From positions 62,001 to 126,000 of the forward strand of contig NZ_CP092430.2 in NCBI RefSeq assembly GCF_022374935.2: 64,000 bases of DNA, given 5' to 3'. A program made the translations under genes and the position numbers. Shown in pieces: positions 1 through 64,000 of this stretch (its first letter is position 1; every line of letters begins with the position of its first letter). Source of the stretch: Mycolicibacter virginiensis (GTDB lineage: Bacteria; Actinomycetota; Actinomycetes; Mycobacteriales; Mycobacteriaceae). Below the pieces are notes generated by a model. The model saw only the letters and a list, made by a program, of their open reading frames with translations, had not been told where the DNA came from and ran no database searches.

Positions 1-97
1 TCATGCGCACCGAGAATTTGGTGGTGGCGGCGCGCAGTCGTCGGTTGTAGAACAGGTGACCGGAGTTCTGGTCCCGGTTCGACAGACTCAGCGGCAT
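1..97 (-). CDS. eccB2: ESX-2 membrane component EccB2, N-terminus only (cut by window edge)
   Basis: Only the first 32 codons lie in the window. The start reads MPLSLSNRDQNSGHLFYNRR, followed by LRAATTKFSVRM, which I recognise as the opening of EccB of the ESX-2 system (Rv3895c type). EccB is a single-span inner-membrane and periplasmic subunit of the type VII secretion complex. The rest of the ESX-2 locus should lie to the left of the window. The ATG at 97 faces a divergent gene starting at 242, so 98-241 must hold promoters for both. No clear boxes were picked there. Confidence 0.78.
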   Translation of the reverse strand, partial: MPLSLSNRDQNSGHLFYNRRLRAATTKFSVRM

Positions 98-241
98 GCT
101 CTGCTACCCCTAACGACGCACGCTCGGCGGCGCCGCCCCCTGCGGCGACAAAGCGCACCGCGACGACATTACTGGCCTTGGCCAGCGGGAACCAGTCACT
201 TGCGCACACGCGATGAGGCCGACGCGCGTACCTTTTGCGCT

Positions 242-670
242 ATGCCGGACAAGTCGGGTGCTTTTGCGGAGGCAGCCCGGGCACGCGAAGAGCAGTTGGC
301 GCAGCGGTTGGCGACGTCGGTCGAGCTCGACCGCTCCTTCGAGGGGATCCTGCGCGGCGCCCACCAGAACAACCTGCAGGCGCGGGCGCGTCTGGACGCG
401 CTGGAAGCCGAGATTCGCCAGAGTGCCGCGAGTTGGCCCGGTCTGGACACCCCGGCCGGTGCCCGTCAGTTCCAGGCGTATCTGACGGGCAAGACCCGGG
501 AGATCCACCGGATCGTGGCCGACGCATCAGCTGATAGTCGGCAGCGCGCCGCTCAGGTGCTGGCGTTGACCGGGCGGTATCCGGGCGGCCGGAAGACCAG
601 TCCGCCCCGCACCACGAGTCCCACGCCCGAGCCACCGGCGTACGACCCGGGAAATGGCGCGGATGATTAA
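242..670 (+). CDS. Small helical DUF4226-like protein, ESX-associated
   Basis: A 142-residue protein, almost entirely predicted helix in residues 1-115 (charged, Ala/Glu/Arg-rich, with no signal or membrane segment) and a proline-rich tail. I chose the ATG at 242 because the upstream frame is not protein-like. The composition and length resemble the mycobacterial DUF4226 group, which often sits beside ESX substrates and polymorphic toxins. This assignment is by appearance only. It is divergent from eccB2. Its last codons overlap the start of a short lipoprotein-like frame at 663, suggesting an original operon that continued rightward. Confidence 0.65.
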   Translation: MPDKSGAFAEAARAREEQLAQRLATSVELDRSFEGILRGAHQNNLQARARLDALEAEIRQSAASWPGLDTPAGARQFQAYLTGKTREIHRIVADASADSRQRAAQVLALTGRYPGGRKTSPPRTTSPTPEPPAYDPGNGADD

Positions 671-782
671 GTCTCGAGCAGCAGTCGATATCGCAGTCGT
701 CTTAGGCGCCACCATTTTCGCGTTAGGAGCGGTTGGTTGCGGTTCAGTGAAGCGTCGAGGCAGCCGGGTTGCTGTCAGCTGA
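663..782 (+). pseudogene. Lipoprotein gene fragment cut off by the vapBC segment
   Basis: A 39-codon frame begins with ATG inside the end of the DUF4226-like gene (8-base overlap). It encodes a basic start (MIKSRAAVD), a hydrophobic stretch and a lipobox-like LGAVGC, then only 13 residues before a TGA that lies inside the 3' end of vapC. Mycobacterial lipoproteins are normally well over 100 residues, so this looks like the N-terminus of a gene whose body was lost when the vapBC segment arrived. It could instead be a chance frame, but the overlap start and well-placed cysteine argue for a relic. Confidence 0.45.
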
Positions 783-1188
783 TGGCTTCGGCCGCAGGCC
801 AAGCACGCGCCAGCCGCTGGTCCGTGGTGAGCAGCACCAGATCTGCCGTGTCCGAAAGTTCCACGTAGAGGGCGTCGGTGAGGCGCAGAATCTCGCGCCG
901 CGCCCACGCTCCAGCAAGCAACGGGGAGAGTTCGTGCCGAGTTACCGGTGCCCGTCGTAGCTGATCCAGTGCCGCCCCGACCTGAGCAACGGTCAGCACG
1001 CCGGCGCGTTGCATGCGCCCCAGCGCCGATAGCACCTCGGCATCAAAGTGCGCCGGCGCGTGCATCACTGTGCCGGCCAGCCGCGCACGTACCGATGTGA
1101 ACCGATCCTGGGTGCGAGCAAGTAGGTCCACCATGGCACTGGCGTCCACGACCACCTGCTCTGCCGGCGAACCGGAGAGCGGTTTCAC
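775..1188 (-). CDS. vapC: VapC-type PIN-domain ribonuclease toxin
   Basis: A 137-residue PIN-domain protein. The acidic metal-binding set is present: D15 in VVDASAMVD, E51 in FDAEVLSAL, D105 in LTDALY and D123 in LTTDQRLA. VapC toxins cleave RNA, often tRNA, when released from their antitoxin. The GTG start at 1188 overlaps the vapB stop by 4 bases (GTGA), the usual coupled arrangement with the antitoxin first. The pair sits between ESX-2-linked genes of opposite strand, so it is probably an inserted accessory module. Confidence 0.88.
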   Translation of the reverse strand: MKPLSGSPAEQVVVDASAMVDLLARTQDRFTSVRARLAGTVMHAPAHFDAEVLSALGRMQRAGVLTVAQVGAALDQLRRAPVTRHELSPLLAGAWARREILRLTDALYVELSDTADLVLLTTDQRLARAWPAAEAIS

Positions 1189-1403
1189 GCTCCGAGCTCA
1201 TCGCGGGCGGCGTCGAGCGCAGTCAGCACGTCATCGTGTCGAGCGCTTGTGCTCCAGGCCTCTAGCCCGTCAAGCCAGCTGTCGGTCGCGGAATTCTCCA
1301 ACTCAGCGCTGATCGCGGCCTGAGTCAGCGCCGAGATGTTCAGTCCCCGCGCCCTGGCTCGCTCCGCCAAATCGTCGGGAACATACACGTTCAGCCGAGC
1401 CAT
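1185..1403 (-). CDS. vapB: VapB-type ribbon-helix-helix antitoxin
   Basis: A 72-residue protein starting MARLNVYVPDDLAERAR, a typical ribbon-helix-helix DNA-binding strand and helix, followed by a C-terminal part that should wrap the toxin. It neutralises VapC and represses the operon in this family. The ATG at 1403 is preceded by a TATATT -10 box on the minus strand (1411-1416), only 7 bases from the start codon, so the message may be leaderless. No strong -35 was seen. The promoter overlaps the upstream end of the rightward reading frame that becomes the candidate toxin at 1438. Confidence 0.85.
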   Translation of the reverse strand: MARLNVYVPDDLAERARARGLNISALTQAAISAELENSATDSWLDGLEAWSTSARHDDVLTALDAARDELGA

Positions 1404-1410
1404 GCGCACC

Positions 1411-1416
1411 AATATA
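1411..1416 (-). promoter_or_regulatory. vapBC -10 promoter box
   Basis: Reads TATATT on the minus strand, 7 bases before the vapB ATG, which implies a leaderless or nearly leaderless vapBC transcript. Short ACCA/TGGT arms flank it and could form part of a VapB operator, but they are weak. Confidence 0.4.
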
Positions 1417-1437
1417 CACACATGGTGTTCGCGGCGG

Positions 1438-1983
1438 ATGATCCGACCAGGGGACGCGGAAGCGGCCGCCCGCGCATTCGCCCTCAACGGCTTCGCCGAC
1501 CGACGCCGCAGCAGTGGCGTGTCCCCCGCCGGAGTCCAGCGTGCCGTCGACGCCGTCAAGAACGGGACCTCACCAAGGGAGTTCTTCAGCCAACTCGCGA
1601 ACGCCTCTGATGCCGTCGGTGGCGGCGTGGAGAAATACGGGGAAAGTCTGCCAACGGGGCGGCACTGGCTCGACGCTGACGCATTTTCCAAGGCCGACGC
1701 CGAGGCGCTGAGGAAGTTCGGCAGGGGCCTGGGGGGTACGGCTACCGGATTGGATGGTCTACTGACCTTAATGGACGTAAGGGACGGCAAAATCTCGGCC
1801 GGTCAGGGCGTGACGGAATTTGGTGGCCGCTGGGCAGGAGGCGCAGCGGGTGCATGGGGCGCTGGAGTTGTGATGTCATTTATAGCCGCCCCCGAGATAG
1901 CCGTTCCCTTCGCTGTGGCAGGCGGGATCGTCGGAGGTTCAAAAGTAGGCCAAGGGATCGTGGATGCCGCCCTGGGGTACTGA
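1438..1983 (+). CDS. Candidate truncated ESX-type toxin with glycine-rich hydrophobic C-terminus
   Basis: A frame of about 181 residues from the ATG at 1438. It remains open upstream, but there it is antisense to vapB and not protein-like. Residues 1-115 are mixed helical. From about 120 to the end comes a glycine-rich hydrophobic hairpin (GGRWAGGAAGAWGAG, then two short membrane-like stretches with GGIVGG) ending in DAALGY. Such glycine-zipper tails occur in pore-forming or membrane-acting toxins. A membrane protein starts 2 bases after its stop, the usual place for an immunity gene. The true N-terminus is likely missing, replaced by vapBC. I do not recognise the family; the toxin role is inference. 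Confidence 0.5.
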   Translation: MIRPGDAEAAARAFALNGFADRRRSSGVSPAGVQRAVDAVKNGTSPREFFSQLANASDAVGGGVEKYGESLPTGRHWLDADAFSKADAEALRKFGRGLGGTATGLDGLLTLMDVRDGKISAGQGVTEFGGRWAGGAAGAWGAGVVMSFIAAPEIAVPFAVAGGIVGGSKVGQGIVDAALGY

Positions 1984-1984
1984 T

Positions 1985-2626
1985 ATGAGTAACGCCTTCA
2001 TTATTGCTGCAGGTCTGTGCATCGTAGCCGGTGCGTTCTTGGATTACCTCAAGGTACCGCTGGAGTCGAAACGCCGCATCTATTGGTGTTTGGCAGCCCT
2101 GACAATGCTCTTTGCTGTTCTTGCCGCCTACCCCGATCCGGCAACGATTCTGGCCGCGATCGGCGTGATGTTGATTGCAACAGTTGGCTGGGCATATGCC
2201 CACACTCCATACATTCGAATCCGCGGCACAGTCTACGCGTTTCAACCGCTCCACAAGAATGCCGAGTCCGAAGGCGATTCGGCGAAACTCCAGCGCCACG
2301 AACAGATTGCCACCCCGCCGAAGATCTGGTGGATCATCGCGGGATTCGGGCTCGCATTTGATGTTGCGGTGTGCAGTTCCTTTCTGCCCGGGCGCGAAGG
2401 GTTCAGTTTTCACAACGATCGTGAACTGATCCTGTACATGCTCGGCTTCTGCCTACTGTTTGCAGTCGGCATGGGCTACGGCGAGGCGAAGTTCCGCTAT
2501 CCGATCGCGCAGGGACAACGCCTCCAGTTCTTCATCGCGTCGGTCTCATCGGCCGGTTTGTTCGCCGTGGTCTACCTGTCGGTCTACCATCTAACGTCCA
2601 AGGCAACGAGACACCGCGACAACTAA
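1985..2626 (+). CDS. Multi-span membrane protein, possible immunity partner
   Basis: A 213-residue protein starting ATG at 1985, directly after the preceding stop (TGATATG). Four to six hydrophobic segments can be seen (about residues 3-22, 34-72 as two spans, 118-140, 150-170 and 185-205), separated by a polar loop around 85-115. No enzymatic motif is visible. The gene is less GC-rich than its neighbours (AT-rich codons such as ATT, TTT and GCA are common), which fits acquisition by transfer. Its spacing from the glycine-rich gene suggests a coupled pair. The role as immunity protein against a membrane-acting toxin is a hypothesis. Confidence 0.55.
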   Translation: MSNAFIIAAGLCIVAGAFLDYLKVPLESKRRIYWCLAALTMLFAVLAAYPDPATILAAIGVMLIATVGWAYAHTPYIRIRGTVYAFQPLHKNAESEGDSAKLQRHEQIATPPKIWWIIAGFGLAFDVAVCSSFLPGREGFSFHNDRELILYMLGFCLLFAVGMGYGEAKFRYPIAQGQRLQFFIASVSSAGLFAVVYLSVYHLTSKATRHRDN

Positions 2627-2643
2627 CTAAGTCGCCGGCGGGC

Positions 2644-3603
2644 TCACTTCGACGAATCGTCTTTGTCCACAATGCGTTTCAGCGGAGTGATGCCGGGATG
2701 ACCGGCGTCCTTCGCGACCGACTTGGTCACCGGCACATTGGGCGGGGCCGTCGTGCGGCCCTTGACGGGCTGGCCGTTGGGCACGCCGGGGGCGGCGATC
2801 CGCTTCGCGTCGGTCTTGTCGTCTTTGCCGCCCTTGCCGCCGGCACCGGCCCCGCCGGGCATCATCGGCATCATCCCGCCGCCGCTCCCACCCGCGGTGG
2901 GTGCGCCGCCTGCCGGGCCGGCCGCACCGGCATTGGCCAGAGAGCTGGCAGGCGTAGTCGGCGTCGAAGTCCCCGGAACCGGGGGCGGGCCGAGGTTACT
3001 GGCCGGCGTGGTGCCCACGCCCAGCCCGCCCCCGCCGCTTCCGCCGGAGCCGAAATCCCCACCGCCCAGGCCGGAGTCGGGACTGATGCTCGAGGCCAGC
3101 GTGGTGCCGCCGAGCCCCGCCTTGCCCAGCGACGACGCGGCGCTCATCAGCGGCGACAACGCACCCTGGCCGGCCTGCATCAACCCCTGGGGCAGCTTGC
3201 TCACCGCGCCGAGGGCCCCGCTGAGTGCGCTGGTGATGCCCTGCATCGCGCCGTTGACACCCTGCATGGCCCCGCCCATGGCTTCCTGCGGTGATTGCTG
3301 TGCCATCAGCGCGTCACCCTGGGATGCGACGTTCTGGAACTTCGATGCCGCGTCGGCCTCGTGCTCGCCGAACTTGCGTACGGCATCAGCTGCGTGGCCG
3401 GTGCGGTCTCGGTGATCGTTGGCGAGTTCGGTGTTCTCCTCGACCAGGTTCAGGTTGGTTGCGGCGCCGAAGGCGGCCATCGTGGCGTCGACCGGGGACG
3501 ATCCACCGTCATGGACCGGTCCCGGGGGGATCGCCGCCGGGGGCTGAGAGAGCGCAATGTGCAAGAAGTCCGCACCGTAATGCCTTACGAAGTCGTCTGT
3601 CAC
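2644..3603 (-). CDS. ESX-associated Gly/Pro-rich secreted-type protein
   Basis: A 319-residue protein with a helical N-terminal region (residues 1-110, with the helix ELANDHRDRTGHAADAVRKF), a middle of repeated MQG and small-residue helices, and a long Gly/Pro/Ser-rich disordered region from about 150, ending in a basic tail. The GTG at 3603 overlaps the upstream stop by 4 bases (GTGA), so it is coupled to the 824-residue gene. The architecture resembles the EspB/EspK class of ESX accessory proteins. It sits in the position of the Rv3896c-Rv3898c genes between Rv3899c and eccB2, but I cannot assign an exact orthologue. Confidence 0.6.
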   Translation of the reverse strand: MTDDFVRHYGADFLHIALSQPPAAIPPGPVHDGGSSPVDATMAAFGAATNLNLVEENTELANDHRDRTGHAADAVRKFGEHEADAASKFQNVASQGDALMAQQSPQEAMGGAMQGVNGAMQGITSALSGALGAVSKLPQGLMQAGQGALSPLMSAASSLGKAGLGGTTLASSISPDSGLGGGDFGSGGSGGGGLGVGTTPASNLGPPPVPGTSTPTTPASSLANAGAAGPAGGAPTAGGSGGGMMPMMPGGAGAGGKGGKDDKTDAKRIAAPGVPNGQPVKGRTTAPPNVPVTKSVAKDAGHPGITPLKRIVDKDDSSK

Positions 3604-6074
3604 GGCGTAACACCTCCATGCCGTACTGCCACTGCCAGATACCACGCCAGGTGGTAGCGGGCGAGCTCTTCGCTTCCGTCGATCAGGGCGTCGATGGCCG
3701 CCAACAGCATCCAGTCGGCGACGTCCCGCGGGGCATGCTGCGGATAGGCCGACAGTACTCGCGCCTGCGTGTCGGCGACTACCTGCCGGAACAACGCGAT
3801 CTCGTTGTCGGCGACCCCGGATCTGCGGGCCACGGCGCGGGCCACAGTCTGCACGATCCGCGGTAGGCGGTCATTGGTGCCGGTGATGTCGATGAGCGTG
3901 GGACCGAGTTCGTCGACGTGCTGCCCATAGCGGGCGCGCTCCCCGCTGCCGGGAATCGGATCGTTCGGGCCGGCCTCGGTGACGTAGGTGTTCGGTTGAT
4001 GGGCGGCGGCGGCGATCACCGCACCCAGCAGATCGACCGCGCTGGTATCGCGGCGACGGTGGGCCGGATCCAGCAAAGTGAGCCCGGGCGGGAGTTTGAC
4101 GGTGGGCGGAATCCAGCCGCCGGCCAAGTCGGTGGCCAGCACGGTGGTGGTCTCGTCGTCGCGAAGACCGGCCGCCCAGGCCAGCTCCGGCGCCTGGCGG
4201 GCCACGGCGTCGACTTTGCGCTGCAGATCCTGATGTTCGGCCAGGCGCCGGGCGGCCGTACCGGCTCCGGCTCCGGCCGTGCCCCCGGCGCCCATGCTTC
4301 CGGCCACCGATGCGCCGGACTGACTGGCTGCGCCGGGCGTTGGCTTGCCCGGTGCCGGACGATCGGTGGCGGAGGTGACCGTTGGTCCCCCCGACGTTGG
4401 CGTGGTGGCGCCGCCAGACGGGGGTGGGGGAGTCGGGCCCGCAGGTCCGGCAGGCGCCGTGGGCGCGGCCGGGACGGCTCCAGCCGCTGGGCGCAGGTCT
4501 GCTCCGTAGCCGGGCAAGGGGCCCGACGGGGCCGCCGGGCCGGCGCTGATCGGCCCCGACGATACGGAGGCCGGGCTCGCTGTCACGGGCGCCGCCGTCG
4601 GTGCTGCCGGTGTCGCGCCGGCGGTGGGGGCCGACGGGGCGATCTCGGTGTTGGGGCTCGCCAATTGGGCCATGTTGCCCAGCGCACCACCCGCCATCGG
4701 CGTCACCGACGGTGAGGGCGGAATCTGCGATGGCTGCCCGAACCCCCCGGAGCCGGCTCCGCCCGGCGCCAATGGCGATGGCGGCCCGCCCGCTCCCGCA
4801 GGGCCGCCGCCCGGCATGCCGGACGCGAACGCCTGGGCCGGCCCGCCGCCCGGGAGGCCGGGTGGCATGCCGCCACCGCCGGGGCTGCCCAGGCCTGACA
4901 TGCCGGAGGTCATGGGTGAGGGGACGCCGCCGCCGCCCAGCGCCGGTCCGCCGGGTATGCCGCCGCCAGTTCCTCCTGCGGGTCCCAATCCGGTGCTGCC
5001 TGTGGGGCCGGGGCCTCCTCCGGAGCCGGGGCCTAACCCGGTGCTGCCTGTGGGGCCGGGACCTCCTCCGGCACCGGGGCCTAACCCGGTGCTGCCTGTG
5101 GGGCCGGGGCCTCCTCCGGCACCGGGGCCAAGCCCTCCGCCGCTCCCCGGGCCGCCGGCTGGGTTGAAACTGACCTGCGCCGCGCCCGATGTGGCACCGC
5201 CGCCAGGTTCGTGACCAGCGCTTGACGCGTCGGGTGAGCCGACTAAGCCGGGCGAGCCGACGCCCGCTGGGTGGACCGTAGATTGCCCGCCTGAACTCGG
5301 TTCGCTAGTGGGCGCCGGTCCGGCCGAACCTGCTTGGCCAACTGGGTCGTTGCCGCCTGCGCCGCTGTTGGCGCGGCCTTCCGGCAGAAGGAGGTCGTCC
5401 ACGCTCCTGGGAATTGGGCGATCATCCGCGTACCCCGCGCCAGGCGGGAATGGAAGCTGGTCGGTGCCGGCGGCCTTTCTGCTCAGTTCTTCGCTGGTGG
5501 GCGGTTGCGGCGGTGGCGTGCCGAATTTCGCGCCGTTATTTTGCAGCCAGTTCTGGGCGTCGCCTTCGATGCCCAGATCATTGAACATCTGCTGGGTTGC
5601 CGCAATGATCTGGCCGTTGGTCTCTGAACTGTGTTCGGCGGCTTTACCGTTGGCTTCGACGATTAGTCCGATGGCTTCGGTCATTGCCTCCGGTGTATTT
5701 TTCGCTACCAGGTCGTCGATTCTTGGGTTGTACTGATTGGCGATATTCGTCAAGTTTTGGCGGAGGTCATTAACGGCCTTGACGACGCTGTCGCTAGCTG
5801 TTTTTTTGCTCCGACAGTGCTCGGCGGCGTTCGTCAGACGGTTGTAGCCGATACGTAGCCGTATCAGCTCGTCCTCCGTGGTTCGTCCACTGTTCCTTGC
5901 GCTTAGGCCGTTTGTGAAATCCCGGAGTTCGATGGCTTCGTGCTCTTTGGCGTCGGATTGACTAGACCAGTGCTGGATCCCCTGCTCGGGTCGGGTCGGG
6001 GGTCCGGGCCACCACACACCTACCAAGTAAGACGACCATTTACCTGGCGGTAGATCAGCTGGTGAATCAGTCAC
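3600..6074 (-). CDS. Large ESX-2-linked Pro/Gly-rich protein, Rv3899c/EspK-like C-terminus
   Basis: An 824-residue protein with three parts: a helical N-terminal domain (1-190) like ESX-substrate hairpins; a Pro/Gly/Ala-rich linker (about 200-590) holding three exact-length 16-residue repeats built on GSTGLGPGAGGGPGPT; and a conserved globular C-terminus (about 600-824), starting RRLAEHQDLQRKVDAVARQA and ending in helices around AIDALIDGSEELARYHLAWY. The last part looks like the DUF5631/DUF5632 domain pair of Rv3899c. The GTG start at 6074 overlaps the upstream membrane-protein gene by 8 bases. It is likely a secretion chaperone or substrate-handling factor for ESX-2; the function is unproven. 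Confidence 0.65.
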   Translation of the reverse strand: MTDSPADLPPGKWSSYLVGVWWPGPPTRPEQGIQHWSSQSDAKEHEAIELRDFTNGLSARNSGRTTEDELIRLRIGYNRLTNAAEHCRSKKTASDSVVKAVNDLRQNLTNIANQYNPRIDDLVAKNTPEAMTEAIGLIVEANGKAAEHSSETNGQIIAATQQMFNDLGIEGDAQNWLQNNGAKFGTPPPQPPTSEELSRKAAGTDQLPFPPGAGYADDRPIPRSVDDLLLPEGRANSGAGGNDPVGQAGSAGPAPTSEPSSGGQSTVHPAGVGSPGLVGSPDASSAGHEPGGGATSGAAQVSFNPAGGPGSGGGLGPGAGGGPGPTGSTGLGPGAGGGPGPTGSTGLGPGSGGGPGPTGSTGLGPAGGTGGGIPGGPALGGGGVPSPMTSGMSGLGSPGGGGMPPGLPGGGPAQAFASGMPGGGPAGAGGPPSPLAPGGAGSGGFGQPSQIPPSPSVTPMAGGALGNMAQLASPNTEIAPSAPTAGATPAAPTAAPVTASPASVSSGPISAGPAAPSGPLPGYGADLRPAAGAVPAAPTAPAGPAGPTPPPPSGGATTPTSGGPTVTSATDRPAPGKPTPGAASQSGASVAGSMGAGGTAGAGAGTAARRLAEHQDLQRKVDAVARQAPELAWAAGLRDDETTTVLATDLAGGWIPPTVKLPPGLTLLDPAHRRRDTSAVDLLGAVIAAAAHQPNTYVTEAGPNDPIPGSGERARYGQHVDELGPTLIDITGTNDRLPRIVQTVARAVARRSGVADNEIALFRQVVADTQARVLSAYPQHAPRDVADWMLLAAIDALIDGSEELARYHLAWYLAVAVRHGGVTP
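4990..5133. repeat. Three tandem 48-bp units inside the Pro/Gly-rich gene
   Basis: Three consecutive 48-base units (4990, 5038 and 5086), each containing gtgctgcctgtggggccggg with only a few substitutions between copies. They encode three in-frame 16-residue repeats in the linker of the 824-residue protein. The near-identity points to recent slippage or recombination, so copy number probably varies between strains. Confidence 0.85.
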
Positions 6075-6540
6075 CGCACAAATCTTTCAGTACGCGTTCT
6101 TTGGCGTTGGCGGTGTTCACGACATTATCGAATTGAGGATCGCCGGCCTTGCCGCTGGAAGATTCAATAACTAGATCCTGGTAGGCTGACTCAACGGCTT
6201 GGGCTGCGTCGCGATATGTGGGATCCAAGGCTGGATTCGCAGTAGCGCTCTCTAGGACCAGCGCGCCGTTAATCAAAGCGATACGTCCGAGACCCGCGTC
6301 GGGCCCGTTGGTCTCGATGTGTATCGCGTTCATAGCAGGTTTGAACTGACCACATAAGTCGGTCTTGGCGGCCGTCTTTTGGGCCGTCGAATAGGTCGGG
6401 CTGGCCGGGGCTCGAGTGAGGGCCACGATTGCCAGGATCATCGAGGCAATACCCAACAGCGCACCAAGTGTCGCGAATACTAGGGCTAAACGAGGGCGTG
6501 GCTGAGCCAGGGAAGGTGCCGACCAGGAGGGCGATGGCAT
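6067..6540 (-). CDS. Single-span two-cysteine membrane protein, family copy 1
   Basis: A 157-residue protein with a short Pro-rich cytosolic end, one membrane span (about residues 22-46: LVFATLGALLGIASMILAIV) and an outer domain of about 105 residues. It shares with copies at 6813, 7513, 8083 and 8861 the pattern LC-x-x-(F/Y) after the span, a central (T/S)NGALxLE segment, an ANPALD-type motif and a C-terminal LC. The two conserved cysteines could form a disulfide. It is coupled to the Rv3899c-like gene by an 8-base overlap, in the place of the small membrane protein Rv3901c in M. tuberculosis. The function is unknown; it may be an ESX-2 accessory membrane factor. Confidence 0.65.
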   Translation of the reverse strand: MPSPSWSAPSLAQPRPRLALVFATLGALLGIASMILAIVALTRAPASPTYSTAQKTAAKTDLCGQFKPAMNAIHIETNGPDAGLGRIALINGALVLESATANPALDPTYRDAAQAVESAYQDLVIESSSGKAGDPQFDNVVNTANAKERVLKDLCGD

Positions 6541-6567
6541 GGTCACATTGCGGATGGTAGCCCTCAA

Positions 6568-6579
6568 CGCGATTTCGCG
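6568..6579. promoter_or_regulatory. Palindrome CGCGATTTCGCG in promoter of family copy 1
   Basis: A 12-base inverted repeat 28 bases before the ATG at 6540. Between them the minus strand has a TACCAT box close to the start. The whole segment 6541-6610 is duplicated, with changes, at 7296-7372 in front of the decayed copy, where the palindrome is only partly kept. It could be an operator. Confidence 0.35.
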
Positions 6580-6812
6580 TTTACATCCTGATCGAGACTG
6601 CGTTCGGTCGGCAGGCGGGCGTCCCTGGGCCGCTTGAACGTAACGGCAGGGGGAGCGCGTTATCTGGCGCCTGGGGACGGTCTACTTGACGCTTCAGTGG
6701 GTACGGTCTCGGTGTTCGAATCGGACATGCGCGTCGCGCGAGTGAGTTGTGTAGGAGCCGACATCGCCGCATCGGCGTACCTTCGAACGGTGTCGGCGTC
6801 CCAGCGAGATGA

Positions 6813-7295
6813 CTAATTGCCGCAAAGCTCGGTCATCACGCGGGTCTTTAGCGTTTGCGTCCGTAACCACTGCTTCGAGTTCCGGGTCTCCGCCTTCTTA
6901 CCTGTAGCGACTGCCACGAGCGTTTGTTAGGTGAGCGCGAGGGCGCGGACTGCATCGCGATACTTAGGGTCGAGGGCGGGGTCCGCTGCGGCCGTCTCAA
7001 GGATCAGGGCACCGTTGGTTGGGGATAGCCGCCCGAGCGCAACGTTATTAGGCGTGTTCGTTTCAATGTGTTCCGCGTGAGCGGCAAGGTTGTAACTGTC
7101 GCAGAGACGCTTTTTGGCGTCGGCTTACTGCGAGGCCGTGTAATGCGGGGCTGACGCGTCGGCTGCGCGGTTTAGCGAAATGATCGCGACGGTCAACGCA
7201 GCGACTGATAGCAACGCAGCAAGCGTCGCGAATACCGCAGTGGATCGCCGGGGTGACGGGGCGGGAGACGGTATGGGCCAAGGAGGTGGTGTCAT
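6813..7295 (-). pseudogene. Decayed copy of the two-cysteine membrane protein family
   Basis: Reading from the ATG at 7295 gives a clear family member: a Pro-rich start (MTPPPWPIPSPAPSPRRS), a span, LCDSYNLAAHAEHIETNTP, TNGALILETAAADPALD and a final LCGN. It is broken by TAA stops at codon 57 (7125-7127, where relatives have Lys/Gln) and codon 123 (6927-6929, where relatives have Tyr). Two frameshifts follow near 6840-6895: the GDPELEAVVTDANAKD segment is in another frame from the final VMTELCGN. The damage is multiple, so it is a true pseudogene and not one sequencing error. Its upstream region matches that of copy 1. Confidence 0.85.
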
Positions 7296-7512
7296 GGTCA
7301 CATTCCGGACGGTAGACCTCGGCGCGATATCACGATTACAACCTGATTGCTGAACTGCATTCGTTCAGTCGAGGGAGCAACTGAGAACATGTCGCGTGCT
7401 GATCGGCCACGGATCACTAGTACACCGGCGCAGGAGAGGGCTCACTACAGAGGAACAAGGACGAGCTGTCGCGGCGCGGACTTAAGTTCCTGATAGGCGC
7501 AGTCCTAATTGG

Positions 7513-7995
7513 TTATGCGGCGCACAGCTCCTGCATCGCGTAGGTTTTGGTAGTTGTGTCGGCAATCGCAACGTTATATTGATCAATCGTCGCTGTATTG
7601 CCCATAGCAGCTTGCGTCTGGTACGCCATAGCCAAAGCCTGCGCACCGGCGCGGTACTTGGAATCGATTGCTGGGTTTGCGGCGGCCGACTCCAGAATCA
7701 ACGCACCGTTGGTTAGCGAATTGCGGGCCACTCCTGGATCGACGTCGGGGATGTTCGTTGCAATGCGGACTGCCAGCGCTGCGAGCTTGTACCTTTCGCA
7801 CAGATACGCCTGCCCGGAAGCTTGTTCAGCGGCAGTGAAAGTGGGAGTGGGTGGCGCTGTTGGCCGAGACAGCGCAACGGCCAGGGCGGCGATTGACAGC
7901 ATCGTGTTGGCTATCAGCCCGGCGGCCAGGAGTGTCGGCGGCCAACGCCGGGGACGATCCGAAAGTTGCCCCGGCCAGGGTTGTGTCGTCGTCAC
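7513..7995 (-). CDS. Single-span two-cysteine membrane protein, family copy 3
   Basis: A 160-residue protein with a GTG start at 7995. The span covers about residues 21-43 (LLAAGLIANTMLSIAALAVAL), followed by the outer domain with LCERYKLAALAVRIATN, the NGALILE segment, ANPAID and a C-terminal LCAA. The sequence is closest to the copies at 8083 and 8861 in the LCER(Y/F) motif. The 7296-7512 stretch upstream of the decayed copy contains nothing I recognise. As elsewhere in the family there is no catalytic motif; the likely role is structural or in binding at the cell envelope. Confidence 0.65.
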   Translation of the reverse strand: MTTTQPWPGQLSDRPRRWPPTLLAAGLIANTMLSIAALAVALSRPTAPPTPTFTAAEQASGQAYLCERYKLAALAVRIATNIPDVDPGVARNSLTNGALILESAAANPAIDSKYRAGAQALAMAYQTQAAMGNTATIDQYNVAIADTTTKTYAMQELCAA

Positions 7996-8082
7996 GGTTC
8001 ATATCGTAACGTCGACGGAGACCCTCTAGTTGAGATGCGAGTTGGGTAGCCGAACAGACGAGCGACGCTTAAGGATGCACAG

Positions 8083-8556
8083 TCAGGTGGCAGCGCATCG
8101 AGTCTCCATCGCGGACGTCTTGCCCGCAGTGTCAGCCAGCGCCTCGGCATATTGATCGGGAGTTGACGTCAGCCCCATCGCTGCCTGCGTCAGGTATGCG
8201 GTGGCTAACGCTTGGGCCGCCTCCCGAAACCCGGAATCTAGAGCGGGGCTGGCCGCAGCTAGTTCAAGCATGGCCGCTCCATTCGTTAGGGCATCGCGAG
8301 CAACCCCGACGTTTCCATCCGGGTTGTTCGTTGCGGTGTGCACTGCCCGTGCGGCGAGATCGAACCTCTCGCACATGTGACTCTGCGCAGCAGACTGCTG
8401 GCCCGATGTGTACGCGGGTTCCGGGCTAGGTCGCGTCAGCAACATGATCAGGACCCCGGCCGAAACGACAGCGTTGATTAGCAACAAGAGCAGGAGAGGT
8501 ATCCGCGCCCGCGGAGTAATTGGACCTACCGTCGATACAGGCGAGGGAGGGAGCAC
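8083..8556 (-). CDS. Single-span two-cysteine membrane protein, family copy 4
   Basis: About 157 residues from the GTG at 8556; a TTG at 8595 is an alternative that adds 13 residues. A leucine-rich span (RIPLLLLLLINAVVSAGVL, about residues 18-38) is followed by MCERFDLAARAVHTATNNP, ALTNGAAMLELAAASPALD and a C-terminal MET-RCAAT, in which the usual LC is RC. The family pattern and the cysteine spacing are otherwise kept, so I treat it as functional. Confidence 0.6.
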   Translation of the reverse strand: MLPPSPVSTVGPITPRARIPLLLLLLINAVVSAGVLIMLLTRPSPEPAYTSGQQSAAQSHMCERFDLAARAVHTATNNPDGNVGVARDALTNGAAMLELAAASPALDSGFREAAQALATAYLTQAAMGLTSTPDQYAEALADTAGKTSAMETRCAAT

Positions 8557-8860
8557 ATCATTCAGCCTATCCCTGTGTGCCACTGGAGGCAGCAATTGCC
8601 GGCCGTCCGCTTGGATTTAGGCTGGGCAGAAAGAGATTCTGGTGCGCCGGCTTGAGAAGTAGCTTTGCTTAGCGCTGATTGGTTTGTTGACCAAGAGTCG
8701 AGGTTCCACGAAAGCAGGACGCGAGCGACCGTATCGTCGGTGAGATCTACACGGACGGAACGCGCTGCCCTGGCTAGTTCTTGTGCGATTGCTACTGCGC
8801 GGTGTCAGATTGACCAGCTGGTGACAGATGGACTGAAATGGATTCCCCGCGTGCAGCCCG
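8557..8860. other. Gene-free spacer between family copies
   Basis: About 300 bases with no convincing coding frame on either strand, no family-copy remnant that I could read, and no hairpin with a T-tract. The base composition is lower in GC than the surrounding genes. It probably holds the promoter for the copy starting at 8556. Confidence 0.4.
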
Positions 8861-9340
8861 TCACTCACTGCACAGCGCCGTCATTACGCGGTCCTTGGCA
8901 TTCATGTCGTCAACCGAGGCGAGGTACTGGTCCCGCGTTGCCATGCCGGCTGTACCCAGGGCTGCTGTCGTTTGGTAACTGCTAGCCAGTGCGCGAGCGG
9001 CGTCACGATCGTTGGCTTCCAATGCCGGATCCTGGGAGGCGGCGTACAACATCAAGGCACCGTTCGAAAGTGCGACTCGTGCTAATGCGGCCTGGCCATC
9101 AGGGTCGCTGGTTTCGATATGCATCGCATGGCCAGCCAGCTTGTACCGTTCGCACAACTGCGTCTTCGCTTCGGCCTTCTCTTCCGCGGAGTAAGTCACC
9201 ACAGAATGCGTCGGCCTGGATAGGGCAATGACAACGCCAGCGATGGCCACCGCGGCCGTTGCAATAAGACCGACCGTGAGCGCGACGAACTGCCATCGAT
9301 GGGGGCGAAGAGGGGGCGGAACAGGCGAATGCGGGGTCAT
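8861..9340 (-). CDS. Single-span two-cysteine membrane protein, family copy 5
   Basis: A 159-residue protein with a span at about residues 17-39 (ALTVGLIATAAVAIAGVVIAL), then YSAEEKAEAKTQLCERYKLA, HIETSDPDG, LSNGALMLYAASQDPALE and a final LCSE. The ATG at 9340 lies 8 bases after the stop of the VOC gene, so the two may be co-transcribed. It is the outermost member of the array and retains all family features. Confidence 0.65.
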   Translation of the reverse strand: MTPHSPVPPPLRPHRWQFVALTVGLIATAAVAIAGVVIALSRPTHSVVTYSAEEKAEAKTQLCERYKLAGHAMHIETSDPDGQAALARVALSNGALMLYAASQDPALEANDRDAARALASSYQTTAALGTAGMATRDQYLASVDDMNAKDRVMTALCSE

Positions 9341-9348
9341 CGCGCCCT

Positions 9349-9702
9349 CTACCGCCCCAACGGCTTATAGAACACCAGCCCATTGCCCTTGTTGTCGTAG
9401 ACCACCGCCCGGCGCTCGTGGGCATCGTCGTAGGGGCCCTTGACGATTCCGCCACCACTGGCCTCGATGGCTTTCGCCGCACCGTCGACGTCGTCGGTCT
9501 TGATGCCGACCACCACCTGCCCGTGGATGGGGTGGTCCACCGCGGTCGCCAATGCCAGCGTCACCGACCCGCCGTCGAGCGCGGCGAAGTGCGCGCCGTC
9601 GCGAAACTTCAGCGGCATGCCCAGGGTCTCGCTGTAGAACTTGATCGACTCGTCCAGGTCGTCGGTGGACAAGACGATCATCCGAATGTCGTGGTCGCTC
9701 AC
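9349..9702 (-). CDS. VOC (glyoxalase/bleomycin-resistance fold) family protein
   Basis: A 117-residue single VOC module with the characteristic opening VLSTDDLDESIKFYSETLGM and closing GNGLVFYKP. The usual histidine/glutamate metal ligands at the strand starts are not evident, so an enzyme role is uncertain; many such proteins are binding proteins or degenerate lyases. The GTG at 9702 is supported by an excellent AGGAGGT ribosome site. It is divergent from the hydrolase at 9760 and may share a transcript with the membrane protein downstream. Confidence 0.75.
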   Translation of the reverse strand: MSDHDIRMIVLSTDDLDESIKFYSETLGMPLKFRDGAHFAALDGGSVTLALATAVDHPIHGQVVVGIKTDDVDGAAKAIEASGGGIVKGPYDDAHERRAVVYDNKGNGLVFYKPLGR

Positions 9703-9759
9703 TGCTACCTCCTGTGGATTCGGTCTCGATCCAGGCTAGGCCCGGGATAGCGTCAGCGG

Positions 9760-10686
9760 GTGGGTAAACGCCTTGCCGCTTTGGTCATAACGCTCGTTCT
9801 CGTCGCACTGCTGGTCAACGCCATGGTCACCGACCGCATCGCGCGGGCTGCCGAGCCGTTCGCGCAGGGGCGGGTGCTGGAGCTGCCCGGACCGGATCTC
9901 AACGTCCGCGAGTACGGCCCGGGTGGGGACCGCGCCATCGTGCTGCTGCACGGCTATTCGGCGTCGATCCAGTGGTGGGAGGCGGTGGCGCCCGCGCTGG
10001 CAAACACATCGCGGGTGGTCGCGATCGACCTGGTCGGCCACGGCGGCTCCGAGGCCCCGAGCGACGCCGCCCCCTACCGCGCCGAGTGTCAGGCGACCGC
10101 CGTACACCAAGCGCTCGATGCCCTGGGGGTGCGGCACGCCGTGCTGGTCGGGCATTCGATGGGTGGGACGGTGGCCACCGCCTTGGCCGAAAGCGCACCG
10201 GAGCTGGTGGACCGCGTGGTCGTCTCCGACACTCCCGCGGCGCTGGGGATGACTGCCATGCCCGCGCTGGGCAACGCGGTGTGCTGGCCGGTGCTCGGCG
10301 CCGCGGTCGACAAGTTGCGCAGCGTCGATGCCGTCGACAAGAGCTCGCTGCAGACCGGCTTCGCCGCCGACTTCCCGGTTCCCGCGTTGGCCTACCGTTC
10401 GTTGAAACGAATGACCCACAACGCATTGTGTGACGCCAAGACCGCGAGCCGTATCAACGAACAGCAAGCGGTGGCCGACCGGCTGGCGGGGCTGGGCAAG
10501 CCGGTGCTGGTGGTGTGGGGTGACAGTGATGTGCTGACCCCGACCGTCCAGAACGTCGACCGCTATCGGCAGGCCGGCCTGCAGCCGGTCGTCATCGCCG
10601 GATCGGGGCACAGCCCCCTAGTCGAGAAACCCAGTGAATTCGTCAGCACGATAAACGAATTCGCCCGCGGGGCCAAGAAAACCTAG
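9760..10686 (+). CDS. Membrane-anchored alpha/beta hydrolase
   Basis: A 308-residue protein. Residues 5-23 form a signal anchor (LAALVITLVLVALLVNAMV). The fold markers are VLLHGYSAS (oxyanion region), the nucleophile elbow GHSMGG, an acidic residue in VWGDSDVLTP and the catalytic histidine in GSGHSPLVE. It probably hydrolyses an ester, epoxide or similar at the outer face of the membrane; the substrate cannot be told. The start is GTG at 9760. Its end overlaps the convergent dipeptidase by 4 bases. Confidence 0.8.
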   Translation: MGKRLAALVITLVLVALLVNAMVTDRIARAAEPFAQGRVLELPGPDLNVREYGPGGDRAIVLLHGYSASIQWWEAVAPALANTSRVVAIDLVGHGGSEAPSDAAPYRAECQATAVHQALDALGVRHAVLVGHSMGGTVATALAESAPELVDRVVVSDTPAALGMTAMPALGNAVCWPVLGAAVDKLRSVDAVDKSSLQTGFAADFPVPALAYRSLKRMTHNALCDAKTASRINEQQAVADRLAGLGKPVLVVWGDSDVLTPTVQNVDRYRQAGLQPVVIAGSGHSPLVEKPSEFVSTINEFARGAKKT

Positions 10687-11639
10687 GTCCGCCAGGTCTC
10701 GCGTGCCACCCGGTGGAAGTTGCCGCCGAGCACGGCATTGATGTCGGCATCGGCCCAGCCGCGTACCGAAAGGTGGTCACCCAGGCCCAGCCAGGTCTCC
10801 GGGGGCATCCACTGGATCGGGCCCCAGCGGGTGTAGCTCTCGTCGAACAACTGCGGATTAGCGAGCAGCTCGGCATTGAAGTCGGCGTGGTCGAAGGAGT
10901 AGTCGGTGCTGACGCCGACATGTTCGATGCCCACCAGTTCTACCGCGTACTCCAGGTGGTGCGCTACGGCGTCGAGGGTTGGGGTGTTGGGGCCCAGGAA
11001 GATTCCCACCGCGGTGATGCCGACGACGCCGCCGGTAGCCGCGCACGCCAGGGCCTGATCGTCGGTGATGTTGCGCGGGTGATCCCACAGGGCCCGCATA
11101 CACGAATGGCTGTAGACGACGGGGCCGGTCGAAACCGCACACATGTCCAGGCCGGTGCGGGCGCTGCAATGTGAGCCGTCGGGAACCATGCCCACGGCGT
11201 TCATCTCGGCCACGATCGCGCGGCCCCACGCGGTCAGTCCGGAGTCCACGGCGTCCAGACAGCCGCTGCCGGCACGGTTGGCGTGGTTGTAGGTGGGCAA
11301 TAGCGTGCGGACCCCCTGCTCGGCCAACACGGCAAGGTTGGACAGATCGTCGTCGAGCGGGTTGGAATCCTCCAGGTCGAACACCACCGCGATCCCGCCG
11401 GCGCCGGTGATCGCGTCGACGTCATCCAGTCCGGCCGCGACCGTCAGGCCCGGGTGAGCCTCGATGGCGCGACGAAAGTGCCGCAGCAGGGCCAAGGTGT
11501 CGGCCAAGCGCTGCGGTACGTAGCCCACGTTCACCGACAGCAATGCGCCGCCGGAATGCTGGTAGCGGGTCAGCGGGGCCACCTCGGCACTGTCCTGCAA
11601 CGGCAGGCAAGTGTGCTGGTCCCACAGCAGCGTGCTCAT
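10683..11639 (-). CDS. Membrane dipeptidase family (peptidase M19) protein
   Basis: A 318-residue protein matching the renal-dipeptidase fold: a start with WDQHTCLPL in place of the DGHND metal motif, a glutamate in FDLEDSNPLDDD, SHCSART, and YSHSCMRALWDHPRNITDDQ, GVVGITAVG and HVGVSTDYSFDH as in the family. It would cleave dipeptides with a dinuclear zinc centre. The ATG at 11639 fits the family length; the frame continues upstream only as antisense of the acetyltransferase. There is no signal peptide, so it is cytosolic. Confidence 0.8.
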   Translation of the reverse strand: MSTLLWDQHTCLPLQDSAEVAPLTRYQHSGGALLSVNVGYVPQRLADTLALLRHFRRAIEAHPGLTVAAGLDDVDAITGAGGIAVVFDLEDSNPLDDDLSNLAVLAEQGVRTLLPTYNHANRAGSGCLDAVDSGLTAWGRAIVAEMNAVGMVPDGSHCSARTGLDMCAVSTGPVVYSHSCMRALWDHPRNITDDQALACAATGGVVGITAVGIFLGPNTPTLDAVAHHLEYAVELVGIEHVGVSTDYSFDHADFNAELLANPQLFDESYTRWGPIQWMPPETWLGLGDHLSVRGWADADINAVLGGNFHRVARETWRT

Positions 11640-11693
11640 AGCCGCTGATCTTGCTCTGCGCGCCGCCCGAATGCGACGCATTAACCTAGCCCC

Positions 11694-12305
11694 ATGGCAA
11701 TCGACTCGCGGCCCGCGTTGAAATCGGACATCCCCTCGCTGGCGCAGGCGTTGGGACGCGCGTTCTACGACGACCCGGTATCGATGTGGCTGCTTCCCGA
11801 CGACGCGGCCCGCACCGAGCAGTTGACGACGTTCTTCGGCACCTCCACGCGGGTTCATCACCTGGCGGGCGGTGGCGTCGAGGTGGCCGACGACGGCGCA
11901 GTCGTCGGGGCGGCTGCGCTGTGGGACCCGCCCAACCGCTGGAAACAGTCGATCTGGTCGCAGCTGCGCATGGTGCCGTCGTTGTTCCGGTCCTTCGGCT
12001 TCCGGCTTACCCAAGGCCGCGCACTGACAGACCTGTTGGACGCCAACCACCCCGAAGAGCCGCACTGGTATCTGGCGGTGATCGGCAGTGACCCGGCTGT
12101 GCGGGGACGCGGCTTCGGGCAGGCCGTCATGCAGCCGCGGCTCGATCGCTGCGATGCCGAACTCTGCCCGGCCTATCTTGAGTCCAGCAAGCACGAGAAC
12201 GTGCCGTACTACGAGCGTTTCGGCTTCCGGGTGATCGGCGAGATCAACGTCCCCCACGGCGGACCGACACTGTGGAAGATGTGGCGGGAGCCGCAGGCTC
12301 CGTAG
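11694..12305 (+). CDS. GNAT family N-acetyltransferase
   Basis: A 203-residue protein. The acetyl-CoA loop is visible in LAVIGSDPAVRGRGFGQAV (the R-G-R-G-F-G signature), followed by the helix and LESSKHENVPYYERFGFRV, which is typical of GNAT C-termini. The acceptor is unknown. It is divergent from the dipeptidase across 54 bases, and its stop lies 3 bases from the end of the convergent monooxygenase gene. Confidence 0.82.
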   Translation: MAIDSRPALKSDIPSLAQALGRAFYDDPVSMWLLPDDAARTEQLTTFFGTSTRVHHLAGGGVEVADDGAVVGAAALWDPPNRWKQSIWSQLRMVPSLFRSFGFRLTQGRALTDLLDANHPEEPHWYLAVIGSDPAVRGRGFGQAVMQPRLDRCDAELCPAYLESSKHENVPYYERFGFRVIGEINVPHGGPTLWKMWREPQAP

Positions 12306-12308
12306 CGG

Positions 12309-13427
12309 TCAGTCGCTGACCGAGCCGCCGAGTCGTTCGGCGGCGGCGAGGTAGTCCTCGACGAACTCGAACACGACGTCGCGCGCGGGCTTCACCTTGT
12401 TCATCAGCCCGACGCCCTGGCCGACGAAATAAGTGGACAGGGCTTGGGCCCCGGGGTGTCCGGTGGCGGCCAGCTTGTCGATGCGACGCAGTGTGGGTTC
12501 GGCGATCATCGACTGCAGCGGTAGCGGCAGGGTCGGGTGGCCCTTGTCGTTGGGTCGCCACGCATCAGTCCAATCGGAGATCAGTTGGCGTGCGGGCTTG
12601 CCGGTGCGTCCGGTGGAGCGAATGGTGTCGCGCGACGTGGCCGCGAGCATCTTCTGCACGGTGTGCGGAGCCGTTTCGGCCTCCTCGGTGGTGAGCCACA
12701 CCGAACCCGTCCACGCGCCGGCGGCGCCCAGCGCCACGCAGGCCGCCATCTGTCGACCGGTGACGATCCCGCCGGCGGCAAGCACCGGCACGGCGTTGTC
12801 TATGGCTTCGATGACTTCGGGAACGACCACCAGCGTGGAGACTTCGCCACAGTGGCCGCCCGCCTCGGTTCCTTGAGCGACGATCAGATCGACCCCTTGT
12901 GCCACCTGCTTGAGAGCATGCTCCTTGGCGCCTACTAGGGCCGCGACGGGGATGTCGTTGTCCTTGCCGGACTTGATCATGTAATCCGGCGGCACGCCGA
13001 GCGCGTTGGCCATCATGCGGATGGGATGGGCGACCGCGACTTCGAGCAGTTGCTCGCCGTTGCTGCCGGAGAGCATGGCAGATCCCAACCGGGGCTTCTC
13101 GTCGGGCTCAATGTCGTGCTGCGCCAACAGTTCTGCGATGAACGCCTTGTACTCGTCGGGGATCCGGTCGGATAGTTGGTGGCCGGAAAGGTTCTCGCCC
13201 TTGCCTTCGAATTTGGCGGGCACGATGATGTCGATGCCGTAGGGCTTTCCCTTGACCTGCTCGTCAATCCAGGAAAGCTCCTGATCCAACTGCTCCGGGG
13301 TGTAGGCGGCGCCGCCGAGCACGCCGAACCCGCCGGCGTTGGTCACCGCGGCCACCACGTCGCGGCAGTGGCTGAAGGCGAAAAGCGGGAAGTCGATGCC
13401 GTACTGCTCGCAGATGGGGGTCTTCAC
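12309..13427 (-). CDS. Nitronate monooxygenase / NAD(P)H-dependent flavin oxidoreductase
   Basis: A 372-residue TIM-barrel FMN protein of the 2-nitropropane dioxygenase family. Markers are TPICEQYGIDFPLFAF, GGFGVLGG, VAQGTEAGGHCGE, PVLAAGGIVTGRQMAA and LGAAGAWTGS (flavin phosphate site). It would oxidise alkyl nitronates or a related substrate. The GTG at 13427 has an AAAGGAG site at good spacing, better than the TTG six codons upstream. A strong hairpin upstream (13522) isolates it from the phosphatase gene. Confidence 0.83.
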   Translation of the reverse strand: MKTPICEQYGIDFPLFAFSHCRDVVAAVTNAGGFGVLGGAAYTPEQLDQELSWIDEQVKGKPYGIDIIVPAKFEGKGENLSGHQLSDRIPDEYKAFIAELLAQHDIEPDEKPRLGSAMLSGSNGEQLLEVAVAHPIRMMANALGVPPDYMIKSGKDNDIPVAALVGAKEHALKQVAQGVDLIVAQGTEAGGHCGEVSTLVVVPEVIEAIDNAVPVLAAGGIVTGRQMAACVALGAAGAWTGSVWLTTEEAETAPHTVQKMLAATSRDTIRSTGRTGKPARQLISDWTDAWRPNDKGHPTLPLPLQSMIAEPTLRRIDKLAATGHPGAQALSTYFVGQGVGLMNKVKPARDVVFEFVEDYLAAAERLGGSVSD

Positions 13428-13521
13428 GGCCGCTCCTTTGTTCAACTGGGATCGAGAACGGGTCCGGGTCCCGCGGTGTGAGGTAGCTACCGCGACGTTA
13501 GCGCAGCGGCTTCCGGCCGAA

Positions 13522-13562
13522 ACACCGATGCCGCCAGGTCAAAGACCTGGCGGCATCGGTGT
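13522..13562. terminator. Perfect 19-bp hairpin terminator
   Basis: Two perfectly complementary 19-base arms (ACACCGATGCCGCCAGGTC and its reverse complement) around an AAA loop. It lies 11 bases after the stop of the minus-strand phosphatase gene and has no T-tract, like many mycobacterial terminators. Confidence 0.8.
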
Positions 13563-13573
13563 GCGAGGAGCTG

Positions 13574-14971
13574 TCAGCCCACCAGCGCGTCGAGCAGCCC
13601 GGACAGGTCGGAGCCCCCGAGGTCGGGCGTGTACTCGGCGCTTCCCGGCGGGGGCAGCGGTGCGTCGGTCGGCTCGATGGTCCCGGATCCCGTCAGGTAG
13701 CCGACACCGTGTGCCATCCATTGGAGCGTGTCCACCGACAGACCACCGAAGAAGCCGTTGATCTCCTGGGCGAATTGGGCCAGTCCGCTGATCAGGAAGA
13801 TGTCCTGGTCGACGATCCCCTGCAGGAACTTGTCGATGTCGGTGACAACGCCGTTGAGCAGGTACGGGATGGTGGCGACGACGGTACGGAGGCCCAGGGC
13901 CAGGTCGTTGCCGATGTTCGGGTAGCCGTACATCGCGATCGCGTCGGTGAGCGCCTGCTTGAGGTCGACGGGGGTGACGAGGCTGTTCAGGACGTCCGGG
14001 TCGAACGCCATAGAGACACCGTCGAAGTCCGACCGCATCGGGATGCCGAACAGCGACAAGATGGTCGGCGTGATGTCGGCGATCGAGTAGTTCAGGTTCT
14101 GGCTGCCGTCGGACGCATCATTGCCGGCTTGGTCGAAGATCACGAATTGCGTTGTCTCGTTGGGCGACTGGAAGCCGTGCCCAAAGCCCAGCGACTGCTG
14201 GTGGCCGTGGTCGGTGGTGATGATGATTGACCAGTCGTCGCCGGTGATCGCCTTGACGGCGGCTACTGCGGCCAAGATCTCTTGGATGTTACCTGCGACA
14301 TTCACAAGGCCTTGGGCGTATTCGGGTGACCCGCCGCCGAATTCGTGTCCCATCTCGTCGACCTGTCCCTGGTAGGAGAACAGGAAGCTCGAGATGTCGC
14401 CCGGGTTGTTCTGCGTGGCCATGATCTGGGCGATGGTCTCCGCGGTGACGGCCGCGTCGGCGTTAGCCCAGGTGGTCTCCATCGGAATGTAGGTGTTGCT
14501 GTCGGCCTGGTAGCCGCCCGCTGCGGCGAGTTGGTTGAGGTAGTCCCAGTCGGAGATTATCGAGGTGTTGATCTCCGGCTTGTGGTACTCGATCAGGTTG
14601 AACACCGTCGGCCACAGGTTGTACGGCTCGGACTCGAACAGGTTGTTGATCACACCGTGCTTGTCGTCCCACACACCGGTGAGGATCGTCGACCACGACG
14701 GGCCGGAGATCGTGGTGTGGTTGACCTCGGTCGCGGCGCCGGTGATGCCTTGGTCCATCGCGGTCTTGAAACCGCTGTCCTCGTTGTAGGCGTACTCCAG
14801 GATCTTGGAGAGGTTGACTCCGTCGACGCCGATCAACAGCACGTGCTCGGCGGCGAGCAGCCAGTCGGCCGTCGTTGCGGACAGCCCCACCGGTGACCCG
14901 ACGGCGGCACCCGTTCCGGCAACCAGGCCGGCGACGGCCACCCCACTGAGGAACTTCTTGATTGTTGTCAC
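13574..14971 (-). CDS. Secreted alkaline-phosphatase-superfamily phosphodiesterase, paralogue 1
   Basis: A 465-residue protein with a Sec-type signal (VTTIKKFLSGVAVAGLVAG), then the NPP/phosphodiesterase fold. Metal site 1 is in LIGVDGVNL, the likely Thr nucleophile in NHTTISGPSWSTILTG, metal ligands in YQGQVDEMGHEFGGG and TTDHGHQQ, and a further His in GHGFQSPNET. It would hydrolyse phosphate mono- or diesters outside the membrane. The C-terminal 100 residues are a family-specific helical tail. The GTG at 14971 has a GAGGG site. It has its own promoter region, a duplicate of the one before paralogue 3. Confidence 0.82.
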   Translation of the reverse strand: MTTIKKFLSGVAVAGLVAGTGAAVGSPVGLSATTADWLLAAEHVLLIGVDGVNLSKILEYAYNEDSGFKTAMDQGITGAATEVNHTTISGPSWSTILTGVWDDKHGVINNLFESEPYNLWPTVFNLIEYHKPEINTSIISDWDYLNQLAAAGGYQADSNTYIPMETTWANADAAVTAETIAQIMATQNNPGDISSFLFSYQGQVDEMGHEFGGGSPEYAQGLVNVAGNIQEILAAVAAVKAITGDDWSIIITTDHGHQQSLGFGHGFQSPNETTQFVIFDQAGNDASDGSQNLNYSIADITPTILSLFGIPMRSDFDGVSMAFDPDVLNSLVTPVDLKQALTDAIAMYGYPNIGNDLALGLRTVVATIPYLLNGVVTDIDKFLQGIVDQDIFLISGLAQFAQEINGFFGGLSVDTLQWMAHGVGYLTGSGTIEPTDAPLPPPGSAEYTPDLGGSDLSGLLDALVG

Positions 14972-15039
14972 GATCGGATTCCCTCGTCGAGTAGTGCAGG
15001 CCAATGGGCGCAAGACTAACAGTTACCCAGCTAAAACTC

Positions 15040-15100
15040 AGCTTTCTGCCCGAAATCACTCATTTGAGCAGGGTGTTACTGAGGAGGCCTGTGGGTTATT
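15040..15100 (-). promoter_or_regulatory. Duplicated promoter region of phosphatase paralogue 1
   Basis: This segment shares aactcagcttt, ctcattt and gttactgagga, in the same order and at nearly the same spacing, with 18100-18160 in front of paralogue 3. The conserved words lie outside coding sequence, so they probably mark the shared promoter and operator. I cannot name the regulator. Confidence 0.5.
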
Positions 15101-15133
15101 TCACCAGGCGAGACAGGCGTAAGCGCAGCTGTA

Positions 15134-16582
15134 TCAGCTCAGCAGTGCGTCCACATCGAGGAAGGCGTCCAGGTCGGGGGTGCTAACGGCATGGTCAGCC
15201 AGCAAGGCCTCCAGCGATCCGGTGAACTCGGCGGCGCCCGGCAGTGGCAGGGGTGCGTCGTTCGGCGGGATGACGCCGGCCCCGGTGAAGTACGCGACCA
15301 CCCGGCCGATATCGGTGAGTACGTCGGCGGTGGCGGCGCCGACGGTCTTGAGCGCCCACTGCGTGCCCTCGGCCAGCCCGCTGATCAGGAAGATGTCCTG
15401 GTCGACGATCGACTGCAGGAAGTTGAGGATGGGCGGGAGAGCGTAGTTTTCGAGGAAGTAGCCGGCCCCACCCGCCAGCGCCCGGATGCTGAGCATGATG
15501 TCGGTGCCGATGTCGGGGTAGCCGTAGCTGTTGATCGCGTCGGTGAGGGCCTGTTTGAGATCGGCTGGGAAGACGATGCCGTTCAGGATGTCCGGGTCGG
15601 TCTGCATGGGGACCCCGTCGAAGTCCGAACGCATCGGGATGCCGAATGCCTGCAGGATCGTGGGTGTGATGTCGATGGTCTGGTAACTCAGGCTCTGACC
15701 GCCGGCCTGCGCTTCATTTCCGGCCAGCGACAACATCACGAAACTCGATGTCTCGTTGGGCGACTGGAAGCCGTGGCCGAGGCTGAATCCGAACAAGTCC
15801 GGGTTCTGCTGGTGGCCGTGGTCGGTGACCGCGATGATCGTCCACTTGTCACCGGTGGCCGCTTCGGCCTGGGCTACCGCCTCCAGGATCTCCTTCCAAT
15901 TGGCTCCGACGTTGATGACGGCGTCGCGGTACTCGTCTGACCCGCCGCCGTACGAGTGCCCGGCATGGTCGACCTGCGACTGGTAGGAAAACATGAAGGT
16001 GTCGATATTCGGGTTGTTGGTGGTCGCCAGGATCCGGGAGATGGTCTCCTGGGTGACCAGCGCGTCCATCTCCGCCGAGGTGGAGCCACCGGTGATGCCG
16101 ATGATGTTGTCGGCCGGGTAGCCGCCGGTCGACGCAATCTCGGTGAACAGGCCCCGGCCGGAGATGACCGTGGTCTCGATCTCCGGCTTGTTGTACTCGA
16201 GCAGGTTGAACACCGACGGCCAGGTCGTGTACGGCTCGGGCCGGTAGACGTTGCTGACCACGCCGTGCTTGTCGTCCCAGACACCGGTGAGGATCGTCGA
16301 CCACGAAGGTGTGGACATCGTCATATGGCCTGCGATGGTGGTGGCCGCGGTGATGCCCCGGTCCATCAGCATCTTGAAGCCGCTGTCGTCGTTGTAGGCG
16401 TACTCCAGGATCTTGTCCAGGTTGGTGCCGTCGGTGCCGAGCAGCAGCACGTGTTCGGCGGCGAGCATCCACTCGGCGGTCACGGCAGACAGACCCAGCT
16501 GCGTCCCTACTGCCGCGGCTCCCGTTCCAGCAACCAAGCTGGCGACGGCCGTACCGCACAGAAACTGCTTCACCTTCGTCAC
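15134..16582 (-). CDS. Secreted alkaline-phosphatase-superfamily phosphodiesterase, paralogue 2
   Basis: A 482-residue protein with a signal (MTKVKQFLCGTAVASLVAG) almost identical to that of paralogue 3. The catalytic set is kept: LLGTDGTNL, MTMSTPSWSTILTG, YQSQVDHAGHSYGGG, VTDHGHQQ and GHGFQSPNET. The nucleophile segment differs (MTMST where paralogues 1 and 3 have TTISG/TTLSG), and the tail is longer and more divergent. The GTG is at 16582. Only about 50 bases separate it from paralogue 3, so the two are likely one operon while paralogue 1 is transcribed separately. Confidence 0.82.
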   Translation of the reverse strand: MTKVKQFLCGTAVASLVAGTGAAAVGTQLGLSAVTAEWMLAAEHVLLLGTDGTNLDKILEYAYNDDSGFKMLMDRGITAATTIAGHMTMSTPSWSTILTGVWDDKHGVVSNVYRPEPYTTWPSVFNLLEYNKPEIETTVISGRGLFTEIASTGGYPADNIIGITGGSTSAEMDALVTQETISRILATTNNPNIDTFMFSYQSQVDHAGHSYGGGSDEYRDAVINVGANWKEILEAVAQAEAATGDKWTIIAVTDHGHQQNPDLFGFSLGHGFQSPNETSSFVMLSLAGNEAQAGGQSLSYQTIDITPTILQAFGIPMRSDFDGVPMQTDPDILNGIVFPADLKQALTDAINSYGYPDIGTDIMLSIRALAGGAGYFLENYALPPILNFLQSIVDQDIFLISGLAEGTQWALKTVGAATADVLTDIGRVVAYFTGAGVIPPNDAPLPLPGAAEFTGSLEALLADHAVSTPDLDAFLDVDALLS

Positions 16583-16635
16583 GGTCGGGTCTCCTCGTTG
16601 AAGTGATTTGGTGTGGCGCCGTCGGCTTCGACGGA

Positions 16636-18036
16636 TCAGCCCAGCAGAGCCTCGACGTCGAGCAGCTGCGACAGGTCGGTGAACTCGGCGCTGCCCGGCA
16701 GCGGCAGTGGCGCATCCTCGGGCGCGATTCCGCCCGACCCGAGCACATGCGTGATTCCCATTGCCAGGGTGTTGGTCACGTCGACCGTCAGACCGCCGAA
16801 GAAACCGTTGATCTGCTGGGCGACCTCGGCCAGCCCGCTGATCAAGAAGATGTCCTGGTCGGCGATCGATTGCAGGAATGCGTCGATCTGGGTCACAAAC
16901 TTGTCGAGGAAGTACGGCACGGACCCGGCCAGAGTCCGGATGGCCAGCGTTATGTCGTTGCCGATGTTCGGGTAGCCGTACATCGCGATGGCGTCGGTGA
17001 GCGCCTGCTTGAGATCGACGGGGGTGACGAGGCTGTCCAGGACGGTCGGGTCGAATGCCATTGAGACACCGTCGAAGTCCGAGCGCAACGGGATGCCGAA
17101 CAGCGACAAGATGGTCGGCGTGATGTCGGCGATCGAGTAGTTCAGGTTCTGGCTGCCGTCGGACGCATCATTGCCGGCTTGATCGAAGATGACGAACGAC
17201 GTCGTCTCATTGGGCGACTGGAAGCCGTGGCCGATGCTGAGACCGGGCAGGGTCACCGTCTGTTGGTGGCCGTGGTCGGTGGTGACGATGATCGACCAGT
17301 CGTCGCCGGTGATCGCCTGTACCTGAGCGATCGCGGCCAGGATCTGTTGGATATTGGCCCCGAGATTGATGATGGCCTGCATATATTCTTCGGACCCGCC
17401 GGCGAACGAGTGCCCGGCGTGATCGCCCTGCGACTGGTAGGAGAACAGGAAACTCGAGATGTCATCGGGGTTGTCCGCGGTGCCGAGGATCTGGGCGATG
17501 GTCAACGCGGTGACCAGCTCGTCGCTGTCGGCGGGGCTGTCCCCGGCCGGGACGAAGATGTTGTTGTCGACCGGGTAATTGCCGGCGTCGGCCAATTGGT
17601 TGAGGTACTCCCAGTTGCTGATGATCGTGGTGTCGATCTCCGGCTTGTTGTACTCGATCAGGTTGAACACCGACGGCCACGCGTTGTACGGCTCGGGCCG
17701 GAACAGATTGTTGTAGACCCCGTGCTTGTCGTCCCACACGCCGGTGAGGATCGTCGACCACGACGGCCCGGAGAGGGTGGTGTGGTTGGTCAGACTTGCG
17801 GTGCCGGTGATGCCCTGGTCCATCGCCGTTTTGAAGCCGCTGTCGTCGTTGTAGGCGTATTCCAGAACCTTGGCGAGGTTGACACCGTCGAGGCCGATCA
17901 GCAACACGTGCTCAGCGGTAAGCATCCAATCGGCGGTCACCGCCGACAGGCCCACCTGCGTGCCTACTGCCGCTCCCGTTCCGGCAACCATGCCGGCGAC
18001 GGCCACACCGCACAGAAACTGCTTCACCTTCGTCAC
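16636..18036 (-). CDS. Secreted alkaline-phosphatase-superfamily phosphodiesterase, paralogue 3
   Basis: A 466-residue protein; the middle region around NYSIADITPTILSLFGIP is nearly identical to paralogue 1, while the signal peptide matches paralogue 2, so recombination between copies is likely. The metal and nucleophile motifs are intact (LIGLDGVNL, NHTTLSGPSW, YQSQGDHAGHSFAGG, TTDHGHQQ). The GTG is at 18036. It is first of a two-gene operon. No lipobox is present, so it is secreted or held by the uncleaved signal. Confidence 0.82.
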   Translation of the reverse strand: MTKVKQFLCGVAVAGMVAGTGAAVGTQVGLSAVTADWMLTAEHVLLIGLDGVNLAKVLEYAYNDDSGFKTAMDQGITGTASLTNHTTLSGPSWSTILTGVWDDKHGVYNNLFRPEPYNAWPSVFNLIEYNKPEIDTTIISNWEYLNQLADAGNYPVDNNIFVPAGDSPADSDELVTALTIAQILGTADNPDDISSFLFSYQSQGDHAGHSFAGGSEEYMQAIINLGANIQQILAAIAQVQAITGDDWSIIVTTDHGHQQTVTLPGLSIGHGFQSPNETTSFVIFDQAGNDASDGSQNLNYSIADITPTILSLFGIPLRSDFDGVSMAFDPTVLDSLVTPVDLKQALTDAIAMYGYPNIGNDITLAIRTLAGSVPYFLDKFVTQIDAFLQSIADQDIFLISGLAEVAQQINGFFGGLTVDVTNTLAMGITHVLGSGGIAPEDAPLPLPGSAEFTDLSQLLDVEALLG

Positions 18037-18099
18037 GATCGATATCCCTCGCCAGAGTTACGCGGACCACTGGGCGGCAAGCCTAGCAGCTGACCCCCA

Positions 18100-18160
18100 G
18101 GAAAAACTCAGCTTTATGCCCAATTTTGCTCATTTACCCAGAAAGTTACTGAGGAATCTG
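18100..18160 (-). promoter_or_regulatory. Duplicated promoter region of phosphatase paralogues 3 and 2
   Basis: Counterpart of 15040-15100, with the words aactcagcttt, ctcattt and gttactgagga conserved. It lies 65-125 bases before the GTG at 18036. Confidence 0.5.
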
Positions 18161-18199
18161 GATTAACCGTCCAGATGTGACGCCGTAGAACGACTCCGG

Positions 18200-19249
18200 C
18201 TAGAGAACTTTCGCCCCACTGAGGAACGTGGCGCGAAACTGCATCACCCGGTATGGCCAACCTTGCGCGGTGTTCCACTGCGACACCATCAGGCCCACCC
18301 CGCCGGTGCGATCCACCCGGGAACCGGGCAGCACATAGCCGCCGTAGAGCTGCGCGACCCGGCCGCGTGCGTGATCTTCGTCGTCCCAACCGCTCCCAAC
18401 CAGCGGGCGCTGCAGCGGTGACCCGGTCAGTTCGGCGGTGGGGGACTCCAGCACTCGGTAACCCAGCGCGTAGCGCGACGATACGAACCCGCCCAGTACC
18501 CAGGTTCCGGGCGCCAGCCGTCGCAGCGACAGCTCGCCCCACGTCTCGCCAGGCGGGGTGATGGGCATCGGGGCTTGGCCCCAGGCCCGGCGCTCGCCGC
18601 GGTAGCCCCAGCCCGAGTACTTGCTCGGATCTCCAAGGTGGGCGGGACGCACCCTCCGCAGGATGACGCCTTTGTCGCGCTGGAAACCGGTCGAGACCAC
18701 ATACACCCAACCGTCCTCGGGGTCGTAGTCCCAGGACCAGCATTGGGCGTACCCGCCATGCAGTCGCGCGGGGAACCGCGCCCCCATGCTGTGCCAGGTG
18801 ATTCCGTTGTCGGCCGATTGCCAGATCTCGGTCCACGCCACCTTGCCGAACCCGCGATTGACGATCGCGTGCAGGTAGAGCGTCTGCTCCACCCGGAGCA
18901 GATCCGACGGGATCACGGTGCTGATGGCGTTGCGGTCCAGCCGTGAGGCCGGTTGGCGGTGTCGGTAGTGCCACAGCTGGCGGGCGTAGTGCGCATCAGG
19001 TCCGCCGGCTCGCTGGTAGCGCACCCGGTGGGTGGCGTCACCGGTACCGATCAGGATCACCGGGGATCGCCAATCGCCCTGGCCGACCCGCTCGCCGGCA
19101 AAGGTGTCACCGAACACCGACACCAGGGTGCCGTCAGGTGCCAGTACCGAGGCGCCCAGGTCCGCACACGTCACGCCCCACCGATCGGTGATGCCTGGAC
19201 CGGTGATGTCGGCCAGCTTCCCGGGGGTGTTCCGTGCGGCGGGGCCCAC
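18200..19249 (-). CDS. DUF4185 domain protein
   Basis: A 349-residue protein with the layout of the DUF4185 beta-propeller-like family: ITDRWGVTCADLG, FGDTFAG, SPVILIG, IWQSADNGITWHSMGARFP, YVVSTGFQRDKGVILRRV and GPVEL-type closing strands. The family resembles glycosidase/sialidase propellers, and members in mycobacteria are often exported, but this one has no clear signal at the GTG start (19249). It starts 3 bases after the TetR stop, so the two are co-transcribed. A link to the desaturase operon is possible through the shared regulator. Confidence 0.75.
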   Translation of the reverse strand: MGPAARNTPGKLADITGPGITDRWGVTCADLGASVLAPDGTLVSVFGDTFAGERVGQGDWRSPVILIGTGDATHRVRYQRAGGPDAHYARQLWHYRHRQPASRLDRNAISTVIPSDLLRVEQTLYLHAIVNRGFGKVAWTEIWQSADNGITWHSMGARFPARLHGGYAQCWSWDYDPEDGWVYVVSTGFQRDKGVILRRVRPAHLGDPSKYSGWGYRGERRAWGQAPMPITPPGETWGELSLRRLAPGTWVLGGFVSSRYALGYRVLESPTAELTGSPLQRPLVGSGWDDEDHARGRVAQLYGGYVLPGSRVDRTGGVGLMVSQWNTAQGWPYRVMQFRATFLSGAKVL

Positions 19250-19252
19250 CGC

Positions 19253-19978
19253 TCAGGGCTTGCTGCGCCAGCCGCCTGCGGCGACCGCGATCATCCGGAG
19301 TTGTTTGACGGCAACGTGTTTGATCTCGGCGAGGGTCTCGGCATCGGGGGCGTCCTCAATGGCCTCCGCGGTGACGATCATCGCGTTGACGAACAATCCC
19401 GCCAGGACGTTGAGATCCTCGGCGCTCCAAGCATTGAACCCGGGGAAACGCGCCAGATCCGTGGCCAGCTCGGAAGTGATCAGCCGGATCTCGGTGCGGA
19501 TCGCATAGCGCAGCACGGTCATCCCGCTGAAGCGTTCCCGATTGATGAATCGCCAGTACTCGTGGCGGGAGGCGACGCTGTCGACCAGGACTTCGACCGA
19601 GGACTCGATGACTCGACTGGGGTCCACCCCACCGGTCCGGGCGTCGCGCAGCGTCTCGCGCAGTGCCCGGAACGATTCGTCGATCAGCACCAGGCCCAGG
19701 GCGTCCATCGACTCGAAATGCCGGTAGAAGGCGGCCGGCACGATGTGGGCGGCGCGCGTCACCTCGCGCAGGCTCAGTGCGCTGAAACTGCGTTCGTCCA
19801 GGAGCGTGAGCGCCGCGTTGATGATCGCGCGACGGGTGGCTTCCTTGCGTTCCTCGCGCGAAACGCGCTCCGGCCGTTCTGGGCGGGGCGTGCGTTCGGG
19901 ACGGGTGACACGGGGAGGCCGTTCCGGCCGAGCTGGCCGCGCGCGCCCCGACCGTGAATTCGGCGTACGACTGTTCAC
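19253..19978 (-). CDS. TetR-family regulator of the desaturase operon (DesT-like layout)
   Basis: About 241 residues from the GTG at 19978. An unusual basic, proline-rich N-terminal tail (repeated RPER units, residues 5-45) precedes the TetR helix-turn-helix (LSLREVTRAAHIVPAAFYRHF, about 68-90). The C-terminal ligand domain is of the type that binds fatty acyl compounds. It is transcribed away from a reductase and desaturase pair, the same arrangement as DesT with desCB in Pseudomonas, where DesT senses acyl-CoA saturation. Palindromes at 19974 and 20023 are likely its operators. An ATG at 20047 is possible but lies inside the operator. Confidence 0.75.
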   Translation of the reverse strand: MNSRTPNSRSGRARPARPERPPRVTRPERTPRPERPERVSREERKEATRRAIINAALTLLDERSFSALSLREVTRAAHIVPAAFYRHFESMDALGLVLIDESFRALRETLRDARTGGVDPSRVIESSVEVLVDSVASRHEYWRFINRERFSGMTVLRYAIRTEIRLITSELATDLARFPGFNAWSAEDLNVLAGLFVNAMIVTAEAIEDAPDAETLAEIKHVAVKQLRMIAVAAGGWRSKP

Positions 19979-19987
19979 TGTTGTGAA
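19974..19987. promoter_or_regulatory. Operator-like palindrome TTCAC-tgtt-GTGAA
   Basis: A perfect 5-bp inverted repeat overlapping the GTG start of the TetR gene. It shares the TTCAC/GTGAA half-site with the palindrome at 20023, so it is probably a second operator for autoregulation. Confidence 0.55.
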
Positions 19988-20022
19988 GCGTAACACAGCG
20001 GGCAAATAGCCCTTGACTCGTC

Positions 20023-20038
20023 GTGAACAAGTGTTCAC
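20023..20038. promoter_or_regulatory. Operator palindrome GTGAACA-ag-TGTTCAC
   Basis: A perfect 7-bp inverted repeat 10 bases before the ATG at 20048, with an additional TGTTCACT half-site over that start codon. A TTGACT box (20013-20018) sits just upstream, so bound repressor would block the reductase-desaturase promoter. Confidence 0.7.
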
Positions 20039-20047
20039 TGTGTACAT

Positions 20048-21103
20048 ATGTTCACTCAAACTTTGACGCGGCGGGTTCTGGGCTCCAGCCTGGTCGATCT
20101 GCTCACCGGTCCGCACGGGGTCGACCGCTACACCGAGCTGGTGTCGCCGACGTGGACCCAGAACGACGCCCGTGCCCGGGTCGTCGCAGTCCGGCGCTCC
20201 ACCCCGCGCAGCGTGACCCTGCTGCTGGAACCCAACGACGCGTTTCCCGGCTTCAAGTCGGGACAACACGTCAACCTGTCCGTCGACATCGACGGGCGCC
20301 GGCGCACCCGGTGCTACTCGCCGGCAAGCGCAGAAGGCCAACGGCTTCTCGAGCTCACCATCGGCCGCCACGAAGGGGGCCTGGTCTCCGAGCACCTGTA
20401 CCGCAACGCCCGGCCCGGCATGGTCGTCGGACTGGAGAAGGTCGGCGGCGATTTCGTGCTCCCCGCCATCCGGCCGCGCCGCATTCTGCTGATCTCCGGT
20501 GGCAGCGGTATCACCCCGGTGATGTCGATGCTGCGCACCCTGCAAGCCGAGCAATATGCGGGCCGGGTGAGCTTCATCCACTACGCCCGCAGCCGCGAAG
20601 AGGCCTGCTACCACGACGAGCTCGCCGCCATGCCCCGAGTTCGGGTGCTGCACGGCTACACCCGCACTCCCAACGACGGCGACCTGCAGGGCTACTTCGA
20701 TGCCGAGCATCTTCAGGCCGCGATGCCGAACCCCGACGCGGTGTACGTGTGCGGGCCGCCGGCCCTGGTGGCGGCGGTGCGCGAGCAGTGCCCCGACACG
20801 ATCTCAGAAAGCTTCGTGCCGCCGGTCTTCACAGTTCCGGCCAACCCGTCCGGTGGGCAGGTCAGCTTCCTCGGCAGCACCGTCTCGGTGGTCGACGACG
20901 GCCGGACCCTGCTGGAGCAAGCCGAAGCCGCTGGCCTGCAACCGACCAGCGGATGCCGAATGGGCATCTGCCACAGCTGCACGTGCCGCAAAACCGGTGG
21001 TGCGGTGCGCAACCTGATCACCGGCGCGATCTCCACCGCCGAGAGCGAAGACATCCAGATCTGCGTGTCAGTGCCCGTCGGCGACGTCGAAATCGATCTG
21101 TAG
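20048..21103 (+). CDS. Ferredoxin-reductase-type electron-transfer protein for the desaturase (Rv3230c-like)
   Basis: A 351-residue protein with three modules: an FAD domain (about 40-135, with RRTRCYSPAS as flavin motif), an NAD(P) domain (about 140-235, LLISGGSGITPVMSM and VYVCGPPALV) and a C-terminal plant-type [2Fe-2S] domain (about 265-351, with cysteines in SGCRMGICHSCTCRK and a final IQICVSVP). It passes electrons from NADPH to a di-iron desaturase. It lies 19 bases before the desaturase with an AAAGGAG site between them, a clear two-gene operon. M. tuberculosis has the same pair (Rv3230c and desA3). Confidence 0.85.
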   Translation: MFTQTLTRRVLGSSLVDLLTGPHGVDRYTELVSPTWTQNDARARVVAVRRSTPRSVTLLLEPNDAFPGFKSGQHVNLSVDIDGRRRTRCYSPASAEGQRLLELTIGRHEGGLVSEHLYRNARPGMVVGLEKVGGDFVLPAIRPRRILLISGGSGITPVMSMLRTLQAEQYAGRVSFIHYARSREEACYHDELAAMPRVRVLHGYTRTPNDGDLQGYFDAEHLQAAMPNPDAVYVCGPPALVAAVREQCPDTISESFVPPVFTVPANPSGGQVSFLGSTVSVVDDGRTLLEQAEAAGLQPTSGCRMGICHSCTCRKTGGAVRNLITGAISTAESEDIQICVSVPVGDVEIDL

Positions 21104-21122
21104 AAAACGAAAGGAGCCAACC

Positions 21123-22241
21123 ATGACGCAGTCAGTCCTCGAGCAGCCGCAGACCGAGCAGCCGCAGGCGCTCGAACAAACCCAGGCGCTCAAGCGATCG
21201 GACCTGCCGGCAAACCTCGACGCCTTCGGTGCCGAGCTCGATGCCCTCCGTCAGCGCGTCCTGGACGACCTCGGCGAGCGCGACGCCGACTACATCCATC
21301 GAATCATCAAGGCGCAACGCACCTTGGAGGTCGGCGGTCGCGCCCTGCTCTTCTTCAGCATCATCCCGCCGGCCTGGCTGGCAGGGACGGTGATGCTGGG
21401 ACTGTCGAAGATCCTCGACAACATGGAGATCGGCCACAACGTCATGCACGGTCAGTACGACTGGATGGGCGAACCGGCGTTGTACGGCAAGAATTTCGAG
21501 TGGGACAACGCCTGCCCGGGCGACCAGTGGCGGCACTCGCACAACTACATGCACCACACTCACACCAACATCGTCGGTATGGACCGGGATGTGGGCTACG
21601 GCATCCTGCGGATGAGCGACAAGCAGCCCTGGGAGCCCTACTTCTTGGGTAACCCGCTCTACGCCTTCCTGCTGATGGTGCTGTTCCAGTACGGCGTGGC
21701 GGTGCACGAGCTGGAGACCGAACGCATCCGGGCCGGCGAGATCGGTTTCGCCGACAAGAAGGAGATGCTGCTTGAGACCTGGCAGAAGGTACGTCGCCAG
21801 ACCCTCAAGGACTATGTCGCGTTCCCGCTGCTGGCCGGGCCGTTCGCGCCGCTGGTGTTCGCCGGCAACCTAACCGCCAACCTGATGCGCAACGTGTGGT
21901 CCTACACGATCATCTTCTGTGGGCATTTCCCGGACGGCACACAGGAATTCACCATCGAGGAGACCGAGAACGAGTCTCGCGGCATGTGGTATTACCGCCA
22001 GATCCTCGGTTCGGCGAACCTGACCGGCGGCAAGTGGTTCCACATCTTCAGCGGCAACCTGTCGTTCCAGGTGGAGCACCACCTGTTCCCCGATCTGCCG
22101 GCGCACCGCTACGCCGAAATCGCGCCGCAGGTGCGGGAAATCTGCGAGCGCTACGGCGTGCCGTACAACACCGGCCCGCTGCTCAAGCAGTTCGGCAGCG
22201 TGGTCCGCAAGATCTGCAAACTGGCGCTGCCCTGGAACTGA
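21123..22241 (+). CDS. Membrane acyl-CoA (stearoyl) desaturase, DesA3-like
   Basis: A 372-residue di-iron fatty acyl desaturase. The three histidine boxes are present: HNVMH (about residue 105), HSHNYMHHTH (about 138-147) and QVEHHLFPDLP (about 314-324). Hydrophobic spans lie near 75-100 and 175-195 and around 240-265. It would insert a double bond into a saturated acyl chain, using the reductase just upstream. It is shorter than the remembered DesA3 (about 427 residues), so it may be a paralogue and not the orthologue. A Gln/Glu-rich N-terminal segment (EQPQTEQPQALEQTQAL) is distinctive. Confidence 0.85.
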   Translation: MTQSVLEQPQTEQPQALEQTQALKRSDLPANLDAFGAELDALRQRVLDDLGERDADYIHRIIKAQRTLEVGGRALLFFSIIPPAWLAGTVMLGLSKILDNMEIGHNVMHGQYDWMGEPALYGKNFEWDNACPGDQWRHSHNYMHHTHTNIVGMDRDVGYGILRMSDKQPWEPYFLGNPLYAFLLMVLFQYGVAVHELETERIRAGEIGFADKKEMLLETWQKVRRQTLKDYVAFPLLAGPFAPLVFAGNLTANLMRNVWSYTIIFCGHFPDGTQEFTIEETENESRGMWYYRQILGSANLTGGKWFHIFSGNLSFQVEHHLFPDLPAHRYAEIAPQVREICERYGVPYNTGPLLKQFGSVVRKICKLALPWN

Positions 22242-22246
22242 GGGGG

Positions 22247-22459
22247 CTAGTCCACCCCGACGGTGACTTCCGTCGACTTGATGAACACCGTCGCGGGCTG
22301 GCCGACCTTGAGGGCGAGGTCGAGGGCGGCCTCGCGGGTGACCGACGAGGTGATCACCTGCTCGCCGCCGTCGAGCCGGATCTTGACCACGGCCATGACG
22401 GCGCCCACTTCGAGATCGGTGATGGTTCCGGTGAGTTGATTGCGCATGGAGAGCTGCAT
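22247..22459 (-). CDS. Mop/TOBE-domain molybdate-binding protein
   Basis: A 70-residue protein consisting of one TOBE/Mop domain (MRNQLTGTITDLEVGAVMAV through TVFIKSTEVTVGVD). Such molbindins bind molybdate or tungstate oxyanions in the cytosol for storage or homeostasis. The ATG at 22459 is in good context. It stands alone, convergent with the desaturase, and no molybdenum genes are nearby. Confidence 0.85.
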   Translation of the reverse strand: MQLSMRNQLTGTITDLEVGAVMAVVKIRLDGGEQVITSSVTREAALDLALKVGQPATVFIKSTEVTVGVD

Positions 22460-22504
22460 GGCGGTCCTCTTCGATTCTCGGTGCCCCGACAGATCAACGG
22501 TAGA

Positions 22505-23113
22505 TCAGGCCCGCGGGCCCAGCAGCGCAATCGACGCGTCGATGGCCGGCTCGGTGATGACGCCGATGTCTTTGCCGTCTTCGACGGCCAGTGCGGTCAG
22601 CTCGCGCAGGCCGCCCAGCAGAATCACCGCCAGCGCCGGACTCAGCGCCGGCAGATTCGCGCGGCGAAACCCGGGGCTGCCGCTGAGTTCGATCAGCAGG
22701 TTCGACATCAGCTCCAGGCCGCGACGCTGGGCCGGCCGGGCCACCTCGCCCAGTGACGGCATGTCGCGAATCCAGCTCAGCGTGATGGCCGGGCGAGCCC
22801 GAATCTGGGCGACGTAGGCCTGTACCGCCTGGCGGATCTGGACCTGCCAATCGGCCTCGGGGTCCACCTCGGCCCGGATCCGCAGCGCCAACTCCTCGTT
22901 GTCCACCCGCAGCAGTTCCAGGAGGCACTCTTCCTTGCTGGCGAAGTGGTCATAGAAGGTCCGTTTAGAGGTGCGGGCCGCGCGGACAATCTCAGCGACG
23001 GTGCTGGCCCGGTAGCCGCGCTCGGCGATCGAATCGGCCAGCCCGTCGAGCAATCGGTGCCGGTAGGGGTCGGCAGCGTTGGCCGCCGGGGTATCGACTG
23101 TAGGCATCGTCAT
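22505..23113 (-). CDS. TetR-family regulator divergent from cyp138 (Rv0135c-like)
   Basis: A 202-residue TetR protein with its helix-turn-helix in TVAEIVRAARTSKRTFYDHF (about residues 37-58) and an all-helical ligand domain. The divergent P450 start is 110 bases away, with two GGTAC-type palindromes between them that are its likely operators. The order TetR, P450, msrA matches Rv0135c-Rv0137c. Two in-frame ATGs (23113 and 23107) are equally possible. Confidence 0.85.
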   Translation of the reverse strand: MTMPTVDTPAANAADPYRHRLLDGLADSIAERGYRASTVAEIVRAARTSKRTFYDHFASKEECLLELLRVDNEELALRIRAEVDPEADWQVQIRQAVQAYVAQIRARPAITLSWIRDMPSLGEVARPAQRRGLELMSNLLIELSGSPGFRRANLPALSPALAVILLGGLRELTALAVEDGKDIGVITEPAIDASIALLGPRA

Positions 23114-23150
23114 CGCCGCACCTCCCTGCGCGTGAGCCTTGCCACTTGTT

Positions 23151-23166
23151 GGTACTTAAGAGTACC
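23151..23166. promoter_or_regulatory. TetR operator GGTACT-taag-AGTACC
   Basis: Perfect 6-bp arms between the divergent TetR and P450 genes, sharing the GGTAC half-site with the palindrome at 23182. The two centres are about 32 bases (three helical turns) apart, which suits two repressor dimers on one face. Confidence 0.7.
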
Positions 23167-23181
23167 GTGTCACGCAAGCGT

Positions 23182-23199
23182 TGGTACGCATCGGTACCA
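23182..23199. promoter_or_regulatory. TetR operator TGGTAC-gcatcg-GTACCA
   Basis: Perfect 6-bp arms, 24 bases before the P450 ATG, immediately upstream of its GGGAGG ribosome site. It is the partner of the palindrome at 23151. Confidence 0.7.
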
Positions 23200-23222
23200 G
23201 ATCTCACGTCGGGAGGCGTCGC

Positions 23223-24572
23223 ATGACCCACACGATGGCCGGCACGGCCGCGGACACCGTCGAAACCCCGGAATCACCGGCGATCAACCTGCCGCCCAGC
23301 GCGCGCGGGTTCAAGCTGATAGCGGGAGTGCTGTTCATCCTGTCCCGGCGCCGAGTGCTGCAACGCCTGACCGCCAGATACGGCGCCGCCTTTACCGTCG
23401 AGGTCCCGTTGTTCGGGCCGACCGTCATCGTCACCGAGCCCGACCTGGTCCGGCAGGTGATGCTGACCAATCCCGAAGATCTGGGCAACATCCAGCCCAA
23501 CCTGTCGCGGGTACTCGGCTCGGGTTCGGTGTTCGCGCTCGACGGCGCGGCGCATCGGCGCCGGCGCAACTTGCTGAGCCCACCGTTCCATGGCAAGAGC
23601 GTGCGCGCCTACGAGCAGATCATCGTCGAGGAGACCCTGCGCGAGATCGCCGAATGGCCCACCGGAAAGCCCTTCGAGACCTTCGGTCCGATGAACCGGA
23701 TCACCCTGAACGTCATCCTGCGGACCATCTTTGGAGCCCAAGGCGCTGAACTGGATCAGCTGCGGGCGCTCCTGCCCAAGTGGGTGACGCTGGGCTCTCG
23801 GCTGGCGGCCTTGCCGATTCCGATTCGCCGGTACGGTCGGTTCACCCCATGGGGCCGGCTGGAGGCATGGCGTGCTCACTACGACGTCATCCTGGACAAG
23901 CTGATCGCCGATGTCCGAGCCGACCCTGATTTCGAGAACCGATCCGACGTGCTGACGCTGCTGTTGCGTAGCAACCACGAAGACGGTACGACCATGACCC
24001 GCCAGGAGATCGGCGACGAGCTGCTGACCCTGCTTGCTGCCGGCCATGAGACCACGGCATCCACCATGGCCTGGGTCTTCGAGCGGCTGAGCCGCTACCC
24101 GGAATTGCTCGACGAACTGACTGCCGAAGCGGACGCTGGTGGAAACACGCTGCGGCGCGCCACGATTCGGGAAGTGCAGCGGGTGCGCACCGTGATCGAC
24201 TTCTCCGGACGGCATGTCTACGCGCCCAGCATCCAGATTGGCGAGTGGGTGATTCCGCGCGGCTACTCGGTGATCGTCGCCATCAACCAGGTCCACCAGA
24301 ACGCCGCCGCGTTCGATGATTCGCAGCGGTTCGACCCCAAGCGCTACATCAACGGCAGCCCGTCAGCGTTCGAGTGGATGCCGTATGGCGGCGGCACCCG
24401 GCGCTGCCCCGGCTCGACCTTCGCGAACCTGGAGATGGACGTGGTGTTGCGGACGGTGTTGGAGCGCTTGACCATCGAGACCACCACAGCGCCCGGCGAG
24501 AAGTACCACTCTCGCGGCGTGGCCTTCACGCCCAAGAATGGCGGACGGATCACGGTGCGCCGCCGGGACTGA
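23223..24572 (+). CDS. cyp138: Cytochrome P450, CYP138-like
   Basis: A 449-residue P450. The I-helix oxygen motif is AAGHETTAST (about residue 280), the K-helix ExxR is EVQR and the heme ligand loop is YGGGTRRCPG (Cys at about 396). The ATG at 23223 follows GGGAGG. Position between a divergent TetR and msrA matches cyp138 (Rv0136). The substrate of CYP138 is not established. The soluble form uses external ferredoxin and reductase. Confidence 0.82.
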   Translation: MTHTMAGTAADTVETPESPAINLPPSARGFKLIAGVLFILSRRRVLQRLTARYGAAFTVEVPLFGPTVIVTEPDLVRQVMLTNPEDLGNIQPNLSRVLGSGSVFALDGAAHRRRRNLLSPPFHGKSVRAYEQIIVEETLREIAEWPTGKPFETFGPMNRITLNVILRTIFGAQGAELDQLRALLPKWVTLGSRLAALPIPIRRYGRFTPWGRLEAWRAHYDVILDKLIADVRADPDFENRSDVLTLLLRSNHEDGTTMTRQEIGDELLTLLAAGHETTASTMAWVFERLSRYPELLDELTAEADAGGNTLRRATIREVQRVRTVIDFSGRHVYAPSIQIGEWVIPRGYSVIVAINQVHQNAAAFDDSQRFDPKRYINGSPSAFEWMPYGGGTRRCPGSTFANLEMDVVLRTVLERLTIETTTAPGEKYHSRGVAFTPKNGGRITVRRRD

Positions 24573-24578
24573 CCCCGG

Positions 24579-25085
24579 TTAGCGCTGCGGCTGCAGCTGC
24601 CAGTTCGGCCGGATGTAGTGGCAGGTGTAGCCTCCCGGGAACCGCTCCAGGTAATCCTGATGCTCGGGTTCGGCCTCCCAGAAATCCCCCGCGGGACTGA
24701 CCTCGGTCACCACCTTGCCCGGCCAGCGTCCGGAGGCCTCCACGTCGGCGATGGTGTCCAGCGCGATCTGGCGCTGCTCGTCGTCGAGGTAGAAGATCGC
24801 CGAGCGGTAACTGGTGCCGACGTCATTGCCCTGCCGGTTAGGCGTGGTCGGGTCATGGATGGCGAAGAAGAACTCCAGCAGGTTGCGGTAGTCGGTAGCC
24901 GTGGGGTCGTAGGTGATCTCGATGGCCTCGGCATGGGTGCCGTGATTGCGGTAGGTGGCATTCGGAACATTGGGGTCGCCGGTGTAGCCGACTCGGGTGC
25001 TCACCACGCCGGGCTGCTTGCGGATCAGATCCTGCATGCCCCAGAAGCAGCCGCCGGCCAGGATCGCTCTCTGGAAATTGGTCAT
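24579..25085 (-). CDS. msrA: Peptide methionine sulfoxide reductase MsrA
   Basis: A 168-residue protein with the catalytic GGCFWGMQ near the N-terminus (Cys13), VGYTGD, and FEFHDPTT-like [17 protein letters not shown]; all are hallmarks of MsrA. It reduces the S-epimer of methionine sulfoxide in proteins, with thioredoxin. It is convergent with cyp138 with 6 bases between stops, as in M. tuberculosis. Confidence 0.93.
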
Positions 25086-25102
25086 GCCCCGATTATCCGC
25101 AG

Positions 25103-26278
25103 CTATCGGTGACCCGCCAGCGGATAGGAACGATAGCTGGTCAGCACGGCGCTCGGCTCGCGGTGCGGTGGCGCCTGCGCCGTCAACTCGGGGAACCGGT
25201 CGAACAGGGCGAGCAGGCCCAACCGGATCTGCATGCGGGCCAACGGCGCGCCCAGGCAGACATGCGGGCCGAACCCGAATCCCAGGTGGCCGGTCTGCGA
25301 CCGGGCCAGGTCCAGGCGGTCGGGGTCGGAGAACACCGCCGGGTCCCGGTTGGCGGCCGCCAACCCGAGCAGGATCGGGGCACCGGTCTCGATCACAGTG
25401 TTCTTCCCGTCACCGACTTCGATCGGGGCGCTGGCCACCCGGGAGATCATCAGGGCAGGGCTGATCATCCGGACCAGTTCGTCAACGGCGTGCGGGGAGT
25501 CGGCCAGCAGGCCGCGTTGCCCCTTCTCCTGGATCAGCAGTTCGGCCGCCCCGGTCAGCACGGCCGTGGTGGTGTCGTGCCCGGCCGACAGCAAGAAGAT
25601 GGCGTTGTGCAGCAGCTCGTCGTCGGACACCGGCAGCCCGCTGGTGGCCACCACCGACAGCAGGTCATGGCCGGGAGCGGCACGACGCAGCACCAGCAGA
25701 TCGGCGAGCAGAGCCTTCATTCCCGCGGCGGCGTCGTCCGCGGCAGCGAACGCGGTCCGAGATGCCGCCGGCTCCAAAGCCCCGATCAGCGCCATCGACC
25801 AGGTCGCCAGGTTGTCCAATTCGCTGTCGGGAACCCCCAACAGCGTGGCGATCGCCCCGAGCGGCAATGGCTTGGCGAACTCGGCCACCAGGTCAAAGCC
25901 TCCTGGGTCCAGCCCCGCCGCCAAAGACTGGGCCCGGGAAGCGACTTCGGCCTCGAAGGAGGCCAGCGCGCGCGGCGTGAACGCCCGCGACAGCGGCGCC
26001 CGCAGCCGGCGGTGATCGTCACCGGACCGGTAGAACAGGTTGTGTTCCACGTGGGTCAGGTACGGGCGGCCCGGATCGAGCTTGTTGCGGTACAGGTTTC
26101 GCCGGTCGGTGCTGACCCGCTCGTCGCGCAGCATCGCCAGCACGTCGGCGTAGCGGGTCAGCACCCACAGCCCCTGGCTGTTGCGGTGCACCGGCTCGGC
26201 TTCGGCGAACCGCCGCTGATACGTCAACGGATCGACGTGCAGCTCCGGGTCGCGGAAGTCGAAGTCGAGCGTGGCCAT
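25103..26278 (-). CDS. Cytochrome P450, last gene of the inserted operon
   Basis: A 391-residue bacterial class I P450 with the I-helix [10 protein letters not shown], ExxR in DELVRM and the heme loop [15 protein letters not shown]. Its start overlaps the stop of the hydrolase gene by one base (TGATG), so translation is coupled. It belongs to a five-gene minus-strand operon (VOC, enoyl-CoA hydratase, TetR, hydrolase, P450) that I do not recall between msrA and Rv0138 in M. tuberculosis. It may hydroxylate the carbon skeleton handled by the operon. Confidence 0.85.
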
Positions 26279-27390
26279 CAGGTGCGTTCAGCGATCCAGG
26301 ACGCCACCAGATCCGCGCAGATCGTGCGGCTGTCCGTCGGCTGCTCCAGGTAGTGGTCGCCGGGGATGAAATGGAGCTGCTTGTCGGTACTGGCCAGCGA
26401 GTCGTGGATGTGGTGCGCATCGCTGGGGAAGACACCGGTGTCCGCGGTGCCCTGGATCACCAACGAGGGCAACGTGATCCGTCCCAGGTGCGGTGCGCCC
26501 TGACAGAACGACGTCTGCAGGCTCCACATCGACAACCAGGTCCGCAGCGTGCAGTGCGCGGCGATGTTGTACGGCGCGCGGTTGGCGCGCCGCGGGTCAC
26601 CCAGGTAGCACGAGTTCAGCGGACGGTCCGACGGGTCGAGCGAGGCGTCGAGGTAACGCGGGTCGGCCCACACCCGGTGCACCGAGAAGGAGCGGTCGTA
26701 GGTGCCGCCGGCCTTGAGCCGCTTGAGTTCTGCCTGCGCCCACGCGGTGATCCGGTCATTGCGGTCGCGCTGGGCCTGGCGGTAGCGGGCGATGAATTCC
26801 GGGGTGTAGGGCGGCGAGTTCTGCTCGGCGTACATGTCCAGAGTCGGGTCACACGACAGCGGGTCGGTCTCGTCGGTCACCGACGGGTCGATCCACGCGG
26901 TCAACACCTCCGGGCGCCCGGCGTGGGCCTGGGTGGACACATAGAGGTCGCCGGGCGGTAGCGCATTGACCGCATCCGGCACTGGGCCGCCGCCGACTCC
27001 TGTGATGTGCGGGTCTACGGACTGCGACTGGTAGGCGGCCATCAAGGATCCACCGCCGGAGTTGCCGAGCAAGACGATCGTCTCGACGCCGGCTTGTTCG
27101 CGCAGCCACTGCACGCCGGCGGCGATGTCGAGCAGTGCGTGCTCAAGCAGGAACAACGACTCGCCGCTGCGATACCGGGTGTTCCAACCCAAGAAGCCGT
27201 AGCCGCGTTCGGCAATGAGCGGCGCCAGGTAGTGCTCGGCGAAGTCCACGTTGTAGTGGCTGGCGATCACCGCCACCTTCGGCTTAACGCCGGCCGGAGT
27301 CCAGTACAGCCCCTGGGCCGGGTGATAGCCGGCGGGGTTCACGCCCGCCGATGCCGAAGTGAGCGAAACGAATTCGCGGGTTACTGCCAC
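26278..27390 (-). CDS. Alpha/beta hydrolase, operon member
   Basis: A 370-residue protein with the nucleophile elbow LLGNSGGGSLMA (GNSGG), acid in QGTADTGVFPSDAHH and histidine in PGDHYLEQP. The length and the N-terminal part (residues 1-60) suggest an added lid. The GTG at 27390 has AAAGGAG at good spacing. It is likely an esterase or C-C hydrolase acting before or after the P450; the substrate is unknown. Confidence 0.8.
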   Translation of the reverse strand: MAVTREFVSLTSASAGVNPAGYHPAQGLYWTPAGVKPKVAVIASHYNVDFAEHYLAPLIAERGYGFLGWNTRYRSGESLFLLEHALLDIAAGVQWLREQAGVETIVLLGNSGGGSLMAAYQSQSVDPHITGVGGGPVPDAVNALPPGDLYVSTQAHAGRPEVLTAWIDPSVTDETDPLSCDPTLDMYAEQNSPPYTPEFIARYRQAQRDRNDRITAWAQAELKRLKAGGTYDRSFSVHRVWADPRYLDASLDPSDRPLNSCYLGDPRRANRAPYNIAAHCTLRTWLSMWSLQTSFCQGAPHLGRITLPSLVIQGTADTGVFPSDAHHIHDSLASTDKQLHFIPGDHYLEQPTDSRTICADLVASWIAERT

Positions 27391-27406
27391 TGCGTTACTC
27401 CTTTGA

Positions 27407-28060
27407 TCATGAATCCTGACCCCGCCAGCTCACTGAGCGATACCAGGTGTCAGTGAGCGTCTTGATTGCTGCTTCTTCGTCGAGTTCGCGGCCGGCGACA
27501 TCGCCGCCTGCCACCAGCCAGACATAGGTGAAGTGGTTGAGCATGGCGACGATGGCCGACCCGACCAGTTCCGGGTCGGCGTCGGTCGCATAGCCCTTGC
27601 GCTGCGCCATTCGCACCGTCTGTGCCACCCAGTCGATGGCGTCGGCGCACATCTCTCGCCAGCGCTGGGCGAACGCGTCGTCAATCATCGCCAGCTGGAA
27701 CACCCCGACCATGACCCCGAGGTGTTCGCGGTAGGTGTCCCAGTGCGCGCGCACCGATTCTTGGATGATCGCGTGCAGATCCTGGCCCGGGTGCAAGGCC
27801 TGCACCGCACGGCTGCGGGCCATGGCCCGAAAGTCCTCGGCCAGCGACGCCAGCAATTCTTCCTTGGACCCGAAGTAGTGGTAGAACGACGCCGGCGAGC
27901 GTTTGGCGGCAGAGGTGATGTCGGTGATCGTCGTCTTGAAAAAACCCTTGCGGGCGATCACCTCCCGGGCCGCCCGTTCCAGGCGAGCCTGGGTGTCGCG
28001 GCCCCGGATGGTGGGGCGGGCGGCCGACCCGTCCGCGGCCTCGCCGTCCATGGGTGTCAC
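27407..28060 (-). CDS. TetR-family regulator inside the P450 operon
   Basis: A 217-residue TetR protein with its helix-turn-helix in TITDITSAAKRSPASFYHYFG (about residues 43-64). The GTG at 28060 overlaps the enoyl-CoA hydratase stop by 4 bases, so it is expressed with the operon and probably controls it by feedback. I did not find an obvious palindrome of its own; the divergent region upstream of the operon (29442-29574) instead contains a KstR-type box. Confidence 0.82.
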   Translation of the reverse strand: MTPMDGEAADGSAARPTIRGRDTQARLERAAREVIARKGFFKTTITDITSAAKRSPASFYHYFGSKEELLASLAEDFRAMARSRAVQALHPGQDLHAIIQESVRAHWDTYREHLGVMVGVFQLAMIDDAFAQRWREMCADAIDWVAQTVRMAQRKGYATDADPELVGSAIVAMLNHFTYVWLVAGGDVAGRELDEEAAIKTLTDTWYRSVSWRGQDS

Positions 28061-28890
28061 ACCGGTTCCGTCTGCTCTAGGTCGGCGACCAGCTCGGCCA
28101 GTCGGCGTTCGCCATCGGGCGTCTGGCCGCCCGCGGCTAGGAAGCGTTGCATCTTCGGCAGCGCCGCACCGCGGGCCAGCATCCGGGCGAACGCGGAGCG
28201 CTCCACGGCCAGCCCCGTGGCGAAGTCCGGGGCGGCCAGGGTGGCCTTGACGTCGGCGATGTCGGCCAGGGGTACCGAGGCGATGCGCTGCACCAGTCGG
28301 TCCAGGAAGGGACCGACGGCGTCCGCGTCCAGGGCCCGGTTGATCAGCCCGTAGCGCTCGGCGAGATCGGCGTCGAGGTCGTCATGGCCCAGGATGACTT
28401 CCAGTGCCCGGCCCCGTCCCAGCAGACCGAGCAGGTGCTGCGGACCCGAACCGGCCGGGATCACACCGACGCCGGTCTCGATCTGGTTGAACAGCGCGCG
28501 GCCGGTGACCCCGAACCGCAGATCGAGGTTGACCAGCAGTTCCATCCCGCCGCCGGCCACCCGCCCGGCGACCACGCCGATGGTGACCGGGTCGAGAGCC
28601 CGGAATGCGCCGACCAGATCCTGGAAGGAACCGCAGGCGGCCTCGGTGTTCTCGGCCGAGGCAGCCAGCAGCGCGAGATCGACATGGGCGATGAAGAAGT
28701 CGGGGTTGGCGCTTTCCAGAACCACCACCCGCACGTCACGGCCGGCGGGCGAGCGCAGCCAGTTCACCAGTCGCCACAGGTCACCCATCATGGTGGCGTC
28801 CATCAGATTGATCTCGCCGTGGCTGATGCGGACCCGAGCCACCCGTCCGTCGTGGCTGACCTTCAGCGACGCCAGGGAATCGACGCCCAC
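28057..28890 (-). CDS. Enoyl-CoA hydratase/isomerase family protein
   Basis: A 277-residue crotonase-fold protein. The first oxyanion segment is NPDFFIAHVDLALLA and the second is GRVAGGGMELLVNLDLRFG; the glutamate of ETGVGVIPAGSG is in the catalytic region. It would hydrate or isomerise an acyl-CoA in beta-oxidation-like chemistry. It starts with GTG at 28890, 11 bases after the VOC gene. Confidence 0.8.
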   Translation of the reverse strand: MGVDSLASLKVSHDGRVARVRISHGEINLMDATMMGDLWRLVNWLRSPAGRDVRVVVLESANPDFFIAHVDLALLAASAENTEAACGSFQDLVGAFRALDPVTIGVVAGRVAGGGMELLVNLDLRFGVTGRALFNQIETGVGVIPAGSGPQHLLGLLGRGRALEVILGHDDLDADLAERYGLINRALDADAVGPFLDRLVQRIASVPLADIADVKATLAAPDFATGLAVERSAFARMLARGAALPKMQRFLAAGGQTPDGERRLAELVADLEQTEPV

Positions 28891-28901
28891 GATTGCCCGA
28901 T

Positions 28902-29441
28902 TCAGCCGAGCTGGGTGGTGGTCGTCTTGGACGTGACCACCTTGGGGTCAGCGGCGCGTTCGGTGCTGTTCAGCAGCTTGTGCGCCTGCTCCGGGTCGGG
29001 TTCGAACCCGGGGGTGTCGCGGCAGAGCTCGATCATGATGCCGTTGGGGTCCAGGTAGTACAGCGAGTGGCACCAGCCGTGGTCGACGTCCATCAGCGCC
29101 TTGATGCCGGCGGCATCCATGCGTGCCCGGACTTCGTTCTGCTTCTCTTCGGTGGCCCGGAACGCGAAATGGTTCACCCAGACCGGCAGTCCGTTCGGGC
29201 GGGACAACGAGCTGGACCAGTCGGGCTTCTCCCCGACGCCGTGCAGGTCGAAGAATGCGATGCACGAACCGTCGCCGAGGTCGTAGAAGACATGTCGGAA
29301 GAAGCCTTCCTGCAGGTGCTCGACTTCGGTATGCACCAGCGGCAATCCCAGCAGGTCTTCGTAGAAGTGGTTCGTGGCCTCCAGGTCGGCGCAGGCGTAG
29401 GCGGCGTGGTGCAGACCGACGGCGGGCTTGGGGGACGTCAC
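28902..29441 (-). CDS. VOC-family metalloenzyme, first gene of the P450 operon
   Basis: A 179-residue VOC protein. Unlike the one at 9349, it keeps a full metal set: His in GLHHAAYACADL, His in VNHFAFRA and Glu in GIMIELC, as in extradiol-type or glyoxalase-type enzymes. The GTG at 29441 faces the divergent NTF2-like gene across 133 bases that hold a KstR-type box. It probably acts on an oxygenated ring or acyl intermediate. Confidence 0.8.
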   Translation of the reverse strand: MTSPKPAVGLHHAAYACADLEATNHFYEDLLGLPLVHTEVEHLQEGFFRHVFYDLGDGSCIAFFDLHGVGEKPDWSSSLSRPNGLPVWVNHFAFRATEEKQNEVRARMDAAGIKALMDVDHGWCHSLYYLDPNGIMIELCRDTPGFEPDPEQAHKLLNSTERAADPKVVTSKTTTTQLG

Positions 29442-29551
29442 TGGCTGCCGAACCTCCTCACGGCCCGCGGTGGGCCGACGGCGTCACCGTAGCACTGTTC
29501 TCGAATATAAACCCAGATTCGATTCTGGGCGCGGACTCTCGACAACCTGGT

Positions 29552-29565
29552 TAGAACGTGTTCTA
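29552..29565. promoter_or_regulatory. KstR-type operator TAGAACGTGTTCTA
   Basis: A perfect 14-bp palindrome that fits the published KstR pattern TnnAACnnGTTnnA exactly. KstR represses cholesterol and related catabolic genes and is released by 3-oxo-4-cholestenoyl-CoA. The box lies 9 bases before the ATG at 29575 and within the divergent promoter region of the VOC-to-P450 operon, so it may control both directions. Confidence 0.75.
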
Positions 29566-29574
29566 GTTCTTGAC

Positions 29575-30081
29575 ATGACGAAACCGCAGTTCAGCCGCGC
29601 AGAACTCGCTGCCGCATTTGATGTGTTCGAGCAGACCGTCGCTCGCGCCGCCGAGACTCAGGACTGGGATGCGTGGGTGGCGCACTACACCCCCGACGTC
29701 GAATACGTCGAGCACGCGATGGGCACCATGCACGGCCGCGACGAGGTGCGCAGCTGGATCCGCAAGACCATGTCGACCTTCCCGGGCAGCTACATGACCG
29801 AGTTCCCGGCACTGTGGACCGTCATCGACGAGGATGGCGGGCGCATCATCTGCGAACTGGACAACCCCATGCGCGACCCCGGCGACGGCACCATCATCAG
29901 CGCCACCAACATCTCGATCGTCACCTATGCCGGCGACGGCCTGTGGTCCCGCCAGGAGGACATCTACAACCCGCTGCGCTTCGTCGCCGCGAGCATGAAA
30001 TGGTGCCGCAAAGCCCAGGAGCTCGGCACCCTCGACGACGAAGCGGCCGCCTGGATGAAGCAGTTCGGAGGAAACGCATGA
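29575..30081 (+). CDS. NTF2/SnoaL-like protein (Rv0138-like)
   Basis: A 168-residue protein with the cone-shaped NTF2-like fold pattern (AAETQDWDAWVAHYTPDVEY and the strand HGRDEVRSWI). Members include polyketide cyclases, isomerases and non-enzymatic binders. The length matches Rv0138. The ATG at 29575 lies close downstream of the KstR-type box. The stop overlaps the next ATG (ATGA), so it forms an operon with the epimerase and the DUF427 gene. Confidence 0.75.
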   Translation: MTKPQFSRAELAAAFDVFEQTVARAAETQDWDAWVAHYTPDVEYVEHAMGTMHGRDEVRSWIRKTMSTFPGSYMTEFPALWTVIDEDGGRIICELDNPMRDPGDGTIISATNISIVTYAGDGLWSRQEDIYNPLRFVAASMKWCRKAQELGTLDDEAAAWMKQFGGNA

Positions 30082-31088
30082 GCCGCAAGCCCAAGCTCGT
30101 CATCGGAGCCAACGGATTCCTGGGATCGCACGTCACCCGCCAGCTCGTCGACGCCGGAGAAGACGTACGGGTGATGGTGCGCCCAAGCGCCAACACCATC
30201 GCCATCGACCACCTCGACGTAACACGGTTCCACGGCGACATCTTCGACTCGGCCACCCTGGCCGAGGCGATGGCCGGCTGCGACGACGTCTACTACTGCG
30301 TCGTGGACACCCGCGCCTGGCTGCGCGACCCGAGCCCGCTGTTCCGCACCAACGTCGAGGGCACCCGCAATGTCTTGGAAGTTGCAAAAGACGCCGACCT
30401 GCGCCGATTCGTGTTCACCAGCAGCTACGCCACGGTGGGTCGGCGTCGCGGTCACGTCGCCAACGAGGAAGACATCATCAACCCGCGCGGGCTGACGCCC
30501 TATGTCCAGTCCCGGGTGCAGGCCGAAGAGCTGGTGCTGCGCAGCGCCGAAGCCGGCCTGCCCGCGGTCGCGATGTGCGTGTCGACCACCTACGGCGACG
30601 GCGACTGGGGTCGGACCCCGCACGGCGCGTTCATCGCGGGAGCGGCGTTCGGCAAGTTGCCGTTCCTGATGAAAGGGATCGAGCTGGAAGTGGTCGGGGT
30701 CGACGACGCCGCCCGCGCGATGATCCTGGCCGCCGAGCGTGGACGCAATGGCCAGCGTTACCTGATCTCCGAACGGTTGATCGCGCTGCAGGACGTGGTC
30801 AAGATCGCGGCCGACGAAGCGGGAATGCCGGCGCCGTCGCGTTCGATCTCGGTGCCGGCGCTGTATGCGCTGGGTGCACTCGGCAGCCTGCGTGCGAGCC
30901 TGACCGGTAAGGATGCCGAGCTGAGCTTGAAGTCGGTGCGGATGATGCGCGCCGAAGCCCCAGTCGATCACAGTAAGGCGGTGCGTGAGCTCGGCTGGCA
31001 GCCACGACCGGTTGAGGAATCGATTCGGGAGGCGGCGCGTTTCTGGGTGAAACTGCGCAACGCCAAGAAGCGAGGTTCGCCGGCATGA
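30078..31088 (+). CDS. Extended SDR, NAD-dependent epimerase/dehydratase family (Rv0139-like)
   Basis: A 336-residue extended short-chain dehydrogenase with the nucleotide motif GANGFLGSH at the N-terminus. The expected YxxxK is YVQSR here (SYATVG then LTPYVQSRVQAEE), with Arg in place of the catalytic Lys, which could alter activity. Related proteins are 3-beta-HSD or dihydroflavonol-reductase-like. It is co-transcribed by ATGA overlaps on both sides. Confidence 0.8.
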   Translation: MSRKPKLVIGANGFLGSHVTRQLVDAGEDVRVMVRPSANTIAIDHLDVTRFHGDIFDSATLAEAMAGCDDVYYCVVDTRAWLRDPSPLFRTNVEGTRNVLEVAKDADLRRFVFTSSYATVGRRRGHVANEEDIINPRGLTPYVQSRVQAEELVLRSAEAGLPAVAMCVSTTYGDGDWGRTPHGAFIAGAAFGKLPFLMKGIELEVVGVDDAARAMILAAERGRNGQRYLISERLIALQDVVKIAADEAGMPAPSRSISVPALYALGALGSLRASLTGKDAELSLKSVRMMRAEAPVDHSKAVRELGWQPRPVEESIREAARFWVKLRNAKKRGSPA

Positions 31089-31480
31089 CACACGGACATT
31101 CAGGCAGACGACCGATACACATCCCGACTGACGAGTACCCGATCACCGTGACCCCGACCGGGCGGCAGGTCACGGTACGGATCGGCGACGAGATCATCGC
31201 CGACAGTGCCAACGCGCTCACCCTGCAGGAATCGAATCACCCTGCGGTGCAGTACATTCCGATGTCCGATGTGCGCCGCGACCTGCTCAGTCGAAGCGCG
31301 ACCACCAGCTACTGTCCGTTCAAGGGGGATGCAGCCTACTTTCATGTCACCACCCCGGCCGGCCAGACGATCGCCGACGCGATCTGGACCTACGAGCAGC
31401 CGTTTGCGGCGGTTGCGCCGATCGCCGGGCACGTCGCGTTCTACCCCAACAAAGCCGACATCAGCGTCGCTGAAGTCTGA
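31085..31480 (+). CDS. DUF427 domain protein (Rv0140-like)
   Basis: A 131-residue DUF427 protein with the family signature TTSYCPFKGDAAYFHV and the closing VAFYPNKADISV. The fold is a small beta-tent thought to bind a ligand; the biochemical role is unknown. It is the third gene of the NTF2, SDR, DUF427 operon. A second DUF427 gene, with a duplicated domain, is at 45973 in the catabolic island. Confidence 0.85.
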   Translation: MTHGHSGRRPIHIPTDEYPITVTPTGRQVTVRIGDEIIADSANALTLQESNHPAVQYIPMSDVRRDLLSRSATTSYCPFKGDAAYFHVTTPAGQTIADAIWTYEQPFAAVAPIAGHVAFYPNKADISVAEV

Positions 31481-31495
31481 GGCGCAAGAGCTTCC

Positions 31496-31885
31496 CTAGA
31501 GCCCCAACAATTGCCCGGCGAACCGGGTGTCGGTGTATTCGCGAACCGAGACGATCCGTCCGTCTTGGGTGTCGACGATGTACGCCAGCGGGCTGTCATA
31601 GTGCGAACCGTCGGCGGCATGACAGTCACCCAGCGCCTCGATCACCACGGTCTCGTGTTCGTTGATGCACCGGACCAGCTCCAGGTTGATCCGCAAGCCG
31701 AGGCGGCGCTGTTCGACTTCCAGCCGCAGCTCATCCTTGTCGACGGCCTGGCGGGTCAGGATGCTCCACCAGGTGAAGTCGTCGCTGACCAGCGCAAAAA
31801 TGTCGTCCAGGTCGTCGTCGCCGGAGATGCCCTGTAAGAACATCCACGCCAATTCCGCCTGCGGATCATCGAACGGGGTGGCCAT
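31496..31885 (-). CDS. SnoaL/NTF2-like protein (Rv0141c-like)
   Basis: A 129-residue NTF2-like protein (MATPFDDPQAELAWMF start; ADGSHYDSPLAYIVDTQDGR and REYTDT strands). Convergent with the DUF427 gene and divergent from the glycosylase, as Rv0141c is. Possible ligand-binding or isomerase role; no catalytic dyad is evident. Confidence 0.75.
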   Translation of the reverse strand: MATPFDDPQAELAWMFLQGISGDDDLDDIFALVSDDFTWWSILTRQAVDKDELRLEVEQRRLGLRINLELVRCINEHETVVIEALGDCHAADGSHYDSPLAYIVDTQDGRIVSVREYTDTRFAGQLLGL

Positions 31886-31946
31886 TTCTCCATCGTGACC
31901 GGGCGGCGGGGAGCGGTCAACGAGGACAGGCGATCCTTATGATCGC

Positions 31947-32876
31947 GTCATCAGTAATTCGCTTTCTCGTACCGTCGCTTTTCCCGGCCCGGCCAGCCCG
32001 GCGCTGACGCTGGCCCCACTGCGCCGCGGGCCGGGTGACCCCTGCCTACAGGTGGTGGACGAGGCCATCTGGCGAACCAGCCTGATGCCCAGCGGCCCGG
32101 TGACGGCGCGCATCGTCCAGGTGGCGCCCGATGCGGTGGATTGTGCGGCCTGGGGTGCCGGCGCCACGGAGTTTCTTGACGGGGCACCGGGCTTGTTGGG
32201 CGTCCACGACGACGCGACCGACTTCGCGCCGACCGATCCGACGGTGATCGCTGCCTATCGGCGCGTGCCGCACCTGCGCCTAGGCCGCACCGGCCGGGTG
32301 CTCGAGGCGCTCATCCCGGCTGTGCTCGAGCAGCGGGTGCCGGGTGCTGACGCATTTCGGGCCTGGCGCCTGCTGGTCACCGAGTTCGGCTCGCCGGCTC
32401 CCGGTCCGGCGCCGGCGCGAATGCGGGTGCCGCCGTCGGCGCAGACCTGGCGGACCGTCCCGTCCTGGAAGTTCCATCGTGCCAACGTCGATGGCGGGCG
32501 GGCGCGCACCATCGTCGGTTGCGCGGGGCGAGCCGATGCCCTGGAACGGCTGGCTACCCGCCCGGCAGCGGAGGCGCGGGCGGCGCTGATGTCGTTGCCC
32601 GGCGTCGGCGAGTGGACCGCGGCCGAAACCGCGCAGCGAGCGTTCGGTGATGCCGACGCTTTATCGGTCGGGGACTATCACCTAGCGACGATGATCGGCC
32701 GCACCCTGCTTGGCCTGCCGCTCGACGAGGCATTCACCGACGAAGCCATGGTCGAACTGATGGAGCCGATGCGGCCGCACCGGCACCGCGTCGTTCGGTT
32801 GCTGATCGACAGCGGGCTCGCCGTCAGCAAACGACGGGGGCCGCGTCTGGCCCTGCAGCGGATCAGCTCGCTGTAA
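31947..32876 (+). CDS. DNA-3-methyladenine glycosylase II (AlkA-like, Rv0142)
   Basis: An HhH-GPD DNA glycosylase. The helix-hairpin-helix and catalytic region is LMSLPGVGEWTAAETAQRAFGD, with Asp in SVGDYHLATM as the expected catalytic acid. The reading frame has family sequence (FPGPASPALTLAPLRRGPGD) well upstream of the first standard start, the GTG at 32052. Extending to 31947 gives 309 residues, about the length of Rv0142, but the codon there is GTC, followed by ATC. Either an unusual start is used or a base has changed from GTG. I give the extended span; 32052-32876 is the conservative one. Confidence 0.75.
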   Translation, partial: VISNSLSRTVAFPGPASPALTLAPLRRGPGDPCLQVVDEAIWRTSLMPSGPVTARIVQVAPDAVDCAAWGAGATEFLDGAPGLLGVHDDATDFAPTDPTVIAAYRRVPHLRLGRTGRVLEALIPAVLEQRVPGADAFRAWRLLVTEFGSPAPGPAPARMRVPPSAQTWRTVPSWKFHRANVDGGRARTIVGCAGRADALERLATRPAAEARAALMSLPGVGEWTAAETAQRAFGDADALSVGDYHLATMIGRTLLGLPLDEAFTDEAMVELMEPMRPHRHRVVRLLIDSGLAVSKRRGPRLALQRISSL

Positions 32877-33453
32877 ACGACGTGCCGGGCGGGTCGTCGG
32901 ACGCTGTGGCAAACCTCCCGCAGTCGAGCGCGTCGAGCAATTGGGCGGCGATCCACTCGAACGTGGAGGCTTCGCGCGGCAGCAGCGCCTGCTCGTAGCC
33001 GATCAGCAGGTAGATCGCCCAGTTTGCGAACAGCTGCGCCTGACGTTTGTCGCGGAGGACTTCCTGCGCCGATTCGAAGAGGATGTCGAAGCGTTGCTGA
33101 TCCACTTCGGCCTGCACCGCGTGAACCCGGGCGTCCGCCGAGCTCCAGGAGCGGATGGCCGCTTCGGCCCCGTGCGGCAGGGTCAGGCCGATCTGAATCA
33201 GGCTGTCGAGGCGCTGCCGCGGGTCGGGTATCGCGCGTACGAACTCCACGTGCTGGAGGGTGCGCTCATCCAGCCAGTGTTGGACCAGGTCACGGGTGTA
33301 AACCGGCCAGCTGGTGAAGTAGTGATAGAACGAGCCCGTCGTCACGCCGAGCCGGTTGCAGACTTCGGCGAGCTTGAGGCCGCCGTAGCCTAATTCGGAC
33401 AGCACTTCGAAACCGGTCTCGAAGTACGCCTGTCGAGAGAGAACCGCGCCCAT
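32863..33453 (-). CDS. TetR-family regulator
   Basis: A 196-residue TetR protein with its helix-turn-helix in GLKLAEVCNRLGVTTGSFYHYF (about residues 24-46). Its C-terminus overlaps the convergent glycosylase end by 14 bases. It is divergent from another TetR gene at 33548. A 10-bp palindrome AAGTCGACTT (33454-33463) abuts its ATG and could be its operator. I see no obvious regulated gene beyond the neighbours. Confidence 0.82.
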   Translation of the reverse strand: MGAVLSRQAYFETGFEVLSELGYGGLKLAEVCNRLGVTTGSFYHYFTSWPVYTRDLVQHWLDERTLQHVEFVRAIPDPRQRLDSLIQIGLTLPHGAEAAIRSWSSADARVHAVQAEVDQQRFDILFESAQEVLRDKRQAQLFANWAIYLLIGYEQALLPREASTFEWIAAQLLDALDCGRFATASDDPPGTSFTAS

Positions 33454-33463
33454 AAGTCGACTT
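33454..33463. promoter_or_regulatory. Palindrome AAGTCGACTT before TetR start
   Basis: A perfect 10-bp palindrome directly upstream of the ATG at 33453. It may be an autoregulatory site, but a 10-bp palindrome alone is weak evidence. Confidence 0.25.
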
Positions 33464-33547
33464 TAGTTCGCTGGGCGCAGTTGGCATACAGCACAGCTGA
33501 GTCTTAAGTGAATATTCGTAATTTCGATTTTTCTGGGGTTGCGCGCT

Positions 33548-34211
33548 ATGCCGTGCCACACTTGTGCAGTGCGGGATGCGGTTTTTCGCAGGGTGGGGCG
33601 CCCCCGCGGGGCGCGATCTGGCGTGACCAGAGAGCGCATCGTGACCGCCGCCAGCGGCGTCTTCGGCGAATTCGGCTACCACGCAACGACGTTCCAGGCG
33701 ATAGCGGAGCGGGCACAGCTGACCCGCCCGGCGATCAACCACTATTTTCCAAGCAAGAACCTGCTCTATCAGGCGGTTCTGACGCAGGCTGAGACCTTGT
33801 TCGCGCACGCCGTCGATCAGGCGCGCACCGAGCCCACCCTGGTCGGACAATTGTCTTCGGTCATCGTGAGCTTCACCCAACTCGGCGAAGATGACCGAAC
33901 CGTGGCGGCGTTTGCCGTCACCGCGGTGGTGGACGCTCAGCGAGACCCGGTGTTGAAGTCGTTGGTCGGCGACATTCAGGGCCCCCCGCGGGCGTTTCTG
34001 GCCGAGGCGCTCACCGAAGCCATCAACCGGGGAGAGTTGGTCTCGACCTCGAGTATGGGTGAGCTGACCGAGATGCTGTTGGCTGTGTTGTGGGGCATCG
34101 CCTTCTATGTGTCACTGGTCGGCAATCAGGCGGCAGCGGCCGGGGTGGTCGCCACACTGCAGGCGCTGTTGACCCAGGAACTCTGGCAGTTGCGTCAGCC
34201 AGCCGACGGAT

Positions 34212-34213
<2 letters not shown>
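33548..34213 (+). CDS. TetR-family regulator (Rv0144-like)
   Basis: About 221 residues from the ATG at 33548. A GTG at 33569 (starting VRDAVFRRVGRPRG) is equally likely, and the conserved sequence begins near it. The helix-turn-helix is TFQAIAERAQLTRPAINHYF. It is followed by a SAM-methyltransferase gene, as Rv0144 precedes Rv0145/Rv0146, and an inverted repeat at its stop codon may be its operator there. Confidence 0.82.
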
Positions 34214-35224
<1,011 letters not shown>

Positions 35225-35351
35225 CTCGGCATACCCGACCCGACATAGCGGACTCGATTCATCCCCCGTATACAGAGAAGGCCTGGAAGTTTGGCGCTAG
35301 GCCTTTTCTAGGTCTGTTCTAGCGTGGCGATCGAATCGAGGAAGGAAACTG

Positions 35352-36212
35352 ATGTCCGGAGTGCAGGATCGTGTTGTCGTCGTCACCGGAGCCGGTGGTG
35401 GGTTGGGCCGCGAATATGCCCTGACCTTGGCCCGCGAAGGGGCCTGTGTGGTGGTCAACGATCTCGGTGGTGCTCGCGACGGCACCGGTGCCGGGCACAA
35501 CATGGCCGACCAGGTAGTCGCTGAGATCAAAGAGGCCGGCGGCCGGGCCGTCGCCAACTACGACAGCGTTGCCGACGCCGAGGGCGCGGCCAACATCATC
35601 AAGACTGCGATCGACGAATTCGGGAAGGTTGACGGCGTGGTCAGCAACGCCGGCATCCTGCGCGACGGCACCTTCCACAAGATGACGTCGGAGAACTGGG
35701 ACGCCGTGCTGCAGGTGCACCTCTACGGCGGATACAACGTGGTCCGCGCCGCGTGGCCGCACTTCCGCGAGCAGAGCTACGGCCGCGTGGTCGTCGCCAC
35801 CTCGACCAGCGGACTGTTCGGAAACTTCGGGCAGGCCAACTACGGTGCGGCCAAGCTCGGCCTGGTCGGCATGATCAACACGCTGGCCATCGAGGGCGCC
35901 AAGTACAACATCAAGGCCAACGCGATCGCCCCCATCGCGGCGACCCGGATGACCGAAGACATCCTGCCGCCGGAGGTGCTGGCCAAGCTCAAGCCCGAAT
36001 ACGTCGCACCGGTGGTGGCCTACCTGTGCACCGAAGAGGTTGCCGAGACCGGCTCGGTGTTCATCGCCGGCGGCGGCAAGGTGCAGCGGACCGCGCTGTT
36101 CGAGAACGCCGGCGCCACCTTCGAGAACCCGCCGTCGGTCGACGAGATCGCGGCACAGTGGTCGACGATCGCCGACCTTTCGGCGGCCAAGGCGGCCAGC
36201 TTCTCGCTGTAA
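35352..36212 (+). CDS. SDR 3-hydroxyacyl-CoA dehydrogenase-type oxidoreductase (Rv0148-like)
   Basis: A 286-residue classical SDR resembling the dehydrogenase part of peroxisomal HSD17B4: TGAGGGLGREYAL, VVVNDLGGARDGTG, VSNAGILRDGTF and the catalytic GQANYGAAKLGLVG. It oxidises 3-hydroxyacyl-CoA or steroid-like alcohols. The ATG at 35352 has GAAGGAA. The upstream 127 bases contain three CTAG tetramers (35297-35322, with CGCTAG and CTAGCG arms), an unusual cluster in GC-rich DNA that may mark an operator. Confidence 0.85.
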   Translation: MSGVQDRVVVVTGAGGGLGREYALTLAREGACVVVNDLGGARDGTGAGHNMADQVVAEIKEAGGRAVANYDSVADAEGAANIIKTAIDEFGKVDGVVSNAGILRDGTFHKMTSENWDAVLQVHLYGGYNVVRAAWPHFREQSYGRVVVATSTSGLFGNFGQANYGAAKLGLVGMINTLAIEGAKYNIKANAIAPIAATRMTEDILPPEVLAKLKPEYVAPVVAYLCTEEVAETGSVFIAGGGKVQRTALFENAGATFENPPSVDEIAAQWSTIADLSAAKAASFSL

Positions 36213-36245
36213 CCTCTGGTCAGGTTCGGGACGTGGCGCGCTGCT

Positions 36246-37061
36246 TTAACCGAGCAGCGCGCCACGCAGCCTGTCGACGTCGGTGGTGGTGACCTCGGCG
36301 GCCCGCAGGAACCCGTCGAGCGAGCCGAAGTTCTCCTCGATCGAGCGTTCGGCGGCAGCCAGATAGTCAGCGCGCACACCGAGCACCTCGTCGGACAGAC
36401 GCGCTTCGGTGAAGGTCAGCACCTCCGGGGTGATCTCGGCCTCGGGCCGTGACCGAATCATCTCCATGATGCGGTCACGCAGCACCGACACGGCGGTGTT
36501 GCTGCGCAGGTAGTCCTCGATGACGGCGTCGCGGTCCACCCCGGCCGCGCGTAACACCACCGCGACGACGAATCCGGTGCGGTCCTTACCGGCGAAGCAG
36601 TGCGCCAGGACCGGCCGGCCTTCTGCCAGCAGTGACACCACCCGCTGCACCGCCCGGCGGGACCCGGCGAGGGTGGGGAAGCGCTCGTACTCCTCCAGCA
36701 TGTAGCGGGCGGCGACGTCGGCGGCGGAATCCTCGTCGGGCTTCTCGGCCATCATGTTGCGGAACGCGTCCTCGTGCGGAGCCGAGCTGTCCGGTGATTG
36801 GTCGCCGGCCAGATCCGGGAAGGGCAGCAGGTGGATGCCGACACCGGCGGGCACCAGGCCCGGTCCGCGGCGCGTCACTTCGCGCGGTGACCGCAGATCG
36901 GCTACGTCGGACACCCCGAGTCGCAGCAGTTCTTCGCGGCCCCGATCTTCGAGGCGACTCAGTTCACTAGACCGGAACAGGCGGCCGGGGCGCAACGCAC
37001 CGGTGGTCTCGGCGACGTCGCGAAAATTCCACGCCCCGGGCAGATTCGGCTGGGAGGTCAC
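36246..37061 (-). CDS. ptpB: Protein tyrosine/lipid phosphatase PtpB
   Basis: A 271-residue phosphatase with the P-loop HCFAGKDRTGF (Cys and Arg of CX5R), the NFRDVAETTGALRPGRLFRSSEL opening region and the long helical insert typical of PtpB. In M. tuberculosis PtpB (Rv0153c) is secreted and removes phosphate from tyrosine and phosphoinositides. I chose the GTG at 37061 because conserved sequence begins there; ATG 37082 is possible. No signal peptide is present, as in PtpB. Confidence 0.88.
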   Translation of the reverse strand: MTSQPNLPGAWNFRDVAETTGALRPGRLFRSSELSRLEDRGREELLRLGVSDVADLRSPREVTRRGPGLVPAGVGIHLLPFPDLAGDQSPDSSAPHEDAFRNMMAEKPDEDSAADVAARYMLEEYERFPTLAGSRRAVQRVVSLLAEGRPVLAHCFAGKDRTGFVVAVVLRAAGVDRDAVIEDYLRSNTAVSVLRDRIMEMIRSRPEAEITPEVLTFTEARLSDEVLGVRADYLAAAERSIEENFGSLDGFLRAAEVTTTDVDRLRGALLG

Positions 37062-37110
37062 CCGGCCACGATAGGACACCATGCTGGTGGCTTGGCCGAT
37101 CAGACGTGAA

Positions 37111-37142
37111 ACGGCCCCCGATCCGGGTGGATCAGGGGCCGT
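37111..37142 (-). terminator. Hairpin terminator after the small gene
   Basis: Arms ACGGCCCC and GGGGCCGT, extended inward by GATC on both sides, with a TTTC run on the minus-strand exit side. It ends the minus-strand transcript of the 47-residue gene before ptpB. Confidence 0.7.
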
Positions 37143-37164
37143 CAATCAGGTTCGTTGTGGCCGT

Positions 37165-37308
37165 TTAGACCGGCGGGTAGTTCTGCGGGGGGTAGCCGCC
37201 ACCGCTTTCGACGCCGCGAATGCCCCAAGTCAGGTACTTGAAGAAGAACTCGGCCTCGTCGCTCAGCTCGTAATCCGGATTCGGATCGTAACCGTAACCA
37301 GGACCCAT
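37165..37308 (-). CDS. 47-residue acidic/aromatic protein, probably conserved
   Basis: A short frame encoding MGPGYGYDPNPDYELSDEAE, an aromatic middle (FFFKYLTWGIRG) and a Pro/Tyr tail (GGYPPQNYPPV). Evidence that it is real: an AAGGGG ribosome site before the ATG, codon use like its neighbours, a hairpin just after its stop, and its position between ptpB and the Rv0158-like TetR, where the small gene Rv0157A lies in M. tuberculosis. I do not know a function. Confidence 0.7.
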   Translation of the reverse strand: MGPGYGYDPNPDYELSDEAEFFFKYLTWGIRGVESGGGYPPQNYPPV

Positions 37309-37442
37309 GTCGTCAACCCCTTAGCTTGGATTTCCACTAGTTTAGTCGGCCCGTCAACGCTGCAACAGCGGACTGCCTAGAATCCTTCCAACCAGTTGAT
37401 TGACACGCCGATGACACCGGCCTGGCCGAAGAGTGAGTGGAC

Positions 37443-38090
37443 ATGGCAAACGGCAAGGCTACGCCGGGGGGATCTTCCCAGGCCCCATCTCGTCGCGAGG
37501 AGCTGCTCGCGGTCGCTACCAAGTTGTTCGCGGCCCGCGGCTACCACGGCACCCGGATGGACGACGTCGCTGACGTGGTGGGGTTGAACAAGGCGACGGT
37601 CTACCACTACTACGCCAGCAAGTCGTTGATCCTCTATGACATTTACCAGCAGGCCGCGGAACGAACGCTGGCGGCCGTCCACGACGACCCGTCGTGGACC
37701 GCGCGTGAGGCGTTGTATCAGTACACCGTGCGTCTCCTCGACCAGATCGCGGTCAATCCCGAGGGCGCGGCGGTCTACTTCCAGGAGCAGCCCTACATCA
37801 CCGAGTGGTTCACCGAGGAGCAGGTGGCCGAGATCCGGGAGAAGGAAGCCCAGGTCTACGAGCACGTGCATGGCCTGATCGACCGCGGTATCGCCAGCGG
37901 CGAGTTCTACCCGTGCGACTCGCACGTGCTGGCGCTGGGCTACATCGGTATGACGCTGGGGGCTTACCGCTGGTTGCGGCCCAGCGGCCGGCGCAGCGCC
38001 AAGGAGATCGCCGCGGAGTTCAGTACGGCGCTGCTGCGGGGGCTGATCCGCGACGAGACGATCCGGGTCGAGTCCCCGTTGGGTGTGTAG
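37443..38090 (+). CDS. TetR-family regulator (Rv0158-like)
   Basis: A 215-residue TetR protein (helix-turn-helix RMDDVADVVGLNKATVYHYY, about residues 38-60), close in length to Rv0158. A GTG two codons upstream (37437) is an alternative start. It is divergent from the small gene. The downstream neighbours differ from M. tuberculosis: a 13E12-type gene follows instead of PE genes. Confidence 0.83.
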   Translation: MANGKATPGGSSQAPSRREELLAVATKLFAARGYHGTRMDDVADVVGLNKATVYHYYASKSLILYDIYQQAAERTLAAVHDDPSWTAREALYQYTVRLLDQIAVNPEGAAVYFQEQPYITEWFTEEQVAEIREKEAQVYEHVHGLIDRGIASGEFYPCDSHVLALGYIGMTLGAYRWLRPSGRRSAKEIAAEFSTALLRGLIRDETIRVESPLGV

Positions 38091-38105
38091 AACCGCGAGG
38101 TCGTA

Positions 38106-39632
38106 CTAAGGCGGAGGTCTATCGCGCTGGGCGAGGTTGTAGGCGCGTTCGGCCGCGATGCATCGGAGCCGATCTTGGCTGCGGGTGCTCTTGCGCCTGG
38201 GCATCATGACGTTGCGATCCGCCGATGACGCGGGAGCGCTGGCCGGTGGCGCGGTGGTCGGCAGACACAGGCTGGGAAACAACAGGCGGCTACCGGGTTG
38301 CGTGGTGTAGGTGTGGCCGGTGGGGCTGGTCCATTCGATGGTGCCGTTTGGGTGCTGACGGTCGCTCCAGCCCCCGCGGCCGGTCCAAAAGGTCTTGAGC
38401 AAGTGGTGTTTTCGGCATAGGCATCGCAGATTGGCTGGGTGGGTGGCGCCACGCGGGTGGGCCACGGCGTGGTCGATGTCGCAGTAACAGGCGGGCTGGT
38501 CGCAGCCAGGGAATCGGCAGGTGAGGTCGCGGGCCCGAACGAAAGCGGCCAGCGCTGTCGAGGGCCGGTAGTGCGGTTCGGCCGGTAGGTCGGCCGGGTC
38601 GCGCAGCGGTTTGACGGTGGCGCCGTTGTTGACGAGCTGGGCCAGGAGCGGTGCGGGTACCGTACCGCCGCCGATGATCTGCCCGGAGCGCACTGGGGGT
38701 TTGCCAGCCGGGACGGTTGACGGCTCTTGGCCGTTGCCGAATCGCGGATCGGCCGCGGTGTTCAGTGCGGTCTGGTCGGCGAGAACGTAGACGGTGACGT
38801 TGGCGGCCCGGGCGTCGGTGCCGGCAGCCGGGCAGTCGCTGTTGCCGCAGGCGCAGGCCAGGGTGTCGCCACCGTTGGCCAGGGCGCCGAGGGCGTCGGC
38901 GCGGCGTTGGGCCAGGGTGCGGGGATCGTCGTCGCAGACGGTATGGGCCAATTGGGTCAGGCGCCGTTCGAGTGCGGTGGCATCGGTGGCAAACAACCTG
39001 CCCCACAGCCCGGTGGTGCCGTTTTCGCTGTTGCGGGTGTCGACGACAATTTCGCGGCCGCGGGCGTCGCGCTCTTGGCGCCGAACGGCGTCGGGGTCGT
39101 ACCGGTCGATCAGGGCGTCGATGGCCGCAGCGGTCTTCGCCGCCGACAGGGGCCCCAGGCCGGTGGCGATCGCGGCGAGCTCGGTGTCGACGGCGTTCAG
39201 CAGGTACGGGTTGGTGATCAACGTGGTGCGCCAGACGATCGTGGCCACCAGCCGGCTGTTGATCACCCCCTCGAGAAACAGTGCGGCCACCTTCGGCAGC
39301 CGTTCCCGCAGCGCCGTGGCCAGATACATCTGCGACGACGCCATCCCGTGGCTGATCTGCTCGGCAGCGCCGACCTCGGAGGCTGCGGCATCCCAGTAGT
39401 CGCATGACCAGCGCGACCGGTTCACCGCGTCCGTTCCGCGGGTGCGTCGAGCGACTAATTCGCCGATGGCGGCCAGGCGCCGCGCCGAGGCGGCGGCCTC
39501 CACCCGAGCCCACCCCGAGATGGCCGCCGCCAGGTCTTTGTCGTCGGCATCGGCCAGGGACTCCGGCTCCGGCAGATGTTCTTCGAACACATGTTCGATC
39601 GTACCCGAACCGGGCGACAGGCGGCGCCGCAT
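38106..39632 (-). CDS. 13E12-repeat family DUF222/HNH endonuclease protein
   Basis: A 508-residue protein with an N-terminal DUF222 helical region (about 20-330) and a C-terminal HNH domain: CRFPGCDQPACYCDIDHAVAHPRGATHPANLRCLCRKHH in outline (Cys pairs, DIDH and the final KHH as metal and catalytic residues). These genes form a multicopy family in mycobacteria (REP13E12), linked to phage attachment and genome variation. It is convergent with the TetR by 15 bases. Its placement suggests insertion between Rv0158-like and Rv0161-like genes. Confidence 0.85.
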   Translation of the reverse strand: MRRRLSPGSGTIEHVFEEHLPEPESLADADDKDLAAAISGWARVEAAASARRLAAIGELVARRTRGTDAVNRSRWSCDYWDAAASEVGAAEQISHGMASSQMYLATALRERLPKVAALFLEGVINSRLVATIVWRTTLITNPYLLNAVDTELAAIATGLGPLSAAKTAAAIDALIDRYDPDAVRRQERDARGREIVVDTRNSENGTTGLWGRLFATDATALERRLTQLAHTVCDDDPRTLAQRRADALGALANGGDTLACACGNSDCPAAGTDARAANVTVYVLADQTALNTAADPRFGNGQEPSTVPAGKPPVRSGQIIGGGTVPAPLLAQLVNNGATVKPLRDPADLPAEPHYRPSTALAAFVRARDLTCRFPGCDQPACYCDIDHAVAHPRGATHPANLRCLCRKHHLLKTFWTGRGGWSDRQHPNGTIEWTSPTGHTYTTQPGSRLLFPSLCLPTTAPPASAPASSADRNVMMPRRKSTRSQDRLRCIAAERAYNLAQRDRPPP

Positions 39633-39641
39633 CGGTCTGGC

Positions 39642-40541
39642 TCAGGCCCCCACGGACTTGAGGTTGCGGTCTAAGAACTCGAGCTGATCCGCGACAACCC
39701 GCTCGAAGGCGTCGCCGACGTAGATGTCGAAGTGGCCTTCGGGATATCTCTTGACGGTGCCGCGGGGCGCCTTCGCGGCATAGCGCAGGGTCGGCTCCGG
39801 CGGGGCGACCGAGTCGGTGTCGCAGACGCAGAACAGAATCGGGCACGACACTTTGGCGGCCAGCCGGCCCGGCCGGTAGGCGAGGATCTTCACCCCGATC
39901 CGCGCGGCAACCTCGTTGCGCAGGTTCTGCCCCTGCGGCACCAGCTTCAGGTAACCCGGGTAGGAGTCCGGTGTGCTCATCAGCGCAACCTCTCCGGGAC
40001 GACCGGCGGTCGCCACCATCACCGGGCGATTGCCGAGCCGGGCCGCAGCCAGATCCCGCAACGCCAGCAGGCTGATCCGCGCGATGGTCAACGGCGGAAT
40101 CGTGCGCGCAGAGGCGATCCCATCTGTGAACGGGCATTGCGCCACCACCGCCGCCACCCGTAGTCGCGCCGCGGTGGCGATCACGTGGCCGCCACCGAAC
40201 GACGTGCCCCATAGGCCGATCCGGTTGCGGTCGATACCGGCGAGGGTGTGCGCGAAGTCCACCGCGGCGGACCAGTCCGCCAGCTGCCTGCCCACATCGA
40301 GCACCTGGCGGGGAGCGCCGTCGCTGTCGCCGAAGTTGCGGTAGTCGAACACCAGGCAGGCGTAGCCGGCCGCGGCGAACCGCTCGGCATAGGCGTCGAG
40401 CCGCATGGTGCGTACCGCGCCCAGGCCGTGCGCCATGACCAGCAACGGCGCGCCGCTAGAGCCGGGGTCGGCGGGGCGGTACAACCAGGCGCTGATGCGG
40501 TCCGCGCCCGACCGAAACGAGACGTCTTCGCGGGTAGCCAT
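39642..40541 (-). CDS. Alpha/beta hydrolase (dienelactone-hydrolase-like)
   Basis: A 299-residue hydrolase: oxyanion VMAHGLGAV, nucleophile GTSFGGGH, acid in CVCDTDSVAPP and histidine in EGHFDIYVG. The FDYRNFGDSDG segment is common to peptidase S15/DLH-like mycobacterial hydrolases. The ATG at 40541 was chosen because the longer frame overlaps the divergent oxidase gene. The substrate is unknown. Confidence 0.8.
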   Translation of the reverse strand: MATREDVSFRSGADRISAWLYRPADPGSSGAPLLVMAHGLGAVRTMRLDAYAERFAAAGYACLVFDYRNFGDSDGAPRQVLDVGRQLADWSAAVDFAHTLAGIDRNRIGLWGTSFGGGHVIATAARLRVAAVVAQCPFTDGIASARTIPPLTIARISLLALRDLAAARLGNRPVMVATAGRPGEVALMSTPDSYPGYLKLVPQGQNLRNEVAARIGVKILAYRPGRLAAKVSCPILFCVCDTDSVAPPEPTLRYAAKAPRGTVKRYPEGHFDIYVGDAFERVVADQLEFLDRNLKSVGA

Positions 40542-40577
40542 GCTTAAAGGTAGCCCCGGGTGTGGTAAACCGGCTTC

Positions 40578-41954
40578 GTGACCGGGGCGGTGACTCAAAG
40601 CCAGTTTCGGAGCCTTTTGCAGAGCGTGGCGGAAGTGGTGGGCCCCGCCTATGTCACCGACGATCCCGACGTGCTGGCCGGCCGGAGCGTTGACTACACC
40701 GGTCGTTACCGGGGCCGGGCGAGTGCGTTGGTGCGTCCCGGATCGCCCGAGGAAGTCGCCGCGGTGCTGCGGCTCTGCCGTGACGCCGGCGCACACGTCA
40801 CCGTTCAGGGCGGGCGCACGTCACTGGTGGCCGGCACCGTCCCCGAGCACGACGACGTGCTGCTGTCCACCGAGCGGCTGAACACCGTCGGTGAGGTCGA
40901 CGTCGTAGAACGACGGGTGAGTGTGGGGGCCGGCGCCACGCTCGCGGCGGTGCAGCGGGCGGCGACCGATGCCGGGCTGATCTTCGGTGTAGACCTCACC
41001 GCCCGGGATACCGCCACAGTCGGCGGCATGGCCTCCACCAATGCCGGCGGGCTGTATACCGTGCACTACGGCAACATGGGCGAGCAGGTACTCGGCCTGC
41101 AGGTGGCACTGCCCGATGGCGCACTGCTACACCGACACAGCGCGGTGCGCTCGGACAACACCGGCTACGACCTGCCGGCATTGTTCGTCGGCGCCGAAGG
41201 AACCTTGGGCGTCATCACCGGGCTGGATCTGAGACTGCATCCCCTCCCGGTCCACCGGGTCACGGCAGTCTGCGGCTTCGCGGAGCTGCAGGATCTGGTC
41301 GATGCGGCGCGAATCTTTCGCGACCTCGACGGCATCGCGACCCTGGAGTTGATCGACGCCCGGGTCGCCGCACTGACCGGCGAGCGACTCGGGATTGTCG
41401 CCCCGGTGCGCGGTGACTGGCTGCTGCTGGTGGAACTGACCGGCGACACCGGCCAGACCGACCGCCTCGCCGACCTGCTGGCGCAGGTGCGGTTCTGCGA
41501 CGAGCCGGCGGTGGGTGTTGACCTTGCGACCCAACAGCGGCTGTGGCGGGCTCGCGAGGCGATCGCCGACGTTTTGGGTGCCTTCGGGCCGCCGTTGAAG
41601 TTCGACGTGTCGCTGCCCTTGGCGGCGGTTGCCGGATTCGCCGCGGCGGCGAGCACGGTGGTGCGAGAGCATGCACCGGAGGCGATCCCGGTGCTGTTCG
41701 GCCACATCGGTGAGGGCAACCTGCACTTCAATGTGCTGCGTTGCTCGGCATCGGCCGAGGCGGGCCTTTACGCGGCGATGATGACGCTCATCGCCGACTG
41801 CGGCGGCAACGTCAGCTCCGAACACGGGGTGGGCAGCCGCAAGCGGGCCTATCTGGCGATGTCGCGCGGGCCGGACGACATCGCCGCGATGCGGACGATC
41901 AAGGCCGCGTTCGATCCGACCGGCTACCTCAATGCCGCGGTGCTCTTCGACTGA
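40578..41954 (+). CDS. FAD-linked oxidase, D-2-hydroxyacid dehydrogenase type (Rv0161-like)
   Basis: A 458-residue protein with a PCMH FAD domain (residues 30-215: VTVQGGRTSLVAG, TVGGMASTNAGG and GAEGTLGVITGLDLRL) and the FAD-oxidase C-terminal domain ending LFGHIGEGNLHFNV, SSEHGVGSRKR and NPTGYLN-like DPTGYLNAAVLF. It oxidises D-lactate or a similar 2-hydroxyacid. It marks the left border of the apparent island, since Rv0162c-like adhE1 follows it in M. tuberculosis but is 11 kb away here. Confidence 0.87.
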   Translation: MTGAVTQSQFRSLLQSVAEVVGPAYVTDDPDVLAGRSVDYTGRYRGRASALVRPGSPEEVAAVLRLCRDAGAHVTVQGGRTSLVAGTVPEHDDVLLSTERLNTVGEVDVVERRVSVGAGATLAAVQRAATDAGLIFGVDLTARDTATVGGMASTNAGGLYTVHYGNMGEQVLGLQVALPDGALLHRHSAVRSDNTGYDLPALFVGAEGTLGVITGLDLRLHPLPVHRVTAVCGFAELQDLVDAARIFRDLDGIATLELIDARVAALTGERLGIVAPVRGDWLLLVELTGDTGQTDRLADLLAQVRFCDEPAVGVDLATQQRLWRAREAIADVLGAFGPPLKFDVSLPLAAVAGFAAAASTVVREHAPEAIPVLFGHIGEGNLHFNVLRCSASAEAGLYAAMMTLIADCGGNVSSEHGVGSRKRAYLAMSRGPDDIAAMRTIKAAFDPTGYLNAAVLFD

Positions 41955-42014
41955 GCCGATGGCGACGACCCGCCGCGCCCGGCTCCGCAGGCTCCGCCGA
42001 GCTTGCGATCGCCG

Positions 42015-42548
42015 CTAGCGGTGCTTGATGCCGACGGCCTGACGCAGCTGGGCGAGGAACTGCTCGGAGTCGTCGCTGCGAATGATGTAGTGCGAGATGG
42101 CGATCCGGATCGCGGCGGCCGCTTTCACCGGGGCGTCCGGACCGGTCAGCATCCGCTGCAGGCCCTCGCGCATCGGCACGATGATGCGGGAGAAGTCGGC
42201 GAGTACGTGCTTGGGCTCGATGTCGATCATTCGTACACCCGTGTACGAGTGCTGGTAGTCAACGATGAAACGCAGTGCGGCGTCGAGCTTTTCGGTCCCC
42301 TTTAGTCCTTCGGTGGCGCGGGCGATGCCGCTGTCGAAGATGTGCCGCTCGTAGCGGGAGAATGCTGAGATCAGCTCTTCCTTCGACGGGAACCATCGAT
42401 ACAGTGTCGGACGGGAGACCCCGGCCTGGGAGGCCACCTCGGACAGGCTGAGCTTCGTCATCCCATTGCGCCCGAGCACCTCGGCGGTGGCCGCGAGGAT
42501 CCGCTGCCGGGTCGAGCTGTCGGGGCCGTCCACCGTGCTGCGGGTCAT
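42015..42548 (-). CDS. TetR-family regulator of the catabolic island
   Basis: A 177-residue TetR protein with its helix-turn-helix in SLSEVASQAGVSRPTLYRWF (about residues 35-56) and a short ligand domain. Its start lies 7 bases from a TAAAGT -10 box, so its message is probably leaderless. That box is part of a 31-bp element repeated in two other island promoters, which makes this protein the natural candidate to bind it. It is divergent from the SDR-like gene. Confidence 0.83.
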   Translation of the reverse strand: MTRSTVDGPDSSTRQRILAATAEVLGRNGMTKLSLSEVASQAGVSRPTLYRWFPSKEELISAFSRYERHIFDSGIARATEGLKGTEKLDAALRFIVDYQHSYTGVRMIDIEPKHVLADFSRIIVPMREGLQRMLTGPDAPVKAAAAIRIAISHYIIRSDDSEQFLAQLRQAVGIKHR

Positions 42549-42555
42549 AGCGGAG

Positions 42556-42586
42556 ACTTTACAAAAAATAGCGATAGTGTCACGCT
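42556..42586. promoter_or_regulatory. Island element, copy 1
   Basis: Arms ACTTTACAAAA and AGTGTCACGCT, 9 bases apart. Read on the minus strand it gives a -35-like GTGACA, 16 bases, then TAAAGT, a promoter for the TetR gene. The arms are identical at all 22 positions to copy 2 at 45042, more than a promoter alone would require, so an operator is likely superimposed. Confidence 0.65.
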
Positions 42587-42653
42587 GGTTCGGTGCCTGG
42601 ACATCGTTCCTCACCGTCGCGGGCCTCCCGGATCGGGCCGTAGGGCAATTATT

Positions 42654-43307
42654 GTGATCGAAGCGCCGCAAGTCACGTGCGAGGAACGCACGCATCCGCC
42701 GCGAGCCGTGATGATCGTCATCGAAGCAGCCGGGATTGCCCAGGTGGCCGCGGCTCAGTTGGCCGCTCAAGGACACCTGGTGCTGCTCGGCGGTCGGCGA
42801 ATCGAGGAGTTCGAACGGTTCGCGGCGCAGCTTCGAGACCGCGGCGGCAGCGCGTTCGCCGCCTACCTCGATCTCGCAGAGCCGCGTTCGATCAACCAAT
42901 TCCTCGCCGCCGCGCACTACCTCATCGGCACCGCGGACGTGCTCATCACCGATGTCGGTCTCGCCGGACGGGCGGGCGAGGGCCCGGACAGCGCCGGAGT
43001 GGGGGCGCAAATTCTTGCCACCCGGGTGATTCCGGCCATGATCGCCCGAGGCAGCGGGGACGTCGTGCTGGTCGGCCCCGAGTTGGCCGGGGTGAGCTGC
43101 GCCGCCGCCCAGCGCAAGGTTGACGCTTGGCTGGCGGCCTTGGACGCGGAGTTCGTCGGCACCGGGGTACGGGCATCGGTGGTCCGGTCGGCCCAGGCGG
43201 GTGCCTTCGCGCGTACCGCTGAGGCCGGCCGCCTGCTCGCTGGGATGGCCACCGAGTCGCGGCTGCGTCTCGTCGAAATGCTGCCCGGCGCGGGAGCGGC
43301 CCGCTAA
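42654..43307 (+). CDS. Degenerate SDR-fold protein without catalytic tyrosine
   Basis: A 217-residue protein with an SDR-like course (nucleotide-site region VIEAAGIAQVAAAQLAAQGH; LGGRRIEEFER; SGDVVLVGPELAG), but the glycine-rich TGxxxGIG is eroded. Where the catalytic YxxxK should be there is AAAQRK: Lys is kept and Tyr is absent. It is therefore probably a pseudo-enzyme or binding protein. The GTG is at 42654. Convergent 4-base overlap with the thioesterase at its end. Confidence 0.6.
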   Translation: MIEAPQVTCEERTHPPRAVMIVIEAAGIAQVAAAQLAAQGHLVLLGGRRIEEFERFAAQLRDRGGSAFAAYLDLAEPRSINQFLAAAHYLIGTADVLITDVGLAGRAGEGPDSAGVGAQILATRVIPAMIARGSGDVVLVGPELAGVSCAAAQRKVDAWLAALDAEFVGTGVRASVVRSAQAGAFARTAEAGRLLAGMATESRLRLVEMLPGAGAAR

Positions 43308-44110
43308 CGGGGGCGCACCAGGACGGACTGTTGAATGCCCGCCACCGCGCCCTGCTGATCGAACAGGGTGCCGATAGTCGTCCCTATGCCGTCGGGGCCG
43401 TAGTTGGTCTCGGCCCGGATGCCGATCCACTCGCCGTCGGGAATCCGGTGCACGTGCACCACCAGGTCGGTGTTGAGGAACGTCCACTTCCTGATGTCGA
43501 GCTTGGTGCCGACCCCGTTGGCGTCGTCGGCCACAGCGAACAGCCGTTGCAGCGGGGTCATGGATTCCCCCTTGACCAGGTCCACGATCGGTGAGATCCA
43601 GGATTCGCCGGCGCCCGGGGCCAACGGCGTGGTCAACCACCGCCAGTCCAGACTGTGCACGTAGTTGCGGTCCCAGTTCTGCTGCATGTTGTTGCTTTGT
43701 GCCTCACTGACCGGCCGCAGCGGCGGGGCCGAGGCGTGCTGCAGGTCGCCGGTGTCCAAGGTCTGCAACCGCCAGCCGGACGCACGGGCGACGGGTCGCG
43801 GCAGCTGGTCGGGGCCGGGCGCCAGCATCTCGGCGCTGACCAATTCGATCTGCTTGCCAGCCCGGTCGACCTGGCCGCGCACCCACAGCGCGCCTTCGGC
43901 CGGCACCGGCCCCAACAAGTCGATGCTGACCCGGCTGAGTCGGGTATCGTCGCGCGGCGCCACGCGCTCCAGTGCCCGCACCAGCAGGGCCGAAACCGGT
44001 GCGGCGTGCTGGATCTGGGCCGACCACGTGCCGCGCACCAGATCGGTGGCTCCGAACTTCTCTCCCCGCGGATCGGCGGCATCCAGCAACTCGTAGTAGG
44101 CGTCGGTCAT
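43304..44110 (-). CDS. TesB-like thioesterase (double hotdog)
   Basis: A 268-residue protein of the thioesterase-like superfamily: two hotdog halves, with TWSAQIQHAAPVSALLVRAL in the first and FLNTDLVVHVHRIPDGEWIG in the second, the latter typical of TesB-like C-termini. It would release CoA from an acyl-CoA. It follows the SMP-30 gene by 10 bases in the same direction, so the two form an operon driven from 45042. Confidence 0.75.
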   Translation of the reverse strand: MTDAYYELLDAADPRGEKFGATDLVRGTWSAQIQHAAPVSALLVRALERVAPRDDTRLSRVSIDLLGPVPAEGALWVRGQVDRAGKQIELVSAEMLAPGPDQLPRPVARASGWRLQTLDTGDLQHASAPPLRPVSEAQSNNMQQNWDRNYVHSLDWRWLTTPLAPGAGESWISPIVDLVKGESMTPLQRLFAVADDANGVGTKLDIRKWTFLNTDLVVHVHRIPDGEWIGIRAETNYGPDGIGTTIGTLFDQQGAVAGIQQSVLVRPR

Positions 44111-44120
44111 CGAATCCCTT

Positions 44121-44999
44121 TCAGGGCAGTCCGGCGCCGGGAATCTCCACAGTCACCGTGTCCAGGCGCGAGTTGCGGGTGCCGATCAGGTGCTTCGGGT
44201 AGGCGGTGGAACTGGACAGCAGGAACAGCGTGCGGCGCTTCGGCCCGCCCAGCGCGCATGCGATCGCGGCCCGCTCGCCGGTTGCGATCCGGTCTGTCAC
44301 CACACCGCCCTGGGTGATGCGCTCGAACTGATTGGCCAGGGTCATCGCCGTCCAGACCCCGCCGGCGGCGTCCAGCGCAATACCGTCCGGTGGTCCGTCC
44401 AGCCCGTCGGCGAACACCCGGCGGTCACGCAGTCCGCCGTCGGCGTCGATGGTGAACTGGGTGAGCCGGCGGCCCATCGACTCGGCGACGATCAGCGTGC
44501 CGCCGTCCGGGGTGATCGCCATTCCGTTGGGAAAGTCGAGATCCTCGGCCACGAGGTGGACTTTGCCTTTTGGGGCGTCCGGATCGACGCGCACCACCAC
44601 GCCGCCGGAGTAGGCCTGCGACCCGATGTAGGCGCGGCCGGCCGCGTCCACCACCATGTCGCCGAGGTCGGCGGGCACCTGGTCGCTCAGGTCGACCAGC
44701 GTGGTCACAGTGTCACCGTCGTAGCAGAGCACCTGGCGGTCGGAGGCCGAGGCGATCAGCAGCGATCCGTCCGGCCGAAACCCCAGCCCGCTGGGGGTGT
44801 GTCCCGGCAGTGGCACGGTGGTCATCGAGCCGCGCAGGTTCACGGTGTGGATCGCCTCGCCGAGCATGTCCGAGAACCACAGCAGCCCCTCGAACCAGCG
44901 CGGGCCCTCCCCGAAGCAGAAGCCGCCGGCCAGCGGTGCGGGGGGCGACGTGGAGCCCGGGTTGTCCTGCTGTGAACTCGTTTCGGCGATGCCCAACAC
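44121..44999 (-). CDS. SMP-30/gluconolactonase-family lactonase
   Basis: A 292-residue six-blade beta-propeller. The expected divalent-metal ligands are visible: E31 in GEGPRW, N158 in FPNGMAI and D205 in PPDGIALD. The family hydrolyses lactones. In this island it fits as the enzyme opening the lactone that a Baeyer-Villiger monooxygenase (51755) would make. The GTG at 44999 is preceded by the island element with a leader of about 40 bases. Confidence 0.85.
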   Translation of the reverse strand: MLGIAETSSQQDNPGSTSPPAPLAGGFCFGEGPRWFEGLLWFSDMLGEAIHTVNLRGSMTTVPLPGHTPSGLGFRPDGSLLIASASDRQVLCYDGDTVTTLVDLSDQVPADLGDMVVDAAGRAYIGSQAYSGGVVVRVDPDAPKGKVHLVAEDLDFPNGMAITPDGGTLIVAESMGRRLTQFTIDADGGLRDRRVFADGLDGPPDGIALDAAGGVWTAMTLANQFERITQGGVVTDRIATGERAAIACALGGPKRRTLFLLSSSTAYPKHLIGTRNSRLDTVTVEIPGAGLP

Positions 45000-45041
45000 T
45001 GTCGCCCTCCTGTCCGGCGGCCGCGGGTGCGGCCAGAGCCT

Positions 45042-45072
45042 ACTTTACAAAATCCGGCTCAAGTGTCACGCT
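45042..45072. promoter_or_regulatory. Island element, copy 2
   Basis: Same arms ACTTTACAAAA and AGTGTCACGCT as copy 1 with an unrelated 9-base spacer. It lies between the SMP-30 gene (minus) and the TesB-like gene (plus, ATG 7 bases away), so it can affect both. Confidence 0.65.
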
Positions 45073-45078
45073 CGCGGA

Positions 45079-45978
45079 ATGTCTGAAGCAACCGGGACCA
45101 CCGAGACTTCCCCCGCGACGAAATGGTCGGTGAGCGGCCTGCTGGACCTATTCGAGGTGACGGAGGACGGCCCGGACCGGTTCACCGGTGCGACCGGCCT
45201 GGCCGGCGACGACGAGCGCCAAGTCGTGGAAGGCACCCAGCTGCTGGCGCAGGCCATCGTCGCGGCGGCGAAACGCTTCGGCGACAAGTCCGTCCGATCG
45301 GTGCACGCGGTATTCGCCCGGGCTCTGCTGGTGGGACCGGCGGCGGAATACGTGATCGACGTGGTCAACGAGGGTCGTTCAACGGCCACCGCAGTGATCT
45401 CGGTGCTGCAGAACCAGAAGCGCTGCGCGACCATCACCGTGCTGGCCGATGTCCCGTCGGCCGACGTGATCACCCACCACCTGCCGCGGCCCGATGTAGC
45501 CGGCCCCGCGCAGGCCAACCCCTGTGTCATGCCGATGACCGGACGTGAAGTGCGCCTCGTCGACGTCGTCGACGTCAACAGCCCCGACGAGGTGGGCCCG
45601 CCGGAACTCTATGCCTGGCTGCACTATGAGCCCATTCCCGCCCGCGACGACCTCGCCAAAGCGCTGATCGCTTACTTCACCGGACATTTGGGCATCTCGA
45701 CAACGATGCGCGCACACGCCGGGATCGGCACCAGTCAGTCGCACCTGACGGTGTCCACCGCTCCCATGACGGTCACGGTGAGCTTCCATGAACCGGTGCG
45801 CTGGGACGGCTGGATCCTCTACAGCCATGAAAGCACCCAGGTGGGTTCGGGCATGTCCTACGTTCGCGGCACCGTGCACACCGAGGACGGTGCTCTACTC
45901 GCCTCGTTTACCCAGGACGGCCTGATCCGGCCGCTACGCACCAGCGACAACAAGATCGCCGAGCACTCTCGGTTATAG
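45079..45978 (+). CDS. Acyl-CoA thioesterase II-like protein
   Basis: A 299-residue double-hotdog protein: an N-terminal half with QAIVAAAKRFGDKSVRSVHAVF and a C-terminal half with MTVTVSFHEPVRWDGWILYSHE, SYVRGTVHTEDGALLASFTQDGLIR, close to TesB C-terminal motifs. It hydrolyses acyl-CoA thioesters. The ATG at 45079 was chosen because the conserved sequence begins there and the island element lies just upstream. It is the second thioesterase of the island. It overlaps the convergent DUF427 gene by 6 bases. Confidence 0.78.
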   Translation: MSEATGTTETSPATKWSVSGLLDLFEVTEDGPDRFTGATGLAGDDERQVVEGTQLLAQAIVAAAKRFGDKSVRSVHAVFARALLVGPAAEYVIDVVNEGRSTATAVISVLQNQKRCATITVLADVPSADVITHHLPRPDVAGPAQANPCVMPMTGREVRLVDVVDVNSPDEVGPPELYAWLHYEPIPARDDLAKALIAYFTGHLGISTTMRAHAGIGTSQSHLTVSTAPMTVTVSFHEPVRWDGWILYSHESTQVGSGMSYVRGTVHTEDGALLASFTQDGLIRPLRTSDNKIAEHSRL

Positions 45979-46668
45979 GCGTGGGCGCCCGGCCGCGGAG
46001 GGTAGTTCAGCGAAACCGCCGACGAGCGACAGATCAAAGCTGAATAGACCTGCGATGGGCGCACTCTCGGGCGGCGGGTCCGGGTAACTCCAGGCCACGT
46101 CTGGTACGACGGTGTCTCCGACGACCGCGGACCAGTAGCGGGCGTAGCCCTTGTAGTTGCAGTAGCTCGACGTCGTCGACGCCTGCAACAGATCCGTGCG
46201 GACGTGGTCGGAGGCGACGTACAGCCGCGGAACTAGGGCCGTCTCGAACAGGATCACGGTGTCATCGGTGTCCACCAGGGGCACTCCGTCAACGTCGACC
46301 CGCAATGCGCGCCGGGTGGGTCGGCAATCGACCCGGTGATAGGGGTTCGGCGGGTAGTGCACCAGCCGCCGGCCCTCCTCGAACCAGGCGTCCACGGCGT
46401 CCCACGGCACCTGCACGAAGCCCGCTGCCTCGGGCAGCGCCCGATGCGGAAGATCGCCGACGGCATCCGCGGGGAAGGCGTAGCCCAGCGGCTCGCCCTG
46501 GCGATGCACCAGCAGCGCGCTTTCGGTGTCGATCACGGTGCGCTCACCGCGGATCGCCCGCACGCGGCGCGGATGCGGTTCGACATACACCAGAGCGCCG
46601 GTGATCTCCGGGGCGAACCAACCGGCGCGCTCGGTACTCAACGGGCCGTGTCCGGCAACCAGACTCAT
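45973..46668 (-). CDS. Double DUF427 domain protein
   Basis: A 231-residue protein with two DUF427 units: the first about 25-110 (VRAIRGERTVIDTESALLV) and the second about 120-220 (RALRVDVDGVPLVDTDDTVI and the signature TTSSYCNYKGYARYW). An AGGAGTGAA ribosome site precedes the ATG at 46668. The function is unknown. Its presence both here and in the Rv0140-like operon ties the domain to catabolic SDR/NTF2 gene sets. Confidence 0.83.
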   Translation of the reverse strand: MSLVAGHGPLSTERAGWFAPEITGALVYVEPHPRRVRAIRGERTVIDTESALLVHRQGEPLGYAFPADAVGDLPHRALPEAAGFVQVPWDAVDAWFEEGRRLVHYPPNPYHRVDCRPTRRALRVDVDGVPLVDTDDTVILFETALVPRLYVASDHVRTDLLQASTTSSYCNYKGYARYWSAVVGDTVVPDVAWSYPDPPPESAPIAGLFSFDLSLVGGFAELPSAAGRPRL

Positions 46669-46697
46669 TTCACTCCTACCCGTGTTCGCCTCATTCG

Positions 46698-46728
46698 GCT
46701 TTACAAATTTAGCTTCAACTGTAATATC
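46698..46728. promoter_or_regulatory. Island element, copy 3
   Basis: A diverged copy: left arm CTTTACAAA intact, the same 9-base spacer length, right arm ACTGTAATATC. Here the core is a clean TTACA...TGTAA inverted repeat. It lies between the DUF427 gene and the seven-gene operon starting at 46813. Confidence 0.55.
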
Positions 46729-46812
46729 TCGGAGAAGTTGTGCTGCGCGGCCGGACAGTTCGCCCGGCCGGCGGCACCGTCTGAGATTCTCACGACGAGC
46801 TGGGATGATGCG

Positions 46813-47370
46813 ATGACGAGTACCGCTGCGGCGCTGGATTCCTTGGCGCAGGACCACTACCTCCGCTACCGCCTCGATGTCATCGCCCCCGATGTCGCCG
46901 GCCTGGTGCGCGCGGCCGGCGGGTGGCTGTATCACCGTGCGTCGACCGGCTGGGACGTGCGGGTGCTGGTGCCACCGCACCAGGATCTCCGGCCGTTGCA
47001 GATCCTGGGCCTCAATACGGCGGACCTCGAGACGGAGCTGTCTGCCTCCGGCAGCGATACACCCGGGCACAGCCTGGCGGTGGTCGCCGACTCGCTCACC
47101 GCCGATCCCCGAATCAGCGCGCGGATACACCACGCGCTGCGGAGCAGCCTGACCGAGGTCGTGTTGTGGGGCGAGCGCTGGCCGCTGGAGGTCAGCCATC
47201 GGCTCAGCACCGTGCAGCACCTGCCCACCGTGGCGGGCCAGGCGTTCAAGCGGCAGGCGTTGGCTGCCGCCGATGTCGGGCACGCGGACCCGTTCGACGG
47301 TCCGGAGATATTCCGTAGCGACCAGAAGCATTGCCTGCCGGTCAATTCCGACCTGATCCCGGTCGGCTGA
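46813..47370 (+). CDS. Protein of unknown function, first of the seven-gene operon
   Basis: A 185-residue soluble protein (MTSTAAALDSLAQDHYLRYR start) with Leu/Asp-rich alternating helix and strand, such as GWDVRVLVPPHQDLRPLQIL, and no cysteines in a pattern, signal or membrane span. I do not recognise it. Its stop overlaps the next ATG by one base (TGATG), so it is part of the operon and presumably works in the same pathway, perhaps as a binding or regulatory subunit. Confidence 0.65.
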   Translation: MTSTAAALDSLAQDHYLRYRLDVIAPDVAGLVRAAGGWLYHRASTGWDVRVLVPPHQDLRPLQILGLNTADLETELSASGSDTPGHSLAVVADSLTADPRISARIHHALRSSLTEVVLWGERWPLEVSHRLSTVQHLPTVAGQAFKRQALAAADVGHADPFDGPEIFRSDQKHCLPVNSDLIPVG

Positions 47371-48086
47371 TGCGCAAGCACTACGACCACACCCTGCTCT
47401 ACCTGCACGAGACGATCGATCTGGGCCGCGGCGTCAGCGACGACTTCACCCGCAACTTCACCGAGATCTACCAGCCGATGATGACCGAGCTGGGTGCCCG
47501 CCTGTTCGCGTTGTGGGAGTCCACCGCCTACAACGGGCACTGGCCGCAGGTCACGATCATCTGGGAGATCGACGCGTTCGCCGACTACGCCCGAATCGGG
47601 CGGGCGCAGAACCGCGGTGGCAGCCACGCCCAGCGCGCGGCCGAGTGGTCGGCCTACCTCGCCGGCATCGGAGCATCGGGGGAGGGCCGCATCATGTACC
47701 CCGGCCCGCACAACAAGACCCTGTCTGCGCTGTGCGCGGCCGACTTCGACGCCACCGTGGTCATTCAGGAAATCATGCAGACCAAGCCCGGTCGACAGGA
47801 CGACTACATCCGGGAACTGGAGCGGCTGTACGTGCCGTGGTCGGAGAGCACCGGAAAGCGCTGGCTCGGTTCGTTCACCACCACGTTCCGCTACAACGAG
47901 GTCATCCATTACTGGGCACTGGACGGCGGCTGGGACTGCTTCGCCGAGCATTACCCGTCGTGGAAGGACCATCCGCCGGCGGAGATCGTGACGTGGATGA
48001 GCGTGGCGCCCGCATTACGCGACGGCTGGGAGGACTCGATCCTGCAGGCCCTGCCCCCCTCGCCGCTGCAGCGAGACGCGTCGTGA
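47370..48086 (+). CDS. NIPSNAP-like protein
   Basis: A 238-residue protein that looks like two ferredoxin-like NIPSNAP/dimeric alpha-beta-barrel halves: MRKHYDHTLLYLHETIDL and then WPQVTIIWEIDAFADYARI, with a second copy from ATVVIQEIMQTKPGRQDDYI to YNEVIHYWALDGGWDCFAEHY. Such folds carry small oxygenases, isomerases or binding proteins. It is coupled by one-base and 4-base overlaps to its neighbours. Confidence 0.6.
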   Translation: MRKHYDHTLLYLHETIDLGRGVSDDFTRNFTEIYQPMMTELGARLFALWESTAYNGHWPQVTIIWEIDAFADYARIGRAQNRGGSHAQRAAEWSAYLAGIGASGEGRIMYPGPHNKTLSALCAADFDATVVIQEIMQTKPGRQDDYIRELERLYVPWSESTGKRWLGSFTTTFRYNEVIHYWALDGGWDCFAEHYPSWKDHPPAEIVTWMSVAPALRDGWEDSILQALPPSPLQRDAS

Positions 48087-49312
48087 CAAGCGTTGCCGCG
48101 CCGGAGTTCTCCTACGATCCATTCGACCCGGCGGTGATGGCCGACCCCCTCCCGTACTACCGGGTGCTGCGCGATCAGCACCCGATGTACTACGTCCCAC
48201 AGTGGGATCTGTACGCCCTGTCCCGCTTCGAGGACATCTGGGATGTGCTGGCGCTCAGTGACGGCACCTTCGTGGCCTCGGAGGGAACACTGCCGGCGGC
48301 CACCGTGCTGGCGCACCACAACGATGGACCGGTTCCGGACCCGCCGCTGCACCCGCTGCCGTTCCACGCCGTATTCGACAAGCCGATCTATGACGACATC
48401 CGTCGGTTGCAGGCCCCGGCGTTTCGGCCCCGGTCGGTGGCCGACTGGGAAGACCGCATCCGTACCTTGGCCAATCAGCGCCTTGATGAGCTGCTTGGCC
48501 AGGGCCAGTTCGACTTGACCTGTGACTACGGCGGAGTCGTGGTCGCTCAGGTGGTCTGCGAGCTGTTGGGCATTCCGATCGATTGCGCCGCAGAGGTATT
48601 GGCAGCGGTGAACGCCGGAAGCCTCGCGCAGGCGGGCAGCGGGGTGGACACGGCTGCGGCGCGGCCCAACTACTTGCAGTACCTCATCCCGGCCGTACAG
48701 CGCCGGCGCGCCGAGCAGGGCCCCGGCGACCTGCCGATCGTCGACGGGATGCTGGCCTACCGGCTACCGGACGGCACCGACCTCGATGACATCGAAGCTG
48801 CGACGCAACTGCTGTGCATCTTTATCGGCGGTACCGAGACCGTGCCCAAGATCGTCGCGCACGGGTTGTGGGAACTGGCCCGGCGCCCGGACCAACTGGC
48901 CGCGGTACGGGCCAATCCGGATGACACGGTGCAGCTGGCACGCGAAGAGATGATCCGCTATTGCGCACCGGCGCAATGGTTCGCGCGCACCGCCCGCAAA
49001 CCGTTCACGCTGCACGGGGCGACCGTTGAGCCGGGCCAACGCATCATCACCCTGCTGGCGTCGGCAAACCGCGACGAGCGCCAATACCCTGACCCCGACG
49101 AATTCCAGTGGGACCGACCGATTAAAAGATCACTGGCGTTCGGACGCGGACAGCACTTCTGCATCGGCTACCACCTGGCCCGACTGGAAGTGACCGTCCT
49201 AGTGCAGGAATGGCTGCGTCGAGTTCCGAACTATCGGATTCTCGACGACGGCGCGACCCGGCTGCCGTCCAGCTTCCAATGGGGCTGGAACACCATCCCG
49301 GTGGAGGTCTAA
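48083..49312 (+). CDS. Cytochrome P450 of the catabolic island
   Basis: A 409-residue P450: I-helix FIGGTETVPK (Thr present), ExxR in REEMIRY and heme loop AFGRGQHFCIGYHLAR. The GTG at 48083 overlaps the previous stop (GTGA). No ferredoxin gene is in the island, so electrons must come from elsewhere. It is a likely first hydroxylation step on the unknown substrate. Confidence 0.88.
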   Translation: MTSVAAPEFSYDPFDPAVMADPLPYYRVLRDQHPMYYVPQWDLYALSRFEDIWDVLALSDGTFVASEGTLPAATVLAHHNDGPVPDPPLHPLPFHAVFDKPIYDDIRRLQAPAFRPRSVADWEDRIRTLANQRLDELLGQGQFDLTCDYGGVVVAQVVCELLGIPIDCAAEVLAAVNAGSLAQAGSGVDTAAARPNYLQYLIPAVQRRRAEQGPGDLPIVDGMLAYRLPDGTDLDDIEAATQLLCIFIGGTETVPKIVAHGLWELARRPDQLAAVRANPDDTVQLAREEMIRYCAPAQWFARTARKPFTLHGATVEPGQRIITLLASANRDERQYPDPDEFQWDRPIKRSLAFGRGQHFCIGYHLARLEVTVLVQEWLRRVPNYRILDDGATRLPSSFQWGWNTIPVEV

Positions 49313-49315
49313 AGC

Positions 49316-50284
49316 ATGTGGGCATACCGGTTGATCGCGCCCTATCAATTCGAGAAGATCGAGGCCCCCGATCCACGCGAGCAGCAGCTAGGCGCGGGGC
49401 AGGTGCTGCTGCAGTTTGTCGCCGCCGGGGTATGCGGCAGCGACCTGCCGGCCTTCCGCGGCGCGCAGGGCAGGTTGGCCGGTGACGACGGCGCCCGGGC
49501 CGCGGAGAAGCTCGGCTTCCCGATCCACGAGATCGTCGGTGACGTCATCGCCAGCCGGCATCCGCTGCACCAACCCGGTGACCGGGTCGTCGGTTGGGCG
49601 TCGGGCTTCGACGGACTGATGGAACAGGTGATCAGTGACGGCGACGGACTGGTGGCCTACGACCTGGCGTTGGCGCCCGCCCAAGCCGTGGGCCTGCAGC
49701 CGTTGGCGTGTGTGCTCTACGCCGTCGAACAACTGCCCGACCTGGCCGGGCGCCATGTCGCGGTGATCGGTCAGGGGTCGATCGGTCTGCTGTTCAGCGC
49801 TGTCGCCAAAGCCGCGGGTGCGCGGCGCGTCACCGGTGTGGATCCGGTCGATCGCCGAGAGGTGGCGTCCGCCTTCGGGATTGACACCGTGGTCCAGGCG
49901 ACAAGTGACCGCTGGGTGCACCACCTGGACGCAGCAGACCGCCCGGAGATCGTGATCGAGGCGGTCGGCCACCAGGTTGCCACCTTGGGTCACGCCATCG
50001 AGGCGGTCGCTCCCGGCGGCACGGTGTTCTACTTCGGTGTCCCCGACGACGACAGCTATCCGATCAGCATGCGCACCATGCTGCGCAACAATCTGACGTT
50101 GATGTCCGGAATCACCCAGGATAGGCGGCGGATGCTGGAGGTCGCAGGTCGATTCGCCGCGGAGCATCCAGAACTGTTGGGCGACTACGTCACTCACATC
50201 TTCGGCTGCCATGAAGCCCAGGCCGCGTTCGAGTTGGCGAGTCGACCGGTGCCGGGCCGCGTCAAGATCGCGATGGTCGCATGA
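49316..50284 (+). CDS. Medium-chain zinc-type alcohol dehydrogenase
   Basis: A 322-residue MDR protein. Catalytic zinc ligands are seen in GVCGSDLPAF and GFPIHEIVGDV; the four-cysteine structural zinc lobe is absent. The NAD site is VAVIGQGSIGLLFSAVAK. It would oxidise the alcohol made by the P450 to a ketone or aldehyde. It starts 3 bases after the P450 and overlaps the aldolase ATG (ATGA). Confidence 0.82.
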   Translation: MWAYRLIAPYQFEKIEAPDPREQQLGAGQVLLQFVAAGVCGSDLPAFRGAQGRLAGDDGARAAEKLGFPIHEIVGDVIASRHPLHQPGDRVVGWASGFDGLMEQVISDGDGLVAYDLALAPAQAVGLQPLACVLYAVEQLPDLAGRHVAVIGQGSIGLLFSAVAKAAGARRVTGVDPVDRREVASAFGIDTVVQATSDRWVHHLDAADRPEIVIEAVGHQVATLGHAIEAVAPGGTVFYFGVPDDDSYPISMRTMLRNNLTLMSGITQDRRRMLEVAGRFAAEHPELLGDYVTHIFGCHEAQAAFELASRPVPGRVKIAMVA

Positions 50285-51030
50285 CGTCGGCGCTGCATGC
50301 CGCCCTGGCGGACCGGGCCCCGCTCTGGGGCGGCTGGGTCACCGGGCCCACGGTGCTGGGCCCGGAGGAATTCGCCCGCGCCGGCTACGACTACGTAGGA
50401 TTCGACGCCCAACACAGTTACCTCGATGACGCCGACATCGCCGCCATGCTGCGGCACACCGAACACCTGCCGATCGCCACCGCGGTCCGACTGCCCAACG
50501 CCGATGCCGCCCCTATCGGACGGGTGCTCGATGCCGGCGCCGACGCGGTCATCATCGCGCTGATCGAGACCGCCGAGCAGGCGGCCGCCGCGGTGGCCGC
50601 TACCCGCTATCCCCCGACGGGGACCCGCAGCTTCGGGCCGCTGCGCCCCGGCCTGGGCCGCGATCTTGCCGGTCTGGAATCGCGAGCGGACGTCTTCGCG
50701 ATGATCGAGACCGCCGCGGCCCTGGGGGACGTGGAACGGATCTGTGCGGTGCCCGGCCTGGCCGGCATCTACGTCGGACCCGTCGACCTGGCGATCTCGA
50801 TGGGTGTCGACGTCTCCGAATCCACCACGCACCCCGACCTGCTCGCGGCGATGACACGCATCCGGGGCGCGGCGGCGGAAGCGGGCGTGATCGCGGCGGT
50901 CCACGGCGGATCGGGCGCGGCGGGGGCGGTGCTGGCCGGGCTGGGCTTCCAGATGATCACGCTGGCCGCCGAGTCCCAGGCACTGCGCCGGGGAGCCCTC
51001 GAACATCTCGACGAAGCGAGGGGCCGATGA
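50281..51030 (+). CDS. HpcH/HpaI-type class II aldolase
   Basis: A 249-residue TIM barrel. Family residues are visible: DAQHSYLDD (catalytic His), MIETAAALGDVERI (metal Glu) and YVGPVDLAISMG (metal Asp). It would retro-aldol cleave a 4-hydroxy-2-oxo-acid to pyruvate and an aldehyde, or work on a similar substrate. In this operon it could carry out the carbon-carbon cut after ring opening. Confidence 0.82.
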   Translation: MTSALHAALADRAPLWGGWVTGPTVLGPEEFARAGYDYVGFDAQHSYLDDADIAAMLRHTEHLPIATAVRLPNADAAPIGRVLDAGADAVIIALIETAEQAAAAVAATRYPPTGTRSFGPLRPGLGRDLAGLESRADVFAMIETAAALGDVERICAVPGLAGIYVGPVDLAISMGVDVSESTTHPDLLAAMTRIRGAAAEAGVIAAVHGGSGAAGAVLAGLGFQMITLAAESQALRRGALEHLDEARGR

Positions 51031-51758
51031 GCTCGGCACGGGTCGCGTTGGTCACCGGCGCCGCCCGCGGCCAGGGTTGGGCGATCGCCGAACGACTGCG
51101 CGCCGACGGATTCGCCGTAGTGGCCGGCGACATCAACGAGGCCGAGCTGAATGCCGCCATTACTGCGCGGGCTGACGACGCACTGATCGGCGTCCACCTC
51201 GACGTGACCTGCCCCGAACAATGGCACGCCGCGGTGGCAACCACCGTCCAACGGTTCGGGGCGCTGACCGCGCTGATCAACAACGCCGGCACCCTGCACC
51301 GTGCGGCGATCGCCGATGAGACACCCGAAGACTTCGAAAAGGCCTGGCGGGTCAACTGTCTGGGCGCATTCCTGGGAATCCAGGCGGCGCTGGACCAGCT
51401 GCGGACGGCCGAGGGCGCCGCCATTGTCAACACCTGCAGCACCGGGGCGATCCGTCCCTTTCCGCAGCACAGCGCCTACGGGTCGTCGAAGTGGGCGCTG
51501 CGCGGCCTGACCCAGACCGTCGCCGCGGAGCTCGTCACGGCGGGCATCCGGGTCAATGCGGTGTTCCCCGGGCCGATCGCCACCCCGATGCTCGACGAAG
51601 TCACCCAGCAGCGCCTGGCCGCGGTGTCGGCGGGCGGCCGGCTCGGCCGGCCGGTCGAGGTGGCTGACGCGGTGGCGTTCCTGGTTTCGCAAGCCGCGTC
51701 GTTCATCACCGGCGCCGAGCTCGTCGTGGACGGCGGCCAGTGCCTGCAGATCCGATGA
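51027..51758 (+). CDS. Classical SDR oxidoreductase
   Basis: A 243-residue classical SDR with TGAARGQGWAIA, INNAGTLH, the serine of NTCSTGAI, YGSSKWAL (YxxxK) and the PGPIATPM tail. All catalytic residues are present, in contrast to the degenerate copy at 42654. It probably oxidises or reduces a secondary alcohol/ketone in the pathway. Coupled by ATGA overlaps on both sides. Confidence 0.87.
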   Translation: MSSARVALVTGAARGQGWAIAERLRADGFAVVAGDINEAELNAAITARADDALIGVHLDVTCPEQWHAAVATTVQRFGALTALINNAGTLHRAAIADETPEDFEKAWRVNCLGAFLGIQAALDQLRTAEGAAIVNTCSTGAIRPFPQHSAYGSSKWALRGLTQTVAAELVTAGIRVNAVFPGPIATPMLDEVTQQRLAAVSAGGRLGRPVEVADAVAFLVSQAASFITGAELVVDGGQCLQIR

Positions 51759-53221
51759 ACATCGGCATCATCGGCGCCGGGCCGGGCGGGCTGGCGCTGG
51801 GAATCCTGTTGCAGCGTGCGGGATTCTCCGACTTCACCATCTTCGACCGGGAGGACGGTGTCGGCGGCACCTGGCGGATCAACACGTATCCGGGGCTGGC
51901 CTGTGACGTCAAGTCACACCTGTACTCCTATTCCTTCGACCTGAATCCGCACTGGTCGCGGCAGTGGTCGCAGCAACCCGAGATCCTGGCCTATTTCGAG
52001 CGGTGCGCCGCCGACCACGGCCTGGCCGCGCACCTGCGGCTGCGCACCGAGATTCGCTCGGCCCGTTGGGAAGAAGACCGCCGCCAGTGGTGTCTGACCA
52101 CCGACACCGGCGCGCAGCATCGGTTCGACGTGGTGGTCTCGGCCGTCGGGCTGTTCACCCAGCCGGTGCTGCCCGATCTGATCGAAGAACAGCCCTTCGC
52201 CGGCACCGTGATGCATTCGGCGCGGTGGGACCATTCGGTGCCGATCGCCGGGGCGAAGGTCGCCGTGCTCGGGACGGGTTCGACCGCGGCGCAACTGCTG
52301 CCGGAGCTGGCCGAGGTCGCCGAGAAGGTGTACTCGCTGCAGCGGTCACCGACCTGGATCCTGCCCAAGCCGGACCGGCGCTACACCCCGCGGGAGCGAT
52401 GGGCCTTCGCCCGCATCCCATTGGCCAAACGGCTGTACCGGATGCGACTGTGGCTGCGCAGCGAGTCGAACATCTCGGTGATCGAGAACGGCAGCGACAA
52501 GACCCGGGAGTTCACCGATATCGCGCGAAAACTCTTGGACAGCACCATCGCCGACGAGCAACTACGCCAAGCGCTCACCCCGGATCACCCGCTGGGCTGC
52601 AAACGTCTGGTGTTCTCCTCGGACTACCTGCCCGCGCTGGCCCGACCCAACGTCGAAGTGGTGACCAGCCCGGCCCGGGCCCTGCGCTCCCGATCGGTGG
52701 TCACCGAGGACGGCACCGAGTGCGAGGTCGACGTGGTGGTCTGCGCCACCGGATATGCCGCTGCGGACTACCTCGGTCAGATCGAGGTGACCGGGGAGGA
52801 CGCCACCACGCTCAAGCAGGCCTGGCGGGACGGGCCGCGTGCTTACCTCGGTATGGCGATGCCCGGGTTCCCCAACTTCTTCATGCTCTACGGGCCCAAC
52901 ACCAACGTCGGCTCCAACAGCGTCATCTTCGTGCTGGAAGCCCAAGCGCGCTACATCGTGCGGGTGCTCAAACACCTTCGGCGCACCGGCAAGTCCTACG
53001 TCGCCGTGCGGCCGGCCGCGCTGGCCGACTTCATCACCAAGATCGACCGGTGGATGCACGGCACCGTGTGGACCACCCGCTGCAGCAACTACTTTCGTGC
53101 CGCCAACGGCCGGGTGGTCACCCAGTGGCCGCGCAGTGCCGGCGCCTTCTGGGCGATGACCCGCCGATTCCGGGCCGCCGACTTCACCTTCGAACCACCA
53201 GTCAGTGCGGATCGAAGGTGA
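51755..53221 (+). CDS. Baeyer-Villiger monooxygenase (flavoprotein), last of the operon
   Basis: A 488-residue flavoprotein: FAD site GIIGAGPGGLALG, GGTWRINTYPG, and NADPH site VLGTGSTAAQLLP. The type I Baeyer-Villiger fingerprint FxGxxxHxxxW(P/D) is present as FAGTVMHSARWD (about residues 148-159). It would convert a ketone to an ester or lactone using NADPH and oxygen. Together with the SMP-30 lactonase this suggests ring opening through a lactone. Its end overlaps the convergent alcohol dehydrogenase by 20 bases, the right border of the island. Confidence 0.85.
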   Translation: MNIGIIGAGPGGLALGILLQRAGFSDFTIFDREDGVGGTWRINTYPGLACDVKSHLYSYSFDLNPHWSRQWSQQPEILAYFERCAADHGLAAHLRLRTEIRSARWEEDRRQWCLTTDTGAQHRFDVVVSAVGLFTQPVLPDLIEEQPFAGTVMHSARWDHSVPIAGAKVAVLGTGSTAAQLLPELAEVAEKVYSLQRSPTWILPKPDRRYTPRERWAFARIPLAKRLYRMRLWLRSESNISVIENGSDKTREFTDIARKLLDSTIADEQLRQALTPDHPLGCKRLVFSSDYLPALARPNVEVVTSPARALRSRSVVTEDGTECEVDVVVCATGYAAADYLGQIEVTGEDATTLKQAWRDGPRAYLGMAMPGFPNFFMLYGPNTNVGSNSVIFVLEAQARYIVRVLKHLRRTGKSYVAVRPAALADFITKIDRWMHGTVWTTRCSNYFRAANGRVVTQWPRSAGAFWAMTRRFRAADFTFEPPVSADRR

Positions 53222-54317
53222 TGATCTGACGTACCGCGGTGCCGTCGGCGAGTGAGTCCATGGCCTCATTGATCTGCTCCAGCGGCACTGTCGCCGACAC
53301 CAGCCGCTCGACGGGGAGCCGGCCCGCTCGCCACAACTCCACGAAGCGAGGGATGTCACGCGCGGGGACCGCCGAACCCAGATAGCTGCCGATCAGTGAG
53401 CGTCCTTCGGCGACCAGACTCAGCGGGGACACACTGATCCGGGCGTCCGGCGGCGGCAGGCCGACGGTGATGGTGCGCCCGCCCGGCGCGGTCAGGCCGA
53501 TCGCGGTCTCCAGCGCGGCGGGGTGGCCCGCCGCCTCGATCACCACCGGGGCGCGCACGCCGGCGTCGAGTGCCTGCTGCGGCGTGTAGGTGCGGTGCGC
53601 GCCCAACGCGGTTGCGGCGGCCATCTTGTCCGGCAGCCGGTCGATCGCGATCACCTGCACGCCATCGTGGGCCAGCGCGGTCAGCACCGCGGCCATCCCG
53701 ACCCCGCCGAGCCCGACCACCGCGACGGTGCCACCGGGCGCCGGACGGCCGACGTTGAGTACGGCGCCGCCGCCGGTCAGTACCGCGCAGCCCAGCAGGG
53801 CGGCCACTGTCGGCGGCACGTCGTCGGGAACCGGCACCGCGCTGGCCGCACTCACCACCGCATGCGTGGCGAACCCGGAGACACCCAGGTGGTGGTAGAC
53901 GGTCTGGTCGGCGCGGTGCAGCCGCAGCCCGCCGCCGAGCAGAGTGCCCGCGCCGTTGGCGGCGCTGCCGGGCTCGCACGGCGCCATGCCGTCGGTGGCG
54001 CACGCCGCGCAGTACCCGCAGCGCGGCAGGAAGGTCAGCACCACCCGCTGGCCGGGGCGCACCCCGGTGACCCCGGCGCCGACCGCCTCCACGATGCCGG
54101 CGGCCTCGTGGCCGAGCAGCATCGGCACCGGTCGCACCCGGTTGCCGTCGACCACCGACAGATCGGAGTGACAGACCCCGGCGGCCTCGACGCGCACCAG
54201 CAGCTCGCCCTCGCCGGGCGGGGCCAGCTCCACCTCCGTCACCGTCAGCGGGCGCGAGGCGGCGTAGGGGCGAGGCGCACCGATCCGCTCCAGTACGGCC
54301 CCGCGGATCGCGATCAT
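53202..54317 (-). CDS. adhE1: Zinc-dependent alcohol dehydrogenase (AdhE1/Rv0162c-like)
   Basis: A 371-residue MDR enzyme with both zinc sites: catalytic CHSD and GHEAAG, and the structural four-cysteine loop PRCGYCAACATDGMAPCEPG; NAD site VAVVGLGGVGMAA. The class is like formaldehyde/aryl-alcohol dehydrogenases. The ATG at 54317 leaves 14 bases to the divergent thioesterase ATG, so the promoters overlap coding sequence or start codons. Order matches Rv0162c-Rv0163-Rv0164. Confidence 0.83.
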   Translation of the reverse strand: MIAIRGAVLERIGAPRPYAASRPLTVTEVELAPPGEGELLVRVEAAGVCHSDLSVVDGNRVRPVPMLLGHEAAGIVEAVGAGVTGVRPGQRVVLTFLPRCGYCAACATDGMAPCEPGSAANGAGTLLGGGLRLHRADQTVYHHLGVSGFATHAVVSAASAVPVPDDVPPTVAALLGCAVLTGGGAVLNVGRPAPGGTVAVVGLGGVGMAAVLTALAHDGVQVIAIDRLPDKMAAATALGAHRTYTPQQALDAGVRAPVVIEAAGHPAALETAIGLTAPGGRTITVGLPPPDARISVSPLSLVAEGRSLIGSYLGSAVPARDIPRFVELWRAGRLPVERLVSATVPLEQINEAMDSLADGTAVRQIITFDPH

Positions 54318-54331
54318 GCTGGAATACAACC

Positions 54332-54787
54332 ATGAGTGTCCCGCCCGCGCCGGAAGGGTTGACCAGCCAGGACTTTCCGGTGCACTGGCCGGTGCTGACC
54401 CGCTGGGCCGACAACGACATGTTCGGCCACCTCAACAACGCGGTGTACTACCAGCTGTTCGACACCGCGATCAACGGCTGGATCGCCGCCCATGTCGATA
54501 TAGACCCGGTCGCGATGCCCGAGCTGGGGGTGGTCGCCGAATCGGGCTGCCGATTCCTGGGCGAACTCGCCTTCCCGGACCGGCTGGCGGTGGGGCTGGC
54601 GGTGACCCGGCTGGGGCGCAGCAGTGTCACCTACCGGCTCGCGGTGTTCCGCACACCGGATGACGCCGGCGCCGTCCCGCTGGCCGCGCTCGGGCACTGG
54701 GTGCACGTCTATGTCGACCGCACCACCCGGCGGCCGGTGCCGATCCCCGACGGTATTCGCGCGTTGCTGGCCACCGCCCAGGTTTAG
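54332..54787 (+). CDS. 4HBT-type hotdog acyl-CoA thioesterase (Rv0163-like)
   Basis: A 151-residue single hotdog domain. The catalytic segment TRWADNDMFGHLNNAVYYQLFD has the DxxxxH pattern of 4-hydroxybenzoyl-CoA-type thioesterases. It hydrolyses an acyl-CoA. It is the first of a rightward set leading into the mce1 operon. Confidence 0.82.
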   Translation: MSVPPAPEGLTSQDFPVHWPVLTRWADNDMFGHLNNAVYYQLFDTAINGWIAAHVDIDPVAMPELGVVAESGCRFLGELAFPDRLAVGLAVTRLGRSSVTYRLAVFRTPDDAGAVPLAALGHWVHVYVDRTTRRPVPIPDGIRALLATAQV

Positions 54788-54823
54788 CTCGGCGGCAGTT
54801 TCGTCGGTGGCTATGCTCGGCGG

Positions 54824-55264
54824 GTGCCGCTCGTGAGTAAGACCGTCGAAGTCGCCGCCGACGCCGCCACGATCATGGGGATCGTGGCCGATTTCGAGGC
54901 GTACCCGCAGTGGAACGAAGAGGTCAAAGGGATTTGGGTGCTGGCGCGCTACGACGACGGCCGGCCCAGCCAGCTGCGGCTGGATGCGTCCTACTCCGGC
55001 TTCGACGGCACCTTCATCCAGGCGGTGTACTACCCCAGCGCGACCCAGATCCAGACCGTGCTCCAGCAGGGCGATCTGTTCAGCACGCAGGAGCAGCTGT
55101 TCTCGGTGGTCGAGATCGGCCCCACCACGTTGCTCACCGTCGACATGAACGTCGAGACCGAGATGTCGGTGCCCAAGCCGATGCTCAAGAAGGCCTTCAG
55201 CAACGCATTGGACTACCTGGCTGACAATCTCAAACGGCGCGCCGAAGAACTGGCTTCGGGCTAG
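54824..55264 (+). CDS. SRPBCC/polyketide-cyclase-like protein (Rv0164-like)
   Basis: A 146-residue START/SRPBCC fold protein (VSKTVEVAADAATIMGIVAD start, FEAYPQWNEEVKGIWVL). It binds a hydrophobic ligand. The GTG at 54824 was taken; a second GTG three codons on is possible. In M. tuberculosis mce1R and then fadD5 follow Rv0164; here fadD5 starts 20 bases after it, with no room for mce1R. Confidence 0.8.
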   Translation: MPLVSKTVEVAADAATIMGIVADFEAYPQWNEEVKGIWVLARYDDGRPSQLRLDASYSGFDGTFIQAVYYPSATQIQTVLQQGDLFSTQEQLFSVVEIGPTTLLTVDMNVETEMSVPKPMLKKAFSNALDYLADNLKRRAEELASG

Positions 55265-55284
55265 CACGAAGCGGGAGACCCGAA

Positions 55285-56973
55285 TTGAGCCACCCAACCG
55301 TCGACCCCGCCGAGCAGCCCTACCGCGCTCGTCGACAGAACTGGGTCAACCAGCTGGACCGGCACGCGCTGATGACACCGGACGCCCCGGCACTGCGGTT
55401 CCTGGGCCAGACCACCACCTGGTCGCAGCTGCGTGATCGGGTTGGCGCGCTGGCCGACGCCCTGAGCCGCCGCGGGGTTCGCGCCGGTGACCGGGTGATG
55501 ATCCTGATGCTCAACCGCACCGAGTTCGTCGAGTCGGTGCTGGCCGCCAACATGCTGGGCGGGATCGCGGTGCCGGTCAATTTCCGGCTCACCCCGCCGG
55601 AGATCGCCTACCTGGTCACCGACTGCGAGGCCAGGGTGCTGATCACCGAACCGGCACTGGTGCCGGTCGCCGCCGGTGTGCGAGAGCTGACCGGACTGCT
55701 GGACCACGTGGTGGTGGCCGGCGGTTCAGCGAGGCTCGACGGAGGAGAGGCGAAGCTGGGACCGCCGCATGAGCCCGGAGCGCCGGCCGATGAGGCGGCG
55801 GGCCTGCTCGCCTACGAAGACCTGATCAGCGAGACAGGCGAGCCGCACGCCCCGGTGGACATCCCCAACGACTCACCGGCCCTGATCATGTACACCTCGG
55901 GGACCACCGGCCTGCCCAAGGGAGCGGTGCTCACCCACACCAACCTGGTCGGTCAGACGATGACCGCGCTGCACACCGCCGGAACCGGCACCTCCGACGT
56001 GGCCTTCATCGGTGTGCCGTTCTTCCACATCGCCGGTGTGGGCAACCTGTTGCCCGGCATGTGGCTGGGCATCCCGACCGTCATCAACCCCCTCGGCGCT
56101 TTCGACGCCGGCCAACTGCTCGACGTGCTGGCCGCCGAGAAGGTCACCGGCATCTTCCTGGTGCCGGCTCAATGGCAGGCGGTCTGCGCCCAGCAGCAGG
56201 CCAACCCGCGCGACATCCGGTTGCGGACCATGTCGTGGGGTGCGGCGCCGGCCTCCGACGCCTTGCTGCGACAGATGGCCGAGACCTTCCCCGGCACCAA
56301 GATCCTGGCGGCCTTCGGGCAGACGGAGATGTCGCCGGTGACCTGCATCCTGCTCGGCGAGGACGCCACCAGAAAGCTCGGTTCGGTCGGCACGGTCATC
56401 CCGACCGTCTCGGCCCGGGTGGTCGACGAGCAGATGAACGACGTCGCGGTCGGCGAGGTGGGCGAGATCGTCTACCGGGCGCCCACCCTGATGAGCGGCT
56501 ATTGGAACAATCCGGAGGCCACCGCCGAGGCCTTTGCCGGCGGCTGGTTCCACTCCGGCGACCTGGTCCGGATGGATGAAGAGGGCTACGTCTGGGTGGT
56601 CGACCGCAAGAAGGACATGATCATCTCCGGTGGCGAGAACGTGTACTGCGCCGAAGTGGAGAACGTGCTGGCCGATCACCCCGATATCGCCGAGGTCGCC
56701 GTCATCGGCCGCCCGGACGAGCGATGGGGCGAGGTACCGATAGCGGTCGCCGCGCTGTCCCGGGCCGGCCTCACCCTGGCCGACCTCGACGATTTCTTGA
56801 CCAAGCGGCTGGCGCGCTACAAGCACCCCAAGGCGCTCGAGATCGTCGACGCCCTGCCCCGAAACCCGGCCGGGAAAGTGCTCAAAACGGAACTGCGCAT
56901 TAACTACGGGACGGCTCAGGGATCCGAGCGGGGCAGCACCCCAAGCGATGCCGCGCGAAACACCGATGAGTGA
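55285..56973 (+). CDS. fadD5: Fatty acid-CoA ligase FadD5
   Basis: A 562-residue acyl-CoA synthetase of the AMP-binding family: P-loop MYTSGTTGLPKGAV, AFGQTEMSPV, YRAPTLMSGYWNN, FHSGDLVRMDEEGYVWVVDR and the C-terminal catalytic Lys in PRNPAGKVLKTEL. The sequence is very close to the remembered Rv0166, the first gene of the mce1 operon. It has a TTG start at 55285 with a GGGAG site. A segment rich in Gly/Pro near residues 152-175 (ARLDGGEAKLGPPHEPG) looks inserted compared with Rv0166. It activates fatty acids recycled through Mce1. Confidence 0.9.
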   Translation: MSHPTVDPAEQPYRARRQNWVNQLDRHALMTPDAPALRFLGQTTTWSQLRDRVGALADALSRRGVRAGDRVMILMLNRTEFVESVLAANMLGGIAVPVNFRLTPPEIAYLVTDCEARVLITEPALVPVAAGVRELTGLLDHVVVAGGSARLDGGEAKLGPPHEPGAPADEAAGLLAYEDLISETGEPHAPVDIPNDSPALIMYTSGTTGLPKGAVLTHTNLVGQTMTALHTAGTGTSDVAFIGVPFFHIAGVGNLLPGMWLGIPTVINPLGAFDAGQLLDVLAAEKVTGIFLVPAQWQAVCAQQQANPRDIRLRTMSWGAAPASDALLRQMAETFPGTKILAAFGQTEMSPVTCILLGEDATRKLGSVGTVIPTVSARVVDEQMNDVAVGEVGEIVYRAPTLMSGYWNNPEATAEAFAGGWFHSGDLVRMDEEGYVWVVDRKKDMIISGGENVYCAEVENVLADHPDIAEVAVIGRPDERWGEVPIAVAALSRAGLTLADLDDFLTKRLARYKHPKALEIVDALPRNPAGKVLKTELRINYGTAQGSERGSTPSDAARNTDE

Positions 56974-57132
56974 GGTGGCGGCACGTTACTCTCCGGTAGG
57001 AAGCCCGCGTAGGTTCCGCCCGTTCGATGTCCTTCTCACGGAGACATCAGGTATGGTCCGATGGTCGCCAAGGGCACTTCGGGCCGATAAGGTGACGCGG
57101 GTCTCGCTGAACGACGGACGGGAGAAGACACT

Positions 57133-57192
57133 GTGCGACGCGGTTCCTTGCTGAGTCGTGCGGCGGGATTTCTGGTGAGGGGGGTGGTGTGA
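57133..57192 (+). CDS. Possible 19-residue leader peptide before yrbE1A
   Basis: A GTG-started frame encoding VRRGSLLSRAAGFLVRGVV whose TGA overlaps the yrbE1A start as GTGTGA. Overlap of a short leader with the first permease gene would couple their translation. It may also be a chance frame. The surrounding 56974-57188 region separates fadD5 from yrbE1A and must contain any internal promoter; I see no clear boxes. Confidence 0.25.
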   Translation: MRRGSLLSRAAGFLVRGVV

Positions 57193-57992
57193 CGGCTCCA
57201 GCGCGTCCTCGTGTCGCCGACTTCCTCCGGGATCGGGTGCTGCCGCCGCTGATCATGGTCGGCGGATTCTTCAGAATGTGTGCCCTGACCGCCCGCGCGC
57301 TTTTCGTACGCCCGTTCCAATGGCGCGAGACCCTGCAGCAGGGCTGGTTCATCACCAGTGTCGCCATCATTCCGACCATCGCGGTCGCCATTCCGCTGAC
57401 CGTGCTGCTGGTCTTCACACTGAATATCCTGTTGGCGCAGTTCGGTGCTGCCGACGTTTCCGGCGCCGGCGCCGGTATCGCCGCCGTCACCCAGTTGGGG
57501 CCGCTGGTCACCGTGCTGGTGGTCGCGGGCGCCGGCTCCACCGCGATCTGTGCCGACCTGGGTGCGCGCACCATCCGCGAGGAGATCGACGCGATGGAGG
57601 TACTCGGCATCGATCCGATCCATCGACTGGTGGTCCCCCGGGTGATCGCCGCGACCGTGGTGGCCTTGCTCCTCAACGCCTTGGTGATTGTGATCGGCTT
57701 GACCGGCGGCTTCCTCTTCGGTGTCTACCTGCAGAACGTGTCCGGCGGCGCCTATCTGTCCACGCTGACTCTGCTCACCGGGCTGCCCGAGGTGGTCATC
57801 TCGACGGTGAAAGCCAGCGTGTTCGGACTTATCGCGGGCTTAGTCGGCTGCTATCGCGGACTTACCGTCCGCGGCGGCTCCAAGGGTCTGGGCACCGCCG
57901 TCAACGAAACAGTCGTGCTGTGCGTGCTTGCGTTGTTCGCCGTGAACGTGGTGCTGACCACCATCGGCGTGAAGTTCGGAACGGGGACCTGA
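57189..57992 (+). CDS. yrbE1A: Mce permease subunit YrbE1A
   Basis: A 267-residue MlaE-like integral membrane permease: spans near residues 50-75, 95-120, 150-180, 200-225 and 240-265, with the family signature REEIDAMEVLGIDPIHRLVVPRV (the EExDA motif that contacts the ATPase). It works with YrbE1B and the ATPase MceG to import fatty or mycolic acids. The GTG at 57189 was taken. Confidence 0.92.
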   Translation: MTAPARPRVADFLRDRVLPPLIMVGGFFRMCALTARALFVRPFQWRETLQQGWFITSVAIIPTIAVAIPLTVLLVFTLNILLAQFGAADVSGAGAGIAAVTQLGPLVTVLVVAGAGSTAICADLGARTIREEIDAMEVLGIDPIHRLVVPRVIAATVVALLLNALVIVIGLTGGFLFGVYLQNVSGGAYLSTLTLLTGLPEVVISTVKASVFGLIAGLVGCYRGLTVRGGSKGLGTAVNETVVLCVLALFAVNVVLTTIGVKFGTGT

Positions 57993-57993
57993 C

Positions 57994-58863
57994 ATGTCGA
58001 CATCGACAGTAGTTCGGGGACGCTTTCCCGGGCTGGTTGCGAACTACCAGCGCTACGTCGGGATGGCCGGCCGCGGACTCGAAAGAAGCGGCCGGCTCGG
58101 CTGGTTCTCGGTAACCGCCCTCCGGCAGATCCCGTGGGCGCTGCGCCGGTACCGCACCGAGACGCTGCGTCTGGTCGCTGAACTGGGCATGGGCACCGGC
58201 GCCATGGCCGTGATCGGCGGCACCGTCGCCATCATGGGCTTCGTGATGCTGGCCGGCGGCTCGCTGATCGCGATCCAGGGCTTCACCTCGCTGGGCAACA
58301 TCGGTGTGGAGACCTACACCGGTTTCGCCGCGGCCTTGGTCAACGTCCGTGTGGTCGGCCCGGTCAACGCCGGTATCGCCCTGGCTGCGACGGTCGGGGC
58401 GGGAGCCACTGCCGAACTCGGCGCGATGCGCATCAGCGAGGAGATCGACGCCCTCGAAGTGATGGGGATCAACTCGATCGCCTACCTGGTGTCCACCCGC
58501 GTGGTGGCCGGCTTCACCGTGATCATCCCGCTGTACGCACTCGCGCTGATCATGGCGTTCGCCGCACCGCAGATCGTCACCACACTGTTCTTCGGACAGT
58601 CGTCGGGTACCTACGACCACTACTTCCGAACGTTCTTGCGGCCCGACGATGTGTTCTGGTCGTTCATTGAAACGATCTTGATCGCGGTGGTGGTCATGGT
58701 CACCCACTGCTATTACGGCTTCAACGCCAGTGGTGGTCCGGTCGGCGTCGGTGCCGCGGTGGGCCAGTCGATGCGCCTGTCCCTGATCACGGTGCCCACA
58801 GTCGTGCTGCTCGCAGCGTTGGCGCTCTACGGCGTCGACCCCAACTTCAACCTAACGATGTGA
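57994..58863 (+). CDS. yrbE1B: Mce permease subunit YrbE1B
   Basis: A 289-residue permease partner of YrbE1A, with the signature SEEIDALEVMGINSIAYLVSTRVV and multiple membrane spans. It starts one base after the yrbE1A stop. Its stop overlaps the mce1A GTG (GTGA), so the chain is translationally coupled. Confidence 0.92.
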   Translation: MSTSTVVRGRFPGLVANYQRYVGMAGRGLERSGRLGWFSVTALRQIPWALRRYRTETLRLVAELGMGTGAMAVIGGTVAIMGFVMLAGGSLIAIQGFTSLGNIGVETYTGFAAALVNVRVVGPVNAGIALAATVGAGATAELGAMRISEEIDALEVMGINSIAYLVSTRVVAGFTVIIPLYALALIMAFAAPQIVTTLFFGQSSGTYDHYFRTFLRPDDVFWSFIETILIAVVVMVTHCYYGFNASGGPVGVGAAVGQSMRLSLITVPTVVLLAALALYGVDPNFNLTM

Positions 58864-60080
58864 CGCGTATGGCAACCGGGAAGCAGAACAAAGTGCACAA
58901 CCCGCCGTTCCGGCTCGCGGGCGTGGTGACCTTCGCCGTCCTGGCGCTGATCGGCGGCCTGGTCTACGGCCAGTTCCGTGGGGCCTTCACGAAGACGACG
59001 TCGCTGACCATGGTCGCCCCGCGCGCCGGTCTGGTGATGGACCCGGGCGGACCGGTGACCTACAACGGCGTCCAGATCGGGCGCGTGGCCGACATTGCGC
59101 CGACCGAGTACGAGAACAAGCCGGCCGCCAAGTTCACCCTCGACGTGAACCCCAAGTACCTCAAGCTGATTCCGTCCAACGTCAAAGCCGACATTTTGGC
59201 TACCACGCTGTTCGGCAACAAGTACGTGTCGCTGACCGCCCCGGAACACCCGGCGCGGGAACGCATCACCAGCAAGAACATCATCGCGACGTCGGTGACG
59301 ACGGAGCTCAACACGCTGTTTGAGACCATCAACAACCTGTCCGAGCACGTGGACCCGATCAAGCTGAACCTGACGCTGCACGCCGCAGCCGAGGCGCTGA
59401 CCGGGTTGGGCGACAAGCTCGGCGAATCGCTGGTCAACGGCAACGCGATTCTCGACGACGTCAACGCGCGGATGCCGTCCTTCCGCCGCGACCTGAAGGG
59501 TTTCGCAACCCTGGGCGAGGTCTACGCCGACGGCGCACCGGATCTGGTCGGCTTCCTGGACTCCTCGGTGGTGACCGTCAAGACCATCACCAACCAGCAG
59601 AAGGAACTGGACGCCGCGTTGCTGGGCGCCGCCGGGGTGGGCAACCTCGGGGCGGATGTCACCCAGCGGTTCGGGCCGTACTTCCGTGCGCAGTTCTCCG
59701 ACCTGGTCTCGGTGTCGGCGCTGTTGGACGAGTACAGCCCGGAACTGTTCTGCGCCATCCGCAACCTGGCCAATGGAGGACCCAAGGTCTACGACTTCCT
59801 GGGCGGCGACGGCTACTCGCTCGCCACCAACAGTGAGCTGGTCGGTCCGGCCAACCCCTACATCTACCCCGAGAACCTGCCGCGTTACAACGCCCGGGGT
59901 GGGCCCGGCGGTGCGCCGGGCTGCTGGCAGGAGATCACCCACGACTTCTGGCCGGCGCCTTACCTGGTGGCCGACACGGGAGTCAGCCAAGCGCCCTACA
60001 ACCACTTTGATACCGGATCGCCCCTGGCCATTGATTACGTCTGGGGTCGCCAAGTCGGGGATTACACGATCAACCCATGA
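58860..60080 (+). CDS. mce1A: Mce1A lipid-transfer protein
   Basis: A 406-residue Mce protein: one N-terminal span (about residues 18-38), an MCE/MlaD domain (about 45-125, with VTYNGVQIGRVADI), and a long helical region that forms the channel in the hexamer, then a Cys-containing C-terminus (YSPELFCAIRNL). The GTG start at 58860 overlaps yrbE1B; an ATG three codons later is possible. It carries lipid across the periplasm with Mce1B-F. Confidence 0.92.
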   Translation: MTRMATGKQNKVHNPPFRLAGVVTFAVLALIGGLVYGQFRGAFTKTTSLTMVAPRAGLVMDPGGPVTYNGVQIGRVADIAPTEYENKPAAKFTLDVNPKYLKLIPSNVKADILATTLFGNKYVSLTAPEHPARERITSKNIIATSVTTELNTLFETINNLSEHVDPIKLNLTLHAAAEALTGLGDKLGESLVNGNAILDDVNARMPSFRRDLKGFATLGEVYADGAPDLVGFLDSSVVTVKTITNQQKELDAALLGAAGVGNLGADVTQRFGPYFRAQFSDLVSVSALLDEYSPELFCAIRNLANGGPKVYDFLGGDGYSLATNSELVGPANPYIYPENLPRYNARGGPGGAPGCWQEITHDFWPAPYLVADTGVSQAPYNHFDTGSPLAIDYVWGRQVGDYTINP

Positions 60081-61105
60081 ACATCACCAGAACCGCCCTC
60101 AAACTCGGCGCCGTCGGCTCGGTGCTGCTGCTCTTCACGGTCGGCCTCGTCGTGGTCTTCGGGCAGATCCGGTTCGACCGGACGGCCCGCTACTCCGCGG
60201 AATTCAGCAATGCCAGCGGCCTGCGTCAGGGGCAGTTCGTGCGTGCCTCCGGGGTGGAGATCGGCAAGGTCAAGAGGGTCCGACTGGTCGACGGCGGCCG
60301 TCGGGCGGTGGTGGACTTCGACGTCGACCAGTCACTGCCGCTGTTCCAGTCGACCACCGCGCAGATCCGCTACGACGACCTCATCGGCAACCGCTACCTG
60401 GAGCTCAAACGGGGCGAGGGTGAGGGCGCCGACCAGCGGTTGCCCATCGGCGGATTCATTCCTGCTTCCCGTACCGAGCCGGCGCTGGACCTGGACGCAT
60501 TGATCGGCGGTTTCAAGCCGGTGTTCCGGGCGCTGGACCCGGAGAAGATCAACACCATCGCGTCCACCATCGTCACGGTCTTCCAGGGCCAGGGCGGCAC
60601 CATCAACGACATTCTTCAGCAGACCGCTCAGCTGACAGCTCACATCGCCGACCGGGATGCGGCGATCGGCGAAGTCGTCAAGAACCTCAACGTCGTCCTG
60701 GACACCGCGGTTCGCCATCGCCAGACCTTCGATGAAACGGTCGACAACTTCGACAAACTGGTCAAGGGTCTGAACAGCCACGCCGACCCGCTGGCGAACG
60801 GCACCGCGGAGTTCGGTAACGCCGCCGGCAATCTGGCGGATCTGCTGGCCGACAACCGCACCCAGTTGCACAGCCTGTTCCCGGTCGCCGGTCCGGAGCC
60901 GCCGGACCGGCTCGCCGATGTCGACGAGCTGCTGCAGAAGATTCCGAGGGCGTTGAAGTTGATCGGGCGCACCGGGGTCTACGGTGACTTCTTCAACTTC
61001 TACCTCTGCGACGTGACTATCAAGCTTCCTGGATTGCAGCCGGGCGGGCCGGTGCGAAACGCTCGGTTGTGGCAGCAACCGACGGGGAGGTGCACGCCTC
61101 AGTGA
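60077..61105 (+). CDS. mce1B: Mce1B lipid-transfer protein
   Basis: A 342-residue Mce protein: N-terminal span (about 10-30), MCE domain (with VRASGVEIGKVKRV) and helical region with LYLELKRG-type strand (NRYLELKRGEGEGADQRLP). It lacks a proline tail. The ATG overlaps the mce1A stop (ATGA). It hetero-hexamerises with the other Mce1 proteins. Confidence 0.91.
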   Translation: MNITRTALKLGAVGSVLLLFTVGLVVVFGQIRFDRTARYSAEFSNASGLRQGQFVRASGVEIGKVKRVRLVDGGRRAVVDFDVDQSLPLFQSTTAQIRYDDLIGNRYLELKRGEGEGADQRLPIGGFIPASRTEPALDLDALIGGFKPVFRALDPEKINTIASTIVTVFQGQGGTINDILQQTAQLTAHIADRDAAIGEVVKNLNVVLDTAVRHRQTFDETVDNFDKLVKGLNSHADPLANGTAEFGNAAGNLADLLADNRTQLHSLFPVAGPEPPDRLADVDELLQKIPRALKLIGRTGVYGDFFNFYLCDVTIKLPGLQPGGPVRNARLWQQPTGRCTPQ

Positions 61106-62706
61106 GGACTCTGGAACCGCCCAACCGGGCACGGATCGGCATCATCGGTGTCGCCACAGTGGCGTTGGTAACCCTGGTGGGGCAGACCTTCACCACGGTG
61201 CCGATGCTCTTCGCCGAACCGAGTTACTTCGGACAGCTCTCCGATAGCGGCGGCCTGAACGCCGGCGACAAGGTGCGCATCTCCGGCGTGGACGTCGGCA
61301 AGGTACAAGATCTGTCGATCGAGGGCGACCACGTGCTGGTGAAGTTCTCGGTCGGTGCCAACCCGATCGGCAGCGACAGCCGGATCGGGGTCAAGACCGA
61401 CACCATCTTGGGCCGCAAGGTGCTGTCGATCGAGCCCAAGGGTGAGCGCCGCATAGCGCCGCAGGGTGTGCTGCCGTTGGGCCAGAGCACCACCCCCTAC
61501 CAGCTCTACGATGCGGTCTTCGACGCCACCAAGGCCGCCTCCGGCTGGGACATCGACACGGTCAAGAAGTCGTTGAAGGTGCTGTCGGAGACGGTCGATC
61601 AGACCTACCCGGACCTGAGCGACGCGCTCGACGGCGTCGCGAGGTTCTCCGACACCATCGGCAAACGTGACGACGAGATCACTCACCTGCTGGCACAGAC
61701 CAACCAGGTCGCGAGCGTTATCGGTGACCGCAGCAACCAGATCGACGCGCTGCTGCGCAATACTCAGACCCTCTCGGCAGCAGTGAACCAGCGCAGCCAG
61801 GCGATCTCGGCGTTGCTAGGCAACATCGCCTATTTCGGCGAACAGGTTCAGGGCCTGGTCCGCGACAATCCGGGTCTGGATCTGAACCACGTCTTCGAAG
61901 AGGCCTCCACCATCACCGACATGCTGGTGCGGCGCCAGGATGACCTGCGGGAGATGTTCACCATCCTGGGCAGGTACCTGACGATCGTGAACGAGGCGAT
62001 GGCATCGGGCCCCTACTTCAAGGTCTCGACGCTGAACCTGATCCCGTACTGGATCCTGCAGCCCTGGGTGGACGCGGCGTTCAAGAAGCGTGGCATCTCG
62101 CCCGAGGAATTCTGGCGCAACGCCGGCCTGCCGGAGTTCCGTTACCCCGACCCGAACGGAAATCGGTTCGCCAATGGTGCACCGCCGCCCGCTCCGCAGG
62201 TGCTTGAGGGCACCCCCGAGCACCCCGGGCCGGCCGTCGCGCCCGGTTCGCCGTGCTCGTACGCACCTGCCGCGGGCATGTTCCCGACTCCGGGCAACCC
62301 GCTGCCATGCGCCAACTTGGACCCGAACGACGGCCCGTTCGGACGGAGCGGACCGTACCCGGGGCCGACCGATGTGTTGGTCTCGCCGCCCAACCCGGAC
62401 GGCATCCCGTCGTCGCCGGGCATCTCGATCGCGGGTCGTCCGGGCGAGACGCCGCCGGTGGTGCCGGGCACGCCGGTTCCGATGCCCGACGCCAACCCGG
62501 GCGGGCGTTCGGAGCCGATGGGCCCGGTCGCCGGTCCGGCTCCCGCCAACCCGGGCGCGGCACCCCCACCGGCACCGCGGGCACCCGGTCCGCCTGTTCC
62601 GCCTGGACCCGGCAACCAGCTACCGGCACCGTTCATCACGCCTGGTGAAGGCGGCAACAGCCAGCCCGGTGGCGGCGGTGGCGCAAGAGGGAGTGAGCGT
62701 CCGTGA
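61102..62706 (+). CDS. mce1C: Mce1C lipid-transfer protein
   Basis: A 534-residue protein. The GTG at 61102 overlaps the mce1B stop (GTGA), so the in-frame extension upstream is not used. Span about residues 8-28, MCE domain (VRISGVDVGKVQDL), helical core to about 330, then a long Pro/Gly-rich tail (about 365-534), as is usual for Mce1C. The tail is disordered and probably reaches the cell wall. Confidence 0.91.
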   Translation: MRTLEPPNRARIGIIGVATVALVTLVGQTFTTVPMLFAEPSYFGQLSDSGGLNAGDKVRISGVDVGKVQDLSIEGDHVLVKFSVGANPIGSDSRIGVKTDTILGRKVLSIEPKGERRIAPQGVLPLGQSTTPYQLYDAVFDATKAASGWDIDTVKKSLKVLSETVDQTYPDLSDALDGVARFSDTIGKRDDEITHLLAQTNQVASVIGDRSNQIDALLRNTQTLSAAVNQRSQAISALLGNIAYFGEQVQGLVRDNPGLDLNHVFEEASTITDMLVRRQDDLREMFTILGRYLTIVNEAMASGPYFKVSTLNLIPYWILQPWVDAAFKKRGISPEEFWRNAGLPEFRYPDPNGNRFANGAPPPAPQVLEGTPEHPGPAVAPGSPCSYAPAAGMFPTPGNPLPCANLDPNDGPFGRSGPYPGPTDVLVSPPNPDGIPSSPGISIAGRPGETPPVVPGTPVPMPDANPGGRSEPMGPVAGPAPANPGAAPPPAPRAPGPPVPPGPGNQLPAPFITPGEGGNSQPGGGGGARGSERP

Positions 62707-64000
62707 GTACCGTCTTTGATGTTCGCAACCTGCGACTGCCGGAGCGATCGCGGACGACGGTGATCGTCGGGTCGCTGCTGTTGGCGCTGGCCCTCGTTGC
62801 CGGCTTCGGAGGAGTGCAGCTCTTTCGCAAGCTGAACAGCACCAGCCTCGTCGCCTACTTCCCACAGACCGACGCGCTGTACCCCGGTGACGCGGTGCAG
62901 ATCATGGGTGTCCGGGTGGGAGCGATCGACAAGATCGAGCCGGCCGGCGACAAGATGAAAGTCACCCTGCACTACAACAACAAGTACAAGGTGCCCGCCG
63001 ACGCCAAGGCGATCATCTTGAACCCGACTCTGGTCGCGTCGCGGACCATTCAGCTGGAGCCGCCGTACCGGGGCGGGCCGGTGCTGGCCGACAAGGCCGT
63101 GATCCCGGAGGAGCGTACCGAGGTCCCGGTGGAATGGGACACGCTGCGCAACGATGTCACCAACATCATCGACAAGCTGGGGCCGACGGCGGAGCAGCCC
63201 AAGGGCCCGATCGGTGACGCCATCGAATCCTTCGCCGACGGGCTGGCCGGCAAGGGCACGCAGCTCAACACCGCTTTCAACAGCCTGTCGGACGCGCTGA
63301 CCGCCCTGAACAAGGGCCGGGGTGATTTCTTCGCGGTGGTACGCAGCCTGTCGCTGTTCGTCAAGGCGCTGGACCACAACGACCAGCAGTTCGTCGCGCT
63401 GAACCATGATCTGGCCAAGTTCGCCAGCAACCTGAACAGCACCGACCAGGCACTGGCGACCGCCACCGACCAGTTCTACGCGACGATGACGATCGTCAAG
63501 GCGTTCCTCAACCAGAACGCAAAGCCATTGGTGCACAGCATCAACAACGTGGAACAGGTGACCACCGCCATCACGCAACCGGAAGCGCTGGATGGTTTCG
63601 AGACCGCGCTGCACATCCTGCCGAACGTGCTGGCTGGCGTGGACGAGATCTACCACCCGGCGCAGGGCATGGTGCTCAGCTACCCGGTTATCGCAAACTT
63701 CGCGAACCCGATGCAGTTCCTGTGTAGCGCGATTCAGGCCGGCAGCCGGCTGGGTTACCAGGACTCCGCGGAGCTGTGCGCGGAATACCTGGCGCCGATC
63801 GCCGACGCGATCAAGTTCAACTATCTGCCGTTCGGTATCAACATCTGGAACAGCGCGTTCACCACACCGAAGGAGATCGCCTACTCCGAGCCCCGGCTGC
63901 AGCCGCCGCCCGGATACAAGGACACCACTGTCCCGGGGATCTGGGTGCCCGACACCCCGTTCTCGCACCGCAACACCCAGCCGGGCTGGATCACCGCACC
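62703..64000 (+). CDS. mce1D: Mce1D lipid-transfer protein (3' end beyond window)
   Basis: The frame starts GTG at 62703 (overlapping the mce1C stop) and is open to the window end, 432 codons. It opens VSTVFDVRNLRLPERSRTTV, then a span (about 18-38), the MCE domain (VQIMGVRVGAIDKI) and the helical core (DALTALNKGRGDFFAVVRSL) with NPMQFLCSAIQAGS near the end. The frame should finish shortly after the window. Confidence 0.9.
   Translation, partial: MSTVFDVRNLRLPERSRTTVIVGSLLLALALVAGFGGVQLFRKLNSTSLVAYFPQTDALYPGDAVQIMGVRVGAIDKIEPAGDKMKVTLHYNNKYKVPADAKAIILNPTLVASRTIQLEPPYRGGPVLADKAVIPEERTEVPVEWDTLRNDVTNIIDKLGPTAEQPKGPIGDAIESFADGLAGKGTQLNTAFNSLSDALTALNKGRGDFFAVVRSLSLFVKALDHNDQQFVALNHDLAKFASNLNSTDQALATATDQFYATMTIVKAFLNQNAKPLVHSINNVEQVTTAITQPEALDGFETALHILPNVLAGVDEIYHPAQGMVLSYPVIANFANPMQFLCSAIQAGSRLGYQDSAELCAEYLAPIADAIKFNYLPFGINIWNSAFTTPKEIAYSEPRLQPPPGYKDTTVPGIWVPDTPFSHRNTQPGWITA

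Follow-up and report, generated by a model that had tools for sequence, protein, structure and literature searches.

A candidate TetR-controlled catabolic gene block of mycobacteria, present in reduced form in Mycolicibacter virginiensis

In the window analysed here, a 64-kb stretch of DNA from Mycolicibacter virginiensis, a block of 13 genes (42015–53221) lies between homologues of Rv0161 and Rv0162c. A preliminary description, made from the letters of the window, read this block as a catabolic island encoding one linear route, with a Baeyer-Villiger monooxygenase (BVMO) as a middle step. Do these genes form one controlled unit, and is the BVMO step obligatory?

All 13 genes were confirmed in place. 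Domain search showed that the left flank is a GlcD-like FAD-linked oxidase on the plus strand (40578–41954; FAD_binding_4 and FAD-oxidase_C), outside the bounds first drawn, and that the right flank is a zinc alcohol dehydrogenase on the minus strand (53202–54317; ADH_N 85.7 bits on the frame 53202–54329). As in the preliminary description, we take them to be homologues of Rv0161 and Rv0162c. A FadD5 model was matched right of the block with 983.3 bits (curated cut-off 733), which fits an mce1 neighbourhood; the genome is Mycolicibacter-like, and the block sits left of the mce1-type region. The block begins with a TetR-family regulator (42015–42548, minus; TetR_N 55.9 bits on the longer frame 42015–42653), a degenerate short-chain dehydrogenase homologue (42654–43307, plus; adh_short 40.7 bits), a first TesB-type acyl-CoA thioesterase (43304–44110, minus; 4HBT_3 and 4HBT_3C), an SMP-30/gluconolactonase-type lactonase (44121–44999, minus), a second TesB-type thioesterase (45079–45978, plus; 4HBT_3C 45.4 bits on the longer frame 44797–45978) and a DUF427 protein (45973–46668, minus). 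The last seven genes, all on the plus strand, encode a PIG-L/LmbE-fold protein (46813–47370), a NIPSNAP-like protein (NIP, 47370–48086) used as the marker of the core operon, a cytochrome P450 (48083–49312), a medium-chain alcohol dehydrogenase (MDR, 49316–50284), an HpcH/HpaI-type aldolase (50281–51030), an intact short-chain dehydrogenase (SDR, 51027–51758) and a type I BVMO (51755–53221). These seven had been said to overlap start to stop. Five of the six junctions do overlap, by 1–4 bases, but the P450 stop at 49312 and the MDR start at 49316 leave a 3-bp gap.

All three divergent promoters of the block contain a 25-bp operator, whose strict form is CTTTACAA-N13-TGTCACG. Copy 1 (42558–42582, TTTACAAAAAATAGCGATAGTGTCA) is directly upstream of the TetR start, copy 2 (45044–45068, TTTACAAAATCCGGCTCAAGTGTCA) lies between SMP-30 and thioesterase 2, and copy 3 (46700–46724, TTTACAAATTTAGCTTCAACTGTAA) between DUF427 and the seven-gene operon; none was found in the rest of the window. 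Because every divergent promoter carries the operator, this single TetR, the candidate repressor of the whole block, plausibly controls all of its genes through putative operator binding. Its recognition-helix motif is SRPTLYRWF, and the pattern was matched in 58 of 58 orthologues. Five exact operator sites and no control matches were detected in the strain's own genome. The fourth is upstream of an SDR at G000:2432852; the fifth (G000:3971749, a thiolase/enoyl-CoA hydratase by N-terminal sequence) fails a stricter pattern and is not claimed. The search with one mismatch in this genome gave 17 matches versus 28 in the control, so the signal is confined to exact sites.

The operator and the regulator also go together across the genus. 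The strict operator occurred 108 times in 45 of 60 genomes and the control not once (raw counts, ignoring kinship). TetR was found in 50 of these genomes, five of them without a strict operator; no genome had the operator without TetR, and 10 had neither. SMP-30 was present in 44 of the 60, every one operator-positive, and a single genome (G057) had the operator and no SMP-30. In 80 relatives, half-sites at a spacing of 14 were found 222 times, versus 0–3 times for each other spacing from 12 to 18 and three times for everted half-sites at spacing 14, and none of the 222 pairs fell inside a scored gene. All 78 relatives with enough sequence had an operator no more than 1300 bp upstream of NIP, compared with 10 of 1560 Markov resamples. 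The operator also accompanies a split cluster (L055 and L220 of genome G004) and stand-alone members, namely an acyl-CoA dehydrogenase (ACAD) in L223 and an LLM gene in L224.

NIP was detected in 128 of 198 genus genomes. Searches with NIP gave 200 loci, of which the best 80 were compared; NIP is therefore present in each by selection. Of 20 genus loci, again chosen for NIP, 19 share the order NIP-P450-MDR-HpcH-SDR; the preliminary description had proposed to look for the same gene order in other mycobacteria. The block is conserved and its arrangement is not due to chance. It is also a reduced version of a fuller cluster: 34 of the 48 long non-Mycolicibacter loci add a CoA-transferase, an ACAD, an F420 oxidoreductase and an esterase. 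Of 64 non-Mycolicibacter loci, 56 had CaiB, 49 ACAD, 47 LLM and 52 the esterase; five of the 64 carry an additional CYP268-like P450, which is missing from the window block. Neither a transporter nor a CoA ligase or CoA-transferase is seen in the window block, which may thus fall short of a complete pathway. The CoA-thioester enzymes of the fuller cluster and the shared operator were not visible to the preliminary description. The sole recognised cluster gene near a distant NIP relative (L225 of genome G427) was a BVMO-like match at 33%, on a contig that ends nearby.

The enzyme set looks catabolic, as had been described, and the catalytic motifs are intact in P450, BVMO, SDR, MDR, HpcH and SMP-30. 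P450s are marked by a heme cysteine and an acid-threonine pair in the I-helix. The window P450 has the heme motif FGRGQHFCIG, and both patterns were matched in 80 of 80 loci. Its best solved relative among the matches listed was CYP130 (149.8 bits); CYP124 scored 113.7 bits, CYP268 was not among the best 60 of 499 matches, and assignment to the CYP268/CYP124 family was rejected. The solved relatives of this P450 are distant. The MDR (ADH_zinc_N 61.6 bits) matched C-[GA]-x-D and H-E in 80 of 80 loci, and the intact SDR (adh_short_C2 198.5 bits) matched Y-x3-K in 76 of 76. The type I BVMO fingerprint, F-x-G-x3-H-x3-W-[P/D], was present in the window (FAGTVMHSARWD) and in 51 of 51 orthologues, and the best solved matches of this protein include steroid, cyclohexanone and phenylacetone monooxygenases. 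For the aldolase (PF03328 98.8 bits, cut-off 25), His, Arg, Glu and Asp residues aligned to those of 4mf4 and 7o5i, which are presumably catalytic; identification as 4-hydroxy-2-oxoheptanedioate aldolase was rejected (TIGR02311 102 bits, equivalog cut-off 368.8). SMP-30 (SGL 177.8 bits, cut-off 26.3) aligned to 7plb at E, N and D, which we take to be the metal ligands.

Several poorly annotated genes were also examined. The gene at 46813–47370, called unknown before, has the PIG-L/LmbE deacetylase fold. HPDD is the zinc motif of these deacetylases, and it is missing in the window protein and in 66 of 66 orthologues. For NIP, PF07978 scored 17.6 bits in the window, below the cut-off of 22.3, and is precomputed for some orthologues; the AlphaFold model (pLDDT 48.5) was too poor for use. 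Of the double DUF427 reported before, Pfam recovered the C-terminal copy (PF04248 106.5 bits, residues 123–212) and not the N-terminal one. Functional SDRs have G-x3-G-x-G and Y-x3-K. The SDR described as degenerate has neither in the window, and among its orthologues, present in 11 of 80 loci, the former was found in one and the latter in none. Thioesterase 2 reached 87.6 bits with the tesB model, below the cut-off of 292.85.

The linear route would start with hydroxylation and oxidation to a ketone. An obligatory Baeyer-Villiger step would then give a lactone, which SMP-30 would hydrolyse before retro-aldol cleavage. All enzymes of this route are present with intact motifs, the gene order is conserved, and a similar order is known in camphor-type pathways. 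The necessary BVMO step did not hold, however. BVMO was absent from 23 of 74 scorable loci, with 10 changes on the tree (seven forced by starred branches; nine in a second scoring) and remnants in L079 and L107, while P450, MDR and SDR were never absent from the same loci and HpcH only once. The best-scoring other BVMO was at most 49% identical in all 22 whole-searched genomes of the 23 without BVMO. BVMO is thus not obligatory, and the linear route is unlikely. Joint loss of BVMO and the downstream esterase was considered and dropped (37 loci with both, 12 with BVMO only, 12 with esterase only, nine with neither, n = 70); in six independent pairs the esterase went the same way as BVMO in 1.5 on average and the opposite way in none, without significance. 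Another function for so variable a gene, the most variable of the NIP-to-BVMO operon, would be cell-wall lipid modification, from ketomycolate to wax-ester mycolate, instead of catabolism. M. scrofulaceum, M. colombiense and M. nonchromogenicus, which make wax-ester mycolates, keep BVMO, and M. gordonae, M. szulgai, M. asiaticum and M. sherrisii, which do not, have lost it. This pattern follows clades, however; Aldersonia (L095, L098) also has BVMO, the M. colombiense-like and scrofulaceum-like clades themselves include losses (L084, L107, L121), and the gene sits in an operon with a P450 and an aldolase. We consider a cell-wall role very improbable. Its more specific form, in which a ketomycolate-converting BVMO was recruited to or from a catabolic regulon and its repeated loss tracks that of wax-ester mycolates among species, is likewise very improbable. 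To our knowledge, no enzyme for this conversion has been identified, and no paper on a ketomycolate BVMO was found in the literature searched. The accessible parts of PMC12003690 and PMC9431677 held no usable mycolate table for the species at hand.

The block could also consist of two modules with different jobs under one regulator, one comprising TetR, the thioesterases, SMP-30, LLM, ACAD, DUF427, CaiB and the PIG-L-fold protein, the other NIP, P450, MDR, HpcH, SDR and the optional BVMO and esterase. Consistently, L216–L219 keep at least parts of the TetR/SMP-30/thioesterase/CoA-transferase set with operators and lack the NIP-to-BVMO operon at this place, and type-B loci (e.g. L078, L109, L111) keep the second module with SMP-30 and thioesterase 1, without thioesterase 2 and, mostly, without DUF427 and gene 7. 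Most of the 80 loci nevertheless have the two sets side by side with operators in common, and both sets are accompanied by SMP-30 and thioesterase 1, which makes this arrangement possible but doubtful. As for the term island, horizontal insertion between Rv0161 and Rv0162c is quite unlikely. In L238–L240, which lack NIP, SMP-30 and the strict operator, the Rv0158-like and Rv0162c-like genes are only 1.3–1.9 kb apart, but Rv0161 was likewise not found in these stretches. The GC content of the block (0.655–0.705 per kb) is within the range of its surroundings, the gene order is kept across the genus, and a plasmid origin was dismissed after the NIP protein found no match in 72,556 plasmid records. 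Among the 24 window-type loci that extend 1500 bp or more upstream, all but L091, where it is missing, have the Rv0161-like gene next to the TetR end (23 loci). This gene also lies beside the cluster away from Rv0162c in L095 and L220. It seems to be a member of the cluster, and insertion between the two flanks is for this reason unproven.

Our preferred reading is that the block is probably a single catabolic regulon, controlled by TetR, that serves the breakdown of a hydrophobic compound and is present here in reduced form. When the compound is absent, TetR would occupy the three operators (42558, 45044, 46700) and keep the three divergent promoters shut. It would be released by an inducer, probably the substrate itself or an intermediate formed early. 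P450 would hydroxylate the substrate, MDR and SDR would convert the alcohol to a ketone, and BVMO, where kept, would form an ester or lactone to be opened by SMP-30 or, in relatives, by the HSL-type esterase. The Rv0161-like flavoenzyme could turn a 2-hydroxy acid into a 2-oxo acid, of which the HpcH-type aldolase would perform retro-aldol cleavage. The TesB thioesterases would work in a CoA-thioester branch; most non-Mycolicibacter loci have the CoA-transferase and ACAD of this branch, and the block described here has neither. Our best guess for the substrate is a methyl-branched or cyclic terpenoid or terpenoid-like ketone, and the CYP268-like P450 of some sister clusters leans towards terpenoid or methyl-branched compounds. 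PMC6408508 counts CYP124 and CYP268 with the hydroxylases of steroids and hydrocarbons (lipid, long-chain acetate, ketone) and describes CYP268 as absent from secondary-metabolite clusters. The original CYP268A2 paper is among the references in the accessible part of PMC9655578, and that of PMC13254585 held nothing further on CYP268A2 substrates.

These results describe a putative regulon that is widespread in the genus, in environmental mycobacteria, with a specific predicted operator, and tie together some twenty poorly annotated genes of opportunistic and environmental mycobacteria. The shared operator, the relation of the reduced to the fuller cluster, the optional BVMO, the PIG-L fold of the former unknown gene and, as it seems, the membership of Rv0161 are new; the Rv0161-like gene may be a member of this pathway or a relic from it. 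No account of such a cluster was found among the papers listed in a search of mainly open-access literature. What is described here is a good prediction of a gene set, not a new type of system. In the KstR and KstR2 sterol-catabolism regulons of mycobacteria, a TetR repressor likewise controls P450, ACAD, SDR and aldolase genes at many promoters, but the block TetR is not KstR (NF033703 31.7 bits, cut-off 280) and the operator differs from the KstR motif. CYP268A2 of M. marinum (6bld) resembles the second P450 (P450b) of sister locus L109 (416 bits, versus 334 for CYP124), whereas the window P450, with CYP130 (150 bits) as best listed match, is of another family. The PIG-L-fold protein differs from deacetylases such as MshB and teicoplanin deacetylase Orf2 in lacking their metal motif. 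Camphor- and cineole-type pathways consist of a P450, an alcohol dehydrogenase, a BVMO and lactone opening. The same enzyme classes share one cluster here, but the BVMO is dispensable, and the set further includes an HpcH aldolase, TesB thioesterases and, in relatives, a CoA-transferase.

All 13 genes of the block at 42015-53221 were found as the preliminary description had them, and its enzymes and flanks were right. The last seven genes were said to overlap start to stop; five of the six junctions do, and the P450 and the alcohol dehydrogenase (MDR) are separated by a 3-bp gap. The genome is a single contig of 4.98 Mb, of which the window covers bases 62001-126000; GC content did not set the block apart from its surroundings. 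Among named relatives, the core proteins were closest to those of Mycolicibacter heraklionensis and M. nonchromogenicus, and Mycobacterium sp. UM_WGJ also belonged to this nearest group. An mce1-type operon begins to the right of the block: 55285-58863 (+) matches the FadD5 model and carries two permease genes of the MlaE/YrbE type. A second P450-like stretch lies outside the block at 25223-26173 (-), with 30% to P450b, the CYP268-like P450 of sister loci.

The 64 kb contain three copies of the candidate TetR operator TTTACA-N14-TGTNA, and each of the block's divergent promoters has one (TetR/degenerate SDR, SMP-30/thioesterase 2 and DUF427/seven-gene operon). In the 80 named loci, the best 80 of 200 found by the NIPSNAP-like protein (NIP), spacing 14 accounted for 222 occurrences of the half-sites T-N-ACA / TGT-N-A, and every other spacing in the range 12-18 for between 0 and 3. 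Everted half-sites occurred 3 times at spacing 14 and 9 times over all spacings, and no operator site fell inside the scored genes of these loci. All 78 loci with enough sequence (78/78) had an operator site no more than 1300 bp upstream of NIP, compared with 10 of 1560 Markov resamples. In 60 genus genomes the strict form CTTTACAA-N13-TGTCACG matched 108 times, spread over 45 of them, and the reversed control never. A TetR orthologue (E up to 1e-40) was detected in 50 of these genomes, a raw count over related genomes. Operator and TetR occurred together in 45, TetR alone in 5, the operator alone in none and neither in 10 (raw counts, kinship ignored). SMP-30 (E up to 1e-60) was present in 44, every one operator-positive (raw count, kinship ignored); G057 was operator-positive and had no SMP-30. 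Our comparison predicts a TetR-linked regulon, and this prediction is well supported.

The exact pattern matched five times in the whole genome of the window (reversed control, 0); with one mismatch there was no excess (17 matches versus 28 in the control). The fourth site (L144:6853; G000:2432852) is 2.3 Mb from the block, upstream of a PRK08278-type SDR (416.7 bits versus a cut-off of 250). Similar sites exist in the near relatives G022 and G016, and that of G016 precedes an SDR with a similar N-terminus. The fifth (L145:6750; G000:3971749), a palindromic TTACA...TGTAA between thiolase-like and enoyl-CoA hydratase-like genes, was rejected as an operator copy since it did not match the stricter pattern, and may belong to another regulator.

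NIP was found in 128 of 198 genus genomes and in 37 of an order-wide sample of 298, six of them outside the genus (five at E 1e-13 to 1e-17, one at 3e-86). The core is also present in Aldersonia (Nocardiaceae; L095 and L098), and the NIP protein had no match in plasmid records. The typical fuller order, as in M. colombiense (L083), starts with TetR at the left end and contains thioesterase 1, SMP-30, SRPBCC-like, thioesterase 2, F420-dependent oxidoreductase (LLM), acyl-CoA dehydrogenase (ACAD), DUF427, CoA-transferase (CaiB) and a PIG-L-fold protein, followed by NIP, P450, MDR, HpcH, SnoaL-like, SDR, BVMO, HSL-type esterase and Rv0162c. SRPBCC-like is our own reading of a protein matching neither family library. 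Among the 64 loci outside the Mycolicibacter group, some on short contigs, we found CaiB in 56, esterase in 52, ACAD in 49, LLM in 47, SnoaL in 43 and SRPBCC in 26; none of the six was found in the 16 Mycolicibacter-group loci or the window. CaiB, ACAD, LLM and esterase occurred jointly in 34 of the 48 loci above 19 kb outside that group.

A second arrangement, away from Rv0162c, in part includes an aldehyde dehydrogenase, seen in 6 loci, and P450b, seen in 5 (one of them at the Rv0162c place). P450b of L109 scored 416 bits with CYP268A2 (6bld) versus 334 with CYP124. An excerpt of PMC6408508 classes CYP124 and CYP268 as steroid and hydrocarbon hydroxylases and gives CYP268 as absent from secondary-metabolite clusters. 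Between Rv0161 and Rv0162c, four genomes that lack NIP (L216-L219) still have part of the genes from TetR to CaiB, together with operators; the NIP-to-BVMO operon was not seen at this place, the genome-wide check covering NIP. In G004 the set is divided over two distant places (L055 and L220) with operators at both, and a lone ACAD (L223) and a lone LLM (L224) each have an operator. L055 and L226 contain a minimal sub-cluster, NIP and P450 beside a P450b-type P450 and the block's TetR, the rest of the operon missing. In G026 (L235-L236) a regulon remnant of TetR, thioesterase 2, LLM and CaiB is left at the Rv0161-Rv0162c place.

Of the 24 window-type loci whose sequence extends 1500 bp or more upstream of TetR, 23 have the Rv0161-like gene next to the TetR end; L091 is the exception. 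The gene also goes with the cluster at two loci that are not beside Rv0162c, L095 of Aldersonia and L220 of G004. In three genomes without NIP, SMP-30 and strict operator (L238-L240), an Rv0158-like gene is near the Rv0162c-like gene, and Rv0161 was not found in that stretch. Rv0161 is a predicted member of the set, judged by gene neighbourhood. In M. tuberculosis, presumably, Rv0161 is kept and the rest of the set is missing. Between the Rv0158-like and Rv0161-like genes of the window, 38106-39632 (-) encodes a DUF222 protein with relatives in only a few fetched loci (L043, L044, L067 and L069), a pattern suggesting that this gene is mobile or patchy.

BVMO was present in 51 of the 80 loci, absent in 23 and unscorable in 6. 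On the FastTree tree of NIP, P450 and MDR it changed at least 10 times, 7 of these forced by starred branches; a second scoring gave 9 changes. Remnants of BVMO remain in two absentee loci (L079 and L107). In 22 of the 23 BVMO-less genomes, searched whole, the best-scoring other BVMO was at most 49% identical, versus 71 to 100% for orthologues. When absence was counted only where a later gene was present, BVMO was missing from 24 loci, in which MDR, P450 and SDR were never missing and HpcH once; the operon therefore persists without BVMO. By the same criterion the downstream esterase of relatives was missing in 21 loci, and no coupling to BVMO was found (12 loci with one alone, 12 with the other alone). 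The linear scheme centred on BVMO, proposed earlier, is weakened by this retention of the operon where BVMO was lost. The substrate and the order of steps are what we infer, and a methyl-branched or cyclic terpenoid-like substrate is favoured. As a kind of system, a TetR-controlled catabolic cluster is ordinary; the particulars of this one are new.
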